This document shows, one piece after another, positions 1 through 64,000 of a DNA stretch of 64,000 bases. A program made the position numbers and the translations under genes. The stretch is from Chitinophaga vietnamensis (GTDB lineage Bacteria > Bacteroidota > Bacteroidia > Chitinophagales > Chitinophagaceae). The stretch spans positions 930,001 through 994,000 of the forward strand of contig NZ_CABHMS010000002.1 in NCBI RefSeq assembly GCF_902167635.1, read 5' to 3'. The number at the start of each line of letters is the position of its first letter. The stretch's first letter is position 1. The notes under the pieces are model-generated. The model was not told where the DNA came from and searched no databases. It saw only the letters and a list, made by a program, of their open reading frames with translations.

Positions 1-295
1 CAGAGAAGGAAAGTATACGCCTTTCTGCACGCCTTATTCCGGGCTGCCGCAAGTGTTGAAGCCCGATGGTACGTACCGGTCGCAACAGCGCTTTGGCTTG
101 TACCGCTGGCATATCATGGACCCGGTGCGTTTCGGCAAAGATCTGAAAGTAAGCATCCAGGACCTCGGCTGGCGGCACGACGGGCGCTATCTGCCGCAGC
201 ATTCTGATATCGCCTCGGTGGTATACTGGTATCAATCGGAGCCGCATCAACCTTTTCCGAAGCTGCCTTCAAAAGATATGTTGGAAGTGAACTGA
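1..295 (+). CDS. GH172 (DUF2961) family protein, C-terminal fragment
   Basis: Only the last 97 or so codons are inside the window; the reading frame is open from base 2. The visible peptide contains RFGLYRWHIMDPVRF, followed by VSIQDLGWR and DIASVVYWYQ and ending in a PHQPFPKLP tail. This is the C-terminal strand pattern I know from DUF2961 proteins, now glycoside hydrolase family 172, which include fructosidases and arabinofuranosidases acting on polysaccharides. The residues that would define the substrate are outside the window. The gene is convergent with the sugar isomerase-like gene to its right and shares a bidirectional terminator with it. Family assignment is fairly sure; substrate is unknown. 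Confidence 0.75.
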   Translation, partial: REGKYTPFCTPYSGLPQVLKPDGTYRSQQRFGLYRWHIMDPVRFGKDLKVSIQDLGWRHDGRYLPQHSDIASVVYWYQSEPHQPFPKLPSKDMLEVN

Positions 296-296
296 T

Positions 297-330
297 AAAA
301 AAATCCCCTCGCAGCAGCGGGGGATTTTTT
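297..330. terminator. bidirectional rho-independent terminator
   Basis: A hairpin with arms AAAAAATCCCC and GGGGATTTTTT encloses a loop of about ten bases. It sits directly after the stop codon at 293-295 and before the end of the opposing gene at 356. The A-run on one side and T-run on the other let it work in both directions, as expected between convergent genes. Confidence 0.8.
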
Positions 331-355
331 ATAATGGGATAGTGAAGTAGTTATA

Positions 356-1279
356 TTAAAACCCCCAGCTGCGCATGGCCTTGAGGTCTTCTTTTGCGCT
401 GGCCAATGGTGTTTTATCCTGATACGATTCCTGTTCAATGATGAAGTATTTGGTGCCGCCGGCTTGCAGGCCGAGCTTGATGATATCTTTCACGGGGATG
501 ATGCCTTTGCCCAGTACGGTGCTTTCATAGCCGCCGCCCATCTCTCCTTTGCCGGAGGATTTAATTTCATCTTTCACATGCATCAGTTCAAAGCGGTTGG
601 GATATTTTTTGAGGATATCCATCGCGATGCCGCCGGCGTGGTACATGTTACCGATATCCAGCTGTTGTGCTACCAGCGATGGATCGGTATTTTGAAGGAT
701 CAGGTCGAAGAGCTTCCGGCCATTGAGTTCCGTGCTGAATTCAAAGTCGTGATTATGGTAGCCGAATTTCATGCCGGACTTTTTACAAAGTTCACCACAT
801 TTATTGAAAACGTCCATGTATGTTTTGAAGTCGTCGTAAGTTTTGCGCAAACTTTCATCGAGCCATGGGCTGATCACATAGTGCTGGCCCATGGCGGCGG
901 CATCTTCTACGGTATATTTCCATTCGTCGGTGAAATCTTTTTTAGCGGCATCCCAATGTTGCGGGCGCAGTACGGTATGACCACTCGGCATTTTGAGGCC
1001 GAGACCCTTGAGCAGTTTTTTAAATTCCGTGGTGGTATAGCCATAGAATTTGCGGTTCACATAGTTGGCATGTTCTACGGTGGTATAGCCCATGGCGGCG
1101 AGTTGTTTGAGGGTGCCGGCAGGGTCTTTCTTCATATCGTCGCGAACAGAATACAGTTGGATGCCAGTGATGCCTTTGCCTTTGAAGGCCGCCTGCAAGG
1201 TAGCCGGGAGCAATGCCGCGCCGCCGATGGCGAGGCTGCTGTACTTCAGAAAATTTCTTCTTGATTCATTCATGAGCAT
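356..1279 (-). CDS. Exported sugar phosphate isomerase/epimerase-like TIM-barrel protein
   Basis: 307 residues. The N-terminus has a twin-arginine signal (ESRRNFLKYSSLAIGGAALLP), so the protein is probably folded before export to the periplasm. After it comes a xylose-isomerase-like TIM barrel (AP endonuclease 2 superfamily): GIQLYSVRDDMKKDPAGTL near residue 40, KFGYHNHDFEF near 170, VAQQLDIGNMYHAGG near 200, MHVKDEI near 230, and IIEQESYQ near 285. The H, D and E residues in these strands are the usual metal ligands of the family. In Bacteroidota such Tat-exported members are often near glycan-use genes, consistent with the neighbouring GH172 gene. Two start codons (1279 and 1273) fit; the second gives MNESRRNF. 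The real substrate cannot be read from the sequence. Confidence 0.8.
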   Translation of the reverse strand: MLMNESRRNFLKYSSLAIGGAALLPATLQAAFKGKGITGIQLYSVRDDMKKDPAGTLKQLAAMGYTTVEHANYVNRKFYGYTTTEFKKLLKGLGLKMPSGHTVLRPQHWDAAKKDFTDEWKYTVEDAAAMGQHYVISPWLDESLRKTYDDFKTYMDVFNKCGELCKKSGMKFGYHNHDFEFSTELNGRKLFDLILQNTDPSLVAQQLDIGNMYHAGGIAMDILKKYPNRFELMHVKDEIKSSGKGEMGGGYESTVLGKGIIPVKDIIKLGLQAGGTKYFIIEQESYQDKTPLASAKEDLKAMRSWGF

Positions 1280-1373
1280 GATAATTAAGATCGTGGAATT
1301 TATGATGGGTCGTTTACATCAGATTTAAATTTACGCATTAAGCGCCGGAATTGCAACCGGCAGGCAATAAAAA

Positions 1374-1392
1374 AATCCCGTCTTTACGGGAT
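1374..1392 (-). terminator. possible minus-strand terminator hairpin
   Basis: The short hairpin ATCCCG-TCTTTA-CGGGAT is preceded on the + strand by a run of seven A, so read on the minus strand it is a hairpin followed by a T-run. I see no minus-strand gene immediately upstream that needs it. It may insulate the isomerase gene or simply be a chance structure. Confidence 0.4.
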
Positions 1393-1456
1393 ATAAGGCA
1401 CGGGAAGAATGCAGTAAATTCAGTTATATTTTTAAACCCTGTAATACCCACTCACA

Positions 1457-1624
1457 ATGAAGCACACAAACAGCAAAAAACTGCAATTAGGAAAGATCAA
1501 AGTTGCCACCCTGAACCCTGCTGCCACTGCCAAGCAGCCTAATCAGTTCATTAGCAACTCCAGCTGCATGCACGTTTGCCCTACCATCTGCTCGCAGCGC
1601 TGCCCGACATTTGACTGCTTCTGA
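1457..1624 (+). CDS. class I lanthipeptide precursor peptide (orphan)
   Basis: 55 codons, ATG to TGA. The leader contains KKLQLGKIKVATLN at residues 7-20, which matches the KLxLxKxxIAxL leader that I know from Bacteroidota class I lanthipeptides. The rest is a short core-like segment with five cysteines (C37, C41, C45, C49, C54) and six serine/threonine residues (S33, S35, S36, T43, S46, T51), enough to form up to five thioether rings. It would be a precursor that a LanB dehydratase and LanC cyclase modify after leader recognition and a protease then matures. No LanB, LanC or dedicated transporter is encoded anywhere in this window. A TATATTTT sequence at 1425-1432 could be a -7 promoter element. 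The gene ends one base before a long inverted repeat, so a truncated 3' end cannot be excluded. The leader match makes the family call good; the ring pattern is inference. Confidence 0.78.
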   Translation: MKHTNSKKLQLGKIKVATLNPAATAKQPNQFISNSSCMHVCPTICSQRCPTFDCF

Positions 1625-1625
1625 G

Positions 1626-1819
1626 ACGCGAAGCTTGTCTTGCTCAGGATTATTTTGATTGAAAGGATTACCATGATTTTTTTTGCAGGATTAATAAGGA
1701 TTAAGAAAGGATTCGCGAAGATCTACCCGAAAATCTTTTTTAATCCTTATTAATCCTGCAAAAAAAAATCATGGTAATCCTTTCAATCAAAATAATCCTG
1801 AGCAAGACAAGCTTCGCGT
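1626..1819. repeat. long inverted repeat (arms of 80-90 bp)
   Basis: The left arm (about 1626-1713) and right arm (about 1733-1819) are near-perfect reverse complements, with one single-base length difference in a poly-T run and mismatches near the loop. Transcribed, this would be a very long hairpin. The arms include TAATCCTTTCAATCAAAA and the ACGCGAAGC end, parts of which recur near 28436-28485, so this belongs to a dispersed repeat family. It begins one base after the lanthipeptide stop codon and ends just upstream of a possible promoter of the sigma factor gene. It may serve as a terminator. I see no coding content. Confidence 0.9.
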
Positions 1820-1850
1820 TTTGTAATTTAAACGCACTGTATTATTTTCA
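1819..1850 (+). promoter_or_regulatory. possible promoter for the sigma/FecR/SusCD operon
   Basis: TTTTG at 1819-1823 is followed after exactly 19 bases by TATTTTCA at 1843-1850. The Bacteroidota consensus is TTTG, 19 bases, TAnnTTTG; the -7 half matches only in part. Position fits a short leader before the TTG start at 1875. Low certainty. Confidence 0.3.
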
Positions 1851-1874
1851 CTATGCGTTTAACTGATACTGCCT

Positions 1875-2468
1875 TTGCTCCACGATAATGAAAAGGATCT
1901 GTTGCTCTCCATTGCCAACGGAGATGAGCGATGCTTCCAGGTGCTTGTAACAAGGCACTGGCCGCAGGTGTATGGCACCGCCCTCCGGCTTACGCGCTCG
2001 CCGGAACAAGCCAGGGACCTGACACAAGATATCTTCATCAAATTATGGAGCCATCGCGCGCAATTGCCCGCAGTGGAGAATGTACCTGTCTTCATCTATG
2101 TATGTGCACGTAATCTCATCATGGATCACCTCCGCAAAAAAGTGCTGCATACTGATAATATCGACTCACTGATCGACCAGTTGGCTGACACGCCTTTCAG
2201 CAATGCGCAGTCGGGACTGGAATACAAAGAACTCGAAAATGTACTGATGCGCGCCATCGAACACCTGCCGGAAAAGGTGCGGGAAGTATTTGTGCTGCAC
2301 CGCTTCAAAGGGATGAGCCACCAGCAGATTGCAAAGCAGCTGAATATTTCGGTGGTCAGCTCCCAGACCTATATCGTCCGTGCCTTGAGAAGCATACGGG
2401 AGTACCTGCAACGCCATACAGAAATTGTTTTTGCCCTGCTGTTGCTGCTTTCAGGGCCTTTTCAATAA
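1875..2468 (+). CDS. ECF RNA polymerase sigma factor (SusCD-associated)
   Basis: 197 residues with the normal two-domain ECF layout. Region 2 is at about residues 10-85 (FQVLVTRHWPQVYGTALRLT, then QARDLTQDIFIKLW and ARNLIMDHLRKK), and region 4 is at about 125-180 (LPEKVREVFVLHRF, then MSHQQIAKQLNISVVSSQTY). The C-terminus is hydrophobic (FALLLLLSG), as is common in Bacteroidota ECF factors paired with FecR. No ATG is available: the frame is closed by TAA at 1860-1862, leaving TTG at 1875 as the best start. The downstream FecR anti-sigma factor presumably holds it at the membrane until the SusC receptor signals substrate. It would then transcribe the following import genes. Confidence 0.9.
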   Translation: MLHDNEKDLLLSIANGDERCFQVLVTRHWPQVYGTALRLTRSPEQARDLTQDIFIKLWSHRAQLPAVENVPVFIYVCARNLIMDHLRKKVLHTDNIDSLIDQLADTPFSNAQSGLEYKELENVLMRAIEHLPEKVREVFVLHRFKGMSHQQIAKQLNISVVSSQTYIVRALRSIREYLQRHTEIVFALLLLLSGPFQ

Positions 2469-2544
2469 TTTTTTAAATTTTACTGTCTTACCCCCGGTCA
2501 TGCTTCCGTCCTTATGTATGGAAGGCCGATAATTCCACTGTGAT

Positions 2545-3723
2545 ATGTCTGATACCACTTTCGAAACATTATTCAAAGGCTATATGAATGGCACGCTGGA
2601 TGCCGAAGGTATCCGCCGTTTCCGGGCGATGGCCTTGCAAAGGGAATACCAGCAACAGCTGTCGCAATTGCTGGAGGCGGCTTTCAGCGATCCGGCCTAT
2701 ATAGAGCGGGGAGATGTGGATGCCGCCGAGATGGCCCGGGAGATCACCGCAAAGATCCGCCAGCAGGATGCCGCGATCGAGGAACTGCGCGCACCACGTA
2801 AGCCGCTGCTGCTCCGTTTCTGGGCGCCTTATGCCGCCGCAGCGCTGCTCTTTCTGCTGGTGGCTATAGGTACTTTGCTATGGCTGCCCATGAAACGCCG
2901 CGCTGTGCGCACTGCCGAACCGCCTGCATTGGCCATGATCACAAGACCCACGCTCACGCTGGGCGATGGCTCCAGCATCGCGCTTGATAGCCTCGCCAAT
3001 GGTACCATCGCACAGCAGAACCATACCAGCATCGTGAAGCAAGGCAACGGCCAGCTGGCTTACCAGGCCAGCGGCAGCGATAGCGGCCTGTTGTTCAATA
3101 CCCTGCAAACGCCGCCCGGTACCACCTGGCAGATCACCCTGCCCGATGGCTCACGGGTATGGCTAAACGCTTCTTCCGCCATCCGCTATCCTGCTGCCTT
3201 CACGGGCAAAAACAGGAGCGTGGGCCTCACCGGCGAAGCCTTCTTTGATATCGTGAAAGATGATAACAAACCCTTCATCGTCAACGCCAAAAATGTACAG
3301 ACGCAGGTGCTCGGCACCGCCTTCAACGTGATGGCCTATCCTGATGAAGAGAGCGTGAACACCACGCTGGTACAAGGTTCCGTGAAAGTGAACAGCCGCC
3401 TCTTACAAGCCGGCGAACAGGCGCAGGTGAACAAAGAGGGCGGTCTCCTCATCACCCGGCCCAGCCTGGAAGAGATACTCGGATGGAAGAACGGAGAGTT
3501 CTATTTCCGCAACACCAATATCCGCAATATCATGCGCGAAGTAGCGCGCTGGTATGATGTAGACGTGAAGTATGAAGGCGATATGTCGGAGATCACCATG
3601 TCGGGCATCGTTTCCAGAACGGCTGAAATCACACAGTTGCTGAAAGCATTAGAAATGACCAAAATCGTACGGTTCAGGATAAACGGGCGAACAATTACTG
3701 TCTTGCCTTACAAGGCCGGCTGA
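2545..3723 (+). CDS. FecR family anti-sigma factor
   Basis: 392 residues. A cytoplasmic N-terminal segment of about 90 residues is followed by one membrane helix (YAAAALLFLLVAIGTLLW, about 98-116). The periplasmic FecR domain follows at about 195-290 (LPDGSRVWLNASSAIRYP, then VGLTGEAFFDI and VLGTAFNV). A DUF4974 domain lies at about 320-390 (FRNTNIRNIMREVARWYDV). The protein would bind the sigma factor encoded 76 bases upstream through its N-terminus and the N-terminal signalling domain of the SusC receptor through its periplasmic part, so transmitting the presence of substrate. Domain order and length are ordinary for the family. Confidence 0.92.
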   Translation: MSDTTFETLFKGYMNGTLDAEGIRRFRAMALQREYQQQLSQLLEAAFSDPAYIERGDVDAAEMAREITAKIRQQDAAIEELRAPRKPLLLRFWAPYAAAALLFLLVAIGTLLWLPMKRRAVRTAEPPALAMITRPTLTLGDGSSIALDSLANGTIAQQNHTSIVKQGNGQLAYQASGSDSGLLFNTLQTPPGTTWQITLPDGSRVWLNASSAIRYPAAFTGKNRSVGLTGEAFFDIVKDDNKPFIVNAKNVQTQVLGTAFNVMAYPDEESVNTTLVQGSVKVNSRLLQAGEQAQVNKEGGLLITRPSLEEILGWKNGEFYFRNTNIRNIMREVARWYDVDVKYEGDMSEITMSGIVSRTAEITQLLKALEMTKIVRFRINGRTITVLPYKAG

Positions 3724-3822
3724 TCATTATTTTTTTAATTCGGAAAAGACTGCTGAGAACCGCCGGAGGCGCCGCCGGCAGGGCATCCTATGCAGTGATG
3801 AAAAACAGGTTTCCACGTTGTT

Positions 3823-6800
3823 ATGATTGCTTCATGTAAAAAAAATCCACGACTGAAAAATATGAAATTCTTCCTGACATGGTTGCTGGCCGCGGCATTG
3901 CTGCTCACAGGCCCGCTGGCCTATGCACAAAAAGTTTCCGTGGCGGTAAAGAATATGCCGCTGGAAAAAGTATTCTCCCTGCTCAAACAGCAAACGGGCT
4001 ATTCCTTCATCTGGCGCGGCGAACAACTGCCGTCGTCTTTAAAAGTCACACTTGATTACAAGAACGCGCCTTTACAACAGGTGCTCGACGCCTGCCTCGA
4101 AGGCCTTCCACTCACTTATGAGATCACCGACAAGATCGTGGTGATCACCAGGAAAGAAAATGCACCAAAAGAAAATCTGCAAACCACCAAAATGGCGGTG
4201 AACGGTATGATCATGGACGAAAAGGGCGCTCCGCTGCCAGGAGTAAGCATCCGCGTAAAAGGCACTACCACCGGCGTTACTACCGATGGCAATGGCAATT
4301 ACTCCATCAGCGTGCCTTCAGAGAACAGCGTGCTGCAATGCTCTTATGTAGGCTTCGAATCCCGCGAGATACCTGTGGCCGGCCAGCGTACGATCAACAT
4401 CGTGCTGAAACAAAAGAGCGCTTCGCTGAACGACCTGGTAGTAATAGGTTATGGCGTACAATCTAAAAAGAACATGACCTCTTCCGTATCGTCGATCAAG
4501 GGCAGCGAGCTGACCGGCATCGCCGTAACCAGCCTGGACGCTGCATTGCAGGGCAAGGCGCCCGGCGTGCAGGTGGTACAGAACTCCGGCGCTCCCGGCG
4601 ATGAAACGTATATCCGTATCCGTGGTAACGGCTCCCTCTTCGGGGAGAACAGGCCGCTGTATGTGATCGATGGCGTACCGATGAGTAATCTCCCGGCCGC
4701 GCAGTATGGCATCTCCGGCGATGGACAAAGGATCGCGACCACCAATAACATCAACCCGAATGATATACAGTCGGTAGAGATATTGAAAGATGCCGCCGCC
4801 ACCGCCATCTACGGCTCCCGCGGGGCAAATGGCGTAGTGCTCATCACCACCAAAAGAGGAGCGGAAGGCAAGTCGAGATTTAATTTCAGCATGTACACCG
4901 GCGTGGCCAATATCCCGAAACGCCTGCCATTGCTGAGTGGCGACCAGTTCGTGGACCTCTTCAACGAATCCCGCACCAATGCCAACCTGCCGCTTGATCC
5001 GGCCATCGTGAAAACAGGCCGTAATACTGATTGGCAGGATGCCATCTTCAGAAATGCGCCGGTATCGGATTATAACATCTCTGTATCTGGCGGTACGCCT
5101 AAAACATCCCACTACGTATCACTGGGCTATCTCGATCAAACAGGTACCATCGTGGGCGTTCAACACTATAAACGTTTCAATGGCCGTGTGAACTTCGATT
5201 TTGCCGCTACCGACAAACTCAAAATAGGCGTGAACCTCACCGGGGTGCACAGCATCAACAACCGTATGGACAATAGCTTCTCCGGACAATCTGTACTCGC
5301 GCTGGCATTGATCGAAAATCCGAATGACCCGATCTATAATCCTAACGGTAGCTACTATACGGACCCTAACCGCCACTGGACCAACCCGGTGATGATCGCC
5401 AACAACCTGCGATTTCAGTCGATCGTGGATAGTTATATCGGCAACGTGTATGGCGAATACACCATCCTGCCTGGCCTGAAATTCAGGACCAGCTTTGGTT
5501 TCGATAACCAGCATGTAACCGACGACCGCTATCAGTCCAAACTGGTGAACAACGGAACTGCCGCCAGCGGCTTTGTATCTGTGTTCTCTCAATTCCTCTG
5601 GATCAATGAAAATACTTTGTCGTATGCGCCGGAGTTGAAAGGGAAACATAAATTGACGATCCTGCTGGGCGAAAGCTCACAGGAGGCGGCTGTGCGCAGG
5701 ATCGGCGTTTCCGGCAATACCAATTCTACCGATATCATACAGGCGGTGACGGGCTTCACTACTTTGTCGTCGCCGCTGGATTACCGCTCGCAATGGGGCC
5801 TGGTATCTTATTTCGGCAGGGCTTCTTATAACTATGGCGATCGTTACCTGCTGGAAGGCGTGCTGCGCACAGATGGTTCGTCACGCTTCGGCGCCAATAA
5901 AAAATATGGCTTCTTTCCTTCCATATCAGCGGGCTGGCGTGTGATCAATGAATCTTTCATGAAAGGACAGCATATTTTCACCGACCTGAAACTCCGCGGC
6001 AGCGTGGGGGTTACGGGTAATAACGAAGGATTGGGTAATGACTTCCCTTCACTTGCTACCTATTCTACCGGGTACAATTACGGTAATGAAGCGGGCATTG
6101 CTGCTACCTCTTTATCGAACCGCGACCTGAGCTGGGAAGCTACCACGGCTACCAACCTTGCCCTGGATATGTCTTTCCTCGATAACCGCATCAACGTAAC
6201 AGCGGAAGTATACCGCAAGGTCACCAACCGCCTCATCTTCAAGCTGGACCTGCCTTATACGTCGGGCTTCTTCCGTACCAATGGCGCAAATATCGGGCAG
6301 CTGATGAACAAAGGCCTGGAGATCGGCATCAATACAGAGAATATCCGCGGCGCCTTTACCTGGAACACGAATTTCAATTTATACTTCAACCGCAACAAGA
6401 TTACGAGCTTACCTGAAACGGTGGCAGGAGATCCCTCCAGCTCCGATTTTACTGAAAGTTTGCCTGGCTCTTTCAATACCAGTTTGCCTACCAGCATTTT
6501 TCGTGTAGGTGAGCCCGTTGGGTCGTTCTTTGGTTATCGTAACAAAGGCGTGGACCCGGCTACAGGAAATATGATCTATGATGATATTAATAAAGATGGC
6601 AAGATCACGGCAGCAGACCGGGTGATCCTTGGCAATGCCTTACCCGATTTCACAGGCGGCCTCACCAATACATTCGGCTACAAAGGTTTTGATCTGAGTT
6701 TCTTCTGGTACTGGTCGTATGGTAACAAGGTGTACAACCAAACCCGCAGCATGCTGGAACGCATGAGCAGTTACAATAACGGTGACGCCAACACGCTGAG

Positions 6801-7158
6801 AAGATGGACGGCCGCCAATACCCATACAGACGTGCCCAAGGCGGTTTTCAACGATCCAGTTACGCCGGGCAGTTTAACGAACGGAGAAGTATCGCAGCGC
6901 TTTGTAGAAGATGGTTCTTTCCTGCGGATGAAGAATATCACCTTCGGTTATTCCCTGCCTGCCGCCTGGCTCAAACATGTAAAGATCAGCAGTGCGAGGG
7001 TATATGTGAGCGCGCAAAATCTCTTCCTGATCACCAACTATTCCGGTTATGATCCGGAATCACAGAACCAGTCTGTGAAGAACTCGCAACTGGGTATCGA
7101 CTGGGCCGTACAGCCGCAGCCACGCACATTCCTGGCCGGTTTAAACGTGAATTTCTAA
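3823..7158 (+). CDS. SusC/RagA TonB-linked outer-membrane receptor with STN signalling domain
   Basis: 1,111 residues from 3823; ATG at 3862 is an alternative that puts the signal peptide (MKFFLTWLLAAALLLTGPLAYAQ) at the very start. In order: an STN (secretin/TonB N-terminal) domain at about 40-110 that contacts FecR, a carboxypeptidase-regulatory-like domain at about 125-205 (GMIMDEKGAPLPGVSIRVKG), a plug with NDLVVIGYGVQ at its start and AAATAIYGSRGANGVVLITT near 325, then a long beta-barrel ending in aromatic-rich FLAGLNVNF. It forms the TonB-driven pore of a SusCD importer for an oligosaccharide or peptide ligand. The STN domain and the sigma/FecR pair upstream point to ligand-dependent autoregulation. 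Ligand unknown. Confidence 0.95.
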   Translation: MIASCKKNPRLKNMKFFLTWLLAAALLLTGPLAYAQKVSVAVKNMPLEKVFSLLKQQTGYSFIWRGEQLPSSLKVTLDYKNAPLQQVLDACLEGLPLTYEITDKIVVITRKENAPKENLQTTKMAVNGMIMDEKGAPLPGVSIRVKGTTTGVTTDGNGNYSISVPSENSVLQCSYVGFESREIPVAGQRTINIVLKQKSASLNDLVVIGYGVQSKKNMTSSVSSIKGSELTGIAVTSLDAALQGKAPGVQVVQNSGAPGDETYIRIRGNGSLFGENRPLYVIDGVPMSNLPAAQYGISGDGQRIATTNNINPNDIQSVEILKDAAATAIYGSRGANGVVLITTKRGAEGKSRFNFSMYTGVANIPKRLPLLSGDQFVDLFNESRTNANLPLDPAIVKTGRNTDWQDAIFRNAPVSDYNISVSGGTPKTSHYVSLGYLDQTGTIVGVQHYKRFNGRVNFDFAATDKLKIGVNLTGVHSINNRMDNSFSGQSVLALALIENPNDPIYNPNGSYYTDPNRHWTNPVMIANNLRFQSIVDSYIGNVYGEYTILPGLKFRTSFGFDNQHVTDDRYQSKLVNNGTAASGFVSVFSQFLWINENTLSYAPELKGKHKLTILLGESSQEAAVRRIGVSGNTNSTDIIQAVTGFTTLSSPLDYRSQWGLVSYFGRASYNYGDRYLLEGVLRTDGSSRFGANKKYGFFPSISAGWRVINESFMKGQHIFTDLKLRGSVGVTGNNEGLGNDFPSLATYSTGYNYGNEAGIAATSLSNRDLSWEATTATNLALDMSFLDNRINVTAEVYRKVTNRLIFKLDLPYTSGFFRTNGANIGQLMNKGLEIGINTENIRGAFTWNTNFNLYFNRNKITSLPETVAGDPSSSDFTESLPGSFNTSLPTSIFRVGEPVGSFFGYRNKGVDPATGNMIYDDINKDGKITAADRVILGNALPDFTGGLTNTFGYKGFDLSFFWYWSYGNKVYNQTRSMLERMSSYNNGDANTLRRWTAANTHTDVPKAVFNDPVTPGSLTNGEVSQRFVEDGSFLRMKNITFGYSLPAAWLKHVKISSARVYVSAQNLFLITNYSGYDPESQNQSVKNSQLGIDWAVQPQPRTFLAGLNVNF

Positions 7159-7168
7159 AAGCAGCACC

Positions 7169-8557
7169 ATGAAAAGGACCACATTATTTTTGATAGCATT
7201 GGCATTTGTTTCCTGCACAAAAGTGCTGAACCAGGTGCCTGAATATACGATCGCAGACGAGAATTTCTGGCAAACCGGCAACGACGCCGAGAGCGCCGCA
7301 GTGGGCATCTATCCGGCAGTACAGAGCATTGCCATGCAGTTCCCGGTGGCATTTGACGCCGCCTCCGATGCGGCTACTGCCTTGCAGATCAACTATGCGC
7401 CTTTTAGTCAGCATGGCATCCCGGTGGATAATCCCGTGGTGGCCTCGTACTGGCAGAATAACTATACCGGTATCGGTCGGGCCAACGATCTGCTGAAACA
7501 TGTGCCTGGCATGCGCGACAGCCTCTTCATCGGTAACCGCAAACAGGAGCTGATTGGCGAAGCCCATTTTTTGAGGGCCTACTTTTATTACAACCTGGTA
7601 AAAGCATTTGGCGCGGTGCCTTTGGTGCTGGAGCCATATACTTCTTTCAATGCCGACTTCACCATCGCGCGTACTGCTGTAGATTCCGTTTACAAACAGA
7701 TCATTGCCGATCTGCGCATCGCTGAAACCAGCTTGCCGCCTACGTTTTCCGCTGTGGTAGATACCCGTGGCCGTGCCTCGCAGGGCGGCGCCAAAGCTTT
7801 GCTGGCAAAGGTATACCTGAGTGTGAAAAATTATGATTCTGCCGCTGCAAAAGCATTGGATGTGATCAACAGCCCGGTATACACATTGGCGAGCGGCGCC
7901 GCTGCTTACAGCAATATGTTTTCTGTGAATGGCAAGAACAGTTCCGAAGCTATTTTTGAAATACAATATGTCAATGCCGCGCAACAAAGCAATGGGCTTT
8001 TCAGTTTGTATATGCCCGTAAACGGTATCCCGGCTGCAAAGCAGCAGGGTAGCTATCAGATTGCACCTACCACGAAGATCATCAACCTGTACGAACCGGG
8101 AGATATCCGCAAGGCGGCGGCTTTAGGCATGAGCACCGGCAATCCCGCCGTGCCTTATGTCAACAAGTACGGCCGCCTTACCAGTGGTACCGAACCAGAT
8201 ATCATTGCATTACGACTGGCGGATATTATGCTGGTGCGTGCAGAAGCCTTGAATAGTCTTGGCCGCCAGACGGAAGCTATCGATCTTTTGAACAGGATTC
8301 GCCGTCGTGCCTTTGCCTTGCCGCTGGATGCGCCTTCTGCGCATGACTTCCCCGCCAATGGTGAAACAGATCTCGCATTAGCGATCGAGAACGAGCGTTT
8401 CAAAGAGCTGGCTTTTGAAGGCCATCGTTTCTATGACCTGGTACGTACCGGCAGAGCAAACGCCGTACTGGGCATTAGCAATGATCAAACGCTGTGGCCT
8501 ATACCTTTACGCGAGATCGGACGTAACCCGCGGCTGGTGCAGAATCATGGTTATTAA
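7169..8557 (+). CDS. SusD/RagB family substrate-binding lipoprotein
   Basis: 462 residues, starting 10 bases after susC. A lipoprotein signal (MKRTTLFLIALAFVSC) ends in the lipidated cysteine. The body has the SusD features: FWQTGNDAESAAVGIYPAVQ near residue 30, RAYFYYNLVKAFGAVPLV near 140, RASQGGAKALLAKVYL near 200 (TPR-like helices), and the C-terminal block ENERFKELAFEGHRFYDLVRTGRA with WPIPLREIGRNP. It would sit as a lid on the SusC pore and capture ligand at the cell surface. It is somewhat short (typical members are 480-600 residues) but ends normally. The repeat array begins ten bases after its stop codon. Confidence 0.94.
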   Translation: MKRTTLFLIALAFVSCTKVLNQVPEYTIADENFWQTGNDAESAAVGIYPAVQSIAMQFPVAFDAASDAATALQINYAPFSQHGIPVDNPVVASYWQNNYTGIGRANDLLKHVPGMRDSLFIGNRKQELIGEAHFLRAYFYYNLVKAFGAVPLVLEPYTSFNADFTIARTAVDSVYKQIIADLRIAETSLPPTFSAVVDTRGRASQGGAKALLAKVYLSVKNYDSAAAKALDVINSPVYTLASGAAAYSNMFSVNGKNSSEAIFEIQYVNAAQQSNGLFSLYMPVNGIPAAKQQGSYQIAPTTKIINLYEPGDIRKAAALGMSTGNPAVPYVNKYGRLTSGTEPDIIALRLADIMLVRAEALNSLGRQTEAIDLLNRIRRRAFALPLDAPSAHDFPANGETDLALAIENERFKELAFEGHRFYDLVRTGRANAVLGISNDQTLWPIPLREIGRNPRLVQNHGY

Positions 8558-8566
8558 CCCGCCGGG

Positions 8567-9696
8567 CTACCAATATATCGCCCCTACGGGGCGAGGTTGG
8601 CGGTATCCTGCATTTCGGCTACCAATATTATGCCCCTACGGGGCAATATGTTGGTAACAAAACATTTGATCCGCCATATTGCGACCCATCGGGGCGATAT
8701 ATTGGTAGCAAAACATTTGATCCGCCATATTACGCCCATCGGGGCGATATATTGGTAGCAAAACATTTTGATCCGCCATATTGCGCCCCATCGGGGCGAT
8801 ATATTGGTAGCAAAACATTTTGATCCGCCATATTGCGCCCCATCGGGGCGATATATTGGTAGTAGCAAAACATTTTGATCCGCCATATTAGGCCCCATCG
8901 GGGGCGATATATTGGTAGCAAAACATTTGATCCGCCATATTGCGCCCCATCGGGGCGATATATTGGTAGCAAAACATTTTGATCCGCCATATTGCGCCCC
9001 ATCGGGGCGATATATTGGTAGCAAAACATTTGATCCGCCATATTACGCCCCATCGGGGCGATATATTGGTAGCAAAACATTTGATCCGCCATATTACGCC
9101 CATCGGGGCGATATATTGGTAGTAGCAAAACATTTTGATCCGCCATATTAGGCCCCATCGGGGGCGATATATTGGTAGCAAAACATTTGATCCGCCATGT
9201 TACGCCCCATCGGGGCGATATATTGGTAGCAAAACATTTTAATCCGCCATATTACGCCCCATCGGGGCGATATATTGGTAGCAAAACATTTTAATCCGCC
9301 ATATTACGCCCCATCGGGGCGATATATTGGTAGCAAAACATTTTGATCCGCCATATTACGCCCCATCGGGGCGATATATTGGTAGCAAAACATTTTGATC
9401 CGCCACATTGCGCCCCATCGGGGCGATATATTGGTAGCAAAACATTTTAATCCGCCATATTACGCCCCATCGGGGCGATATATTGGTAGCGAAACATTTG
9501 ATCCGCCATATTACGCCCATCGGGGCGATATATTGGTAGCAAAACATTTTAATCCGCCATGTTACGCCCCATCGGGGGCGATATATTGGTAGCAAAACAT
9601 TTTAATCCGCCATATTGCGCCCCATCGGGGCGATATATTGGTAGCAAAACATTTTGATCCGCCACATTGCGCCCCGTAGGGGCGATATATTGGTAG
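8567..9696. repeat. array of about 20 copies of a 52-bp palindromic repeat with perfect inverted ends
   Basis: The unit is about 52 bp: GATCCGCCATATT, then a hairpin core GCGCCCCATCGGGGCG, then ATATATTGGTAGC and AAAACATTTT. I count 20 copies of the CCGCCAT/CCGCCAC segment, plus two variant hairpins with the core GCCCCTACGGGGC at the left end. Bases 8567-8593 and 9670-9696 are exact reverse complements of each other (27 bp, beginning CTACCAATATATCGCCCC). About 100 bp at 8841-8938 is repeated at 9101-9198, an offset of five units. There are no unique spacers, so it is not CRISPR, and open frames across it are artefacts of the repeat. It fills the 1.2 kb gap between the SusD gene and the beta-propeller gene; no gene is supported here. 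Confidence 0.95.
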
Positions 9697-9768
9697 GGGT
9701 GAAATAACAAAATCTTCATATCGCCATTTTAAATACGAAATCTTTTTATCAGTCTAAATTTTAAAAAG

Positions 9769-11916
9769 ATGAAAAAAATTCTATCCCTCTATTTGTTGCT
9801 GACAGCGTCGGCAAGTACTATCTATGCCCAGTACACTACTACCTGGGTGGGAAATACCTATCCCGATGTAGCCAACCACGTAGGCAACTGCGCCCGTTCC
9901 ATGTGGGTATCGCCGGAAGGCGTGGTATATACGGCCTCCCTCTGGGATGAAAAGGCACGTAACATTGGTATCTATCAAAATGGCGCTGTTCTCGGTTCGA
10001 TGGGCGGCAACAAAGACTCGCAAGGCAGTGCCATCGGTGGCGATGACACTTATATTTTTACGGCACAGCAGGCGCCCAACAGCGGCAAGATCGGGCGTTA
10101 CAACCGCGCTACCAAAGTGCGCGATCTGCTCTTTGCCGCCAGCGCCGGCACCGTGGATGCGGTGCGTGGTATCGCCGTATCCGCCGGCCGCGTGTTTGCG
10201 ACAGATTCTGCGGGCAACCGTGTTGCGGTGTTCACCACCGGCGGCGTATTTATCCGCCAATGGCCGGTGGCCAATCCCGGCGCTATTGCGGTAGACAGCT
10301 CCGGTAATGTATGGGTAGCGCAACCTGCCGCCGGCGCCGTGCTGCAATTCGATTCTACCGGCGTGCCAGGTGTTAGCATCGCGATGGGCGCCAGCGCAAG
10401 GCCTTCGGCCTTGTATGCAGACAGCGCCCGCGGCGAACTGCTGATCGGCGACCAGGGACCTGACATGAATATCAAAATTTACAATAACCTAACGGGAACG
10501 CCTGTACTGAGTAGCACCTTCGGCGATACCGGCGGTTATCTTAATGAAGTGACTGGCATCCGTGGCCAGACCGGCCCTAAACGTTTCACCCGCGTAGTGG
10601 GCATCGGACGTGATAAAGCCGGCAATCTTTATGTGCTCAACAATCCCTGGGGCGGCACCTGGGACCTGGGCCGCAATGGCGCTACCGACATCCATTGTTA
10701 CAATGGCGCCGGCAATTTACAATGGACCCTGCAAGCCCTCAACTTTGAAGGCAATGCTTCCGCCGATGCCGGCACCGATGGTCAGGACCTCTACAGCGGT
10801 AATATCATTTATACTTACAACGGTACCGATGGCGGCGTGTACAAAGCCAATACGGTTGATCCTTACCGCTATCCGCAGGATGCCCGCATCCAGTGGAGCG
10901 ATCATTCCCGTGGCGAACATTTCGGGCATCTCGCGAATGTAGGCGGTCATAAGATACTAGTGGCCTGTAACCAGAATGCAGACATCTTCTATACTTATTA
11001 TTTCAACCCCGCCACAGACGGCTATATCGCTATCCCCGGCGACACCATTTCCAAAGTGCGCAATGGCTTCTGCCTGGATTCTCTCGGCGGCCTCTGGGTT
11101 TCGCTGGATAAAACCAATGCAATCCAATATTATCCGCTCACCGGTTTCGCGGCCAATGGCAAACCAATCTGGGGGCCGGTGGTATCTACGCCAACACCTG
11201 CGTCTATTGCCAGGTTGAACCGCATTGAATACATTCCCGCGAGCGATGTGATGGTGCTGGCCGGCGGTAATACCGACTGGACGCTGATAGGCAACAGGAT
11301 CGAAGTATACCGCGGCTGGCTGGCCGGCAACCGCACGCCCAACCTGGTGATCACGCTGAGCCGCGCACAGGCCAAGTCCATGTCTGCCGCAGGCAATTAT
11401 CTTTTTGTAGGTTATTATGCTATTCCTGATATCGACGTGTTTGATCTGACTACCGGTACGCTGGTGCTCACCATGACCTCCAGCAACGCCGTGTATGTAG
11501 GCAACGACGTGGATTCTGAATACGGCATCAAAGCGTATCATCGCAGCAATGGAGAATATTACATCACCAAAGATGATTACAATGGCAACAAGATCGTGCT
11601 GCATCGCTGGACGCCGGCAGTGGCGCCGGCGGCGGCCGACAGCATAGCGCATCCCGCAGCTACGGAGGCCAGGTTACTGGTATTTCCAAACCCCACGACT
11701 GATGTATTGCATATCACACTCAAACAAAGCAAGGTGCAGCAGTTGCGATGTAATATCTACGATCTCTCCGGTAAATTGATCAGCACTACACATCTGCAAA
11801 ATAACGGGCAGTTGCAGGTAGATGTAAGCCGTTTGCCCGTAAACGCTTATGTACTCATACTTTCAGACGCTGCCACCGGCAAGGTGGTAGGACAAAGAAA
11901 ATTTATCCGACAATAA
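9769..11916 (+). CDS. secreted beta-propeller protein with T9SS type A sorting domain
   Basis: 715 residues. A signal peptide (MKKILSLYLLLTASASTIYAQ) leads into repeated propeller-like blades of the NHL/SMP-30 kind, for example CARSMWVSPEGVVYTASLW, GAIAVDSSGNVWVAQP, VVGIGRDKAGNLYVLNNPWG and GFCLDSLGGLWVSLDKTN. The last 75 or so residues (LLVFPNPTTDVLHITL, then CNIYDLSGKLIST and ending GKVVGQRKFIRQ) are a type A T9SS sorting domain, so the protein is probably exported across the outer membrane and anchored or released. The glycosidase gene starts three bases after its stop codon, so the two are cotranscribed and may act on the same material. No catalytic motif recognised. Confidence 0.85.
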   Translation: MKKILSLYLLLTASASTIYAQYTTTWVGNTYPDVANHVGNCARSMWVSPEGVVYTASLWDEKARNIGIYQNGAVLGSMGGNKDSQGSAIGGDDTYIFTAQQAPNSGKIGRYNRATKVRDLLFAASAGTVDAVRGIAVSAGRVFATDSAGNRVAVFTTGGVFIRQWPVANPGAIAVDSSGNVWVAQPAAGAVLQFDSTGVPGVSIAMGASARPSALYADSARGELLIGDQGPDMNIKIYNNLTGTPVLSSTFGDTGGYLNEVTGIRGQTGPKRFTRVVGIGRDKAGNLYVLNNPWGGTWDLGRNGATDIHCYNGAGNLQWTLQALNFEGNASADAGTDGQDLYSGNIIYTYNGTDGGVYKANTVDPYRYPQDARIQWSDHSRGEHFGHLANVGGHKILVACNQNADIFYTYYFNPATDGYIAIPGDTISKVRNGFCLDSLGGLWVSLDKTNAIQYYPLTGFAANGKPIWGPVVSTPTPASIARLNRIEYIPASDVMVLAGGNTDWTLIGNRIEVYRGWLAGNRTPNLVITLSRAQAKSMSAAGNYLFVGYYAIPDIDVFDLTTGTLVLTMTSSNAVYVGNDVDSEYGIKAYHRSNGEYYITKDDYNGNKIVLHRWTPAVAPAAADSIAHPAATEARLLVFPNPTTDVLHITLKQSKVQQLRCNIYDLSGKLISTTHLQNNGQLQVDVSRLPVNAYVLILSDAATGKVVGQRKFIRQ

Positions 11917-11919
11917 TTT

Positions 11920-14900
11920 ATGAAGAGAGGTACCGGTATGCTGATGCTCGCGATGATCGTCAGTTTCAATAGCATGGCACAGATGAAAGCGCCACAGGAA
12001 TGGGTGAATTATGAACAGGTGTTTGGCGTGAAGAATAATCAGCGGCAATACGATTATGATGTAACGGTGATCCGTTCTTCCACGCACAGCAATGTGCTGT
12101 GGCCGGGAGAGCAGCCATCTTACACCTTACAGATAGTGAACCATCTCAAAGCGCCGCTGGTAGCCGATGGCAGGATAGACGTGATCAGCTATGGCACCCG
12201 CGGAAGGCCTGGTGATATATGGCTGCCCGAGGTGGTGAAATTAAAGGAGATAGCATCGATACCGGTAAAGATAAAGATAGCGGCAGATGGATATGTGAAC
12301 ATCGATCAGGCGCCGGAGATACCCGATACCTTTGGTGGTTATGCGCTGGTGATGGACCTCGGCCGCTATGGCCGTCGTTTGGTGACCAGCCTGGTGCGCA
12401 CTTATGCCGCCTCGCCCAAAAGGATACAGTATCCGAAGCAGTCGCTCGATGACATGGGCGCCGACTTCCTGCAACGTGTAGGCGTACAGGCGATACGTAT
12501 GGGCGTGGATTATACGCCTACTACCGCCGACGACTATACGCAAAAGATGCAGGAGATAGACCGTAAGCTGAAAGAGTACCAGTCGAAGAACATCACGGTA
12601 TTGCTGATGTTCGGCGCTGGCAGCGCTCCGCAGCCGCTGGGCCGGCCGCGCGCTTTCCTCGACTCGGCACATGTGATGAAGAAGACCAAACAGGATTATG
12701 TGTGGCTGCCTTCGTATGATGATGATTTCCGCCGTTTTGTAAACCGCCTCTGTACACAATACGGATGGCCCAAAGGGCCTGTAACAGCTGTGAGCTTATG
12801 GAATGAGCCATGGGAAGGACTTTCCATCTCCGGCTGGCAGGCTGATATTCCACGTTATCGCGAGATCTATAGAGCGATGGCAAACGCGGTACTGGATGCC
12901 CGGAAAACAGGAGCCGACGTGCTCGTAGGTGGCGGCGATTCCAATTCCAATGCCTGGGATAAACTCTTCGCAGATGGCAAGATGACCTTTCTACCCATCT
13001 TCGATTTTTGTTCTATTCATTACCAGGGAATTGAATCGCCGGCTATCTATCCGGAATGGATACAGCGGCAATCGCCCCGTGGCCGCGTGAAAATATGGGA
13101 CACCGAAAGCTGGGTGGGTAATACCGATGATCGTATAGGCCTCAGCGTAGCCACCTGCCGCTCCGCCGGATACGACCGCTCCATGGGCATTTACGCCGGA
13201 TATATGTACACCGGCGGCCGTGGCGGTGAACACTTCACGGTAAAAGAACGTACGCCATCCGGCATCAGGGAGATCGACCGCATACCTGATACCTGGTCGC
13301 CCGCTGCGGCCCTAGGCGCTGTGCAACACCTGGTAGGAGAGCGTAACTTCAAAACATTACTTTTTACCAAAGGACTGCCCTGGATCATGGTGTTCGATGG
13401 CGAACAAGCCGCGGATGACGGCACTGCCGTAGTGTGTGGAGATATTGGAGAAGCTTTCGGCCCGGAGCATGTGCTTTTCCGCAATGTGCGCGGCCTGTCT
13501 GAAATCGCGGCGAAGGAAAAGATCAGGGCCGCCATCGCCGCAGGAGCGCCGGTGAGCGATAGCCTGCAACAATTACTCAATAGCTGGCAGCCGCTGAGCG
13601 GGGGAGAGCTGACCCTGCCCGACGACTCACGGTTCCGGCTATACGATTTTTATGGCAACCGCATGCCGTCTGCCAATGGCCACCTGCGCGTTCCGCTCAA
13701 CAGTCAGGGATACTACCTGCGTACCGATGGCTCCAAAGGCTCGTTTGCCGCTTTGCTATCTGCCCTCAAAACCGCCCGCATCAAGGGTTATGAACCGGTA
13801 GAGATCATCCCTAGAGATATGACCGCCCGCATCAGCGAATCGCCGGTGATGCCGCTGCAACTCACGAATATCCTCAATCGTCCGATACAGGCGAAATTGC
13901 AGGTGTCCTTAGCCGGCCTGCAAACCGATGCACCGGCGAGTATTACACTGGCGCCGCATGAAACGAAAACCATCCCGGTGAAGATCACCGGCGGCACAGC
14001 CGCTGCCAACAATACCTATCATCTCCGTGTGCACCTCGATGCCGGCGCCGATGGCATCGCCGTACAGGAAGAAGATATGCATGTGAACACGATATCACGC
14101 TTACGCATATACGTAGATGGAAAATTAGACGACTGGGCAAGCGCCCTGCCGCAAACCGTGAGCAGCAAAGGCGCCGCGGTGGTGAGCCTGACCGAGGCGG
14201 CCTGGTATCCGTTTAAAAACTTTGATACCAAAGCTACCGGTTATGCCACCGGCTATTTCGCCTACGACGAACATAATTTTTACTTTGCCGCGAAAGTGGC
14301 CGACAGCACGCCGCATCCGGGCGCCTATCGTTTTGAGCAGCGCCCGGACGACGAGTTCTTTTATCCCGATACCGCCTATGCGATGGATATGCAGCGTGCC
14401 CTGCTCAGCAAGGAGAGCGCTGTGCCAGTCGCGATGCAGGACAGCTCCGCATTGCAACACCCGCAGGGCGATGGCCGTATCCTGCGCTATCTCGAAAACG
14501 GCGATAACACGAACAGCTTTGGCATTAGTTTGCAATTGCCGCCGGGCCGTGTTATGCAGGCAGCCCTGTACCTGCCCAACCTGCGCGTATCCGGTGCAGC
14601 GATGGAAGTGTATGACAGCAGCGGCCGGCAACTGTTGCAAAGGAATATCGGAAATCTCTGGAATGGCGCCTGGGAAGTGTTGCGCCTGTCAGGCAAAGTA
14701 CGTATCGTATTGCATAGCTATGGCTGGTGGTATACTGTTAAGCTCGGCGCCATACTGCTTGATGACTTGCCCGGCGAAGCCAGCGGCAATACTGCCTCTC
14801 TGATAAAAGAAGATTTCGACACGCGCGGCAACTGGAAAAACGTATATGGCCGCGCGGGATATTATTTTCCCGGCTTGGCCACACAACTGCCGTCCGGTGT

Positions 14901-15528
14901 GGCTTTGCTGCCATTGCAGGAAGAAGTGAAATGGCCATTGATATGGCCGGCAGGCGTGCGGCATTTCACTTATCAGAAGAATCCCGTTACGCCGGATAAT
15001 TCCGGTTTGGGTTATGCCTACGACAATGTGCTGCTGGCTTTCAACGTGCTGCCTGAAGGCCAGGATGGTATGCTGGCTTGTCCGCCCGGCACGATGCCGC
15101 GCTACACAGGATATAAATGCACTGATTACGAATACGCCCTCAATCCCGTAGCGGAGCGTTATGGCGGCGGAACGGAGATCTGGCGCCTGCTGGCGCCGGG
15201 CATGAACCGCAAACACTTTTTCCCGCGGCAGCCGAAGTCGGCACAGGAAGGTCCGGTGAAGAAGGGGCAGCTGGTTATCCGCCGTGAAGGCAACACGGTT
15301 ATCACCGAATGCGCCATCCCCTGGGAAGAGCTACCCGACGTGAAAGCCGCGCTGGATGCCGGTCGCCGCGTGAAGCTTTCCTTCCGTGTGAATGATAATG
15401 GCGCCCCTGGCAGCTGTATGGAACTGGCCAGGGACCGGAGTGTATCTAAACTGAATGCACGTGCCTTTCATCCTGACTGGAAAGTGCATTGGGCGAATGA
15501 GGTGGAGTTTGAGTTTGAGAAGAAATGA
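11920..15528 (+). CDS. large exported glycosidase-like protein (clan GH-A-type barrel, CBM9-like module)
   Basis: 1,202 residues with a signal peptide ending NSMAQ. An N-terminal beta domain (to about residue 150) precedes a TIM-barrel domain. There AVSLWNEPWEG places E296 as likely acid/base, and VKIWDTESWVGN places E396 as likely nucleophile, the WNEP/E pair of clan GH-A retaining glycosidases. CSIHYQG lies between them. Further on are beta-sandwich regions and, near residue 730, LRIYVDGKLDDW, followed by GYFAYDEHNFYFAAKVAD, which resembles CBM9-type carbohydrate-binding domains. A second such segment appears near the C-terminus (ITECAIPWEELP with LSFRVNDNG). It is translationally close to the propeller gene and lies downstream of a SusCD pair. 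I cannot place it in a numbered GH family; substrate unknown. No T9SS sorting domain was seen. Confidence 0.75.
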   Translation: MKRGTGMLMLAMIVSFNSMAQMKAPQEWVNYEQVFGVKNNQRQYDYDVTVIRSSTHSNVLWPGEQPSYTLQIVNHLKAPLVADGRIDVISYGTRGRPGDIWLPEVVKLKEIASIPVKIKIAADGYVNIDQAPEIPDTFGGYALVMDLGRYGRRLVTSLVRTYAASPKRIQYPKQSLDDMGADFLQRVGVQAIRMGVDYTPTTADDYTQKMQEIDRKLKEYQSKNITVLLMFGAGSAPQPLGRPRAFLDSAHVMKKTKQDYVWLPSYDDDFRRFVNRLCTQYGWPKGPVTAVSLWNEPWEGLSISGWQADIPRYREIYRAMANAVLDARKTGADVLVGGGDSNSNAWDKLFADGKMTFLPIFDFCSIHYQGIESPAIYPEWIQRQSPRGRVKIWDTESWVGNTDDRIGLSVATCRSAGYDRSMGIYAGYMYTGGRGGEHFTVKERTPSGIREIDRIPDTWSPAAALGAVQHLVGERNFKTLLFTKGLPWIMVFDGEQAADDGTAVVCGDIGEAFGPEHVLFRNVRGLSEIAAKEKIRAAIAAGAPVSDSLQQLLNSWQPLSGGELTLPDDSRFRLYDFYGNRMPSANGHLRVPLNSQGYYLRTDGSKGSFAALLSALKTARIKGYEPVEIIPRDMTARISESPVMPLQLTNILNRPIQAKLQVSLAGLQTDAPASITLAPHETKTIPVKITGGTAAANNTYHLRVHLDAGADGIAVQEEDMHVNTISRLRIYVDGKLDDWASALPQTVSSKGAAVVSLTEAAWYPFKNFDTKATGYATGYFAYDEHNFYFAAKVADSTPHPGAYRFEQRPDDEFFYPDTAYAMDMQRALLSKESAVPVAMQDSSALQHPQGDGRILRYLENGDNTNSFGISLQLPPGRVMQAALYLPNLRVSGAAMEVYDSSGRQLLQRNIGNLWNGAWEVLRLSGKVRIVLHSYGWWYTVKLGAILLDDLPGEASGNTASLIKEDFDTRGNWKNVYGRAGYYFPGLATQLPSGVALLPLQEEVKWPLIWPAGVRHFTYQKNPVTPDNSGLGYAYDNVLLAFNVLPEGQDGMLACPPGTMPRYTGYKCTDYEYALNPVAERYGGGTEIWRLLAPGMNRKHFFPRQPKSAQEGPVKKGQLVIRREGNTVITECAIPWEELPDVKAALDAGRRVKLSFRVNDNGAPGSCMELARDRSVSKLNARAFHPDWKVHWANEVEFEFEKK

Positions 15529-15548
15529 CGGATAATCTGCTTTTTATT

Positions 15549-15977
15549 TTATGGATTTGAGGACGGACGATTTGCTTCAATCAGCTCACGCCAGGCATCG
15601 CCTTTTTCTTCAGAAATGATTAAGCCAGTCTTGGTGATAGGATCAAAGTAATTCCTATACCATTTGTTGAGATAAAAGATTCTTTTGCTTCCATCTTTAA
15701 AGGTAATAATCATTGGGAAGGTCGCGCCTGTCCAATAAAATGGGGCAGGGCCCTTTAGTATTTGAGTTGTTCTCAGGATATCCAGCGTCTCCTTCAAATC
15801 CAATTTTTTGCATGGCTGTTTTCTAATATCGGCTTCTTTAAGTGTGATGATCGTCTCATCAAACCTGATCCACTGAAATAGTTCTATAGAAGTTGCCTGA
15901 TCCCAGTCCGGTATCGCTGATTGATTTGGAGCGGGCTTTAACATCATGAAGGCTGCAATAATTACGAAGATATTCAT
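15549..15977 (-). CDS. small exported protein of unknown function
   Basis: About 142 residues from the ATG at 15977, ten bases after the stop of the upstream lipoprotein gene. A longer start at 16040 would overlap that gene and delays the signal peptide, so I prefer 15977. The N-terminus MNIFVIIAAFMMLKPAPNQS looks like a signal peptide. The mature part has alternating short hydrophobic strands (FYWTGATFPMIITFKDGS, then KRIFYLNKWYRNYFDP). I do not recognise a family. The tight spacing suggests it works with the papain-like lipoprotein encoded just before it, perhaps as a partner or inhibitor; that is inference. Confidence 0.6.
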   Translation of the reverse strand: MNIFVIIAAFMMLKPAPNQSAIPDWDQATSIELFQWIRFDETIITLKEADIRKQPCKKLDLKETLDILRTTQILKGPAPFYWTGATFPMIITFKDGSKRIFYLNKWYRNYFDPITKTGLIISEEKGDAWRELIEANRPSSNP

Positions 15978-15987
15978 ATGTAAGATT

Positions 15988-17370
15988 TTATTTGCAATTT
16001 CCAGTGTCGCTTGGAGCATTGCCTGGCGATTTATTTGCACCCGGCGTTTTTCGTATATCCTCTCCCAAATCTGCCGGATTACAACCAGGGAAAATTGATC
16101 CCTTTGTATATGGAAGATTTAGTCCAGCTGCATTGGCAACATCCAAAGCAAAATTTGTGCAATTATAACTGTAAAGATTGTACATTGATGGCGCTGAGTA
16201 CGCAACATTCAGGATGGCTGATAACTGTGTTCCTGTAACATTGGTAGAAATGCTAACACTGAATGCATGTGCCTCGTCAATTCCAAATGCCTGTATATCG
16301 CTAGGGTCCAATACACCAGCATGATTCTTAGGGTAAAAACCAAATGTACGTACAACGGTTCCCGAAGAAGTGGTCTGTTCAATCGAAATAAACGCATGTC
16401 CTACTCGCTGCTGTCCAAATATGCCATCAATTACCACCCTGCTACCGTCCTTTGGTTGTTCTGCAAAAATGGTCACCTTAGCGCCACTGGTAGGAACAAA
16501 ACATCGCAGATATTCCTTGATGTTAGTAATAGGATGCGCCGGCGCAACCATTACGTAACCTTCCAGGGCCGGGTTGCTTCCACCGGTCCCTCCTGGGTCT
16601 GTTGGAAGAGGATTGGGATTGGGATCAGGATTTGTATCTGTGCAGTTGCTCGTCTCTGTGTTAGTCAGTTGCCACCCTGACCCGGCGCCAATTGTTCCGC
16701 AGTCAATGACCTCCGGACCATCTTCGGGATATGGACAGCTTGCGCCCGCCTCGCCTACTGTAACTGTCACATTTGGCCCCCTTTCACACCATTTGGTCCA
16801 GGTACATTCATTATCACAAACAATACTCTCTGTTGTTGTTCTGCCAGCAATAGTCTTTTGCAGTTTGCCTGCCTTGTAACGATAAACATGAATCCCGTTA
16901 ACAAAATTATCCAGGAGCATTTTGCCCGAGAAATCCACGAACCTGAACTGACTTGAAGCGGTTTTACTTTGGGTTCGAACGTATCTCGCTTTGGAAAAAC
17001 TAAACACTTCTGACCTCAGTTTTACGATTAGAAAATCTTTGTACCCCACCTGATTGACCAGATACCAATGTGTGGAAGTAGATAGCATGCTCACAAGAGG
17101 AATATAAAAGAATGTAGTGGTGTCGTTTTCGACCTTTTGAGTCAGGTTTTGCCAGTCGGGTATTTCGTGAATAGTAAGTGAGTCTTTAAAATAGCGCGAT
17201 AACCTGCTATTTATTCCTTGCTTTTCAAATGCTGTTTTTATCTTGTCAACCGGGATGGTTGACGGTTGCCCATGCTGAATGTTGAAGGCTTCCCTTCGAC
17301 ATGCATAGATGGTACATAGTCCTAACATGACAATAATCAGGAAAAATCTTGTTAGTTTGGTGGGTAACAT
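15988..17370 (-). CDS. lipoprotein with a C-terminal permuted papain-like (NlpC/P60-type) domain
   Basis: 460 residues. A signal peptide with lipobox ends in C24 (TIYAC). Residues 40-240 form an unrecognised N-terminal region containing several cysteines (C185, C189, C195, C212, C224), followed by a Pro/Asp/Gly-rich linker at about 245-268 (DPNPNPLPTDPGG). The C-terminal part has VGHAFISIEQ with H325 and, later, LYSYNCTNFALDVANAAG with C404. This H-before-C arrangement with an NCTNF helix is what circularly permuted NlpC/P60-like cysteine hydrolases and DUF4105-like proteins show. Possible roles are cell-wall or lipid hydrolysis, or protein processing; nothing fixes the substrate. It is followed ten bases later by a small exported protein. 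Confidence 0.6.
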   Translation of the reverse strand: MLPTKLTRFFLIIVMLGLCTIYACRREAFNIQHGQPSTIPVDKIKTAFEKQGINSRLSRYFKDSLTIHEIPDWQNLTQKVENDTTTFFYIPLVSMLSTSTHWYLVNQVGYKDFLIVKLRSEVFSFSKARYVRTQSKTASSQFRFVDFSGKMLLDNFVNGIHVYRYKAGKLQKTIAGRTTTESIVCDNECTWTKWCERGPNVTVTVGEAGASCPYPEDGPEVIDCGTIGAGSGWQLTNTETSNCTDTNPDPNPNPLPTDPGGTGGSNPALEGYVMVAPAHPITNIKEYLRCFVPTSGAKVTIFAEQPKDGSRVVIDGIFGQQRVGHAFISIEQTTSSGTVVRTFGFYPKNHAGVLDPSDIQAFGIDEAHAFSVSISTNVTGTQLSAILNVAYSAPSMYNLYSYNCTNFALDVANAAGLNLPYTKGSIFPGCNPADLGEDIRKTPGANKSPGNAPSDTGNCK

Positions 17371-17575
17371 ATTTGGAGTTGTTAATTACTAAACAGGGTT
17401 AATTGTCAAATCGGACATCAAAATAAGATATTCTGAACAAAGTGCAGGTTAAGGTTTTATTGTCATAGAGAAAAATTTTGTACCTTCATTTCTCTCCCCG
17501 CTACAGCCGGAGCTATTGATGAGTATAGCTTTTTCCCGGAAAACTCCGAGATTTGAATAACATAAATCATCTCTT

Positions 17576-17956
17576 ATGAAAGAGTTCATGCTGCTGATCC
17601 GCAACCAGGGCGATGCCAAAGCGGCCCTGCCAGCGGAAGAACATACTGCCTTCGTCAGGCAGTGCGAAGTATACATCAATGCGCTGAAAGCCGCAGGGCA
17701 ACTGATTTCTGCGCAGCCCCTCTTGCGCGAAGGAATGGTGCTTTCCCGCGCCGGTGGCCACTGGGAGCAAAGGCCGCTTGCTACCAGCGGCGAAGTGCAG
17801 GTAGGCTACTATCATATACTGGCCGGGAGCCTGGAAGAGGCCATCGGCATCGCGCAACGTAATCCTGAATTTGACTATGTACCCACTGCGAGCATAGAAG
17901 TGAGGCCTATCAAAACAAAAGAGGTCGCCACCGGTTTTGAATATCCTAATAAATAA
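17576..17956 (+). CDS. YCII-related domain protein
   Basis: 126 residues, a single YCII-type alpha/beta domain. It opens MKEFMLLIRNQGD, has AFVRQCEVYINALKAAGQLI in the first helix, and ends with GSLEEAIGIAQRNPEFDYVPTASIEVRPI, the usual YCII signature including the conserved acidic residue in the last helix-strand turn. YCII proteins are small cytoplasmic enzymes or binding proteins of mostly unknown reaction. It heads a short same-strand group with a DoxX-like membrane protein and a SnoaL-like protein, a combination seen around stress or detoxification functions; the link is inference. Confidence 0.85.
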   Translation: MKEFMLLIRNQGDAKAALPAEEHTAFVRQCEVYINALKAAGQLISAQPLLREGMVLSRAGGHWEQRPLATSGEVQVGYYHILAGSLEEAIGIAQRNPEFDYVPTASIEVRPIKTKEVATGFEYPNK

Positions 17957-18000
17957 GACTAGCCCCTCACTAAAGGCGCGGGATTTTTTAATTCATTGTT

Positions 18001-18360
18001 ATGCTTATCCGAATATTAAACACCGCATTAATTCTCTTCGCCGTATACATGGGCCTCAAGCAAGGCTGGGCCATGTGGAGCGGCAAACCTGAGATGCTGG
18101 AGATGTTTGAACGCTGGCATTTCAATAGCGGCGCAGTAAAGCTCACCGGCGCTATTACGATGCTCAGCGCCATGTTGATACTCTGGCCGCCCACCTTTAT
18201 TGCGGGTAACTTCCTGATGGCGGCAGGCATCCTGCTGATCATCTGTTTGCAATTGTCGGTGCAATCGCTCAAAGGAGCTGCCATCGAAGTGCCTTTCCTG
18301 TTGCTCAACCTGTTGATCATCTACCTGCAACATCCACTTTCAAAAACAACCCCGTCATGA
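18001..18360 (+). CDS. DoxX-like small integral membrane protein
   Basis: 119 residues with four hydrophobic segments: LIRILNTALILFAVYMGLKQG, KLTGAITMLSAMLILW, FIAGNFLMAAGILLIICLQL and VPFLLLNLLIIYL. The pattern and length match the DoxX-like family of four-helix inner-membrane proteins. The stop codon overlaps the start of the next gene by four bases (ATGA), so the two are translationally coupled. No catalytic residues are visible. Confidence 0.7.
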   Translation: MLIRILNTALILFAVYMGLKQGWAMWSGKPEMLEMFERWHFNSGAVKLTGAITMLSAMLILWPPTFIAGNFLMAAGILLIICLQLSVQSLKGAAIEVPFLLLNLLIIYLQHPLSKTTPS

Positions 18361-18680
18361 ATACTGCTTTGCTCACCAACGCTGCCGTGAAAGCCGCCAT
18401 AGCGGCCTTACAGGCGGGCGACAGCCACGCATGGTATGCCTGCTTCACGCCAGATGCGACGCTTACTGACGATGGCCGTCAGATCAATTTTCATGTGTTT
18501 TTCGATCAGGCATTAGGACATGAAAAATTTATTTCTATCGACAAGGTAGAAGAGCATGGCCTCGCCGTTTACGGCCGCTATCACAGCGATCAGTGGGGCG
18601 AGTTCAAAACATTTTTCCGTTTCCGTACCAATGGCGCGTCATTGTTTTCCGGATTGGAGATCGGGCAGGCAAACTATTAA
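18357..18680 (+). CDS. SnoaL-like (NTF2 fold) protein
   Basis: 107 residues. The start overlaps the preceding stop codon. VKAAIAALQAGDSHAWYACFTPDATLTDDG is the typical first helix and strand of SnoaL/NTF2-like small proteins. The rest (KVEEHGLAVYGRYHSDQWGEFKTFFRF) gives the curved sheet. Members include polyketide cyclases, isomerases and many uncharacterised proteins. The function here is unknown; coupling to the DoxX-like gene suggests a shared role. Confidence 0.75.
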   Translation: MNTALLTNAAVKAAIAALQAGDSHAWYACFTPDATLTDDGRQINFHVFFDQALGHEKFISIDKVEEHGLAVYGRYHSDQWGEFKTFFRFRTNGASLFSGLEIGQANY

Positions 18681-18786
18681 TCCCCTCAGGCTCCTGGCCG
18701 CAGAATAACCTTGATAAGAAGCATCATCTTTTGGTGGATCATCTCCCTGTTATTGCACTATCTTTATATCTAACCTGTACCACTAT

Positions 18787-19467
18787 ATGAAAAAAATAAT
18801 GTTGTTATTGCCGCTGCTGGCCTGTCATCTTGTAACCCTTGCCCAGTTTGATTTTGGCATTAAAGGTGGCTATACGCTTTCCAACATCCGTTCTTTCTTC
18901 AAGCCGATGGCAGATGCACCACGGGTGCGGGAACGCTACGATGTGCTTTCTACTTTTCATGCAGGCTTCACGGTAGATATTCCTTTGTCGGCTAATTGGT
19001 CAATGCATCCGGACCTGTTATATAGCCGGAAAGGCTATAAGGGAAATGGAATCACCACGCTTGACGGTGGCGGAACAGTGAGTTACACGACCAGACTGGG
19101 TTATATTGAGCTGCCAATAAATGTGTTGTACAAGCTGAAAGCCGGATCAAACAAATTTTTCGCAGGGATGGGGCCATATCTGGCTTTCGGTGTAGAAGGA
19201 ATGATCAAAGCCAAAACCAGCAGCGGGCGCAGGATTGAGGAACATATCAAGTTCAGCAAACAAACAGATGCCAACGATGTAGCGCCTCACTACCGGCCTT
19301 TCGATGCCGGCGCTAATTTCATAGCAGGCTATGAGCTGCACAGTGAATGGGTCTTCAGTGTCAATTACAGCCTGGGACTGACCAATATTACTTACTCCGA
19401 CATATATACAGAGAAGAACCGCTACCTCGGCGTAAGCGCCGCTTATCTGCTCCGCAGAAAGAAATGA
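18787..19467 (+). CDS. outer-membrane beta-barrel protein (PorT-like family)
   Basis: 226 residues. A signal peptide (MKKIMLLLPLLACHLVTLAQ) is followed by FDFGIKGGYTLSN, the standard opening of the eight-stranded Bacteroidota outer-membrane barrel family (PF13568 type). Later strands include WSMHPDLLYSRKGYKG, YIELPINVLYKLKAG, KFFAGMGPYLAFGVEG and YLGVSAAYLLRRKK. It lies alone between the SnoaL-like gene and the cobalamin riboswitch. Role unknown; most members are small porin-like or structural proteins. Confidence 0.88.
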   Translation: MKKIMLLLPLLACHLVTLAQFDFGIKGGYTLSNIRSFFKPMADAPRVRERYDVLSTFHAGFTVDIPLSANWSMHPDLLYSRKGYKGNGITTLDGGGTVSYTTRLGYIELPINVLYKLKAGSNKFFAGMGPYLAFGVEGMIKAKTSSGRRIEEHIKFSKQTDANDVAPHYRPFDAGANFIAGYELHSEWVFSVNYSLGLTNITYSDIYTEKNRYLGVSAAYLLRRKK

Positions 19468-19491
19468 TAACAAAATCCCCGATTATTACTA

Positions 19492-19499
19492 TATCTTTG
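19492..19499 (+). promoter_or_regulatory. -7 promoter element upstream of the cobalamin riboswitch
   Basis: TATCTTTG is an exact match to the Bacteroidota -7 consensus TAnnTTTG. It lies just before the 5' end of the riboswitch aptamer, where the promoter should be. No convincing TTTG -33 element is found at the usual 19-base spacing. Confidence 0.55.
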
Positions 19500-19506
19500 C
19501 CGCGCA

Positions 19507-19678
19507 ATGGTTCGCTGGCGTCCATCCCGGATGCCGGTGATTAAAAGGGAACTCGGGTGCAAATCCCGGACAGTCCCGCTGCTGTAAGTCTCGCAAATGC
19601 ACAGGCCCTCATACAGGCCACTGTTGGTTTTCAATGGGAAGGCCGCCTGTCGCAGAGATAAGTCAGAATACCTGCCAT
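19507..19678 (+). promoter_or_regulatory. cobalamin (B12) riboswitch
   Basis: The segment contains the conserved core of a cobalamin aptamer in the right order. GCCGGTGATTAAAAGGGAA is followed by GGTGCAAATCCCGG and ACAGTCCCGCTGCTGTAA, then GGCCACTGTTGG, GGGAAGGCC and the B12 box AGTCAGAATACCTGCC at 19661-19676. It precedes a TonB-dependent receptor by about 135 bases. Adenosyl- or other cobalamin binding would lower expression of the uptake operon. CCTGCCAT at 19671-19678 can pair with ATGGCAGG at 19728-19735, a likely expression-platform helix that competes with the aptamer. Confidence 0.95.
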
Positions 19679-19812
19679 GCATGTTGGTTTTCGAAGCTTT
19701 CGTGGAATGAAGCTTGGAAATAATCATATGGCAGGCATGCCCTGCATACTTATTATTTCATATTGATCTTTCCTGAAACGAAGGCCGTTGATATTTTATC
19801 AAACCGGTTAGC

Positions 19813-21816
19813 ATGATGCGTTTCCATGAACGGGGATATTCGTTTATAAAAAAGGTCAGCGGCTTGTTGCTATTGGCCGCCACTGCACAGGCGCAGCAGC
19901 AAGACAGCCTGCAGCTCACACACCTGCGCGAAGTGTCGGTAACGGCGCCCCGCAGCGCCCGTGAGGTGATGCCGGGACAACAGCTTCAGGGCGCCACTTT
20001 ACAAAGACTCGGCAGCCAGTCGGTAGCTGATGCCATCCGTTTTTTCTCCGGTGTGCAGGTAAAAGATTATGGCGGTATCGGCGGCCTCAAAACCGTGGAT
20101 GTACGTGGCATGGGCACCAGTCACACGGGCGTATTCTACGATGGCATCCAGCTCGGCAACGCGCAGAACGGACAAATAGATCTCGGGAAATTCTCACTCG
20201 ATAATATGGAGTCCATCACGCTGTACAATGGCCAGAAGAGTAATGTGTTCCAGCCCGCGCGCGATTTCGCCGCTGCCAGCGCCATCTACCTCAGCTCCCT
20301 GAAACCGCATTTCGAAGAGGGCGTCCGCACGCACCTGAGAGGTACCCTGAAAACCGGCTCCTTCGGGCTTTTCAACCCCTCTTTGTTGTGGCAGCAACGC
20401 ATCAGCAAAAAGGTATCCGCCACGCTCAGCACCGAATGGGTAAATGCCAACGGGCGCTATAAATTCCGCTATAGCAAAAAAAATGGCTACGATACTACCG
20501 CCATCCGGCTGAATGGCGACGTCAACGCCGTGCGCGTGGAAGCAGGCCTCAACGGCGTGATCAACGGCGGCGAATGGAGCGGCAAAGCGTATTTTTATAA
20601 TGCCGAACACGGCCTCCCGGGATTTGTAGTGAACGGGGTTTTCGGGCATGTGGACCGGCAGTGGGACCGCGACATCTTCGTGCAGTCGAGCTTCCGCAAG
20701 GATATCAGCAAACATTACAGCCTGTTGCTGAATGCAAAATACGCTAACGACTATACGAGATATCTCGCTCCCGATTCCACCGCATTATACGTAGATAACC
20801 ACTACCGGCAGCAGGAAGTTTATTGCTCTGCCGCTAATCAGTTCACCATCACCTCCTGGTGGAATGTGGGGCTGTCGGCCGATTTCCAATGGAACCGCCT
20901 CGATGCCGACCTGGTGAACTTTGCCTATCCCCGCCGTTATACCACGCTGGTAGCCGCCGCTACTGCTATCAATCTTACGAAGTTCAGCGCCATGGCCAGT
21001 TTGCTCGGTACGGTGGTGAATGAAGACGTGCAACGCAAAGTGGGCGCGCCTTCACAGCAACAGCTTACGCCAGCCGTATTTGTGTCATGGCAGCCTTTCG
21101 GCCCCGCCTGGCGCCTGAAGGCTTTCTACAAGCGCATCTTCCGCATGCCCACATTTAATGATCTCTATTATTCAGAGATCGGCAATGCTTATCTCAACCC
21201 TGAATTTACTACGCAATACGACCTGGGCCTGTCCTGGAACAAAACTTTCACCGGCAAAATATTGCAGCAGCTGAACATAGAAACCGACGCTTATTACAAC
21301 CATGTTACCGACAAGATCGTGGCGATGCCCACGGTGAGCCAGTTCCGCTGGACGATGATGAACCTCGGCAAGGTAGAGATCAGAGGGGTAGATGTGAAAG
21401 CCGCTGCCGCCTGGCAGATCGCCAATGCTGTAACATTGAACACACGCCTCACTTATACGTACCAGCACGCACAGGATTTTACAGACCCTAAAAGCAGCTA
21501 TTATGGCGACCAGATATTATACATCCCCTGGCATAGCGGTTCCTTCATCCTCGGGGCGCTGTATGGCAAGTGGGACGCGAATTACAGCCTGATCTACACT
21601 GGCGAGCGGTATAACGGCAAAGCCAATATACCGGAAAATTATGTGCAGCCCTGGTACACCAGCGATATCGCTTTGGGGCGGCAACTGCAATGGCGTAAAA
21701 CCGCCATACGCCTCTGCGCTCAGGTCAATAATCTGTTCAATCAATATTACGATGTCGTGCTGAATTACCCGATGCCCGGCAGGAACTACAAGTTCATCTT
21801 CACTATCAATATCTGA
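19813..21816 (+). CDS. btuB: TonB-dependent cobalamin receptor (BtuB-type)
   Basis: 667 residues. A signal peptide ends about ATAQAQ. A TonB-box-like segment follows (LREVSVTAPRSAR). Next is a plug domain with LQRLGSQSVADAIRFFSGVQ, YGGIGGLKTVDVRGMG and HTGVFYDGIQLGNAQNGQIDLGKF, then a beta-barrel with RIFRMPTFNDLYYSEIGN, a typical barrel motif of siderophore and B12 receptors, ending in NYKFIFTINI. It lacks STN and carboxypeptidase-like domains, so it is not a SusC. The upstream cobalamin riboswitch and the two surface lipoproteins downstream identify it as the B12/cobamide importer of this operon. Confidence 0.9.
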   Translation: MMRFHERGYSFIKKVSGLLLLAATAQAQQQDSLQLTHLREVSVTAPRSAREVMPGQQLQGATLQRLGSQSVADAIRFFSGVQVKDYGGIGGLKTVDVRGMGTSHTGVFYDGIQLGNAQNGQIDLGKFSLDNMESITLYNGQKSNVFQPARDFAAASAIYLSSLKPHFEEGVRTHLRGTLKTGSFGLFNPSLLWQQRISKKVSATLSTEWVNANGRYKFRYSKKNGYDTTAIRLNGDVNAVRVEAGLNGVINGGEWSGKAYFYNAEHGLPGFVVNGVFGHVDRQWDRDIFVQSSFRKDISKHYSLLLNAKYANDYTRYLAPDSTALYVDNHYRQQEVYCSAANQFTITSWWNVGLSADFQWNRLDADLVNFAYPRRYTTLVAAATAINLTKFSAMASLLGTVVNEDVQRKVGAPSQQQLTPAVFVSWQPFGPAWRLKAFYKRIFRMPTFNDLYYSEIGNAYLNPEFTTQYDLGLSWNKTFTGKILQQLNIETDAYYNHVTDKIVAMPTVSQFRWTMMNLGKVEIRGVDVKAAAAWQIANAVTLNTRLTYTYQHAQDFTDPKSSYYGDQILYIPWHSGSFILGALYGKWDANYSLIYTGERYNGKANIPENYVQPWYTSDIALGRQLQWRKTAIRLCAQVNNLFNQYYDVVLNYPMPGRNYKFIFTINI

Positions 21817-21821
21817 AAATT

Positions 21822-22970
21822 ATGTGTATGAGAAAATCGTTTATGCGTTACTGTTGGATGCTGCCCCTGGCCGCCTTACTGTTGCATAGCTGCCGTAAGG
21901 AAGATGCCATCGTGGCGCCGGTGGAAACGCCCTTGCAGCCGCCGGTGAATAACAGTATCCGCGGCTTCTACCTGCTCAATGAAGCGAACATGGGCAGCAA
22001 CAAAGCGTCTATCGACTTCTTCGACTATACCACCGGCATCTACCGGAAAAATATCTATGCTACCGTCAACCCTAATGTGGTAAAGGAATTGGGCGATGTG
22101 GGCAATGATATACAAGTGTATGGCGGCAAACTGTATGCGGTGATCAATGTATCCAACAAGGTAGAAGTGATGGATGCCGCCACCGCCAAAAGGATTACAC
22201 AGATAGATATTCCCAACTGCCGTTACATCACCTTTGCTAACGGTAAAGCCTATATCAGTTCTTATGCCGGACCGGTAAAGATCGATCCCAATGCGCCCAT
22301 CGGCGTGGTAGCGGAAGTGGATACCGCCACCCTCCAGATCACCCGCAGCACCACCGTAGGCTACCAGCCGGAAGAAATGGCTATCGCAGGCAACAAACTA
22401 TATGTAGCCAATTCCGGCGGCTATCTCGTACCCAAGTACGACAGCACCATTTCCGTGATCGATCTTGGTACTTTCAAAGAGATCAAAAAGATCAATGTGG
22501 CCGTGAACCTGCATCACCTGAAGGCCGACAGCTATGGCGATTTATATGTGAGCTCCCGCGGCGACTACTTCAAAATACAGCCCGATATCTTTGCGATAGA
22601 TACCCGCACAGACGCTGTGAAAAAGCGTTTCGGCGTACCCGCCAGCGATATCTGCATCTCCGGCGACACCGCTTATATCTATGGCTCTGCATTCAGCTAC
22701 CAGACCAGCGACTGGAAAGTGACCTATTCCATGATCAACGTAAAAACAGAAACAGCGATCAACAATAACTTCATTACCGATGGTACCGAGCTGCAGATCA
22801 AAATGCCTTATGGCCTCGCAGTGAATCCTGTTACAAAAGATATTTATGTAACAGACGCCAAAGATTACGTATCGCCCGGAACCCTTTACTGCTTTGATAA
22901 AGGCGGTAAGAAGAAATGGTCGGTGACCACCGGCGATATCCCCGCACACATTGCATTTCTCCCCAGGTAA
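21822..22970 (+). CDS. BtuG-like beta-propeller surface lipoprotein (DUF5074/YncE type)
   Basis: 382 residues. A lipobox cysteine follows LAALLLHS. The body is a seven-bladed propeller of YncE type: FYLLNEANMGSNKASIDFFD, YAVINVSNKVEVMDAATAK, GYQPEEMAIAGNKLYVANSG, DSTISVIDLGTFKEIKKI and KMPYGLAVNPVTKDIYVTDA. In Bacteroides the propeller lipoprotein BtuG binds cobamides tightly at the cell surface and hands them to BtuB. Its gene here starts five bases after btuB under the same riboswitch, so the same role is likely. Gene symbol withheld because sequence similarity to BtuG itself was not measured. Confidence 0.82.
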   Translation: MCMRKSFMRYCWMLPLAALLLHSCRKEDAIVAPVETPLQPPVNNSIRGFYLLNEANMGSNKASIDFFDYTTGIYRKNIYATVNPNVVKELGDVGNDIQVYGGKLYAVINVSNKVEVMDAATAKRITQIDIPNCRYITFANGKAYISSYAGPVKIDPNAPIGVVAEVDTATLQITRSTTVGYQPEEMAIAGNKLYVANSGGYLVPKYDSTISVIDLGTFKEIKKINVAVNLHHLKADSYGDLYVSSRGDYFKIQPDIFAIDTRTDAVKKRFGVPASDICISGDTAYIYGSAFSYQTSDWKVTYSMINVKTETAINNNFITDGTELQIKMPYGLAVNPVTKDIYVTDAKDYVSPGTLYCFDKGGKKKWSVTTGDIPAHIAFLPR

Positions 22971-22992
22971 TTATCAACACAAAAAATAAAAT

Positions 22993-24162
22993 ATGAAGCA
23001 GAGACATTTACTCGTGATGATGTTGATGGGAACAGCATTCGCCAGCTGTTCCAAGCACGACGACACCCCCGGGGTTGCTAAACCGGAAGTGAGCATCACC
23101 GTGCCCGGCGGCGGTTTCAGCGTAGACCAGCTGCAATGGCTGCGTATCAATCCCGTAGTAAAGAACGCCGACAAAGCGCAATTCTACTGGACGATGGGCA
23201 ATGATACCCTGGCGCTCACACAAAACCTGGCAGAGGTATTCCCGAAAGCAGGTACTTACACGCTGGTGTTCACCGCCGCTAACAGCGCGGGTTCCAGCAA
23301 ACAGGAAGTAGTGGTGAATGTAGGCGCTAAAACCTATCGTAACGGCGTTGCGAAAGTATTCGATTACCAGCCCGCACCCGGACAGTTCGTGCATGAGATG
23401 CCAAGCTGGAATTCCGGCGACAATGAAGCGGCCATGATCAAACGTGCTGACAGCACGCTGGTGCACGATGGCATTATCCACCTCGGCGGCTTCGGCGGTT
23501 ATGTAGTGATGGGCTTCGATCATACCATCCGCAATGTAGCCGACAGCTTCAGCTTCACGGTAAAAGGCAATGCCTTCACCAATTGGTCGGAACCCGGTAT
23601 CATCCAGGTATCTTACGATGCCAATGGCAATGGCTTGCCCGATGATGAATGGTATGAGATCGCCGGCTCTGAACATGGCAAACCCGGTACGATCAGGAAC
23701 TACCAGATCACTTACTACAAACCCAACGAAAATAAAACGCCTGAAACCAGCGATAAGTATCCTTACTTCTCTGATACCAGCTATATCCGCTGGAAAGATA
23801 ACCAGGGAAATAAAGGGTATCTGTCGCGCAACGTTTTTCATAGCCAGCCTTACTATCCGCAGTGGAAGGGCGATAGCATTACTTTCACCGGCACGCGTCT
23901 CTCTGCTGAAAACGTGAAAGACCAATCCGGTAATGGCAGCTATTTTGTGAGCACGGCCGTGCTTTTCGGCTATGCCGACAACTGGGCCAATAACGATGAT
24001 AAGGCCAGGATCAAGATCAGCTGGGCGGTAGACAAGAACGGGCAGCCGGTAAAACTGAAAGGCGTAGATTTCATCAGAGTATATACCGGCGTACGCGCAG
24101 AAGGCGGCTGGTTAGGGGAGATATCTACAGAAGTAGCGGGAGTGCAGGATTTGAATTTGTAA
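22993..24162 (+). CDS. cell-surface lipoprotein of the cobalamin operon
   Basis: 389 residues. The signal peptide ends in a lipobox (LMGTAFASC). Residues 35-110 look like a PKD/Ig-type domain (KAGTYTLVFTAANSAGSSKQEVVVNVG). The remainder (GFGGYVVMGFDHTIRNV, YDANGNGLPDDEWYEIAGSE, GVDFIRVYTGVRAEGGWLGE) is the pattern of surface proteins often encoded with BtuB-like receptors in Bacteroidota. It is 22 bases after the BtuG-like gene and ends the operon at a hairpin. A role as an accessory cobamide-binding lipoprotein is plausible but not shown by any motif I know. Confidence 0.75.
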   Translation: MKQRHLLVMMLMGTAFASCSKHDDTPGVAKPEVSITVPGGGFSVDQLQWLRINPVVKNADKAQFYWTMGNDTLALTQNLAEVFPKAGTYTLVFTAANSAGSSKQEVVVNVGAKTYRNGVAKVFDYQPAPGQFVHEMPSWNSGDNEAAMIKRADSTLVHDGIIHLGGFGGYVVMGFDHTIRNVADSFSFTVKGNAFTNWSEPGIIQVSYDANGNGLPDDEWYEIAGSEHGKPGTIRNYQITYYKPNENKTPETSDKYPYFSDTSYIRWKDNQGNKGYLSRNVFHSQPYYPQWKGDSITFTGTRLSAENVKDQSGNGSYFVSTAVLFGYADNWANNDDKARIKISWAVDKNGQPVKLKGVDFIRVYTGVRAEGGWLGEISTEVAGVQDLNL

Positions 24163-24175
24163 TTAAACAAAGAAA

Positions 24176-24206
24176 GCCCTTGAAGCGCTTTGAGCGCTTC
24201 AAGGGC
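24176..24206. terminator. palindromic hairpin after the cobalamin operon (dispersed repeat type B)
   Basis: GCCCTTGAAGCGCTT is followed by its reverse complement with almost no loop. It starts 13 bases after the stop codon and may end transcription, although no T-run follows. Near-identical palindromes occur at 24259-24293 and 28382-28414, so it is one copy of a dispersed repeat. Confidence 0.6.
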
Positions 24207-24258
24207 GGTAGCCTTAATGCGTTCCACATTATTACTAATGTAGCATAACTGCGGTTAG

Positions 24259-24293
24259 AAGGCCTTGAAGCGCTCAAAGCGCTTCAAGGCCTT
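24259..24293. repeat. palindromic repeat, second copy of type B
   Basis: AAGGCCTTGAAGCGCTC, then a complementary arm ending in GCGCTTCAAGGCCTT. It lies 52 bases beyond the first copy and just before the pentapeptide gene. No coding content. Confidence 0.8.
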
Positions 24294-24333
24294 CGGCATG
24301 AATATCTCCCCATAAATCCGTAATTTCATCTTC

Positions 24334-24897
24334 ATGTATCTCGATCAAACATTCGACTCTGCTTCCTTCTCCGCTCAATCCTTTTCGGAAGAAGAATATG
24401 AAAACTGCCAATTTGTACGATGCGATTTTTCAGACAGCGATTTTGTTGCCTGTAAATTTATTGACTGTACATTCGAAGGCTGTAACCTGACGATGATGAA
24501 GATGAAGGGCACTACGCTGAACAATGCACAGTTCAAGGATTGTAAGATGATCGGCATTCATTTCAATACCTGCAATGATTTTCTCTTCGGTGTGGCCTTC
24601 GATAATTGTGTATTGGATTATTCCTCTTTTGCCAGCAAGAAAATGCCGAAAACGATCTTTGCCGGATCATCATTGAAAGAAGTAAATTTTATGGAAACGG
24701 ATCTTTCGGGCGCCGTATTCCGTTCCTGTGACCTGGCGGCGGCGAACTTTGCACAAACCAATCTTAGTGCCACAGACTTCAGTACGGCCGTGAATTTCGT
24801 GATAGATCCCAATAATAATAAAATGGCAAAAGCCTGCTTCTCTGTATTTGGTTTGCCGGGGCTGCTAACGCAGTACCAGATCAAAGTTGTTGACTAA
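24334..24897 (+). CDS. pentapeptide repeat protein
   Basis: 187 residues made largely of A(D/N)LXX-type pentapeptides, for example CQFVRCDFSDSDFVACKF, CTFEGCNLTMMKMKGTTL and ETDLSGAVFRSCDLAAANF. These fold as a right-handed quadrilateral beta-helix. The split arrangement with FGLPGLLTQYQIKV at the end resembles the small Qnr/McbG-like pentapeptide proteins that mimic DNA, but resistance function cannot be inferred from the repeats alone. It is convergent with the DUF4157 gene, whose stop codon is five bases away. Confidence 0.88.
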   Translation: MYLDQTFDSASFSAQSFSEEEYENCQFVRCDFSDSDFVACKFIDCTFEGCNLTMMKMKGTTLNNAQFKDCKMIGIHFNTCNDFLFGVAFDNCVLDYSSFASKKMPKTIFAGSSLKEVNFMETDLSGAVFRSCDLAAANFAQTNLSATDFSTAVNFVIDPNNNKMAKACFSVFGLPGLLTQYQIKVVD

Positions 24898-24902
24898 AGC
24901 AA

Positions 24903-26441
24903 TTACAGCGTCAGCACTTTGGTCCATAGTTTTGTGAACCCGGTTTGTGTTGCTACTATTTCTATTTCATAGCCGATAGATTGCAGATAGGTGCCCCATG
25001 CTGCATTCACAACGGTGCTAACGCTAACCCTTGCGGCGGAGAGGCCCGCCTGTCGCGCAGCCTGTATGGCAGCCTGTTCAAAGGCTGCCGCCATCAGCCG
25101 GCCCAGGCCTTTGCCTTGCGCCGTACCCCGCAATGTGTTTTCAATAGATAAGCGTGTGATGCGCAGGGTGGTGCCTTCCACGGTGGCTTTGACGCCGCCG
25201 AAATTAACGCCTTCCACTGCGATGCTGTCTTCCACGCCAGGATTGGCGATCAGTTTTGTGAAGAACTGTAACAGTTTGGGTATGGCCCTGGCGCTTACAG
25301 CGTCTACGGTGGCGGCGCCTGCACCGCTGCCGATACGGCCTGCACCCCTGCCAAGGGTGCCGCTACCGCCGCCCGTGCCCAGCGTGCCGGGCGCGCCGGA
25401 AGGCAGGAAGCCTCTCAGGATAATGATCGTCTTCAGTTTTTCCAGTATCTGCACCATTCCTTTGGCTACGGCATCAAATTGTTTGATCCACTCTACCTCC
25501 GCCGTGCGCAAGGTTTCGCAGAGGATGGGCGCCGTAACGCTGTTGATGATGGTGGGCATGATACGGCGACTGGCAGCATCCACATGGAAGGTGGCCCGCT
25601 GCCGCGCAAACTGGATCACGTCCTGCGCGCTCATGCCTGGCGCGGGTTTGATCTTCCTCACGTTAGGCACAAAGTCAACACTGCCGGTTTGCCCTGGTTC
25701 GGGGACCATCTGCGCATGTTCGCTCCTTACGGTATGGTAGTCGATGCCTTCCAATGGCGGCTTCACCCAATCGGGTACCAGGCCTATTAACAGGTCGGTG
25801 CCGTCGTTATAGTGGATGGTGGCCTGTTCGCCGGCCCAGTAGGTAAGGCTTTTGATATTGTTATCGATATAATTATCATCCCGCATGATGTCTGCGGCCG
25901 GTGTGGCAGCCAGTTGTGGCTCATCGATAAACCTTTGCACCTTTCTGGCGGCGCCGCCGGACTGTTGCAAGGTATGTGCGAGTTCATGTGCCAGGAGATG
26001 CTTGCCACTGGCTGTTTCCGGCTCATATTTCCCTTCGTTGAAATAGATGTCATTGCCAACTGTAAAGGCCTGTGCCTGTAAGTCGCGCGAGAGCGCTGCC
26101 GCCTCCGCATCATGATGGATGCGTACCTGGGAGAAATCCGCCTGCATGCCATTTTCCATAAAGCGCCTGGTATTGGCGGGCAGCTCATTTCCGCCGCCCC
26201 GGCTGCTGTTGATGGCGGCAGTGGTGCTGTCGCTGACAGCCTGTTCTTTCCTTTGAATAAAAGGATCGGAAGGCCGCAAATGGATCTGTTCCTCTTCCTC
26301 CTGGCAATGCGCGCATTTGCGTTGTATTATTGGCTGTTCGGGCATCTGCATGATTTGTCCGGTGCTGGCATGTGGGGCGGCCTCTGTGGCAGGTGTTTCA
26401 GCTCTTTCAGTTTTTCTGATAAGCGTTTGCATTTGTTTCAA
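24903..26441 (-). CDS. DUF4157 protein with a C-terminal GNAT-like domain
   Basis: 512 residues. An N-terminal disordered region contains a possible zinc site (CAHCQEEEE, residues 43-51). Residues 85-165 are DUF4157: LPANTRRFMENGMQADFSQV, VRIHHDAEAAAL, then KHLLAHELAHTLQQ with the HExxH zinc motif at H152-H156. A Gly-rich stretch (about residues 355-380) follows an unrecognised middle part. The last 100 residues look like a GNAT acetyltransferase: LRITRLSIENT, then GKGLGRLMAAAFEQAA (an acyl-CoA loop) and WGTYLQSIGYE. DUF4157 is common in proteins delivered by extracellular contractile injection systems and in secreted polymorphic effectors. No injection-system genes are present in the window. 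No signal peptide is visible. Confidence 0.75.
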   Translation of the reverse strand: MKQMQTLIRKTERAETPATEAAPHASTGQIMQMPEQPIIQRKCAHCQEEEEQIHLRPSDPFIQRKEQAVSDSTTAAINSSRGGGNELPANTRRFMENGMQADFSQVRIHHDAEAAALSRDLQAQAFTVGNDIYFNEGKYEPETASGKHLLAHELAHTLQQSGGAARKVQRFIDEPQLAATPAADIMRDDNYIDNNIKSLTYWAGEQATIHYNDGTDLLIGLVPDWVKPPLEGIDYHTVRSEHAQMVPEPGQTGSVDFVPNVRKIKPAPGMSAQDVIQFARQRATFHVDAASRRIMPTIINSVTAPILCETLRTAEVEWIKQFDAVAKGMVQILEKLKTIIILRGFLPSGAPGTLGTGGGSGTLGRGAGRIGSGAGAATVDAVSARAIPKLLQFFTKLIANPGVEDSIAVEGVNFGGVKATVEGTTLRITRLSIENTLRGTAQGKGLGRLMAAAFEQAAIQAARQAGLSAARVSVSTVVNAAWGTYLQSIGYEIEIVATQTGFTKLWTKVLTL

Positions 26442-26621
26442 TTCAAAATGTCAACAATTGGGGTATACTATGATGGGGTTACGTTTATCCAAGGTAGCAA
26501 AAATTGATGGATTTTCAAACAAATGCTGGCATGATCAGCGCCCTATGTTGTCATGATTTCCCCGTATATTTTATGGTAGTATGCGGCAATTTTGTATCAT
26601 TAACCTATAAAACTACATGTC

Positions 26622-27059
26622 ATGCCCAACAAACAATTCTCTATTCTCATCAATGCCCCGCGCAACAAGGTGTGGGACGTACTCTGGACAGATGACAGCT
26701 ACCGCCAGTGGGCGGCTATCTTCTATGAAGGCTCTTGTGCAAAAACAGACTGGAAGAAAGGCAGCAAGATACATTTCGTGGACAGTACAGACAGCGGCAT
26801 GGTAGCCGAAGTAGCAGAAAGCATCCCTGGAGAATATATGTCTATCCGCCATCTCGGCACCGTAACCAATGGCGTGGAAAATTATGAAAGTGCAGACGCG
26901 CAGGAATGGAACGGCTCCCTGGAAAACTATACACTGCGCGAAAAAAACGGACAAACAACGCTGGAGGTGCAGATGGATATCGCACAGGATTACCTGTCTT
27001 ATTTCGAAGATACCTGGCCCAAGGCCTTGCAAAAAATAAAGGAGCTGGCAGAGCAATAG
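26622..27059 (+). CDS. SRPBCC (START-like) domain protein
   Basis: 145 residues forming one helix-grip domain of the AHSA1/SRPBCC kind: KQFSILINAPRNKVWDVLWT at the start, GSKIHFVDSTDSGMVAEV in the middle strands, and EDTWPKALQKIKELAEQ as the long final helix. These proteins bind hydrophobic ligands or assist stress-related folding. It is a single gene; a hairpin repeat follows its stop codon. Ligand unknown. Confidence 0.85.
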   Translation: MPNKQFSILINAPRNKVWDVLWTDDSYRQWAAIFYEGSCAKTDWKKGSKIHFVDSTDSGMVAEVAESIPGEYMSIRHLGTVTNGVENYESADAQEWNGSLENYTLREKNGQTTLEVQMDIAQDYLSYFEDTWPKALQKIKELAEQ

Positions 27060-27060
27060 A

Positions 27061-27178
27061 ATTTAGGGATTTATTGATTTAGGGATTTATTGATTTGATT
27101 GAAGCGGAGAGGAGCAATGCCGCCATCTCCGCTTCAATCAAATCAATAAATCCGTAAATCAATAAATTCGTAAATCCT
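27061..27178. repeat. dispersed GATTTATTGATTT repeat with a 28-bp perfect stem
   Basis: Tandem copies of GGGATTTATTGATTTA lead into a hairpin whose arms (27083-27110 and 27126-27153) are perfectly complementary over 28 bases, with a 15-base loop. The same family occurs at 57898-58046 and 62454-62510. It lies between the SRPBCC and Crp/Fnr genes and could terminate or stabilise the transcript. Confidence 0.85.
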
Positions 27179-27193
27179 TCTTAGTTTTACTTC

Positions 27194-27763
27194 ATGAGTA
27201 ACTTCTGGGATAAGGCAGCGCGTTATCATCCGCTGTCGGCGGAGAGCCGGCAGGCGTGGGAAGGGATTATTACAGAGCGTATCTACAAACGGCATGAAAC
27301 GCTGGTGGCAGAAGGGCAGGTGCCGCGGATGGTGGCTTATGTGGTGAAGGGATTGTTCTCACAATACTATACGGCCCCGAATGGCGATGTGGTGATCAAA
27401 AGGTTTTTCCCGGAAACATTTTTCGCCGCATCTGTGAGTGCCATGCTCACCAAAAGCCCCAGCCAGTTTACGATTAAGGCATTGGAAAATACCACCGTGC
27501 TGGAATATCATTTTGATGAATTTAAAAAGCTGACCACCATCTATCCTGATATGGCGGCGCTATATATCCGCTACCTCGAAATACATTGGGTGATAGAAAA
27601 AGAACCACAGGAAATATCCCTGCGCTATGATACCGCTAAAAGCCGCTATGCCGCATTCCTGGCGCAATTCCCCGCATTGGAACATCGCTTGAAACAACAC
27701 GAGATCGCTTCCTATCTTGGTATTACTCCCACGCAATTGAGCCGTATCCGCGCTGAACTATAA
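27194..27763 (+). CDS. Crp/Fnr family transcriptional regulator
   Basis: 189 residues. The N-terminal cyclic-nucleotide-binding-like barrel is at about 20-115 (ITERIYKRHETLVAEGQVP, MVAYVVKGLFSQYY, VVIKRFFPETFFAA). A long helix is followed by a short helix-turn-helix at the end (LKQHEIASYLGITPTQLSRIR). This is the usual build of the many Bacteroidota Crp-like regulators, which generally lack cAMP contacts. It precedes a cupin gene by 78 bases on the same strand and may control it. Confidence 0.88.
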   Translation: MSNFWDKAARYHPLSAESRQAWEGIITERIYKRHETLVAEGQVPRMVAYVVKGLFSQYYTAPNGDVVIKRFFPETFFAASVSAMLTKSPSQFTIKALENTTVLEYHFDEFKKLTTIYPDMAALYIRYLEIHWVIEKEPQEISLRYDTAKSRYAAFLAQFPALEHRLKQHEIASYLGITPTQLSRIRAEL

Positions 27764-27841
27764 TTTTTTTGAAGTATCAACATTTGTAAATGTTTTTCGT
27801 GCTGGCTTGCCGGAATTTTGTCTTCATAAAATTTAAATATT

Positions 27842-28354
27842 ATGAAACAGATAGATTACCTGGAAGATCAACTCGCCAATAACGCTACTATCCATCAGCC
27901 CGGCGCCGGAGAACGTATAGGCGTGGGCGGTATATCCTTTACTTTCAAGGTAACCAGCGAAATGTCCAATAGCCGGCTGGGCGTGTATGAGATCGTGTTG
28001 CCGCCGCATACGGTGGGCGCCAAATTGCATTATCACCGCTTTATGGATGAAACGTTTATTGCCAATAAAGGTACGCTCACGGTATATGCCGGCGATGATA
28101 CCCATTACCTGCAGCCCGGATCAGTAGTGTATGTGCCGCGCTTTACGCCGCATGGCTTTGCCAACGATAGCGATGAAGAAGTAGTGCTCACGCTCATCTT
28201 CAACCCCTCAGAGAAAAGAGAAGGCTTCTTCCGCGGACTGGTAGACATTTTCAGCGAACAGCCGGTAGATCCTTCCAAATTCCTGAAGCTGTACAACAAG
28301 TACGACAGCTTCCCGGTTGATCTCAATAATATGGTACCGGGAGCGAAGGACTAA
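27842..28354 (+). CDS. cupin domain protein
   Basis: 170 residues. Cupin motif 1 is seen as VGAKLHYHRFMDETFIANKG, with H and E ligands, and motif 2 as PGSVVYVPRFTPHGFAN with the second histidine. The C-terminal helix-rich tail (REGFFRGLVDIFSEQPVD) is typical of small single-domain cupins. Metal-dependent binding or catalysis is likely; the substrate is unknown. It follows the Crp/Fnr regulator. Confidence 0.85.
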   Translation: MKQIDYLEDQLANNATIHQPGAGERIGVGGISFTFKVTSEMSNSRLGVYEIVLPPHTVGAKLHYHRFMDETFIANKGTLTVYAGDDTHYLQPGSVVYVPRFTPHGFANDSDEEVVLTLIFNPSEKREGFFRGLVDIFSEQPVDPSKFLKLYNKYDSFPVDLNNMVPGAKD

Positions 28355-28381
28355 TAAGTAATCAAAGATCTTCGCGAAGAT

Positions 28382-28490
28382 AGCCCTTGAAGCGCTTCGA
28401 GCGCTTCAAGGGCTGGAACCTCGTTGATCTTCCTGCTAATCCTTTCAATCAAATAATCCTGAGCCGACAATCTTCGCGTTGTCGGTTTTA
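28382..28490. repeat. composite of two dispersed palindromic repeats
   Basis: 28382-28414 is a third copy of the GCCCTTGAAGCGCTT palindrome. After it, 28436-28463 repeats the TAATCCTTTCAATCAAA and TAATCCTGAGC stretch found in the inverted repeat near 1750-1803. 28464-28485 is the hairpin CCGACAA-TCTTCGCG-TTGTCGG followed by TTTTA, which could terminate the cupin transcript. Two repeat families are thus joined in one intergenic space. Confidence 0.8.
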
Positions 28491-28543
28491 TTCTATTTTC
28501 CCGGTAGGAGCCGCGGTACTTTTGTTTCAAATCAATACAAGCT

Positions 28544-28843
28544 ATGAAACACTTTATCGCGCTCTCCATACTGATGGCCTTTGCTGTAGCGGCTTTCGCC
28601 AATGATAATGATCACGACGCCAAAGAAAAGGCTTTCAATATCCTGAAAACAAAATGCAATAGCTGCCATGTAAAGATGAACCCTTTCCGGGTGTTTAACC
28701 GTAACAATATGATGCGCCATGCGCCGGCAATTTATGAAGAAGTGTTTGTGAAAGGCCGCATGCCGCTGGGCGATGAGGTGAAGCTGTCTGAAGAAGAACG
28801 GCAGACCCTGAAATCATGGCTGGTGGCTCAACAGCGGCGCTAG
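28544..28843 (+). CDS. small exported c-type cytochrome-like protein
   Basis: 99 residues. The signal peptide (MKHFIALSILMAFAVAAFA) is followed by ILKTKCNSCHVKMNPF with a single haem-attachment motif C38-N-S-C41-H42. VFVKGRMPLGDEVKLSEEE supplies M73 as possible distal ligand, and LSEEERQTLKSWL forms the last helix of a short cytochrome c fold. It is likely a periplasmic electron carrier or a haem-binding remnant domain; no oxidoreductase partner is adjacent. Confidence 0.85.
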   Translation: MKHFIALSILMAFAVAAFANDNDHDAKEKAFNILKTKCNSCHVKMNPFRVFNRNNMMRHAPAIYEEVFVKGRMPLGDEVKLSEEERQTLKSWLVAQQRR

Positions 28844-28859
28844 GGCGGTAATTTGCCGG

Positions 28860-28901
28860 GTGATGCCCCTCCACGAAGCGTGGAGGGGCATCACTTTTTT
28901 T
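28860..28901 (+). terminator. strong rho-independent terminator
   Basis: GTGATGCCCCTCCACG is followed by a perfectly complementary arm ending GGGGCATCAC and then a run of seven T. It closes the cytochrome gene 17 bases after the stop codon. The following bases to 29091 are AT-rich, probably the promoter region of the next sigma factor. Confidence 0.9.
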
Positions 28902-29091
28902 ACTTACTTGGTTCTATCTATGTATATAATAATTAAGAATTATAAATAATACGAATTTAATTATTAAATAATAATATTTGTTACTAATTTATACCTCTGA
29001 AAACACAGCCATTGTAAATGGGAAACCCGGCTTGTTCTAGCCATATAATATAAATTATATTCCACGGTATGATTTATATAAAAGAAGCGAT

Positions 29092-29682
29092 ATGAATATA
29101 AACGATGCTGAACTGGTTGTACGGTTGCAAAATAACGATGTAAATGCCTTTGATAGCCTGTACTGGAAATATCATCAGGCGGTGTACCGCAACATATTCA
29201 AGTTTGTGAAGGATGCTGTTGTTACGGAAGATATACTGCAAGAGGTATTTGCGCGCCTGTGGGAGAAGCGCGGAGGGATCCGGTCAGACCAGTCTGTCAG
29301 TGGCTGGCTTTTCGTGATCAGCTTTAACCTATCGGTCACGTATGTACGAAAAAAGCTGCGGGAACAAGAGCTGCATCGCAGCTTCCTCTCCCTTGAAACA
29401 GACGACCCGCCGGCTAATCCCCGGATGAATGAAGAACAATATAACCTGCTCGTAAAAGCGATCGAACAGCTGTCTCCAAAGAAACGAACGATTGTTACCC
29501 GTTGTAAGCTGGAAGGTAAAACCTATGATGAGGTAGCCCATGAACTGAATATTTCCCGCAATACCGTAAAAGAACATTTATCTGCCGCGATGTCTATGCT
29601 CAATGATTATATGCAACGAAACGGAGATCACCGGTATATTTTGTTACTGTTGTTTTTCCTGAACTATCATGACGGTGGTTGA
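29092..29682 (+). CDS. ECF RNA polymerase sigma factor heading the second SusCD operon
   Basis: 196 residues. Region 2 is at about 15-90 (FDSLYWKYHQAVYRNIFKFV, then VTEDILQEVFARLWEK and GWLFVISFNLSVTYVRKK). Region 4 is at about 125-180 (LSPKKRTIVTRCKLEGKTYD, then ELNISRNTVKEHLSAAMS). A hydrophobic C-terminus (YILLLLFFLNYH) matches the SusCD-linked ECF class. It is followed by a FecR anti-sigma gene and should activate the import genes downstream when that is released. Confidence 0.93.
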   Translation: MNINDAELVVRLQNNDVNAFDSLYWKYHQAVYRNIFKFVKDAVVTEDILQEVFARLWEKRGGIRSDQSVSGWLFVISFNLSVTYVRKKLREQELHRSFLSLETDDPPANPRMNEEQYNLLVKAIEQLSPKKRTIVTRCKLEGKTYDEVAHELNISRNTVKEHLSAAMSMLNDYMQRNGDHRYILLLLFFLNYHDGG

Positions 29683-29787
29683 AATTCGTATTATGATTAA
29701 ATTAATATGAAATTTTTATTAAAAAAGATGAAAACCCACCCACCCATTTTTTACACCTAAGCGTATTTACAATAAACCATCGCGATA

Positions 29788-30780
29788 GTGTATAACACAA
29801 AAGCATATCTCAGGCAACTGTTACATCAGGAAAAATGGTCTGCAACGGAGCAGGACTGGATGCGGGCTTATCTCGATGGCGAGGACCTGTCGGACCTGGA
29901 ATCCGTGGCCCGGGAAGATTTCCGGTCGGACCTTGAAGGGATGCAGGAGCAGCTGGACAGGCGCCTGTCTGAGCGCTTGCTGAGCCAGATCCACCGGCGT
30001 GCGGGCATTGGCAGGAAAGCATTTAGAGGAACATTCAATATATATCGCCGCATAGCGGCAGCCGCCGTGGCTGTGATCGTGCTGAGCACGGCCTGGTACC
30101 TGGTGGCACACCGGCAGGTGAAGCAGCTCGCCATCCACACGGTGAGCGAAAGGAAAAAAGTAGCGCTGCCCGATGGCTCGCTGGTATTCCTGGAGAAAGG
30201 CTCCAGCATCAGCTACCCGGAGAATTTCGGGAAAGCCTCCCGCAGGATCACGCTCAGCGGCGAAGCCTTTTTTGATGTGAAGAGCGATGCCTCACATCCT
30301 TTCGTGATCTCGTCTGCCCTGATCAATACCACCGTATTAGGTACTTCCTTCAATATGGAAGTGCGCGACGGGAAAGCCGCCAGGGTAGTGGTGGTATCAG
30401 GAATGGTACAGGTGAATACCAGCGCATCGCAACATCCGCTGGTGCTCACCGCCAACAAAGGGGTGGTGCTTCATCCCGGATCACAACAGCTGCAATTGCT
30501 GGATGGTACCGACGATGCACGCTTTTTCGAACAACGCCGCAATGGCAGGTTCATCTACAAAGGCCAACCCGTAGCGCAGGTGCTCAACGACCTCCAGCGG
30601 TATTACAACGTACCGGTAAAGGTGTCTGCTAAAACAGGCCAGTGCGGGTTTTACGGAGATTTTAGTACGAACGATGATTTAAATAAAGTGTTAACATTGA
30701 TTGCCGTAACGTTAAATGCCAGGATCGAAGAGGAATCTAAAGGAAACGGCTATACGATAGTAGGTGGCAACTGCCAGTAG
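29788..30780 (+). CDS. FecR family anti-sigma factor
   Basis: 330 residues; the best start is GTG at 29788 because no ATG is positioned before the conserved N-terminal region. The membrane helix is at about 86-105 (IYRRIAAAAVAVIVLSTAWYL). The periplasmic FecR domain follows (LPDGSLVFLEKGSSISYPENF, ITLSGEAFFDVKSD, NTTVLGTSFNMEV), and then DUF4974 at about 250-325 (RFIYKGQPVAQVLNDLQRYY). It pairs with the sigma factor upstream and the STN domain of the SusC downstream. Confidence 0.92.
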   Translation: MYNTKAYLRQLLHQEKWSATEQDWMRAYLDGEDLSDLESVAREDFRSDLEGMQEQLDRRLSERLLSQIHRRAGIGRKAFRGTFNIYRRIAAAAVAVIVLSTAWYLVAHRQVKQLAIHTVSERKKVALPDGSLVFLEKGSSISYPENFGKASRRITLSGEAFFDVKSDASHPFVISSALINTTVLGTSFNMEVRDGKAARVVVVSGMVQVNTSASQHPLVLTANKGVVLHPGSQQLQLLDGTDDARFFEQRRNGRFIYKGQPVAQVLNDLQRYYNVPVKVSAKTGQCGFYGDFSTNDDLNKVLTLIAVTLNARIEEESKGNGYTIVGGNCQ

Positions 30781-31182
30781 TCAACCAGAATTATCTGTTA
30801 ACCATCCCTGCAATGCCGGAGATCCTTGTATTGCAGCAGACAACACAACCGTAGCGTATGTAGTATTACCGGAACTATCCTGCTGACTTTATTTGCAAGG
30901 TTTTTCATGCCCGGTTTTCTCATGCATGGCCAGATACCTGTATCAGCCAGCAGGGCTACCTATTGCCAGTATTGTTTCAAACAAAGCATTTATCCGTTTT
31001 TATATCAACCGAACTAAACGACTTATGATGACAACAACTATATTCCTTTCAGGTTAATCCTGCTGCTGTTTTTATTGCCCTGAAGACCCATGCTGCACCG
31101 CAGCCGGCCTTCTGTTGCCCGGTTCCGCCCTGGAACCGGAACGGGACTCCTATTTCCGGTACCGAACCCATAACATTTATTT
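30781..31182. other. intergenic gap between FecR and SusC with no gene seen
   Basis: About 400 bases. A 63-codon open frame at 30826-31017 lacks any recognisable domain or good start context and is probably chance. I see no clear hairpin, riboswitch or repeat. A promoter answering to the sigma factor may lie here but cannot be identified by eye. Confidence 0.5.
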
Positions 31183-34100
31183 ATGTCCAGAACAACCCGT
31201 TACTATGTCTACGTCTTCCTGCTGCTGCTGGCATCCGTGCAAGCGCAGGCCGGCACGCAGGATGCGCTGGATAAAAAGATCACCCTGCAATTGCATGATG
31301 TGCTGTTGAAAGACGCCCTGGAGAAGATCGGTAACCTTGCAGAAGTATCGTTCGTTTATACCAGCAATGAAGCCCTTACGGTCAACAAAGTGAGCATCAA
31401 CGCCCATAACGAAAAAGTAGGCGACCTGCTCAGCAAGCTGCTCACGCCCTATTCGCTCTCCTTTAGTGTGATGTACAACCGTATCGTGATCAAACAGGAT
31501 AACAGTCACAAATCATCACTAACGGTAACGAATACACTAAAACAGCACCATCCCCACATCCTGGACATCAAAGGAACAGTGACCACCGAGAAAAAAGAAC
31601 CGCTGCCCGGCGTAACCGTGATCGTGAAAGGCTCTTCCCGCGGCACCACTACCAATGCCAAAGGCGAATTTGAACTGAAGCGCATCGCCCCCGATGCCGT
31701 ACTGGTATTCAATTTCACCGGTTACAGGATGGAAGAGATCAGTTCCTCACAATTCCGGAGCGGCATCCTCAACGTGATCCTCCGTGAAAAACCCACCCGC
31801 CTGCAGGAAGTGGTGATCACCGGTTTCCAGAACATCGACAAGAGCAAATTTTCCGGTGCGGCCACCCGCCTCAAAGGAGAAGAAGTGAAGATGGAAGGCC
31901 TCACCGATGTAAGCCGCATGCTGGAAGGCCGCGTAGCCGGCGTAGCGATACAGAACGTATCCAGCACCTTCGGCGCAGCGCCCAAAGTGAGGATACGCGG
32001 CGCCACTTCCATCAACGGCGATAACAAGCCCTTGTGGGTAGTGGATGGCGTGGTGCTCGAAGATGTGGTCAACATCTCCAACGACCAGCTCTCCTCCGGT
32101 GATCCCACCACCTTGCTGGGCTCCGCTGTGGCCGGCCTCAACGCGAACGATATCGAGAGCTTCGATATTCTCAAAGACGCCGCCGCCACCGCCCTGTACG
32201 GCGCCCGCGCCATGAACGGCGTAGTGGTGATCACCACCCGTAAAGGGCGTATAGGCAAGCCCGTTATTGCCTACAGCGGTAACTTCAGCACACAGCTGAA
32301 ACCCGATTATCGCAACTTCAATATCATGAACTCCGCCCAGCAAATGTCTGTGCTGGCGGAGCTCGAACGCAAAGGCATCCTCACCTCCGATATCCTCTCC
32401 CGGGGCGATATCGGCGTTTTCGGCAAATTATACGAACTGCTCAACGGCGACGAGAACGGCAACTTCCCCGTACGCAACGATCCCGATTCCCGCAAAGCCT
32501 TCCTGCTGCGCTATGCCAACGCCAACACCGACTGGTTCGGATTGCTCTTTCGCAACAATTTCGTACAGGAACATTCGCTGAGCATCTCCAGCGGAACAGA
32601 TCGTTCGCAGTCCTACTTTTCTACCAGCTTCTATAGCGACAACGGCTGGACGCTGGCCGATAAAGTAAGCCGCTATACCCTCAACTACCGCAACACCTAC
32701 CGGCTCTCGGACCGCCTTAGCACGGGCTTCTCCGCCCTTGCCTCCGTACGCCAGCAACGCGCGCCCGGCGCCCTCACACGGAGCAGCAACCCTGTGGAAG
32801 GACAGTACGACCGCGACTTCGACATCAACCCCTTCAGCTATTCATTGAACACCAGCCGCACTTTAACAGCCTACGACACACAGGGCCAGCTTGAGTATTT
32901 CAGAAGAAATTATGCGCCCTTCAATATCATCAATGAGCTGAAGAATAACTACCTCGACCTGAATATGATGGACCTCCGCCTGCAAGGCGACCTCGCCTGG
33001 AAACTCACGCGCCACCTGCGTTACGAGTTCACCGGCGCCATCAGGTATGTGAAGTCGTCCCGCGAACATCAGATCACCGAATACGCCAACATGGCCAATG
33101 CCTATCGCGCTGCCGGCAACGCCACCATCGCGGCACATAATAAATTCCTCTACCGCGATCCGGCCAACCCCGACGCGCCGCCCATAGTAGTGCTGCCCGC
33201 CGGCGGATTTTATAACCGCACCGAAGATCAGCTCATCAACTACGACTTCCGCAATGGCCTGCACTATAGCGATACGTTTGCTGTTAAACATCATCTCAAT
33301 GTGCTGATAGGCCAGCAGGTGAAAGCGGCCGACCGCCAAAACGCATCCAGCACGGGCTATGGCTACCAGTACGATAACGGCGGCGCGCCATTCGTAGACT
33401 ATCGCATCCTGAAACAAACGATCGAAAGCAATTTCCCTTACTATGGCATGGGCCGCGATTACGACCGCTTTGCCGCCTTCTATGCCACCGGCACTTATGC
33501 ATACAACAACAAATACAATATCACCACTACCGCGCGCTATGATGGCTCCAACAGAATGGGGCAATCGAAACGCGCACGCTGGCTGCCGACCTGGAGCGTG
33601 GCCGCCTCCTGGAACATAGACCAGGAGCCATTCCTGGCGAAATGCCGCGCCATGGATTACCTCACGCTGCGCGCCAGCTATGGCCTCACCGCCAGCATGG
33701 GCCCTGCCACCAATTCCAATATTGTATTTCAAACCGTTAATACCAACAGGCCGCACTTATCGGAAGTAGAATCGGTGATCCGGCTGGCGCATCTGCAAAA
33801 TGATGACCTCACCTGGGAGAAGCTCTACACGGCTAATATCGGCGTAGATGGCGGTTTCTTCAACGGCCGGCTCAACTTCGCGGCAGACGTATATCACCGC
33901 CGCAGCTTTGACCTCATCTCCCTCATCAAAACATCCGGTATTGGCGGAGAGATGTACAAAGCAGCCAACTATGCAGATATGGAATCGCATGGCGCAGAGC
34001 TGATGATCGGCGGCGATCCGGTGAGAAAAAAACACTGGGGCTGGAAAAGCAATATCACCTTCGGTTACAACACTAACCGCATCACCAATGCCCGTAACAT

Positions 34101-34815
34101 TCCCGGCATCTTTGACCTCGTGGTGGCCGAAGGCGGCAACAAAGAAGGCTATCCGGTGCACAGCCTTTTTTCCTTGCAATACAAAGGCCTGGATGCCAAG
34201 AACGGCGCGCCGCTCTTCATCAACCAGGATGGCGCTACCAGCCCGGATGTATTTCTGCAAGGATTAAATACCAGTCATCTTGTTTACGAAGGCCCCGTTG
34301 ATCCGCCTGTTACCGGCGGTTTCTCCAACACCTTCCGTTATAAAGCATTTTCGCTGAATATATTTTTTACCTACCAGTGGGGCAACAAGATCCGCTTGTA
34401 TCCTGCCTTTAAAACAGGTTACTCCGATCTCGATGCGATGCCCAAAGAATTTTACGACAGGTGGATGATGCCGGGAGATGAAAAATATACGTCCGTGCCT
34501 TCCATCCTCGACGCTTATGAGCAGCAGCTCATGCGGGGCGCTTATCCTTATAACAATTACAACTACTCTACGGAACGAGTAGCCAAAGGTGATTTCATCC
34601 GGCTCAAAACGGTATCGCTCACCTGGCAGCTGCCGCCCGCGCTTACGCGCAGGGCCAACCTGAATAATGTGACCATCACAGGCGCGGCGATCAATCCCTG
34701 GCTGATCTATGCAGACAAGAAGCTGCAAGGGCAGGACCCGGAATTTTTCAATGCAGGCGGCGTGGCGCAGCCCATTCAGAAACAATTCACCCTTTCCATC
34801 AGAGTAGGTATTTAA
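31183..34815 (+). CDS. SusC/RagA TonB-linked outer-membrane receptor with STN domain
   Basis: 1,210 residues. A signal peptide (YYVYVFLLLLASVQAQA) is followed by an STN domain at about 30-105 (LKDALEKIGNLAEVSFVYTS). A carboxypeptidase-like domain comes next (IKGTVTTEKKEPLPGVTVIV, about 128-205), then the plug with LQEVVITGFQNIDKSKFSGA and ILKDAAATALYGARAMNGVV near 330-350. A very large beta-barrel follows, ending FTLSIRVGI. It is longer than the average SusC (about 1,000-1,100). The genes after it (SusD, a zinc metallohydrolase and a DUF4302 lipoprotein) suggest a peptide or glycoconjugate ligand rather than a simple glycan; that is inference. Confidence 0.95.
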   Translation: MSRTTRYYVYVFLLLLASVQAQAGTQDALDKKITLQLHDVLLKDALEKIGNLAEVSFVYTSNEALTVNKVSINAHNEKVGDLLSKLLTPYSLSFSVMYNRIVIKQDNSHKSSLTVTNTLKQHHPHILDIKGTVTTEKKEPLPGVTVIVKGSSRGTTTNAKGEFELKRIAPDAVLVFNFTGYRMEEISSSQFRSGILNVILREKPTRLQEVVITGFQNIDKSKFSGAATRLKGEEVKMEGLTDVSRMLEGRVAGVAIQNVSSTFGAAPKVRIRGATSINGDNKPLWVVDGVVLEDVVNISNDQLSSGDPTTLLGSAVAGLNANDIESFDILKDAAATALYGARAMNGVVVITTRKGRIGKPVIAYSGNFSTQLKPDYRNFNIMNSAQQMSVLAELERKGILTSDILSRGDIGVFGKLYELLNGDENGNFPVRNDPDSRKAFLLRYANANTDWFGLLFRNNFVQEHSLSISSGTDRSQSYFSTSFYSDNGWTLADKVSRYTLNYRNTYRLSDRLSTGFSALASVRQQRAPGALTRSSNPVEGQYDRDFDINPFSYSLNTSRTLTAYDTQGQLEYFRRNYAPFNIINELKNNYLDLNMMDLRLQGDLAWKLTRHLRYEFTGAIRYVKSSREHQITEYANMANAYRAAGNATIAAHNKFLYRDPANPDAPPIVVLPAGGFYNRTEDQLINYDFRNGLHYSDTFAVKHHLNVLIGQQVKAADRQNASSTGYGYQYDNGGAPFVDYRILKQTIESNFPYYGMGRDYDRFAAFYATGTYAYNNKYNITTTARYDGSNRMGQSKRARWLPTWSVAASWNIDQEPFLAKCRAMDYLTLRASYGLTASMGPATNSNIVFQTVNTNRPHLSEVESVIRLAHLQNDDLTWEKLYTANIGVDGGFFNGRLNFAADVYHRRSFDLISLIKTSGIGGEMYKAANYADMESHGAELMIGGDPVRKKHWGWKSNITFGYNTNRITNARNIPGIFDLVVAEGGNKEGYPVHSLFSLQYKGLDAKNGAPLFINQDGATSPDVFLQGLNTSHLVYEGPVDPPVTGGFSNTFRYKAFSLNIFFTYQWGNKIRLYPAFKTGYSDLDAMPKEFYDRWMMPGDEKYTSVPSILDAYEQQLMRGAYPYNNYNYSTERVAKGDFIRLKTVSLTWQLPPALTRRANLNNVTITGAAINPWLIYADKKLQGQDPEFFNAGGVAQPIQKQFTLSIRVGI

Positions 34816-34824
34816 ACAACCGAT

Positions 34825-36294
34825 ATGAAACAGCGCACTATAACGATCACGTATATACGTATGGCGGCCCTGCTGCTGACGGTCGCGGTATTGCTGGGCG
34901 CCTGCCGCAAATACCTCGAACAGGCGCCGGACAGCACCTGGACCGATCTCAACACGCCTGCCAAAGTATCTAAATTGCTGGGCACCGCCTACCCGCAGGC
35001 CAACTACATCGCCATGTGCGAGGCCATGACCGACAACGTGGCCGATAAAGGCATCGGCATCATCGACCGTGCTAACGCCGACGCCTATACGTTTAATGAC
35101 ATCGCCTCCATCCTCGACGATTCGCCGGAGGCATACTGGAAAGCTGCCTATGCCGCCATTGCCGCTGCCAACCAGGCTCTGAAAGCCTGCAACAAGCCCG
35201 ACTCCGCCAGCTATCGCCCTCAGCGCGGCGAAGCGCTCGTAGCCCGGGCATATGCACATTTTATGCTGGTAAACCTCTTTTCAAGATCATACGATTCCGC
35301 TACCGCCGCCACCGATCCCGGCATCCCTTATGTGACCGAACCCGAAACGGTAGTGGTGAAACAATACGACCGCAAAACAGTGGCCTATGTATACGACAAG
35401 ATAGAACACGACCTGCTCGAAGGCCTGCCGCTCATCAACGACGACGCTTATGCGGTGCCTCATTATCATTTCAACAGAAGCGCCGCCTGTGCTTTCGCCA
35501 CGCGTTTCTATCTCTATAAAAAAGATTATCTGAAAGTGAGCGCCTATGCCGATCTCGCTTTTCCCAACAACGACGTGGCCGCTCATATGCGCCCCTGGAA
35601 TACGCGCTACAGCTCCATGTCGCCCGCACAGTTGTTCGATACCTATGCCAACGCTTCGGAAGATGCCAACCTGCTGCTGGTGGAAACACCCTCGCAGTAC
35701 GGCCGCTATGTAGGCCGCTATCGCTTTGATATGGACTATGCCCACCAGGTACAGATCCTGCGCCACAACGTTACCGGCGGCCTTTGGTGCTACCCGGTAT
35801 ATTACTACGGCTCGCAGGATTACCTGGTGCCGAAGCTGACGGAGTATTTCGTGAAATCTTCTGTGAACGCCACCATCGGGCAGGCCTTTGTGATGGTGCC
35901 GGTGTTCACCACCGAAGAAGTGCTCTTCAACCGCGCCGAAGCCAACGCTTACCTGTTGCATGCCGACGAAGTGCTACGTGACCTGAACCTCTTCGCAAGC
36001 AAACGTATCCGTAACTATAACGCCAACGTACACACGATTACGCTGCAAAGCATCCGCAACTACTATGGCATTAGCGATGTGAAAGCCGGGCTGCTGCAAA
36101 CGGTGCTCGATTTCAAGCGGGCGGAATATGTGCAGGAGGGAATGCGCTGGTTTGATATCATGCGTTACAAGGCGCCGGTAACGCATCGCACCGCAGACGG
36201 CAACGTATACCAGCTGAAGGCCGACGATCCGCACCGGGTGTTCCAGATACCGGCATCAGCGGCTATGTCGGGCATAGCGCCAAACCCGCGGTAG
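34825..36294 (+). CDS. SusD/RagB family lipoprotein
   Basis: 489 residues, nine bases after susC. The lipobox cysteine follows AVLLGA. SusD features: DLNTPAKVSKLLGTAYPQA, AYWKAAYAAIAAANQALKAC, GEALVARAYAHFMLVNLFSR (TPR-like helix), ACAFATRFYLYKKDYLKVSA, EVLFNRAEANAYL and, near the end, FKRAEYVQEGMRWFDIMRYK with VFQIPASAAMSGIAPNPR. It forms the ligand-binding lid for the SusC encoded upstream. Confidence 0.94.
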   Translation: MKQRTITITYIRMAALLLTVAVLLGACRKYLEQAPDSTWTDLNTPAKVSKLLGTAYPQANYIAMCEAMTDNVADKGIGIIDRANADAYTFNDIASILDDSPEAYWKAAYAAIAAANQALKACNKPDSASYRPQRGEALVARAYAHFMLVNLFSRSYDSATAATDPGIPYVTEPETVVVKQYDRKTVAYVYDKIEHDLLEGLPLINDDAYAVPHYHFNRSAACAFATRFYLYKKDYLKVSAYADLAFPNNDVAAHMRPWNTRYSSMSPAQLFDTYANASEDANLLLVETPSQYGRYVGRYRFDMDYAHQVQILRHNVTGGLWCYPVYYYGSQDYLVPKLTEYFVKSSVNATIGQAFVMVPVFTTEEVLFNRAEANAYLLHADEVLRDLNLFASKRIRNYNANVHTITLQSIRNYYGISDVKAGLLQTVLDFKRAEYVQEGMRWFDIMRYKAPVTHRTADGNVYQLKADDPHRVFQIPASAAMSGIAPNPR

Positions 36295-36345
36295 GACAGC
36301 ATTTGCAGACATGTCAACCAAATATAAAAATCTAAACAACGCATT

Positions 36346-37245
36346 ATGAGATCATTTTTATTACTCATCCCGCTATGTTGCCTGCTGGCCTGCAGCAAGC
36401 AGTCGGGCATAGACAGGGTGGATGATATTCCCGGACTGGGTGGCGACACCTGGGTGAGCAGTCCGCTGGATAAATGGTTATATGATTCCCTTACCGTCCC
36501 TTTTAACATCGCCGTAAAATACAAGTGGGACCAGTTCGAGTTTCAGCTGAACAAGACGCTGGTGCCGCCGAAAGAAGAACAGGTAATACCTGTGATGACA
36601 GCCATCCGCCAGGTGTGGGCGAACACCTATATCGCGGAGGCAGGGCCGCTTTTCTTCCGGAAATACTGTCCCAAATTTTTCATTCTCTCCGGCAGCGCAA
36701 GCTGGAACCCGGATGGCAGCATCACCCTGGGCACGGCAGAAGGCGGCCGTAAAGTGGTGCTGTATCTGGTCAACGATTTCCTCACCAAAGGAATGCCCGG
36801 TTATGAACCGAAAGACTCTGCCATCGTGAAACAGCAGTTCCGTGTGATCGAACATGAGTTCGGACATATCCTGCACCAGACCGTGATGTACCCGGTAGAA
36901 TACAAACAGATATGCGCCGGCTTGTACACCGCCAACTGGAACAATATTTCCGATGCAGCCGCCCGCCGCGACGGATTTGTAAGCGCCTATTCCATGAGCG
37001 GCTATGATGAAGATTTTGTGGAGATGATTGCCGTGATGTTGGTAGAAGGAAAGGCTGGCTTTGACCGCATCGTGAATAGTATTCCACCGGGTATGAGCGA
37101 CAATGGCGTGCCGCAGGCCGAAGCACAGGCGCGCCTGCGCAAAAAGGAAGCGATGGTAGCGAGCTATTTCCAGACCGTATGGCATATCGATTTTTATCAT
37201 CTGCAAAGCCGTACCAGGAAAGCAATTGATCAGCTGCTTTATTAA
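36346..37245 (+). CDS. substrate import-associated zinc metallohydrolase lipoprotein
   Basis: 299 residues. The signal peptide ends in a lipobox (PLCCLLAC). A zinc motif HEFGH (H170-E171-x-x-H174) lies in VIEHEFGHILHQ, and VSAYSMSGYDEDFVEMIAVM may supply a downstream acidic ligand, as in gluzincin-like or archaemetzincin-like lipoproteins. This agrees with the Bacteroidota family of zinc metallohydrolase lipoproteins that are encoded next to SusCD pairs. It would sit on the cell surface or in the periplasm and cut the imported substrate, perhaps a protein or peptide conjugate. The target is unknown. Confidence 0.87.
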   Translation: MRSFLLLIPLCCLLACSKQSGIDRVDDIPGLGGDTWVSSPLDKWLYDSLTVPFNIAVKYKWDQFEFQLNKTLVPPKEEQVIPVMTAIRQVWANTYIAEAGPLFFRKYCPKFFILSGSASWNPDGSITLGTAEGGRKVVLYLVNDFLTKGMPGYEPKDSAIVKQQFRVIEHEFGHILHQTVMYPVEYKQICAGLYTANWNNISDAAARRDGFVSAYSMSGYDEDFVEMIAVMLVEGKAGFDRIVNSIPPGMSDNGVPQAEAQARLRKKEAMVASYFQTVWHIDFYHLQSRTRKAIDQLLY

Positions 37246-37255
37246 AACTGCCGGT

Positions 37256-38560
37256 ATGAAAAAGATACGCTGCTGTTTAATACTGTTATTGATGATGGTG
37301 TATGCCTGCAAAAAGGAGACGGACGCGGTGTTTATAAAATCGCCGGACGAGCGTCTCAACGACACTTTGCACAAATACCAGGACCTGCTCACGGGCGCGC
37401 CCTATGGCTGGAAAGCCTTGATATATCCCGCCGGCGCGCCGAACAGCGTGTTCGGGTTCTATCTCCGTTTCAATGATTCGAACCGCGTGCAGATGTTGTC
37501 CGATTTCGATGCCGCATCGCTGCAAACGTTGCGGGAGAGCAGCTGGCGGCTGAAAGCCCTGCAACAGCCCTGCCTCATCTTCGATACTTACTCTTACATC
37601 CATGTGCTCTGCGACCCTGACGGCAGCCATAACGGCGGCCAGGATGGGGTAGGGCTGGGCTCTGATTTTGAGTTCGCGATCGATGGCCTCTATGGCGATA
37701 CCCTCGCCCTCAGCGGTCGCCTGCATAACAGCAAAGCCTTGCTGGTAAAGGCTTCGGCAGAAGAGCGCGACAGCTATCTGCAACACCGCATCAGCCGTGA
37801 CATCGACAGCATACACACGATGCTCACCTATTTCAAGAAGCTGGTAACCGCCAACAACCGTTACGATGTGCGCGTGAACACCGCCCTGCACCAGGTCAAC
37901 TTCACCTGGGTGGTTAGCGGCAAAGCCAGGTCCGTAACTACCGGTTACTACTATACGCCCGGCGGTATAGGGCTGTCGCCCGCCTTCGACGACAGCAGCA
38001 ACAATATCCTGCGCGCCATCAGCCAGATACGCTGGAACAAAGGACAGCTGGACTGTAGCGTGAACGGTATTCGCGCCGTGATCGCTGAAACAGTATACCC
38101 CGTAGCCATTGATGTAAATGCCGCAAAGCGATGGTACCAGACGGCGCTCGCACAACAGGCATACTGGTTTTCGTTCACAGGCTTCCATGTGAACGGTGTG
38201 GACGATGGCTACGGCATTCAACGCCTGCCGCATTTTGCCGGGATCACCTACTGGCCCAGAACATACGGGCCTAACATCGACTTTGATATGCTGGGCTTTG
38301 TACTGAAGTACGGAGGAGAGAGCGCCCAGGTATACTACGGTCCCGGCTATACGGCGCCCACTTTCACCACCGACGGCCGCGTCGTGTTCAATGATATTGG
38401 TCTTTATGGCGACAGCCTCCCTGCCGATCTCGCGCCAGTGCTGCGTTCACAGGCACGCATGGCCGATAAGCAAGGCTTCTTCATCATACAGACCGCCGCC
38501 AACAAATACGATATGGTCAGCGCCAGAGATGGCAAGGCATGGATATCCTGGCAACGCTGA
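37256..38560 (+). CDS. DUF4302 lipoprotein
   Basis: 434 residues from the ATG ten bases after the previous stop codon; an in-frame start at 37226 would overlap that gene and is less likely. The signal peptide has a lipobox (LLLMMVYAC). SPDERLNDTLHKYQDLLTGAPYGWKALIYP is the characteristic opening of DUF4302 proteins, which are found beside SusCD/metallohydrolase sets. The function is unknown; it is probably a surface-exposed ligand-binding component of the same importer. Confidence 0.85.
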   Translation: MKKIRCCLILLLMMVYACKKETDAVFIKSPDERLNDTLHKYQDLLTGAPYGWKALIYPAGAPNSVFGFYLRFNDSNRVQMLSDFDAASLQTLRESSWRLKALQQPCLIFDTYSYIHVLCDPDGSHNGGQDGVGLGSDFEFAIDGLYGDTLALSGRLHNSKALLVKASAEERDSYLQHRISRDIDSIHTMLTYFKKLVTANNRYDVRVNTALHQVNFTWVVSGKARSVTTGYYYTPGGIGLSPAFDDSSNNILRAISQIRWNKGQLDCSVNGIRAVIAETVYPVAIDVNAAKRWYQTALAQQAYWFSFTGFHVNGVDDGYGIQRLPHFAGITYWPRTYGPNIDFDMLGFVLKYGGESAQVYYGPGYTAPTFTTDGRVVFNDIGLYGDSLPADLAPVLRSQARMADKQGFFIIQTAANKYDMVSARDGKAWISWQR

Positions 38561-38580
38561 CGATTGACATCCCAAAATCA

Positions 38581-41500
38581 ATGCACATGAGAAATTATAC
38601 TTTTTCTGTTCTGTTAAAAAGCGCCTGGCTCGCCAGCCTGTTACTGATGCTGGTAGGCCGGCTATCGGCACAATCGGATATCAGGATAGGGAACGACACC
38701 TCGGGCAACAGCTCCACCAGTTATCCTTGTCCCTTACAGGATTACTACGAAGGAAACCGGGCACAGTACCTGATCCTGGCTTCCGAACTCAGAGCCGCCG
38801 GTATGAACACCGGCGTGATCAGCGGCATCAGGTTCTTCGTCAAGAACCTCAATGGCGCCGATACGCTCGAACAATACGCCATCAAAATTGGCAGCACCAC
38901 CGCCACCACACTGGATGCCAACTCCTGGCTGAGTGGCGCCACCAACGTGTTTGGGCCCGTAGACTACGGCCTCAAAGCCGGTAACAACTCCTTCACGTTC
39001 TCTACTCCCTTCTTCTGGAACGGGACAGATAACCTCGTAGTAGAAGTGTGTGACGGCTCACCCAACTCTACTAACGGCGACTACTATACGTATAACGCCG
39101 AAGTGCCTTATACCACCGGCCTTTCGTTCAATGCATCCCATACCTACCGCGCAGATAACCAGGATAACCTCTGCGGCACCACCAGTACCACCAACTACGG
39201 CAGCATGACCACCCGGCCCAATATGATACTGGTGTGGACCGCTGCCGCGCCCTGTACCGGCATGCCCACTGCCGGCACCGCAACTGCTAACATGACCACC
39301 GTGTGCCTCAATGCACCTTTTACGGTCACGCTCAGCGGCACTACGGTGGCCTCGGCATTGTCGTATCAATGGCAACGCTCCACCGACAATGTCAACTGGA
39401 CCAATATGCCCAACGATACGGCCAATGTGCTTACCAGTACGCAAAGCGTTACTTCTTACTACCGTTGTAAGGTCACCTGTGGTACCTCCGGCGCATCGGC
39501 CTTTTCCAACAGTGTGTCCGTCACATCGCCGGCCCTGATCTCCGGTACCTTTACCATCAACAGGGCGCAACCTACGGGCGGTACCAACTTCAAATCTTTC
39601 AACGACGCCTATAGTTATATCAAATGTGGTATCAACGGCGCCGTTACATTCAATGTAGTGGCGGGCAGCGGGCCATATAACGAACAGCTGGCGCTCCAGC
39701 CAGTTCCGGGCGCCTCCGCTACCAACACCATTACCTTTAACGGTAACGGTGATACGTTGATGTTCAACTGTACGTCCACCAACCGCGCTGTAATTAAAAT
39801 AGATGATGGTGACTACTTCACTTTCAAAAACCTGGTGATCAAACCGCTGGGTACCGGTAGCAGCGGCTATGGATGGGGCGTGCATCTCATCAACGATGCA
39901 GATTATAACAACATCGTTAATTGTAAGATACTGCTCGATTCCACTTCTACCGCTACCAACTATGCCGGTGTTGTGATCAGCAGCTCTACCACTTCGCCCA
40001 CCAGCACCGGCGATGCCAAGTGCGATTTCAACACCTTCGATGGCAATACCATCAATGGCGGCTACTATGGCGTGGTGATGGCAGGCAGTATCAACTTTGC
40101 CAATGGTAATAACAAGATCATCAACAACAGCATTACCAACTTCTACAACTATGGTATCTATATAAATGGTTCCTTCAATGCCCTCCTGGAAAATAACCTC
40201 ATCAGCAGACCTACGAGGGCCAGCGTCAGTACTTTCTATGGTATCTATTTTACCAGTCTGAGTACCAAGGCAAATATCACCCGCAACAGGATCTTCAATC
40301 CTTTCGGTGGCAGTCCTAACAGTACCAGCGCTGCATATGGCATCTATTTCAGCAGTACGCGCGCTTTGTCGCAGCTGGAGAATGTGGTGAGCAATAACCT
40401 CATCTATAATTTTACAGGTAAGGGAGATGTTTATGGTATCTACAATTCCAGCTCCGACAACGTTTGGTATTATCACAATACTATCGCGATAGACGGGGTG
40501 GGCAGCAGTTCTACAGCCTATACTGCGCGTGGTTTTTATCAAACCACGAAAGCAGACGGTATTGAGTTCCTGAATAACCTGATCGCAGTAACCCGCGATG
40601 GTGGCGGCGCTAAGTATGCCATCTACCTGGGCACTACTACCAGCACCATCCACTCTAATTTCAATGACCTGTATGTTGCATCTGCCACTGGCAGCAACTA
40701 TGCCGGTTACTATAACGCCAACAGGCCCAGTTTGCTCGACTTCCAGACGGCGGCGCAGCAGGATACCAATTCGGTAGCCTCCAATCCCTTGTTTGTAAGC
40801 GTGGCTACCGGCAATTACCAGCCAGCCAATGCCTCTATCGACAATAAAGGCACGCCGGTAGGTATCACTACAGATATCAACAATGCCGCGCGCAGCGCTA
40901 CCACGCCGGATATCGGCGCCTATGAATTTACGCCTGGTCCTTGTGTAACGCCGCCTACGCCCGGCAATGCGCATGTAAACATCACGCCGGTGTGCGTGAA
41001 CCGGAAAGTGGCGCTGACGCTGTCGGACAACAGCATTGGCCTCGGACAAACCTATCAATGGCAATGGTCCGCTACAGCTACCGGCACTTATGCCAATATC
41101 GGCGGCGTGCTCACCAACCCGGATACCGCAATAACGGCTACGGCTACACGCTATTACCGCGTGGCAGTAACCTGTAGCGGCAATACGGCCTATTCAGCGC
41201 CGGTATTGCTTACCGTAACGCCGGCTTTCCCGGGTGGTACCTATACTATCAACAAGGCACAGCCTACCGGCGGCGCCAACTTCGTGAGCTTCAATGCTGC
41301 CAAGGCGGCCATGGAGTGCGGTATCGCAGGGCCTGTGGTATTCAACGTAGTACCTGGCTCCGGCCCTTACCTGGAACAGCTGACCCTCGATTCTATTGCG
41401 GGCGCTTCTGCGATCAATACCATCACCTTTAACGGTAACGGCAATACGATCAAGTTTGCACCTTCCGATGGCAATGAAAGAGCCGTGATCAAGCTGAGAA

Positions 41501-44500
41501 GCGCAGATCATGTTACCTTCGACAGCCTCACCATCAACGCTACCGGCGGCGCCTACGGCTATGGCGTACAACTCTGGAATAATGCCGACAGCAATACCAT
41601 CAGCAGGTGTAACATTCTCACCGATGCTACCAGCTCTTATTCAGATTACAATGGTATCGTGGTGAACGGGGGAGATGGCAGCGCCACTACTTCCACCGCC
41701 AATCTCTGCGATGGCAACGTGTTCCGTGGCAACAGCATCACCGGTGGTTATTATGGCATCGTTATTTACGCGGATGGTAATAGTCCTGCTACCGGCAACA
41801 GCATCCTCAATAACAAGGTGCTGGATTTCTATGCAGATGGTATTGACCTGAACAGTACGGTAAACACTGTGATAGATCATAACGATATTTCACGCCCCAC
41901 CCGTAACAATGAAAGCTATTATCTCTATGCGATAGAGATAGGAGGAAAAGGCGATGGCATCACGGTAAGCAATAACCGCATCCATAATCTCTATGGCGGG
42001 CATCTGAGCAGCACTTCCAGCACTTACGCACTGGAGTTCTCCTATGCCAGCGCTACTGCCGCAGCGCCTGCGCGCGTATTTAATAACATCGTTTACGATA
42101 TCCGCAGCGCGTCTTATATCTATGGTTTCAGCAACTATAGCTCGGCCAATGTGCAGTATGCGCATAATACGATCGTGCTGGATGATAGCAAGAATACTTC
42201 CAACAGCACTACTTCCGGCTTCCTGCAATCCGGTAATGTGGGTGGTATCACTTTCTACGATAACATCGTGGCGGTGACCAGGGCTGGTGGCGGAGATCGT
42301 GTCGGTCTCTCCTTGTCTACCAACAGCACCATCCTCTCTGATTATAACGATATCTTCGTGAAGAGCAGCAGTAACAGGGCTTACACGGGCCGTTTGGGTA
42401 TCAACTCCATCACCCTGGCCGACTGGCGCGCTGCTACCAAACTGGATAGCAATTCCATCGCTGTAGAGCCGGTGTTTGCAGATCCTGCCAATGGCAACTA
42501 CGCTCCGGTGATCTCTCCGCTGGATAATACCGGTCATCCCGCAGGTGTGGCGAAAGATATACTGGGTGTCACGAGAAGCGCTACCACACCGGATATGGGC
42601 GCTTATGAAGTGGACATCCCCAATTGTACCAAACCCGTGATCCCGGGTACCGCCACCGTGAGCCCGAATACGTCGGTGTGCATGGGCTCACAGATTACGC
42701 TGGACCTCAGCGGCAATAGCAAAGGCGGCACACAAACCTATACCTGGCAACGTGCAGCCAGCGCCAGCGGCCCATGGGACAATGCCAGCGAGGCGCAGTA
42801 TGTAAGCCTCTTCTATACAGAGCTGGGCGCGAAGAAATACTACCGCTGCATGGTGATCTGCGGCGGCACTGATACTGCCTATTCTACGGTAGTAATGGCC
42901 AACCAGAACCCGCCGCTGCTGGCAGGTACCTACACCATCAATCCTGCGCTGCCCGCCAGCACCACCAACTTCCAGTCGTTCGCCAGTGCGGTGGCCAAAC
43001 TGGAATGCGGCATCGCCGGCGCCGTTACCTTCCTGGCGGCCAATGGCACCTACAATGAACAGGTTACCATGCACCACATTCCTGGCGCTTCCGATACCAG
43101 CCGCGTTACTTTCCGTAGCGCCGCAGATACGGCGTCGGCGGTAACGCTGGCCTGGAAAGGATCTTCAGCCGCTAACTATGTACTGTTGCTCGACAGCGCA
43201 GACTATATTAGCTGGAGAACCATCACCTTCCAGCCGCTGGATACCATTTATGCTAGCGGCGTGGTGTTCAACAAAGGCGCTTCTTACGACAGCGTGATCA
43301 ATTGTACCGTGAAGATGCCAGTTACCCTGAGAACAGGCACGAACATGAGCGGCGTATATGCGTCTACGTTAACCGGCGTGAAAAACGTGGTGAAAGGCAA
43401 TACCATCCTCAATGGTACCAATGGTATCTATATGAGCGGTTCCTATAGCCAGTCGGTACGCGCAATGGCGCTGGATAGCAATACCATCACGGGTCCGCAT
43501 GATTATGGTATCTACGCCTATTATGCAACCCGTCCGTTCCTGAACAAGAACAGCATCTCGCTGTCTGGCAACCTCGCCACTTCGGCATATGGTATCTATC
43601 TGTCTAATTGTGATTCGCTGTTTACGGTTACACGTAACAAAGTGAAGGCCGGCAATACCGCTTCAAAAGTAGAAGGTATCTATCTCTACTATGTTGGCGC
43701 GCAAGGCCAGAAAGGCGTGGCCAACGGAAATGAAATATACCTGAGAGGCGGCCTCACAGGAAACGTGTATGGCCTGCATCTCTACCAGGTATCCTTTGCA
43801 GCCGTAGTGAATAACGTGATCAGCGTACAAACCACTGGCAACAATGCATACGGCCTGTACAGTGAAAGCAGTAACAATATCAATTACTACAACAACAGTG
43901 TGCTCAACAGCGCTACCAGCACCGGCAATAACTATGCGGCTTATTTCTCGCATACCTATTCTGGTTATGGTAATATCAAGATCAAGAATAACATCTTCGC
44001 GTCAGATACCAGCGGCCGTGCGATGTACATTGCCATGCCGGATTATCTGAAGAGCGATTACAACACCCTCTATACCAAAGGGACGGTGTTGGTAAGCCAG
44101 AATGCAGGACCGGCGGGCAATTTCGCCACCTTGCAGGATTATCGCAATGCCGATACGCTGGATATTAATTCCATCGTGTACAAACCGGCATTCGTGAGCG
44201 CTAACGACCTGCACCCCGATATTGCCGCACCGGATGTTTGGGCGATCCATGGCCGTGGCGTGCAGATAGAAGGGAACGACAAAGACCTCAATGGCGACAG
44301 CCGTCCTACCACGCTGAAAGCCGGCGTACCGGATATGGGCGCCTATGAGTTCCTGCCCAGCTCCGTGCCGCCTGTGCTGCCTGCCTTCCCGGCAACGCCT
44401 GCCCCTGGCGTAACGCAGCGGTTCATGTTCGGTACGGATACCGTGAGCAAGATCACCTGGAACCCCGGTACTACCGTGCCTTCCGATATCAAGGTAAGGC

Positions 44501-47500
44501 GCTACTCCGGCGTGAAACCGCCGAACCTGGCCACTGGCGCCGATTTCATGTACTTCTATGTAGATGTGGACGCTACGCCATCTTCCGCAATTTATAATTT
44601 TAACATCCAGCAATTCTATGTGGATTCCTGGCAGGGTTATATCAAACGTCAGCGTGATATCCGCCTGGGCAGGACCGACAGCCTGAACACCTGGCATGTT
44701 GACTCTACCAGCAAGGTGAATGAGATCGCCAATGTGATCACCGACAGCACCCTGCATTATCTCTACAAATTCACCGGCCTCAATGGCGGCGATAGCAGCA
44801 GGCAGCTGTTGCAACCTTCCGACAGTTCCAACCGTGGCACGCGCTTCTGGGTGGGTTATGGCCACCACCAGTTCTTTGCGCAGGACAACTCGCAACAAAT
44901 GGTGCTGTACCTCAATGCACAGGATTCTGCCAATGTAACGGTGCGTATCAATGGTACTACCTGGGAGAGGATTTATCATATCCCGGCGCATACTACCATT
45001 ACCACCGAGATCATACCGAAGACCGGTTTGAACGATGCCCGTTTGACCGAAGAAGGATTATCAGATAAGGGTATCAGCATTGAAAGTGACGTGCCCATCG
45101 TGGCCTATACGCACATCTATGGCAGCGCCTCTTCCGGCGCCACCATGCTGCTGCCGGTAGGTACCTACGGTTACGACTATAGTACCTTGGGATCACGCCA
45201 GTACTATGGTTCCAACAATTGCTATTCCTGGTTCTATGTAGTGGCAGATTATGATGATACGAAAGTAGAGATCACGCCTTCTGTGCCTACGCTCGGCGGC
45301 AAGCCTGCCAATGTGCCTTTCACCGTTACCCTTAACAAAGGAGAGGTGTACCAGGTGCTCGGCGCTATGCAGCCCGATGGCAATGAAGGCTATGATATCT
45401 CCGGCAGCCATGTCCGCGCCGTGCTCAACGATGCCGGCAAATGCTATCCCATGGCGGTGTTCAGCGGCAGCAGCCGTACCGCATTAGGTTGCGGCGGCAG
45501 TTTGGGTAGCTCCGGCGATAATGCGATCCAGCAGAACTTCCCGTCGCAGGCCTGGGGCCGCAAATACCTCACCGCGCCCACTTCCAACAGTACTGCGGCC
45601 AACAGCCTGATGACGAATATTTACCGCGTGCTGGTAAAAGATCCTACGGTACCAGTGAAAAAGAATGGTACGGCATTGACCGGCTTGATCAACAACCGCT
45701 TCTATCAATTTGAAAGCAATACCGGCGATGTGATCGAATCTGATGCACCGGTGATGGTGGCGCAGTTCATGTCTTCCGAGGGTGATTGCCCCGGCACCAA
45801 TGGTTTGGGCGATCCTGAAATGATCTACCTCAGCCCGATAGAGCAGGGCGTCAAATCAGTAGGACTGTACCGCACTACGCTGGAAGCGATCACGATCAAC
45901 TATCTCACCCTGATCGTGCCTACCGGCGGCGTAAGCTCCCTGATGATCGATGGCAGCAATACCTTCGACTACACCTATCCGCATCCTAACGCAAACGGAT
46001 ATACGATTGTAGTGAAGAGATGGTCTGCTTCCAGGGCACAGTGTAATGTTACCTGCGATTCTGCCTTTACCGCCACTACCTATGGCCTTGGCAGCGTGGA
46101 AAGTTATGGTTACAACGCGGGCACGCTCGTGAAGAACCTCAACATCCTGCCTTCGTTCAACAACGTGTTGAACACCACCGGCAGCGTCAACACCTACACT
46201 TGTGCCAAAACGCCTTTCCGTTTCTCCCTGATGATACAGGTGAAACCTGTTACGCTGACCTGGAAGTTCAGCGAAGTGGCCGACCTCGCACCCAGAACAG
46301 ATGTGTTGCAGAACAACCCTGTGCCAGTGGATTCTGTGGTGGTGAACGGACGTACCTACTACCGCTTTGAGCTGAAGGCCGATTACATTTTCGCCAAACC
46401 GGGCATGTACTATGTGCCCATCCAGATCACGCATCCGGATATTGAAAGTTGCAGTAACTCCTTTGAGAGCATCCTGCCGGTGAAAGTGATCCCGGCGCCG
46501 GTGGTGGACTACACCGTGAGCTACAGCGGCTGTCTTAACGACCAGGCTACCTTCAAAGGCAGCGCCACCACCAGCAATGGCGCTGGCATCAACAGCTGGC
46601 GTTGGGACTTCTCCGACACCACTTACAGCAGCGCCAAAGATACTGTGAAAACGTTCCACCGTCCGGGCATACACAATGTGAAACTGGGCATCGTAGCGGC
46701 CGAAGGCTGTATCGGTGATACCACCAAGCCTGTAGAAGTGTACGACCCTGCTACCGCCGCGCTGGTGAAAGATTCCATGACCGTATGTAACGGCACCGAT
46801 GTAACGTTCACCGTAAAAGACCCGCAGCCCGGCGTGCTGTACAACTGGTACGACGCTGCCAACGGCGGCAACCTGCTTCATACCGGTAACGACTATACGA
46901 TTTCCGCGATCACTGCCAGCGGCACTTATTATGTGGAAGCCATCACGCATGGCTGTCCGGGCCCTGCCCGCGCCAAAGCCCTGGTGCATGTGCTGCCGGT
47001 GCTGGTGAAACCAGTGGTAACGGTAGACAGTACAGGCGTGAACCTCATCCGCTTCAAATGGTCGCCGGTACCTAATGCCACCGGATACGAAGTATCCATA
47101 GACGGCGGTTTGAACTGGACTGCGCCATCCGGCGGAAGGGAAGGCCTCGAACACGTAGTGACCGGCCTGCAACCTGTACAGAGCGTGAAGCTGCTTGTAA
47201 AAGCCAAAGGCTGCGAAGATAAAATATCCGACCCGGCAGAAGGAAAGACGCTGCCGGATGGTATCTACATCCCGAACACCTTCACTCCTAACAACGATGG
47301 CAAAAACGATGTGCTGCTGGTATATGGCTACATCATCCAGCAAATGCATATCGCCATCTTCGACCAGTGGGGCGAAAAAGTGTTCGAGTCCAACAACCAG
47401 CAAAGAGGATGGGATGGCACTTACAAAGGCAAGGCGCTGCCTTCCGGCGTGTACATCTATGTATGTCACCTCACCCTCAAAGATGGCAGTACCGTGGAAA

Positions 47501-47529
47501 AGAAAGGAGTGATCAACCTTATACGATAA
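38581..47529 (+). CDS. giant T9SS type B surface protein with three beta-helix modules and an IgGFc-binding-like region
   Basis: 2,982 residues from the ATG at 38581. The ATG at 38587 is equally possible; an earlier frame start at 38539 overlaps the DUF4302 gene. After a signal peptide (to about LSAQ) and a jelly-roll-like domain come three repeated modules of about 560-590 residues, at roughly 222-783, 786-1343 and 1345-1930. Each module has an Ig-like part (VSYQWQ-type strands) and a right-handed beta-helix beginning with a YTINxAxPTGG-type strand and a NxITFNGNG turn. About 2085-2515 is an IgGFc-binding-like region (RGTRFWVGYGHHQFF, then PIVAYTHIYGSASSGATMLL). A PKD domain, an Ig-like and an Fn3-like domain follow, and the type B sorting domain (NTFTPNNDGKNDVLLV to the end) closes it. 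It starts 20 bases after the importer gene. It is probably an adhesin. Confidence 0.88.
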   Translation: MHMRNYTFSVLLKSAWLASLLLMLVGRLSAQSDIRIGNDTSGNSSTSYPCPLQDYYEGNRAQYLILASELRAAGMNTGVISGIRFFVKNLNGADTLEQYAIKIGSTTATTLDANSWLSGATNVFGPVDYGLKAGNNSFTFSTPFFWNGTDNLVVEVCDGSPNSTNGDYYTYNAEVPYTTGLSFNASHTYRADNQDNLCGTTSTTNYGSMTTRPNMILVWTAAAPCTGMPTAGTATANMTTVCLNAPFTVTLSGTTVASALSYQWQRSTDNVNWTNMPNDTANVLTSTQSVTSYYRCKVTCGTSGASAFSNSVSVTSPALISGTFTINRAQPTGGTNFKSFNDAYSYIKCGINGAVTFNVVAGSGPYNEQLALQPVPGASATNTITFNGNGDTLMFNCTSTNRAVIKIDDGDYFTFKNLVIKPLGTGSSGYGWGVHLINDADYNNIVNCKILLDSTSTATNYAGVVISSSTTSPTSTGDAKCDFNTFDGNTINGGYYGVVMAGSINFANGNNKIINNSITNFYNYGIYINGSFNALLENNLISRPTRASVSTFYGIYFTSLSTKANITRNRIFNPFGGSPNSTSAAYGIYFSSTRALSQLENVVSNNLIYNFTGKGDVYGIYNSSSDNVWYYHNTIAIDGVGSSSTAYTARGFYQTTKADGIEFLNNLIAVTRDGGGAKYAIYLGTTTSTIHSNFNDLYVASATGSNYAGYYNANRPSLLDFQTAAQQDTNSVASNPLFVSVATGNYQPANASIDNKGTPVGITTDINNAARSATTPDIGAYEFTPGPCVTPPTPGNAHVNITPVCVNRKVALTLSDNSIGLGQTYQWQWSATATGTYANIGGVLTNPDTAITATATRYYRVAVTCSGNTAYSAPVLLTVTPAFPGGTYTINKAQPTGGANFVSFNAAKAAMECGIAGPVVFNVVPGSGPYLEQLTLDSIAGASAINTITFNGNGNTIKFAPSDGNERAVIKLRSADHVTFDSLTINATGGAYGYGVQLWNNADSNTISRCNILTDATSSYSDYNGIVVNGGDGSATTSTANLCDGNVFRGNSITGGYYGIVIYADGNSPATGNSILNNKVLDFYADGIDLNSTVNTVIDHNDISRPTRNNESYYLYAIEIGGKGDGITVSNNRIHNLYGGHLSSTSSTYALEFSYASATAAAPARVFNNIVYDIRSASYIYGFSNYSSANVQYAHNTIVLDDSKNTSNSTTSGFLQSGNVGGITFYDNIVAVTRAGGGDRVGLSLSTNSTILSDYNDIFVKSSSNRAYTGRLGINSITLADWRAATKLDSNSIAVEPVFADPANGNYAPVISPLDNTGHPAGVAKDILGVTRSATTPDMGAYEVDIPNCTKPVIPGTATVSPNTSVCMGSQITLDLSGNSKGGTQTYTWQRAASASGPWDNASEAQYVSLFYTELGAKKYYRCMVICGGTDTAYSTVVMANQNPPLLAGTYTINPALPASTTNFQSFASAVAKLECGIAGAVTFLAANGTYNEQVTMHHIPGASDTSRVTFRSAADTASAVTLAWKGSSAANYVLLLDSADYISWRTITFQPLDTIYASGVVFNKGASYDSVINCTVKMPVTLRTGTNMSGVYASTLTGVKNVVKGNTILNGTNGIYMSGSYSQSVRAMALDSNTITGPHDYGIYAYYATRPFLNKNSISLSGNLATSAYGIYLSNCDSLFTVTRNKVKAGNTASKVEGIYLYYVGAQGQKGVANGNEIYLRGGLTGNVYGLHLYQVSFAAVVNNVISVQTTGNNAYGLYSESSNNINYYNNSVLNSATSTGNNYAAYFSHTYSGYGNIKIKNNIFASDTSGRAMYIAMPDYLKSDYNTLYTKGTVLVSQNAGPAGNFATLQDYRNADTLDINSIVYKPAFVSANDLHPDIAAPDVWAIHGRGVQIEGNDKDLNGDSRPTTLKAGVPDMGAYEFLPSSVPPVLPAFPATPAPGVTQRFMFGTDTVSKITWNPGTTVPSDIKVRRYSGVKPPNLATGADFMYFYVDVDATPSSAIYNFNIQQFYVDSWQGYIKRQRDIRLGRTDSLNTWHVDSTSKVNEIANVITDSTLHYLYKFTGLNGGDSSRQLLQPSDSSNRGTRFWVGYGHHQFFAQDNSQQMVLYLNAQDSANVTVRINGTTWERIYHIPAHTTITTEIIPKTGLNDARLTEEGLSDKGISIESDVPIVAYTHIYGSASSGATMLLPVGTYGYDYSTLGSRQYYGSNNCYSWFYVVADYDDTKVEITPSVPTLGGKPANVPFTVTLNKGEVYQVLGAMQPDGNEGYDISGSHVRAVLNDAGKCYPMAVFSGSSRTALGCGGSLGSSGDNAIQQNFPSQAWGRKYLTAPTSNSTAANSLMTNIYRVLVKDPTVPVKKNGTALTGLINNRFYQFESNTGDVIESDAPVMVAQFMSSEGDCPGTNGLGDPEMIYLSPIEQGVKSVGLYRTTLEAITINYLTLIVPTGGVSSLMIDGSNTFDYTYPHPNANGYTIVVKRWSASRAQCNVTCDSAFTATTYGLGSVESYGYNAGTLVKNLNILPSFNNVLNTTGSVNTYTCAKTPFRFSLMIQVKPVTLTWKFSEVADLAPRTDVLQNNPVPVDSVVVNGRTYYRFELKADYIFAKPGMYYVPIQITHPDIESCSNSFESILPVKVIPAPVVDYTVSYSGCLNDQATFKGSATTSNGAGINSWRWDFSDTTYSSAKDTVKTFHRPGIHNVKLGIVAAEGCIGDTTKPVEVYDPATAALVKDSMTVCNGTDVTFTVKDPQPGVLYNWYDAANGGNLLHTGNDYTISAITASGTYYVEAITHGCPGPARAKALVHVLPVLVKPVVTVDSTGVNLIRFKWSPVPNATGYEVSIDGGLNWTAPSGGREGLEHVVTGLQPVQSVKLLVKAKGCEDKISDPAEGKTLPDGIYIPNTFTPNNDGKNDVLLVYGYIIQQMHIAIFDQWGEKVFESNNQQRGWDGTYKGKALPSGVYIYVCHLTLKDGSTVEKKGVINLIR

Positions 47530-47534
47530 GTGAT

Positions 47535-47873
47535 ATGAAACATTTTCTCTTGATAATAACCGCAGGTGTAATGCTGCACGTGGCTTCGGCCCGTGCAGCC
47601 GCACACTGCCCCCGGCAAGGGATTGACAGCCTGCTGAACCGCCAGCGGATCTACGTATATCCGAACCCGGTAGCCACCGCGCTGAAGGTAGAAACGGTGA
47701 AGCTCATCAAAGAGATGGCCATCTTTTCTGCCGAAGGGCGCCTTGTAAAACAACAGGGCAGGAGTGGTAACAACAGCCTGTTGCCCGTGCCCGAATTGCC
47801 GCACGGGGCCTACATCCTGCGGATCGTCTTTGAAGATGGCACCCGTGCCTCGAAGATGATCATCAAACAATAA
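47535..47873 (+). CDS. 112-residue exported protein consisting almost only of a T9SS type A sorting domain
   Basis: The start at 47535 is five bases after the giant gene's stop codon. A signal peptide (MKHFLLIITAGVMLHVASARA) is followed by about 20 residues including a Cys, and then a type A T9SS C-terminal domain: YVYPNPVATALKVETVK, EMAIFSAEGRLVKQQG, LPVPELPHGAYILRIVFEDG and a final KMIIKQ. There is essentially no cargo domain between signal and sorting domain. An open frame extends upstream to 47367 but that part lies inside the giant gene. It may be a T9SS decoy, a shuttle-pin-like component or a degenerate cargo protein. Confidence 0.78.
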   Translation: MKHFLLIITAGVMLHVASARAAAHCPRQGIDSLLNRQRIYVYPNPVATALKVETVKLIKEMAIFSAEGRLVKQQGRSGNNSLLPVPELPHGAYILRIVFEDGTRASKMIIKQ

Positions 47874-47900
47874 TCCTGTCAACCAGCAAAATTGAACAAG

Positions 47901-50900
47901 ATGTTAACCAGCATATTATCACAGGCCTTTTGCCTTGCTGCACGCAAGGGCAAACCTGTAATATCCTTGTTAGTGTTGCAGTTCGTAGCCCTGTATGGAT
48001 TCGCCCAGAATCTTTCCAACAAAGGGAAAGATTTCTGGGTGGGCTACGGACACCACCAGTTTATGGAGATGGGGGGAGATAACAGCCAGAACATGATCCT
48101 GTACCTGAGCGCGGAACAGGCGGCCACCGTAACGGTAACCATCAATGGTACCGCATGGACCCGCACCTATAATATCCCCGCCAATACGGTGATCGCCTCT
48201 GACCTGATACCCAAAGCTGGCGCCTTTGATGCTCGCCTGTATTCACTGCCGCCTTCTTATGGCGGCACCGGTGGGGAAGGCGTTTTCACCAACAAGGCCA
48301 TACACATACAAAGCAATGTGCCCATCGTGGCCTATGCGCACATCTATGGCAGCGCCTCTTCCGGCGCCACCATGCTCATGCCCGAAGAAACATGGGGTTA
48401 TTCTTACATCTCAGTGAACAGCCAGCAGAACTATTCCGATAACTGTTTCAACTGGATGTACGTGATCGCCAACCAGGACAATACCGTGATAGAGATCACG
48501 CCATCCGTGCTTTCCCGCAACGGGCGCGTGCCGGGCGTGCCATTCACGGCTACGCTCAACAGGGGCCAGATCTACCAGCTGGTAGGCGGTTCCCTCGGCG
48601 GCGGCAAGGGCCGCGAGCTGACGGGCACCACTATTAAATCGATCGCCAACAGCGCCGGGCAATGCTATCCCGTAGCGGTGTTCAGCGGCAGCAGCCGCAC
48701 CTCTATCACCTGCAATGGCAGCGGCAGCAGCGGCGATAACGATATACAACAGGTGTTCCCCTTCCAGGCATGGGGCAAGCGTTACCTGACAGCGCCCTTC
48801 TCGCAGGATTTTACGCCATCTACTTTTCAATACAGTATTTACAAGATCGTGGTGAAAGACAGGACTACTAACGTTAAGAAGAATGGGGTCCTGATACCAC
48901 AGGCAAGTATGAATCCCGCGGGATATTATGAGTATGTCAGCAATACGGCGGATTATATAGAATCTGATAAACCCGTGCTGGTGGCGCAATACATGTCGTC
49001 GTCAGGGGCATGCGGCAATACTAACTCACTCGGCGATCCGGAGATGGTCTATCTCAGCCCGATCGAGCAATCCATCAAGCGCGTAGGCTTCTACCGTAAT
49101 AACCGCGAGTTTATCACTGTTAATTATCTCACGCTCATCATCCCGCAGAAGGGACTGGGTTCTTTGAAGATAGATAATTCGGCACTCTATGATTATGCTT
49201 ACGATCATCCCAATTTACCCGGCTATAAAGTGGTGATCAAGAAATGGGATGCCGCGCCCGCGCAATGCGTGGTGACAAGCGATTCGGCCTTTACAGCGGT
49301 TACCTATGGCATGGGTAGCGTGGAGAGCTATGGCTATAATGCCGGTACGCTCATCAACAACCTCAATGCAGTAGGAGCGATCCATAATACTTATGATACT
49401 TCAAAATCTGTCAATGACTTTACCTGTACAAATACGCCGGTAGAGCTGTCGATATTGATGGCTTACCAACCCACTAAAATGGTTTGGCAGCTCAGCAAGC
49501 TGGGAGCGGCCGTAACGCCTAATGCAGATGTGACCGTGAATGCACCGGTAACTACCGGCGCAGTAGTGGTGAACGGCATTCAGTATTACAAATATACGCT
49601 GCCCGGTACTTACACATTTGCCAACACCGGTAACTACGATCTCACGGTGATGTCTACCCATCCGAGTATAGAGAACTGTACCAACACCGAAAAGGTAGGT
49701 TATACCATTGCCGTGAAAGGCAAGCCCGGCGCGCATATGAACTATGCCTATACCGGATGTACGCTGGACACTGTTTATTTTAAAGGAGATACTTCGAACA
49801 AAGAAGCAGTGATAGACAGATGGAAATGGGAATTCCCCGGCGCCGTGAAAGACAGTGGGGTAGCGGTGAAGAAAGTGTTCCCTGCCGGTACCGCCGCAGT
49901 AAGGCTTACCGTGATTTCGAAAGAAGGTTGCGTAGGAGATACCGCCTTTAACGTAACGGCCTTCCCCAAGCCGGTAGCGGCTTTCACAGCCGATCAGGCT
50001 TCGCTTTGCCAGGGAGGTACCGTTACTTTTACAGATAATGCTACTTACGGCGGCACATCGCCTATCAAATCCTGGTACTGGAATTTCGGCAACGACTCTG
50101 TGCTCAATGCCACTACCAATACAGGCCCGAAGATGCAGTATCCGCAACGCCAGGGCTATACGGTGAAACATGTGGTAAAGGTGAGCGACCTTTGCATCAG
50201 CGATACCGTGAGCTTGCCGATAACCGTGTATGCCACGCCCCATGCGGATTTCAGCTTCCCGGCCAATTGCCTCCCGGTAACTGGCGCCGTACAATTTACC
50301 AGCACCGCTACCGTGCCGGATGCGCAAACTTTCACCACGCATGCCTGGAACTTCGGAGATGCCAATGCCACGCCGGCCAATCCTAATACCGCATCTACCC
50401 AGAACCCTGCGCACAACTATCCTTCACCGGGGTCGTATGCCATCAAGTATTCCGTTACTACCGATAAAGGCTGTACGAAAGATACTACCATCACGGCTAA
50501 CTTCAAGCTGCAACCGTCTTTGGCCTTTGCCGCACTCACAGGCGTATGCGTGAACGTTACCGGCAGCATCAAAGTAGATAAAGCCAGTTTGTTGAATGGC
50601 GTAGCAGGCAAAGGCTACTACCGCGGTCCTGCAACAGATTCCAGCGGCAATTTCAAACCCGCCGCCGCGGGCGCCGGTACACATACTATCTGGTATGTTT
50701 ATAAAACAGATAGCGGCTGCGCAGATTCCGTATCTACTAGCATCGTGGTGTATCCCAAGCCGGTAGCGGCATTCAACGCTACTGCCTCCATCTGCCTCGG
50801 ACAGACGGTAAATGTAAACGATCAATCTACCGGTACCATCAGCAGCTGGCAATGGGATCTTGGCAATGGTACACAGGCCACCAACACCAATAATAACCCG

Positions 50901-52025
50901 TTCACGATCACATATGCAAAGGATTCTACGTACAAAGTGAGCCTCGTAGCCATAAGCGACCACCAATGTACCAGCGATACGGCTACCGCCAGCGTAGCCG
51001 TACATCCTTTGCCTGTAGCGGATTTCAAACTGCCCGCAACGGTTTGTATGCCCGATGGCAGCGCACAGTTCACCAACCTCTCCACCACCAAGGACGCATC
51101 GGCCCTCAGCTACCAGTGGAGCTTCGGCGATGGCAAACCAGGCCTCAGCGATAAAGACCCGCTGTACCACTACCAGGCCTATGGTCCTTTCGATGTGAAA
51201 CTGACGGTGACTACCGCCAACGGCTGTACGAATTTTACCACTAAAACGCTCAGCGCCTTCTTTGGCCAGCCGGTAGCGGCTTTCAAGGTAAGGCCCGACA
51301 CGCTCTGCCAGGGGACCGACAATGTGTTCACCGACCAGAGCACCGATGCCACCAGCGCTATTAACAGCTGGACCTGGACCTTCGGCGATGGCAGCAGCTC
51401 CACACAACAAAACCCGGTGAAGAAGTATACCGCGCCAGGCGAATACGCCGTGCAACTGGTAGTGACCAACAAAGCCGGCTGCGGCTCTGCGGCCTTTAAC
51501 AGCAAAGTGATCGTGTACTTGCAACCCGTGATAGATGCCGGTCCTTCGTTCGTAGTGCCACAAGGCACCGTGATACACTTCCAGCCGCTGGCCAATGATT
51601 CGGTGAACCTCAGCTTCCGTTGGGAACCGGCGGCCGACTTCCCCAACCCGAGGATATTGTCGCCCGTGATCACCGCCATGCACGACCAGCAATACACGCT
51701 CACCGCCATTGGTAAGCATAACTGTACCGCCAGCGATGTGATGTCTGTGAAAGTGTTGAAACCCGTATCGCCGCCCAACGCCTTCTCACCGAATGGCGAC
51801 GGCATCAACGATACCTGGGTGATCCGCAACCTGAGCGATTATCCCGGCAGCACGGTAGAAGTGTTCAACCGTTATGGCCAGCGCGTATTCCGCTCCGATG
51901 GCTACGAAACGCCCTGGGATGGCTCCTTCAAAGGGAATATCCTGCCCACCGGCACTTACTATTATGTCATCAAGCTGAAGAACGGCTTCCCGCCAATCAC
52001 CGGCTATGTGGCAATCATCCGATAA
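47901..52025 (+). CDS. PKD-repeat T9SS type B surface protein with an IgGFc-binding-like domain
   Basis: 1,374 residues from the ATG at 47901 (a TTG at 47892 would add three residues). A signal peptide ends about ALYGFAQ. Residues 36-480 match the giant upstream protein: GKDFWVGYGHHQFMEMG, PIVAYAHIYGSASSGATMLM, YLSPIEQSIKRVGFYR and YGMGSVESYGYNAGTL. After it come about six PKD/Ig-like domains, for example SWYWNFGND, THAWNFGDANATP, SWQWDLGNG, SYQWSFGDGKPG and SWTWTFGDGSSS. A type B sorting domain closes it (NAFSPNGDGINDTWVIRNL, GYVAIIR). It is probably exported by the T9SS and bound to the cell surface as an adhesin or binding protein. Confidence 0.9.
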   Translation: MLTSILSQAFCLAARKGKPVISLLVLQFVALYGFAQNLSNKGKDFWVGYGHHQFMEMGGDNSQNMILYLSAEQAATVTVTINGTAWTRTYNIPANTVIASDLIPKAGAFDARLYSLPPSYGGTGGEGVFTNKAIHIQSNVPIVAYAHIYGSASSGATMLMPEETWGYSYISVNSQQNYSDNCFNWMYVIANQDNTVIEITPSVLSRNGRVPGVPFTATLNRGQIYQLVGGSLGGGKGRELTGTTIKSIANSAGQCYPVAVFSGSSRTSITCNGSGSSGDNDIQQVFPFQAWGKRYLTAPFSQDFTPSTFQYSIYKIVVKDRTTNVKKNGVLIPQASMNPAGYYEYVSNTADYIESDKPVLVAQYMSSSGACGNTNSLGDPEMVYLSPIEQSIKRVGFYRNNREFITVNYLTLIIPQKGLGSLKIDNSALYDYAYDHPNLPGYKVVIKKWDAAPAQCVVTSDSAFTAVTYGMGSVESYGYNAGTLINNLNAVGAIHNTYDTSKSVNDFTCTNTPVELSILMAYQPTKMVWQLSKLGAAVTPNADVTVNAPVTTGAVVVNGIQYYKYTLPGTYTFANTGNYDLTVMSTHPSIENCTNTEKVGYTIAVKGKPGAHMNYAYTGCTLDTVYFKGDTSNKEAVIDRWKWEFPGAVKDSGVAVKKVFPAGTAAVRLTVISKEGCVGDTAFNVTAFPKPVAAFTADQASLCQGGTVTFTDNATYGGTSPIKSWYWNFGNDSVLNATTNTGPKMQYPQRQGYTVKHVVKVSDLCISDTVSLPITVYATPHADFSFPANCLPVTGAVQFTSTATVPDAQTFTTHAWNFGDANATPANPNTASTQNPAHNYPSPGSYAIKYSVTTDKGCTKDTTITANFKLQPSLAFAALTGVCVNVTGSIKVDKASLLNGVAGKGYYRGPATDSSGNFKPAAAGAGTHTIWYVYKTDSGCADSVSTSIVVYPKPVAAFNATASICLGQTVNVNDQSTGTISSWQWDLGNGTQATNTNNNPFTITYAKDSTYKVSLVAISDHQCTSDTATASVAVHPLPVADFKLPATVCMPDGSAQFTNLSTTKDASALSYQWSFGDGKPGLSDKDPLYHYQAYGPFDVKLTVTTANGCTNFTTKTLSAFFGQPVAAFKVRPDTLCQGTDNVFTDQSTDATSAINSWTWTFGDGSSSTQQNPVKKYTAPGEYAVQLVVTNKAGCGSAAFNSKVIVYLQPVIDAGPSFVVPQGTVIHFQPLANDSVNLSFRWEPAADFPNPRILSPVITAMHDQQYTLTAIGKHNCTASDVMSVKVLKPVSPPNAFSPNGDGINDTWVIRNLSDYPGSTVEVFNRYGQRVFRSDGYETPWDGSFKGNILPTGTYYYVIKLKNGFPPITGYVAIIR

Positions 52026-52057
52026 AATCCATCATTCACATAAAATATACTGCGTAA

Positions 52058-53062
52058 ATGAGAACCAATATTGCTGCACTGCTCCTGACGCTGATCGCCA
52101 CCTTTGCCGGTTCCCGGCTGATGGCGCAGGCCGATCCGCACTTCTCCCAGTACTACGTATATCCGTCATGGTTAAACCCTGCCCTCACCGGCGCCTTCGA
52201 CGGAGACTACCGCGTGGCGGCCATCTACCGCACCCAATGGGGAAATATCAGCCCGTTTAAAACGTATGGCATCGCCGCGGAAGTGCCTACACAAAAGAAC
52301 ATCCACTTCGGCGCCAGCGTATTAAACCAGGCCGCCGGCGATGGCGGATATAACTATACTACCGGTTATGCCAGCGCCGCTTACACCGGCGTGAAGCTCG
52401 ATGCCCGTCACTATCATCAGCTGGTGTTCGGCCTCCAGCTGGGGTTTATGCAACGCCGCTTTGATCCGTCCAAGTTCACCTTCGGCGAACAATGGAATCC
52501 TGTTACCGGCTACAATCCCGGCAATCCCATTACCGACGGGCTCACACGCAGCTCCGCCGCTTCCTTCGATGCCGGCGCCGGCGCGCTGTATTACGATGCT
52601 ACGCCGGGTAAGTCGTATAACATCTACGGCGGATTCTCCGTGATGCACCTCACCAGGCCCACCGATCAGTTCAGTCCCAGCGGCGATGCCCGCTTCCCTA
52701 TGCGCTTCAATGTGCATGGCGGCGTGAAACTAACGTTGTCGGATATACTGAGCATCACGCCCAACTTCCTGTTCATGCAACAGGGATCGGCACAGGAGAA
52801 GATGATCGGCGCCTATGGCCAGCTCAATGCCGCCACCGGCACCGATGTGATGCTGGGCCTCAACTACCGCGTCAATGATGCCTTCGCCACCCATGCCGGC
52901 TTCATCTACAAGAATATGATGCTCGGCGTGAGCTACGATATCAATACTTCCGACCTCGCCCGCATGGCGCATGGTTCCAACAGCTTTGAGATATCGCTCA
53001 CCTTCATCGGCCGGAAACGTGTAAGAACGCCGGAAGTGGAATTTGTTTGTCCAAGATTGTAA
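52058..53062 (+). CDS. PorP/SprF family T9SS membrane protein (first copy)
   Basis: 334 residues. The signal peptide ends at about LMAQ, followed by ADPHFSQYYVYPSWLNPALTGAF, the hallmark opening of PorP/SprF proteins. The remainder is a beta-barrel-like series with AGALYYDATPGKSYNIYGGFS and LTLSDILSITPNFLFMQQG. These outer-membrane proteins help secrete or anchor cargo with type B sorting domains. It follows the 1,374-residue PKD protein by 32 bases and precedes an OmpA-type protein. Confidence 0.92.
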   Translation: MRTNIAALLLTLIATFAGSRLMAQADPHFSQYYVYPSWLNPALTGAFDGDYRVAAIYRTQWGNISPFKTYGIAAEVPTQKNIHFGASVLNQAAGDGGYNYTTGYASAAYTGVKLDARHYHQLVFGLQLGFMQRRFDPSKFTFGEQWNPVTGYNPGNPITDGLTRSSAASFDAGAGALYYDATPGKSYNIYGGFSVMHLTRPTDQFSPSGDARFPMRFNVHGGVKLTLSDILSITPNFLFMQQGSAQEKMIGAYGQLNAATGTDVMLGLNYRVNDAFATHAGFIYKNMMLGVSYDINTSDLARMAHGSNSFEISLTFIGRKRVRTPEVEFVCPRL

Positions 53063-53083
53063 TCAACCCCTTAACATCAGCTC

Positions 53084-55081
53084 ATGAAAAAAATATTTTT
53101 AACTTCCGCTGTATTGCTGGCTGCTACTATATCTTACGCGCAGTTCACCTACGATTACCTGCGCGCGGCAGACCAGTACTACCGTAACGAAGACTATAAC
53201 TCTGCGGCGCAGTACTACGAAAAATACCTGGGCTCCCGCAGCAAAACGCTGCGTCCCGAAGGCTATAAGCCTTATGCCGCCATCGGGCCGGAGAAGAAAA
53301 AAGCCACGCCTGCCAGCAATGAACAGCAGGCCGTTTACAAGCTCGCCGAAAGCTACCGTAATCTGCATAATTACCAGAAGGCTGCACCCTACTATGAATC
53401 CGTGCTGGAATTTGGCAAGAACAGTTTCCCGCTGGCGCCTTACTACTACGCTGTTTCGCTGCGTGCATTAGGTAAATATGAAGATGCCGCCAAAGCCTTC
53501 CGCAATTTCCTGGACAGCTATACGGCGGTAGACCGCTACAGCCGCGCGGCTACACAGGAAGTACGTAACCTGGACTTTATCATCGCGCAGCTTGCGCGTA
53601 AAGACCAGGACCAGTACCAGTTGCGCAAAGCGCCGCCGGCCCTCAACACCACCGGCGCCAGTTATGCGCCGGTATGGGCTTCCGGCAATGCGTTGCTGTT
53701 CACCTCCACGCGGCCGGATAGCTCCTTCCATAAAAATCATACTTACATCAACCGCCTATACACCGCGGACTATGCCGATGGCCAGGCCAGCAACATACAG
53801 CTGCTCGCGATGGCGCAGCCCGAAGCGCTGCACCAGGGCGCTGCCTGCCTTTCGCCGGATGGACAGCTGCTTTACCTCACCCGTTGGCATATCGATCACG
53901 GCCACAAAATTTCCAGTATCTGGTATGCGCGTAAAAATAATAACCAGTGGAGCGCGCCGGTGCAGCTGGATGCGATCGTGAATGCGCCCGGCGCTAACGC
54001 CCAGCAGCCTTTTGTATTGCCCGATGGTAAAACATTGGTGTACGCGAGCGACCGGCCCGGCGGTTTTGGCGGTTTCGATCTCTGGTACGCTACATTGGAC
54101 GATGACGGCAAACCCTTGAGCAGCGCCAATCTCGGCGAGGTGATCAATACGCCCGATAATGAGCAGGCGCCTTATTATCATGCCGCCACGCATACCCTGG
54201 TGTTCTCTACCGATGGCCGTACCGGCATGGGCGGCTATGATTTCTTTGCCAGCAAGGGCAACGTAGGCAACTGGCAGGAACCGCTGAACCTCGGCTATCC
54301 CGTGAATTCCATCAAAGACGATATCTATTTCGCCAGTCGCAGTAACAACCGCAACCTGCTGGATGATGTATTGATCGGCACCGACCGTGCCGCAGAGTGC
54401 TGCCTGGAACTGTTCTTCCTGCATAAGGTGCGGCCGCCGCGCCAGCTCAGCGGCATGGTGGTGGCTTGCGATAACAATACGCCCGTTTCCGGCGCGGCCG
54501 TGCAGATCATCGATACGGTGCACAATAAGGTGATTGCTACGCGGAGTACAGGGAGCGATGGTAAATATGATTTTACAGTAGATGAATACCTGCCCCTGAA
54601 AGCCATTGCTAACGCCGACGGCTATACGGCAAATACCCAACAGATCGCCGTGCCTGAAAATGAAGATACCGCCGCTATCGCCGCGCCGGTGCTCTGTTTG
54701 GTGAGGATCGTTGCGCCGCCGTCGCCGGTAGTATTGGAAAATGTATACTACGATTTCGATGTAGCGACGCTGAAAGAGGAATCTTTCGCTTCGCTGGATA
54801 AACTAGTACAGCTGCTCAACGAGCATCCAACGATGGAGATAGAATTGAGCGCGCATACCGACAGCAAAGGTACGCCCAGGCATAACCAGCGCCTGTCGGA
54901 GGCCCGCGCTAAAAGTTGTGTGGACTATCTCGTGAGCAAGGGCATCGACCCGAAACGCTTGTCGTACAAAGGTTACGGCGCAACGCAGCCGGTGGCGCCC
55001 AACACTTTGCCTGACGGCAGCGATAACCCGGAAGGGCGTCAGCAAAACAGGAGAACGGCGTTCACGATCCTGAAACAGTAA
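53084..55081 (+). CDS. OmpA family protein with TPR, WD40-like and peptidoglycan-binding domains (PorE-like)
   Basis: 665 residues. Signal peptide, then TPR helices at about 25-160 (DQYYRNEDYNSAAQYYEKYL, YRNLHNYQKAAPYYESVLEF). A WD40/PD40-type propeller is at about 190-440 (GAACLSPDGQLLYLTRW, FVLPDGKTLVYASDRPGG, VFSTDGRTGMGGYDF). A carboxypeptidase-like beta domain lies near 455-530 and an OmpA domain near 550-665 (YYDFDVATLKEESFASLDKL, LSAHTDSKGTPRHNQRLSEA, with D and R for peptidoglycan binding). The order is that of PorE, the T9SS component that ties the machinery to peptidoglycan. It lies between two PorP/SprF genes. Confidence 0.9.
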   Translation: MKKIFLTSAVLLAATISYAQFTYDYLRAADQYYRNEDYNSAAQYYEKYLGSRSKTLRPEGYKPYAAIGPEKKKATPASNEQQAVYKLAESYRNLHNYQKAAPYYESVLEFGKNSFPLAPYYYAVSLRALGKYEDAAKAFRNFLDSYTAVDRYSRAATQEVRNLDFIIAQLARKDQDQYQLRKAPPALNTTGASYAPVWASGNALLFTSTRPDSSFHKNHTYINRLYTADYADGQASNIQLLAMAQPEALHQGAACLSPDGQLLYLTRWHIDHGHKISSIWYARKNNNQWSAPVQLDAIVNAPGANAQQPFVLPDGKTLVYASDRPGGFGGFDLWYATLDDDGKPLSSANLGEVINTPDNEQAPYYHAATHTLVFSTDGRTGMGGYDFFASKGNVGNWQEPLNLGYPVNSIKDDIYFASRSNNRNLLDDVLIGTDRAAECCLELFFLHKVRPPRQLSGMVVACDNNTPVSGAAVQIIDTVHNKVIATRSTGSDGKYDFTVDEYLPLKAIANADGYTANTQQIAVPENEDTAAIAAPVLCLVRIVAPPSPVVLENVYYDFDVATLKEESFASLDKLVQLLNEHPTMEIELSAHTDSKGTPRHNQRLSEARAKSCVDYLVSKGIDPKRLSYKGYGATQPVAPNTLPDGSDNPEGRQQNRRTAFTILKQ

Positions 55082-55092
55082 AATTTTGAGCC

Positions 55093-56121
55093 ATGAAAAA
55101 GTATGTGTTAACAGGCCTGGTGATGTTGCTGATGACGGCCGCCCGTGCGCAACAGCAGCCGCACTATACGCAGTATATCATGAATCCCTTTATCATCAAT
55201 CCTGCGTTGGCGGGCATTGAGAATTATTGGGACCTGCGCCTGAGCCATCGTCATCAGTGGGCGGGCCTGCAGGGCGCGCCGGTAACCACCTACCTTTCGC
55301 TGCAGGGGCCATTGCGGCATTCGGAATATGCGAATGCTTCGCCCACGGGTTTCAGCCCGGAAGGCGAGAACCCGCGCGGAAAGGCCTATTGGCGCGATTA
55401 TACCACGCCGCCGCCGCATGCCGGCGCGGGGCTGGTGATACTCAACGACAAGGCCGGCCCGCTCAACCGCTTTTCCATCCAGGGCGCCTATGCGCATCAT
55501 ATCAACCTCTCGCCACGCACCAGCGTGAGCGCCGGGATAGGGCTGGGCGTGCAGCAGGTGAGCCTCGATGCCAGCAAGGTGAATTTCCTCGATCCTTCCG
55601 ACCCGGCAGTAGGCGCCGCCGGCGTGCTCAACAGGTGGCGGCCCGATGTAAGCGCAGGACTGTGGCTCTATTCAGCAGATTATTTCGCAGGCATCTCTGC
55701 CCAGAATATTATTCCGCAAAAACTTGGATTTGATAACGGTAAACTGGTGGGAGATTCCGTTTACCATGGTAAAATGGTTCCCCACCTTTTTTTCACTACC
55801 GGCTACCGCTTATGGCTAAACGAAGATGTGAACGTGATCCCGTCTGTGATGGTGAAGTTCATCACCGCGATGCCGGTAAGCGTAGATGTGAATGCCCGCT
55901 TTATGTTCCGCGACCGCTTCTGGGCAGGCGCCTCTTACCGCCTGCAGGATGGCGTAGCAGGCATGTTCGGCGTGAATATCAGTTCACTGATCAATATCGG
56001 TTACTCGTACGACTATACGGCATCTTCGCTGAATGCCGTCAGCAAAGGATCGCATGAGATCATGATCGGTTTTTTGCTGGGCAACAAGTTCGGAGATACC
56101 TGCCCCCGGAATGTGTGGTAG
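55093..56121 (+). CDS. PorP/SprF family T9SS membrane protein (second copy)
   Basis: 342 residues. After a short signal peptide (to ARAQ), QQPHYTQYIMNPFIINPALAGIENYWDLRL is the family opening. Further strands include HAGAGLVILNDKAGPLNRFS and GLGVQQVSLDASKVNFLDPS. It begins 11 bases after the OmpA-type gene. With the copy at 52058 it makes two PorP/SprF proteins for the two type B cargo proteins in the same run. Confidence 0.92.
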   Translation: MKKYVLTGLVMLLMTAARAQQQPHYTQYIMNPFIINPALAGIENYWDLRLSHRHQWAGLQGAPVTTYLSLQGPLRHSEYANASPTGFSPEGENPRGKAYWRDYTTPPPHAGAGLVILNDKAGPLNRFSIQGAYAHHINLSPRTSVSAGIGLGVQQVSLDASKVNFLDPSDPAVGAAGVLNRWRPDVSAGLWLYSADYFAGISAQNIIPQKLGFDNGKLVGDSVYHGKMVPHLFFTTGYRLWLNEDVNVIPSVMVKFITAMPVSVDVNARFMFRDRFWAGASYRLQDGVAGMFGVNISSLINIGYSYDYTASSLNAVSKGSHEIMIGFLLGNKFGDTCPRNVW

Positions 56122-56190
56122 TCTGTCCATCTATCTCTTTACCATTTAACAAACATCTATAAACATCAAACCAAAAAATCAAAATTGATT

Positions 56191-56772
56191 ATGAAACAAT
56201 TCATGCGTTGCGTGCCCTATGCACTGGTGCTTTCTGTAGTAATGTTGTTCGTTGCCTGCTCTAAAGATGGCGCCCAGGGCCCTGCTGGCGCGCCGGGTCC
56301 TGCCGGTCCTGCTGGTCCTGCCGGCCCGAAAGGCGACTCCGGTGTTGCCGGCAATGCCAATGTTATTTACTCCGGCTGGCTCGATGTGAAGTATAGTCCG
56401 GCTCAAACCCAGACGCGCCCCGACGGTACGATCGATACGGTGTTGTATGGCGCTGTGATACCGGCAGCCAAGCTGGATTCTGTGCTGTTGGGCAAAGCAG
56501 ATGTACATGTATACCTGAACCTGGGAACGCTGGCCACACAAAGCGTAGTGCCCTTACCGTATGTAGATGAGAACGGGTTCCTGATCCGTTATGTGGCAAC
56601 GCCCAAAACCATTACGCTGCTGGCCAATGCGCCCATCAGTACTGTCACGACAGCGGCAGGCAAGAGATACCAGTACCGGTATGTGATCACGCCGGGTAGC
56701 GCAGCTGCCCGCGGCGTCGTGAACTGGGACGATTACAATCAGGTGAAAGCCTTGCTGCACCTGCAAGATTAG
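56191..56772 (+). CDS. lipoprotein with a short collagen-like stretch
   Basis: 193 residues from the ATG at 56191 (a TTG two codons earlier is less likely). The signal peptide ends in a lipobox (VVMLFVAC). Right after it, eight G-X-Y triplets (GAQGPAGAPGPAGPAGPAGP onward) form a collagen-like stalk. The remaining 140 or so residues (NVIYSGWLDVKYSP to the end) form a globular beta-rich domain I do not recognise. Such lipoproteins are usual in Bacteroidota and probably display the globular head above the outer membrane as a trimer. It follows the PorP/SprF gene by about 70 bases and may be part of the same transcript. Confidence 0.8.
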   Translation: MKQFMRCVPYALVLSVVMLFVACSKDGAQGPAGAPGPAGPAGPAGPKGDSGVAGNANVIYSGWLDVKYSPAQTQTRPDGTIDTVLYGAVIPAAKLDSVLLGKADVHVYLNLGTLATQSVVPLPYVDENGFLIRYVATPKTITLLANAPISTVTTAAGKRYQYRYVITPGSAAARGVVNWDDYNQVKALLHLQD

Positions 56773-56798
56773 CAATTAATACTCAGCATAGATGTGAA

Positions 56799-56844
56799 GG
56801 GCTTCCCTTTCCAGGGAGGCCCGTTACTACCAGCTCCGTAGGAG
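56799..56844. repeat. two small hairpins after the collagen-like gene
   Basis: GGGCTTCCC-TTTCCA-GGGAGGCCC (56799-56822, with one G-T pair) and GCTCC-GTA-GGAGC (56832-56844). No T-run follows. They may slow or end transcription before the sigma factor gene. The second has the same layout as the GCCCC-TAC-GGGGC hairpins at the left end of the 8.6 kb array, with different bases. Confidence 0.5.
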
Positions 56845-56912
56845 CGATAGCCCGGGGTGCACGGGGCGGTAGATATTTATATAACAGCAGTTATAAAAAG
56901 AAGACCAAGCAT

Positions 56913-57491
56913 ATGAACAAGTATAGCGATTTCACGGATCATGAGCTGATCCAGTTATATGTGGCCGGCGATAACCCTGCTTTCACCACCCTGGTGCATC
57001 GCCATAAACAAAGATTGTTTACCACCATTGTATTGCTGGTGCGCGACCGCGACCTGGCGGAAGATATTTTCCAGGAAGTATTCATCAAGATCGTCAATGC
57101 CCTGCGCGCCGGCCGCTATTCAGACAATAGCCGGTTTTGCGCATGGGCGGTGCGCATTGCGCATAACTGTTGCATCAGCTATTTCAGGAAAACAGGCACC
57201 TGGTCTAAAACCGTGGCCACCTATCATGATGAAATGGGCGAGCGGCTGGAACTCACCGAGCACAGCGCCGAACACCGGCTGATCAATAATGAGATCAGTC
57301 ATGAGATAGGGGAGATGATCGACCAGCTGCCCGCCGTGCAGCGCGAAGCGCTCATCCTGCGTTACTATGCGGGCCTCAGCTATAAGGAGATGGCGCAAAC
57401 GGTAGGCGTAAGCATTAATACTGCGTTGGGGCGTGTACGTTATGCCCTGATGAACATGCGCAAATTAATGGACCAAACAGCCGTAATGTGA
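56913..57491 (+). CDS. ECF RNA polymerase sigma factor with no adjacent anti-sigma gene
   Basis: 192 residues. Region 2 spans about 20-95 (FTTLVHRHKQRLFTTIVLLV, then AEDIFQEVFIKIVNALRAG and FCAWAVRIAHNCCISYFRK). Region 4 spans about 130-185 (LPAVQREALILRYYAGLSYK, then VGVSINTALGRVRYALMNM). It lacks the hydrophobic C-terminus of the other two sigma factors here and no FecR or other anti-sigma gene is nearby. A general housekeeping or stress ECF type is likely. Confidence 0.92.
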   Translation: MNKYSDFTDHELIQLYVAGDNPAFTTLVHRHKQRLFTTIVLLVRDRDLAEDIFQEVFIKIVNALRAGRYSDNSRFCAWAVRIAHNCCISYFRKTGTWSKTVATYHDEMGERLELTEHSAEHRLINNEISHEIGEMIDQLPAVQREALILRYYAGLSYKEMAQTVGVSINTALGRVRYALMNMRKLMDQTAVM

Positions 57492-57499
57492 TATATTTG
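57492..57499 (+). promoter_or_regulatory. -7 promoter element for the tautomerase gene
   Basis: TATATTTG is an exact match to TAnnTTTG, located 17 bases before the start codon at 57517 and overlapping the end of the sigma factor stop region. No -33 TTTG is seen at the standard spacing, and the leader would be very short. Confidence 0.4.
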
Positions 57500-57516
57500 T
57501 TTCCAAAAAAAGTACC

Positions 57517-57900
57517 ATGCCATTTGTACAGGTCTATCATGGAAACCATTTTTCCCAATCAGAAAAGAAGCAGATCTCCCTGGCTATCCATAGCAGTTTG
57601 GCCGATCATTTCAATGTTCCTGAGAACGACTATTTCCAGGTGTTCCGGCAGGTAGCGCCGGAAGATTTTTTCTTCCCCGACAGCTTCCTGGATGTGCCAC
57701 ATACGGCCAATTTGCTTTACGTCCATATCACCGCGAGGGCCGGCAGAACGCTGGAAAAGAAGCAAGCGCTCTACCAGGCGATTGCCAGCCGGATCGCTGC
57801 CGCTACTTCGGTGAAAGTGGAAGACGTGATCATCATATTGGTAGAAAATGACCTCGCCGGTTGGTCTTTTGGCCGCGGGCAAGCCCAGTATGTTATTTAG
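57517..57900 (+). CDS. tautomerase family protein
   Basis: 127 residues. Proline directly after the initiator (MPFVQVYHG) is the catalytic amino-terminal base of the 4-oxalocrotonate tautomerase superfamily. Two beta-alpha-beta units follow (KKQISLAIHSSLADHFNVP, KKQALYQAIASRIAAATSV), ending VEDVIIILVENDLAGWSFG. The length matches the longer, single-chain tautomerase-2 type. The natural substrate is unknown. Its stop codon runs into the GATTTATTGATTT repeat block. Confidence 0.88.
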   Translation: MPFVQVYHGNHFSQSEKKQISLAIHSSLADHFNVPENDYFQVFRQVAPEDFFFPDSFLDVPHTANLLYVHITARAGRTLEKKQALYQAIASRIAAATSVKVEDVIIILVENDLAGWSFGRGQAQYVI

Positions 57901-58046
57901 GGATTTATTGATTTACGGATTTATTGATTTAGGGAGTTTGAGGATTGCCTGATTTGATGTCTTCAATTTATTTAGGGATTTATTGATTTACGGATTTGTT
58001 GATTTATGGAGTTTGAGGATTGCCTGATTTGATGTCTTCAATCAAG
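57898..58046. repeat. two tandem 75-bp repeats of the GATTTATTGATTT family
   Basis: A unit starting TAGGGATTTATTGATTTACG, containing GGAGTTTGAGGATTGCCTGA and ending TGATGTCTTCAAT is present twice with an exact 75-base offset and a few substitutions. Related sequences occur at 27061-27178 and 62454-62510. Confidence 0.88.
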
Positions 58047-58064
58047 TGATCCTCTAATCTTCCA

Positions 58065-58174
58065 ATTCTCACATTCTCACATTCTCACATTCTCACATTC
58101 TCACATTCTCACATTCTCACATTCTCACATTCTCACATTCTCACATTCTCACATTCTCACATTCTCACATTCTC
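58065..58174. repeat. octanucleotide tandem repeat (ATTCTCAC), about 14 copies
   Basis: ATTCTCAC repeats perfectly for about 110 bases (13.75 units). It lies upstream of the terpene synthase gene, about 355 bases before its start codon. Such repeats can change length by slippage. The next 355 bases, to 58529, are AT-rich and hold no gene I trust. Confidence 0.95.
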
Positions 58175-58529
58175 GTTGTTGAAAACCAGTCATTTAGTGT
58201 GTTGAAAATTTGTCTAAATTAGCTAAGGCGCGGTGTGATCGCGCTGTAATAAACCAAATTTGTAGCAAGTTATAACATCTTTTTCTGTCAAGATTTGGAG
58301 TATTAGTATCTGTCGAAATGCTACATGTGTGTACCGGGACCTCGCCTTATATCGTGAAAACTTATTTGCATACTGACCGCTTGAGTATAAGATCTATACA
58401 GTACGGAGTTTAACATCGATGAAAAACCTATGTGAATTTCCTGATCTTAATAAATTATAAATATTAGTAATATATAATTGCCATTTCGTTTTCAGATTTC
58501 CATTTCAATAACCATTTAAATTTTCGATT

Positions 58530-59486
58530 ATGCCAAACCTCGTACATGCCTGCGTAACATTTCCAGGCAATTCAGACATCAGCGGATTTTATGAAGATGT
58601 ACAGCAGAGCACTTTGCAGTGGGCGCAAAAGTTTGACCTCGCCGGTACGCCTAAAGCCGTGAAACAATTGAACAGCGCCAAGTTCGGCTGGTATGCCGCC
58701 CGGGAATACCCGGAAGCCAGCTTCGATGAGATCCGTATGGTCAGTGATCTCATGACCTGGCTGTTCACTGTTGACGACATCGTAGACCGCGCCTCCATCC
58801 TGAAAGATGAGAGCCGGACGATCAAAAAAATGTTGTCGGGATTCATGCACATCCTCGATGGCAACGAGCAGGCAGGCTATGAGCATTTCCTCAACGAAAG
58901 CCTCAAAGATGTACTGGACCGTTTTATCCAGGTAAGCCCACCCTTTCTTTATCACCAGTTCATTACCTACATGAAATGGTACATTGAAGAATGTGGCTGG
59001 GAAGTAGAAACACAAAAGAACGGCTACATCCCCACCATCGGAGAGTACATGCGCATGCGGCCTAAAACAGGCTTCCACATTATGTTTCCACTGGTAAGCA
59101 TCTTCGGGAAGATAGACCTGCCCGACGAAGTGTATCAACATGAACTGGTGCAGAAAACAGAGCTGGTGCTCAACCTCACCGCCTGCCTGGCGAATGATAT
59201 CAATTCGCTGGAAAGGGAACTACATCTCTCTACCACAGGATTCAACCTGGTATTCATTTTCAGGGAACACCTCAGCATGTCGATCCCTGCGGCCGCCCGG
59301 ATGGTGGAAACGCAACACAATGATTACCTCGATCTGTTGGATTACAACCGGCGCCACATGCCGAATTTCGGACGCCGTATCAACGAGCAGCTGAGAAAAT
59401 ATATAGATGGCCTGTTCACTGTGATCAAGGCGTGTTACGACTGGAGCGTGCTGGATACCACACGCTATACCCAGTTCTCCGCATGA
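58530..59486 (+). CDS. class I terpene synthase (probably sesquiterpene)
   Basis: 318 residues. The metal-binding aspartate motif is D82-D83-I-V-D86 in TWLFTVDDIVDR. The second metal site is N222-D223-I-N-S226-x-x-x-E230 in ANDINSLERE, the classic NSE triad. R177 in MRMRPKTGFH, about 45 residues before the triad, fits the diphosphate sensor, and R312-Y313 near the end matches the RY pair. Length and motifs are those of bacterial terpene cyclases that turn farnesyl or geranyl diphosphate into a cyclic hydrocarbon or alcohol. No prenyltransferase, P450 or other tailoring enzyme is next to it. The gene overlaps the end of the opposing kinase gene by 22 bases. The product cannot be predicted. Confidence 0.92.
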   Translation: MPNLVHACVTFPGNSDISGFYEDVQQSTLQWAQKFDLAGTPKAVKQLNSAKFGWYAAREYPEASFDEIRMVSDLMTWLFTVDDIVDRASILKDESRTIKKMLSGFMHILDGNEQAGYEHFLNESLKDVLDRFIQVSPPFLYHQFITYMKWYIEECGWEVETQKNGYIPTIGEYMRMRPKTGFHIMFPLVSIFGKIDLPDEVYQHELVQKTELVLNLTACLANDINSLERELHLSTTGFNLVFIFREHLSMSIPAAARMVETQHNDYLDLLDYNRRHMPNFGRRINEQLRKYIDGLFTVIKACYDWSVLDTTRYTQFSA

Positions 59487-61240
59487 TGCGCTTCACAGAG
59501 GCATTTGCTTAACGCAATATTCAACTCCCGGAACGAGATAGGCTTTGTAATAAACTCATTTGCTCCTACCCGCAAAAGCTCGTCATTGGTCTCCTTGAAT
59601 GCATCTCCACTTATAATAATGATCGGGATATGCTTAAGCTCCTCCAGTCCTCTCACTTGAATGCAGACCTCCTTACCGCTTACCTTGCCGGTATGGAGGT
59701 CTGATATGATCGCCGCAGGCCTTTCACTCTTGATTATTTCCAGTCCTTTCTCCCCGCTCTCGCTCAGAATAGGCGTAGCGCCCATGGTTGTGAGCAATGA
59801 TTTCAGCATGAAACGGGTAATGGAATCATCATCGATCACCAATATCTTTTTCCCTTCCAGATAATTACCCGGCAACAGCATCGGTTCCTCCTGCGGGATA
59901 TCTTCCGGACGCGGCTCCAGCAGCGGGATGTAGAAGGAGAAGGTAGTGGAATTGGTATAAGGGTCTGCATCTACGTTGATGTTGCCATCCAATAATTCCA
60001 CCAGCACTTTCGTGATGGACAACCCAAGGCCGGTGCCTTCAAAACTGGTATTCCTTTCGGCGGTGAAGGGCTCGAATATTTTAGCCGCCTTCTCCCGGTT
60101 GATCAGGCCCTGGTTGCGTACCTGTATATTCAACTGTTGGTATTTCACGAAAGACTTCAGTTCCACGATACTGTCTTCCGCGCCAAATTTCATGGCGTTG
60201 GACAAGAGGTTGTTGATGATCTTCGTGAGCATCAGTTTATCGCAGAGAATATATTCGGGGAGATGATGATCGAGTATGAGTTTTATTTTGAGATTGCGGG
60301 AACTGGCCACGTAACGATTGATGGAAGTGCAATGCTCAAGGAACTCCTGGAGATGTATCACTTCGGTATTGATCGTGTCCAGTTTGCCGGCTTCCAGTTT
60401 GGAGAGGTCCAGCACATTGTTGATGATGCTGCGGGCCGCATAGGCCGCCACGTTCAGGTCATCTATCTGCCTTCTCTCATCTTCAGAACGATACTGTTTT
60501 TTTCTTAACTGCATCAGTTGCGCTATGCCGTAGATGCCATTGAGCGGCGTGCGCAGCTCATGATAGGTTTCGCGCAGGAAAGCGCTCTTGGTCATCAGAA
60601 TATTGTTAGACGCATTCAGCGCAGAAATCAATCCATCTATCTTCCTGATATAACCCGACATGATCAGGAAGATAAACACGAGCATCGCTCCGGTAGTACA
60701 CCAGCGCATGATCTCGCGGGCATGCGGGTCCAGGCGCAGCGGCGGCACCAGCTGGTAGTGAAAATTGATCTGTATAAATACCATCAGCGCCCCGGAGATG
60801 GCCAGGCAGGCAATGCGCATCTGGCGCTGCCGGTAAATGAAAAATGAACCGCATACCAACAGCACAAAAAGAAAGGCAAAAATAACCTCCAATGGCATCG
60901 CCTCCCCGAAGGTGACAGACCAGTACACCACAAAGAAACTATGAATGATGAACAGCCACAGATTGGCCGCCGTGTACTTTTGGAGGCTGTTGACGGCGAT
61001 CACGGTGAGGAAAGAAAATCCTTCGATCAACATCGGTATCACAAAACGCATGTTCTGCGTCAGCGTCAGAAAAAAGGCTCCAACGGTTAAAACAATGGCA
61101 GATGATAATAAAGAAAAAGAATTGATGGTGATAATAGACTGCTTGTTGCTAAGATTCACGACACCCTGGGTGCCAGTGTGTATGATCTGCCGGTAAATCT
61201 TTCTGATCTGCTCAGATAATGGTCTTTGATCAGGTTTCAT
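59465..61240 (-). CDS. hybrid sensor histidine kinase with C-terminal receiver domain
   Basis: 591 residues. About six membrane helices lie in residues 40-200, without a recognised periplasmic sensor. A HisKA domain holds H227 in FLRETYHELRTPLNGI. The HATPase has IINNLLSNAMKFG as N box and GTGLGLSITK as a G box, but the first G box reads VRNQGLI with N in place of the usual D, a variant seen in some active kinases. The receiver domain at about 465-580 has D471/D472, phosphoacceptor D514 in IISDLHTG, and K566. No output domain is attached, so a phosphotransfer protein elsewhere is expected. It overlaps the terpene synthase tail-to-tail. Confidence 0.93.
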   Translation of the reverse strand: MKPDQRPLSEQIRKIYRQIIHTGTQGVVNLSNKQSIITINSFSLLSSAIVLTVGAFFLTLTQNMRFVIPMLIEGFSFLTVIAVNSLQKYTAANLWLFIIHSFFVVYWSVTFGEAMPLEVIFAFLFVLLVCGSFFIYRQRQMRIACLAISGALMVFIQINFHYQLVPPLRLDPHAREIMRWCTTGAMLVFIFLIMSGYIRKIDGLISALNASNNILMTKSAFLRETYHELRTPLNGIYGIAQLMQLRKKQYRSEDERRQIDDLNVAAYAARSIINNVLDLSKLEAGKLDTINTEVIHLQEFLEHCTSINRYVASSRNLKIKLILDHHLPEYILCDKLMLTKIINNLLSNAMKFGAEDSIVELKSFVKYQQLNIQVRNQGLINREKAAKIFEPFTAERNTSFEGTGLGLSITKVLVELLDGNINVDADPYTNSTTFSFYIPLLEPRPEDIPQEEPMLLPGNYLEGKKILVIDDDSITRFMLKSLLTTMGATPILSESGEKGLEIIKSERPAAIISDLHTGKVSGKEVCIQVRGLEELKHIPIIIISGDAFKETNDELLRVGANEFITKPISFRELNIALSKCLCEAHHAENWV

Positions 61241-61558
61241 ACATGGTTTTTGAGAGATAGTTTTGGTAACAAGGGGGCTTTCGTAACAGCACTTCTAAAT
61301 ATAAGATAACGTTTATTCAGCGAATGGAGTATGCGAGAGATTAACAATTGCATAACCAAATTTTAATTCCTGCTTTCTGTCAGGGTTTTGCTGGTCAAAG
61401 GGCATTACCCTGATAAGAGCTATGTAACAAATATATCGTCTTTTCTTATAAACGCAGCGCAGTCGCATGAGCTTTTCAACAAAGTAAATTTGAGCCATTG
61501 AACAAAGCAACGAGGGGGGCGGGTATCCGATCTTTGTGTTACAAAAACAAAAAAGATC
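61241..61558. other. intergenic region between divergent kinase and SDR genes
   Basis: About 320 bases without a gene. On the minus strand TATATTTG (61435-61428) matches the Bacteroidota -7 consensus and could be the kinase promoter, with a leader of about 190 bases. GATCTTTG near 61539-61546 is a weaker candidate for the SDR gene. No hairpin, repeat or riboswitch was recognised. Confidence 0.4.
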
Positions 61559-62446
61559 ATGGCAAAAGTTTGGTTCATTACCGGTAGTTCCCGCGGCCTG
61601 GGCCGCAGTTTAACCGCAGCCGTGCTGGCGCATGGCGACCAGGTGGTGGCTACCGCCCGCCACCCGCAACAGCTTCAGGCGTTTACCGACCAATATCCTT
61701 CGCAGGTGCTGGCCTTGCCACTGGACGTTACCGACAACGCGCAGGTGCAATCGGCCGTAGCGCAGGCCATCGCTCACTTTGGCCGCATTGATGTGCTGGT
61801 GAACAATGCCGGCTTCGGTATCATCGGCGCCTCAGAGGCTTTCACTGAAGAGCAGGTACAAAGTCAGCTGGCCACTAACCTCTATGCACCGATCAACATC
61901 ACCCGGGCAGTGTTGCCGCATATGCGGCGCCAGCGCGCAGGCCGTATCCTGCAGATCAGCTCCATAGGCGGCCGCGTAGGAGGCCCCGGGCTCACTATCT
62001 ACCAGGCCGCCAAATTCGGACTGGGCGGCTATACCGAAGCATTGCGCAATGAAATAGCGCCACTGGGCATCTTTGTAACATCGGTAGAGCCGGGCGGCTT
62101 CCGTACCAACTGGCATGGCGATTCCATGTCGTATGCCCCCGCCGTAGAAGGCTATGAAAATACGGTAGGACTGGTAAAGGAAACCTTCTCCAGCGGCGAC
62201 TTCGTGCCCATGGGCGATCCTGATAAAGCTGCCAAAGTGATGATCGACCTCGTGGATCACCCGGAACCGCCCACACACCTGATCCTTGGCAGCGAAGCCG
62301 TAGGCATGTTAAGAAGAGCCGAAGACCGCAAAATGGCCGACCTCGAAAAATGGCTGCCAGTCAGCAATTCCACCGATCACGACGATGCCGTCAGCTTCTT
62401 CGACTCAGCCGCCGGCAAACGCCTGATGGCGATGAGAGAGAAATAA
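61559..62446 (+). CDS. short-chain dehydrogenase/reductase (SDR)
   Basis: 295 residues with a Rossmann fold. The nucleotide-binding motif is TGSSRGLG near the N-terminus, NNAGFG marks the central strand, and ISSIGG with YQAAK supplies the catalytic Ser, Tyr and Lys. ATARHP after the second strand suggests NADP(H). It resembles the classical SDRs annotated as oxidoreductase/retinol dehydrogenase-like in many Bacteroidota. The substrate is unknown. A hairpin repeat separates it from an AraC-type regulator that could control it. Confidence 0.9.
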   Translation: MAKVWFITGSSRGLGRSLTAAVLAHGDQVVATARHPQQLQAFTDQYPSQVLALPLDVTDNAQVQSAVAQAIAHFGRIDVLVNNAGFGIIGASEAFTEEQVQSQLATNLYAPINITRAVLPHMRRQRAGRILQISSIGGRVGGPGLTIYQAAKFGLGGYTEALRNEIAPLGIFVTSVEPGGFRTNWHGDSMSYAPAVEGYENTVGLVKETFSSGDFVPMGDPDKAAKVMIDLVDHPEPPTHLILGSEAVGMLRRAEDRKMADLEKWLPVSNSTDHDDAVSFFDSAAGKRLMAMREK

Positions 62447-62453
62447 AATTTGA

Positions 62454-62510
62454 GAATTTATTGATTTATGGATTTTTTGATTGGCAGTAAATCCATAAAT
62501 CAATAAATTC
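62454..62510. repeat. dispersed GATTTATTGATTT hairpin with a 20-bp perfect stem
   Basis: GAATTTATTGATTTATGGAT at 62454-62473 is exactly complementary to 62491-62510. It fills the gap between the SDR stop codon and the AraC gene and may terminate the former. It is the third site of this family in the window. Confidence 0.85.
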
Positions 62511-62527
62511 ATAAATTCTCAAATCAA

Positions 62528-63313
62528 ATGCAGTTATTATACTCTTGTTATCACACCCGCAACCGGGAAGGGGAACAGTTTGTAGCGGATCATGTGCTTG
62601 CCTGTCAGGTGTCGGGCACGCTGCTGGTGGACGATGGGCGTCGTGTACAAACATTTGAGCCGGGTGATCTTCGTTTGTCGCGCCGCAACCATCTGCTTAA
62701 ATTTACCAAGCTGCCGCCGCCCGGCGGGGATTATCTCAGCATGTCTCTGCGCTTCGACCAGGAAACCCTGCGCCGCTTTGCCATGGCCTATGGCTATGAG
62801 GTGCAACGTCACGAACCCGGTGAAGCCATCGTGGTATTGCCGCCATCGGCGAGGCTCAGGAGCTTTATGGATTCTTTATCGCCCTACCGCGATACACCGG
62901 CGGCCGGCGATGAAGCCCTGCTGGCGCTGAAAGCGCAGGAGGCCATCCTGTTGCTGCTGCAAACCATGCCCTCGCTGAAAACAATATTGTTCGATTTCTC
63001 CGAACCCGGCAAGATAGACCTCGAAGGTTTCATGAACACCAACTATCATTTCAATGTGGAGCTGAAAAGATTTGCTTATCTCACAGGCCGCAGCCTGGCT
63101 ACTTTCAAGCGCGATTTTGAAAAAGTGTTCCATCTGTCGCCCAGCCGCTGGCTGCTGCAACGCCGCCTGCAGGAAGCGTATCGCCTCATCACCGAAAAAG
63201 GGAAAGCCCCTTCAGATGTATACCTGGATGTAGGCTTTGAAGACCTCTCACATTTTTCATTCGCCTTCAAGAAGCACTACGGGGTGGCGCCTTCAAAGGT
63301 ACTGGGCGGTTGA
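62528..63313 (+). CDS. AraC family transcriptional regulator
   Basis: 261 residues. An N-terminal cupin-like sensing domain is seen at about 10-120 (ACQVSGTLLVDDGRRVQTFE, GDLRLSRRNHLLKFTKLP). The C-terminal pair of helix-turn-helix motifs spans about 165-258 (FAYLTGRSLATFKRDFEKVF, LSPSRWLLQRRLQEAY, VYLDVGFEDLSHFSFAFKKH, GVAPSKVL). The ligand is unknown. It follows the SDR gene on the same strand and overlaps the end of an opposing membrane protein gene by 47 bases. Confidence 0.9.
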   Translation: MQLLYSCYHTRNREGEQFVADHVLACQVSGTLLVDDGRRVQTFEPGDLRLSRRNHLLKFTKLPPPGGDYLSMSLRFDQETLRRFAMAYGYEVQRHEPGEAIVVLPPSARLRSFMDSLSPYRDTPAAGDEALLALKAQEAILLLLQTMPSLKTILFDFSEPGKIDLEGFMNTNYHFNVELKRFAYLTGRSLATFKRDFEKVFHLSPSRWLLQRRLQEAYRLITEKGKAPSDVYLDVGFEDLSHFSFAFKKHYGVAPSKVLGG

Positions 63314-63656
63314 GGTCTGTCTGAAAGTAGATATGAAAGGAATACCGAAAGAAGGTTTCCACGGCCACTACCGAAGTATAGGTGTGCAGCAAATCCTGGA
63401 AAGTGACTGCTTTAAAATAGGTGACCAGCGCCGGCCGGTGGTTCAGGTACACATATTCCCGCCAGTCGAATTTAGGGGCTTCCTTGTAGGTAAAACGTTT
63501 ATCCGTAGGCGTTATAGATACCAGCTCAAATCCGTATGCCGCCAGCATTTTGCGTAGACGTTTTTGAATGAAGATATCCGCGAGCCACATACCCGTAGAG
63601 AAGAGGATGATCAGGATGATGACGAGGGGGAACAACAGGAGTACAAGCGATTCCAT
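63267..63656 (-). CDS. small membrane-anchored protein of unknown function
   Basis: 129 residues from the ATG at 63656. The frame stays open upstream to 63926, but the upstream part overlaps the next gene and its promoter, so I chose the Met that directly precedes the membrane helix (ESLVLLLFPLVIILIILFSTG). The soluble part has RLRKMLAAYGFELVSITPTD and FDWREYVYLNHRPALVTYFK. I do not recognise a family. It overlaps the AraC gene tail-to-tail. Confidence 0.65.
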   Translation of the reverse strand: MESLVLLLFPLVIILIILFSTGMWLADIFIQKRLRKMLAAYGFELVSITPTDKRFTYKEAPKFDWREYVYLNHRPALVTYFKAVTFQDLLHTYTSVVAVETFFRYSFHIYFQTDLNRPVPLKAPPRSAS

Positions 63657-63701
63657 GATAATGTAAAAATATCCCCGTAATTTAGTGAAATATCCTTTAC
63701 C

Positions 63702-64000
63702 ATGATGATCACATACAAACGCCTGCTTCTTTATTGTATGCTCTGCATAATGGCCATGGCGGCTCGTGCGCAGGAAATCACCGTTCCCCTTACCCTGAAA
63801 ATTTCCGGCGAAGTGAATAAGCCGCTGACCCTCAGCAGGGAAGAGCTGGCCCGCATGAAACATGTGACCGTGCACCTCAAAGATCACGATGGCAAAGAGC
63901 ATTCCTACACCGGCGTAACGCTGCAAGACCTGCTCTCCCTGGCCGGCGCGCCCATGGGCAAGCAGTTGCGTGGCGAAAATCTCGCCAAATACCTGCTCGT
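63702..64000 (+). CDS. exported molybdopterin-dependent oxidoreductase-like protein, N-terminal fragment
   Basis: About 99 residues are visible before the window ends. A signal peptide (LLLYCMLCIMAMAARAQ) is followed by ITVPLTLKISGEVNKPLTLS, MKHVTVHLKDHDGKEHSYTG and VTLQDLLSLAGAPMGKQLRG. This is the pattern of small exported proteins with an oxidoreductase molybdopterin-binding (sulfite-oxidase-like) fold in Bacteroidota and Proteobacteria. Many of these small members may bind substrate or cofactor without full catalysis. The second ATG at 63705 is equally possible. Confidence 0.8.
   Translation, partial: MMITYKRLLLYCMLCIMAMAARAQEITVPLTLKISGEVNKPLTLSREELARMKHVTVHLKDHDGKEHSYTGVTLQDLLSLAGAPMGKQLRGENLAKYLL

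Follow-up and report, generated by a model that had tools for sequence, protein, structure and literature searches.

A lanthipeptide precursor-like gene apart from modification enzymes

Which enzymes, if any, modify a lanthipeptide precursor that is encoded where no LanB or LanC gene adjoins it? The question is raised by a gene at positions 1457–1624 on the forward strand of the window, the 64,000-nucleotide (64 kb) stretch analysed here (C2:930001–994000), which comes from a Chitinophaga vietnamensis genome of 6.3 Mb in 15 contigs. Its 55 codons, followed by TGA, translate to MKHTNSKKLQLGKIKVATLNPAATAKQPNQFISNSSCMHVCPTICSQRCPTFDCF (55 aa). Residues 1–20, MKHTNSKKLQLGKIKVATLN (1457–1516), form the leader part and fit the LxLxKx5L motif through L9, L11, K13 and L19, in agreement with the Bacteroidota class I type assigned in the preliminary description. 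Residues 33–55, SNSSCMHVCPTICSQRCPTFDCF (1553–1621), form a putative core, delimited by the alignment of homologous copies discussed below. The composition reported earlier for this tail is accurate: the last 23 residues contain five cysteines (37, 41, 45, 49 and 54) with the spacing CxxxCxxxCxxxCxxxxC and six Ser/Thr residues (33, 35, 36, 43, 46 and 51). The peptide contains no GG anywhere, the feature by which double-glycine peptides exported by C39/PCAT transporters are recognised. It has the sequence features of a Bacteroidetes class I precursor, and adjacency to LanB and LanC, which is usual for such precursors and does not define them, is absent. Genome-wide searches with PF04738, PF14028, PF05147 and PF03412 place none of their matches inside the window, which bears out the earlier statement that the 64 kb hold no LanB, LanC or peptide transporter, transporters being covered in the scope of the C39 domain.

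The frame is more than chance. A leave-one-out profile, made with 26 other leaders of its subtype and excluding the precursor itself, gives it 37.8 bits (E 1.3e-10); of the window's 1392 open frames the runner-up reaches 6.2 bits, and the top of 1629 frames in a reversed-window control 5.3 bits. The lanthipeptide leader models, proposed earlier as a check on this gene, give a divided answer: NF038153 (lant_leader_L1a, the NCBI class I lanthipeptide leader model) does match residues 1–22, at a score of 15.8 bits that lies under its cut-off of 22, an annotation threshold and no biochemical criterion. Because of this score, routine annotation would probably miss the gene. A Pfam search of the peptide found no match. 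Carriage on known plasmids or phages was considered and rejected: the peptide has no tblastn match in known plasmid and phage collections at E 0.01.

The leader subtype and the candidate enzymes in this genome

An alignment of 27 leaders from eight genomes (A1) defines the subtype to which this leader belongs. Its consensus is MKKxxxKKLxLGKIKxAxLS, with M1, K8, L9, L11 and L19 invariant in all 27; the subtype can be written as KKLxLGKIKVAxL[NS]. The aligned leaders match LxLxKx5L, the motif given for Bacteroidetes class I precursors by Walker et al. 2020 (PMC7268733). In a sample of the wider family spanning 101 genera, the subtype occurs in 2 of 244 genomes (E ≤ 1e-4), both among the five Chitinophaga genomes sampled, and so far it appears confined to Chitinophaga. 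Further leaders of this kind had been proposed as a target for a genome search, and nine precursor genes carry them at E ≤ 0.01: 1457–1624 itself, three in tandem on contig C7, single genes at C2:202 kb, C2:380 kb, C3:213 kb and C1:411 kb, and one in the C4 cluster. Eight of the nine, at six places, lie away from any LanB (more than 10 kb). The label "orphan" used earlier therefore does not describe a one-off. Within 60 nt upstream, half of the unlinked precursors (12 of 24), 9 of the 17 linked ones and 31 of 404 other ORF starts carry the A-rich pattern TAAA(A)(C/T)C; because the pattern was picked after looking, it is kept out of any evidence for co-regulation.

The two alternatives left by the preliminary description were service in trans by enzymes elsewhere or a relic, and a search for LanB and LanC had been named as a way to decide. 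Both enzymes are present elsewhere in the genome, as the first alternative anticipated, with four LanBs (C4:249 kb, C10:173 kb, C1:787 kb and C1:838 kb) and four places with LANC_like matches (C4:253 kb, C10:172 kb, C1:842 kb and C4:155 kb). The expectation of split LanB enzymes is excluded here, since all four carry Lant_dehydr_N and Lant_dehydr_C in a single open frame of 1045–1064 aa. The LANC_like match at C4:155 kb (L086:4714-7350) is part of an 878-aa RamC-type kinase-LanC protein that resembles a class III/IV lanthipeptide synthetase. At L076:6920-10063 and C1:786062 (L031), a LanB has no LANC_like match within ~50 kb, and just upstream of it a weak leader-like match (11.4 bits) falls in a Cys-free peptide; were this peptide its substrate, the product would have no lanthionine rings, because it has no cysteine.

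The cluster at C4:249–255 kb contains LanB, LanC, a LuxR-type response regulator and one precursor of the subtype, MRKTSEKKLSLGKVKISKLN..., which adjoins LanB and LanC and whose leader resembles that of 1457–1624. The two loci are at least ~325 kb apart by contig coordinates, counting the ~76 kb that remain of C2 and the 249 kb of C4 that precede the LanB. PF04738 and PF14028 both lie in the single 1041-aa chain of the C4 LanB. This enzyme matches NisB (4wd9, 6m7y) and the lantibiotic dehydratase 5ehk, and retains RMSSRSTPYG, FFLRY, HIRIR and ERYG, which we take to be catalytic or substrate-binding motifs. The C4 LanC matches NisC and 8byk and retains WCYG and CHG, presumably its zinc ligands. 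To judge from these motifs, the cognate C4 LanB and LanC are intact in this genome. The C4 LanB is the presumed rather than the self-evident partner, since three other LanBs are present and the C10 leaders also fit LxLxK.

Export and proteolysis would depend on genes outside the C4 cluster. Five places in the genome encode C39 domains, none of them in the window and none on contig C4; the C10 and C1:838 kb clusters combine C39 transporters with GG-ended leaders. Among class I lanthipeptides, paenilan is an example with an unlinked protease (PMC8960859). At a further locus (L083:880-5998), an ATP-grasp protein with an MvdD-type pre-ATP-grasp domain and a C39 transporter adjoin a peptide with the leader KKLDVRKMKIARL, possibly a graspetide-type locus that uses the lanthipeptide leader style.

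Association of the leader subtype with one LanB type across Chitinophaga

LanBs were searched in 79 genus genomes at E ≤ 1e-60, with up to 10 candidates scored per genome, and were called C4-type at 46% or more identity to the C4 LanB, all others reaching at most 44%, a boundary set after the fact. So defined, a C4-type LanB is found in 48 of the 79 genomes, one in each. The leader subtype is found in 51 of the 79 (336 matches), and its distribution follows that of the enzyme: it is present in all 48 genomes with a C4-type LanB, in three of the eight with only other LanBs and in none of the 23 without a LanB match (Fisher P 2.4e-18, uncorrected for relatedness). When the eight genomes that contributed to A1 are removed, the figures are 40 of 40 versus 3 of 31 (P 1e-16, likewise uncorrected). 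Physical linkage gives the same picture. Of the 336 leader matches, 150 were listed: 95 of these have a C4-type LanB within 10 kb, 55 have no LanB at that distance, and none has only another LanB so close; every C4-type LanB (48/48) has a listed leader within 10 kb. The 55 unlinked leaders include seven from the three genomes that have the subtype without a C4-type LanB (G018, G061 and G030) and three whose distance to a C4-type LanB is 15.6–16.5 kb. Part of any low score of leaders beside other LanBs may stem from the construction of A1, which gathered leaders by their likeness to the peptide of 1457–1624.

These counts bear on the alternative that the gene is a real precursor read by another of the LanBs in this genome, at C10, C1:787 kb or C1:838 kb. 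Three more full-length LanBs are indeed at hand, C10 leaders such as SKKLLLKKDAIANLN share the LxLxK pattern, and the subtype occurs in G018, G030 and G061, where all LanBs are of other types. Set against this are the linkage counts, in which no listed leader keeps company with a LanB of another type alone, and the organisation of the C10 and C1:838 kb clusters, whose GG-ended leaders come with C39 transporters and escape A1 at E 0.01 in this genome. Reading by a LanB other than that of C4 is thus improbable, and it is still the best of the alternatives.

The exceptional genomes merit description in their own right. G018 (L132) and G061 (L133) have a LanC (52–53% identity), a LuxR (70–71%) and two subtype precursors, with no LanB in 19 kb at either locus; LanBs elsewhere in these two genomes are 41–44% identical to the C4 LanB. 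They are a possible natural case of a LanB supplied in trans. In G030, three of 16 leader matches were examined, and 19 kb around each contain no LanB or LanC match. A second conserved core, approximately PTYxGCSxxxKCxPP with variants, belongs to a precursor adjoining the C4-type LanB (L073, L089, L099, L101, L104, L164, L166, L167 and L170-L176).

Conservation and selection in the core family

The preliminary description had made conservation of the frame in related genomes a point on which its reading could fall, and the frame is conserved. Homologous copies number 17, in 10 of 78 other Chitinophaga genomes (E ≤ 3e-8), with full-length homologues at E values down to 3e-16, and 13 loci, all labelled Chitinophaga, were retrieved when named genomes were searched by pattern with the core family. 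In an alignment of the 17 copies with the precursor itself (A2, 18 rows), M1, K2, K7, K8, L11, K15, S33, N34, S35, C41, T43, C45, S46 and C49 are invariant. Seven of the eight invariant core positions are Ser, Thr or Cys. C37 is present in 17 of the 18 copies and lost in one tandem copy of G029, the final cysteine is variable, and a variable stretch separates leader from core. The core SNSSCxHxCPTxCSxxC is kept across the 17 copies with few exceptions. NF038153 matches 7 of the 18 aligned members at E ≤ 1.

The copies differ in where they lie. Seven of the 17 (two in G012, three in G064 and two in G058) are 3.0–3.5 kb from a C4-type LanB, beside LanC and LuxR; the three copies of G029 are 15.6–16.5 kb from one; and the remaining seven are more than 1 Mb away or on another contig, which in draft assemblies gives no measured distance. 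Depending on the species, then, the same peptide is encoded inside the cluster or apart from it. Unlinked loci are syntenic within two groups, G059 with G040 and G014, and G045 with G049; the site of 1457–1624 is common to no other copy. No LanB or LanC lies within ~9 kb on either side of the unlinked copies in these five genomes.

Selection was assessed in 13 pairs of copies. The unlinked pair G059/G040 differs by 10 synonymous and no nonsynonymous changes (36 versus 126 sites), and G059/G014 and G040/G014 show seven and three, and eight and three, synonymous and nonsynonymous changes, respectively. G045/G049 has three of each (dN/dS 0.25), and values of 0.11 and 0.09 are obtained for G012/G064 and the G064 tandem pair, so that five close pairs besides G059/G040 fall between 0.09 and 0.25. 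Ratios are higher in the G029 tandem pair (0.55) and in G058/G012 (0.35). The precursor of 1457–1624 compared with one G029 copy gives 0.23 at a dS of 2.1; synonymous sites are saturated in four pairs, three of which involve this precursor, and the measure of selection accordingly rests on the homologues, the comparisons with 1457–1624 being near or past saturation. Because purifying selection acts on copies without LanB or LanC within ~9 kb, such unlinked copies are maintained, and the gene at 1457–1624 is itself real and probably maintained.

The genomic neighbourhood

Downstream of the precursor lie two blocks of context genes on the forward strand that are not part of a lanthipeptide pathway. 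The first is an operon at 1875–15528 with an ECF sigma factor and FecR, identified by Pfam, and four genes named by reading as SusC, SusD, NHL-like and glycosidase-like. The second, at 19813–24162, comprises a TonB-receptor-like gene and two further genes, also named by reading. Within the window, 4.3 kb containing other genes separates the two blocks. Elsewhere in the genus both stand near lanthipeptide enzymes: the operon is collinear in G059, G040, G014 and G060 (56–82% identity), where a C4-type LanB, precursors, LanC and LuxR follow 1.3–3.5 kb past it, and homologues of the three genes of the second block (61–69% identity) come right after LanC-LuxR in G018 and G061. From this arrangement, we infer that the region once housed a LanB-LanC cluster and then lost it. 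No convincing remnant of LanB, LanC or LuxR is found in the window (top E 0.026, for LuxR).

Such a loss is what favours the relic alternative, by which the gene was left behind when the cluster moved away and is no longer made or modified: the cluster occupies this region in four relatives and is missing here. The peptide is no simple leftover, however, for a leader of the subtype is absent upstream of the sigma gene in G059, G040, G014 and G060, and at six more FecR loci, so the place of 1457–1624 is not simply inherited. The frame is also intact, the residues conserved in homologues are present, purifying selection acts on unlinked homologous copies, five of them without LanB or LanC within ~9 kb and all measured on homologues only, and this genome still holds an intact cognate LanB and LanC. 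A relic, the second option of the preliminary description, is therefore very improbable. Least credible of all, to the point of being negligible, is a small Cys-rich secreted or metal-binding peptide with an incidental likeness to a leader, since the regular CxxxC spacing that could bind metal and the NF038153 score under its cut-off have to be weighed against close homologues in three LanB-LanC clusters, conservation of Ser/Thr to the same degree as Cys, and the near-exact co-occurrence of the leader subtype with one LanB type.

Several repeats and an RNA element were also observed. A near-perfect palindrome (1626–1819) follows straight after the stop codon of the precursor, with a predicted RNA fold of −142.4 kcal/mol. 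Its 80 matches correspond to at least 40 distinct places in the genome (40 of 133 candidates scored), nearly all on both strands, and it is best described as a palindromic intergenic repeat, or a MITE-like one, which could serve as a terminator here. A part for the hairpin in the system itself was considered and rejected, given its occurrence at 40 or more places genome-wide and the absence of any listed place beside another unlinked precursor. An Rfam search of the hairpin at a permissive E-value gave 16 matches, all under the gathering score, 11 of them to microRNA models. An intergenic tandem array with a 52-bp unit (20.6 copies, 93% matches) lies at 8625–9696, and translated repeats of similar appearance accompany the precursor loci on C7 and C10 (L077:8385-8939 and L074:5629-5988). 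A cobalamin riboswitch (RF00174, 97.2 bits) is located at 19491–19692, ahead of the TonB-receptor-like gene at 19813. Finally, a perfect 8-bp tandem repeat, ATTCTCAC, in 13.8 copies is found at 58065–58174, upstream of an ORF at 58530–59486.

A proposed mode of action and its relation to known systems

Taken on the sequence evidence above, the gene at 1457–1624 is very probably a functional class I lanthipeptide precursor (LanA) whose leader the C4 enzymes, a one-chain LanB and a LanC, read in trans. The leader would be recognised by these two enzymes from another contig. The C4 LanB would then glutamylate the conserved Ser/Thr residues of SNSSCxHxCPTxCSxxC and carry out elimination, and LanC would add the conserved cysteines, giving several small thioether rings. 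Release would fall to an unlinked protease and exporter, and the product may perhaps act as an antimicrobial or a signal.

The closest published parallels are the Bacteroidetes precursors of Walker et al. 2020, which, as far as that survey's account goes, are alike in leader motif, Ser/Thr/Cys-rich core and the use of LanB and LanC. Unlike them, 1457–1624 is on another contig than its presumed enzymes, has no GG and carries a leader whose subtype goes with a single LanB type. In gene layout it compares with the prochlorosins and synechococsins, in which one enzyme (ProcM, SyncM) acts on numerous precursors that share a conserved leader and vary in their cores, part of the precursor genes being scattered over the genome (PMC10783134). 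By analogy, the nine leaders found here, eight of them more than 10 kb from any LanB, have a prochlorosin-like layout, with a single shared enzyme as the presumed counterpart. The systems differ in their components, since prochlorosins, as described in that source, are products of picocyanobacteria in which one LanM modifies precursors of the Nif11 family, whereas the linked enzymes in Chitinophaga are class I LanB and LanC and the precursor has no Pfam match. Pinensins are class I lanthipeptides of the same genus. Their LanB is split in two proteins, in contrast to the one-chain C4 LanB. The PedA15 peptides of Pedobacter lusitanus are also Bacteroidota class I lanthipeptides; a review describes cleavage of PedA15.2 with LahT150, a protease for GG-type leaders, whereas the peptide of 1457–1624 has no GG. 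This background draws on parts of PMC7268733, PMC10239826, PMC9248904, PMC12328550, PMC9576775, PMC10783134, PMC9993889, PMC10352776 and PMC8960859. Among titles and the beginnings of abstracts, with subscription papers (Pedobacter, pinensin originals) outside this scope, no report of scattered class I precursors in Chitinophaga was recognised; an earlier description is possible.

Lanthipeptide mining commonly looks beside LanC genes and thus misses scattered class I precursors by design. Walker et al. capped the distance between LanC gene and precursor, and the survey itself concedes, for prochlorosins, that scattered precursors are missed (PMC7268733). For the genus as a whole, the balance of evidence leans towards a genus-specific, prochlorosin-like class I combinatorial system, in which one LanB-LanC pair with LuxR would modify a fleet of precursors in trans, the precursor genes moving independently of the enzymes, with cores such as SNSSCxHxCPTxCSxxC and APTYTGCS held by selection and others freely diversified. 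If this is true, the pair would be a natural class I enzyme set that tolerates a broad range of cores and relies on a leader both short and defined, and whether one class I LanB-LanC pair serves unlinked genes, as ProcM does in class II, becomes an approachable question. Chitinophaga species with a C4-type LanB would then make more lanthipeptides than counts of their clusters show.
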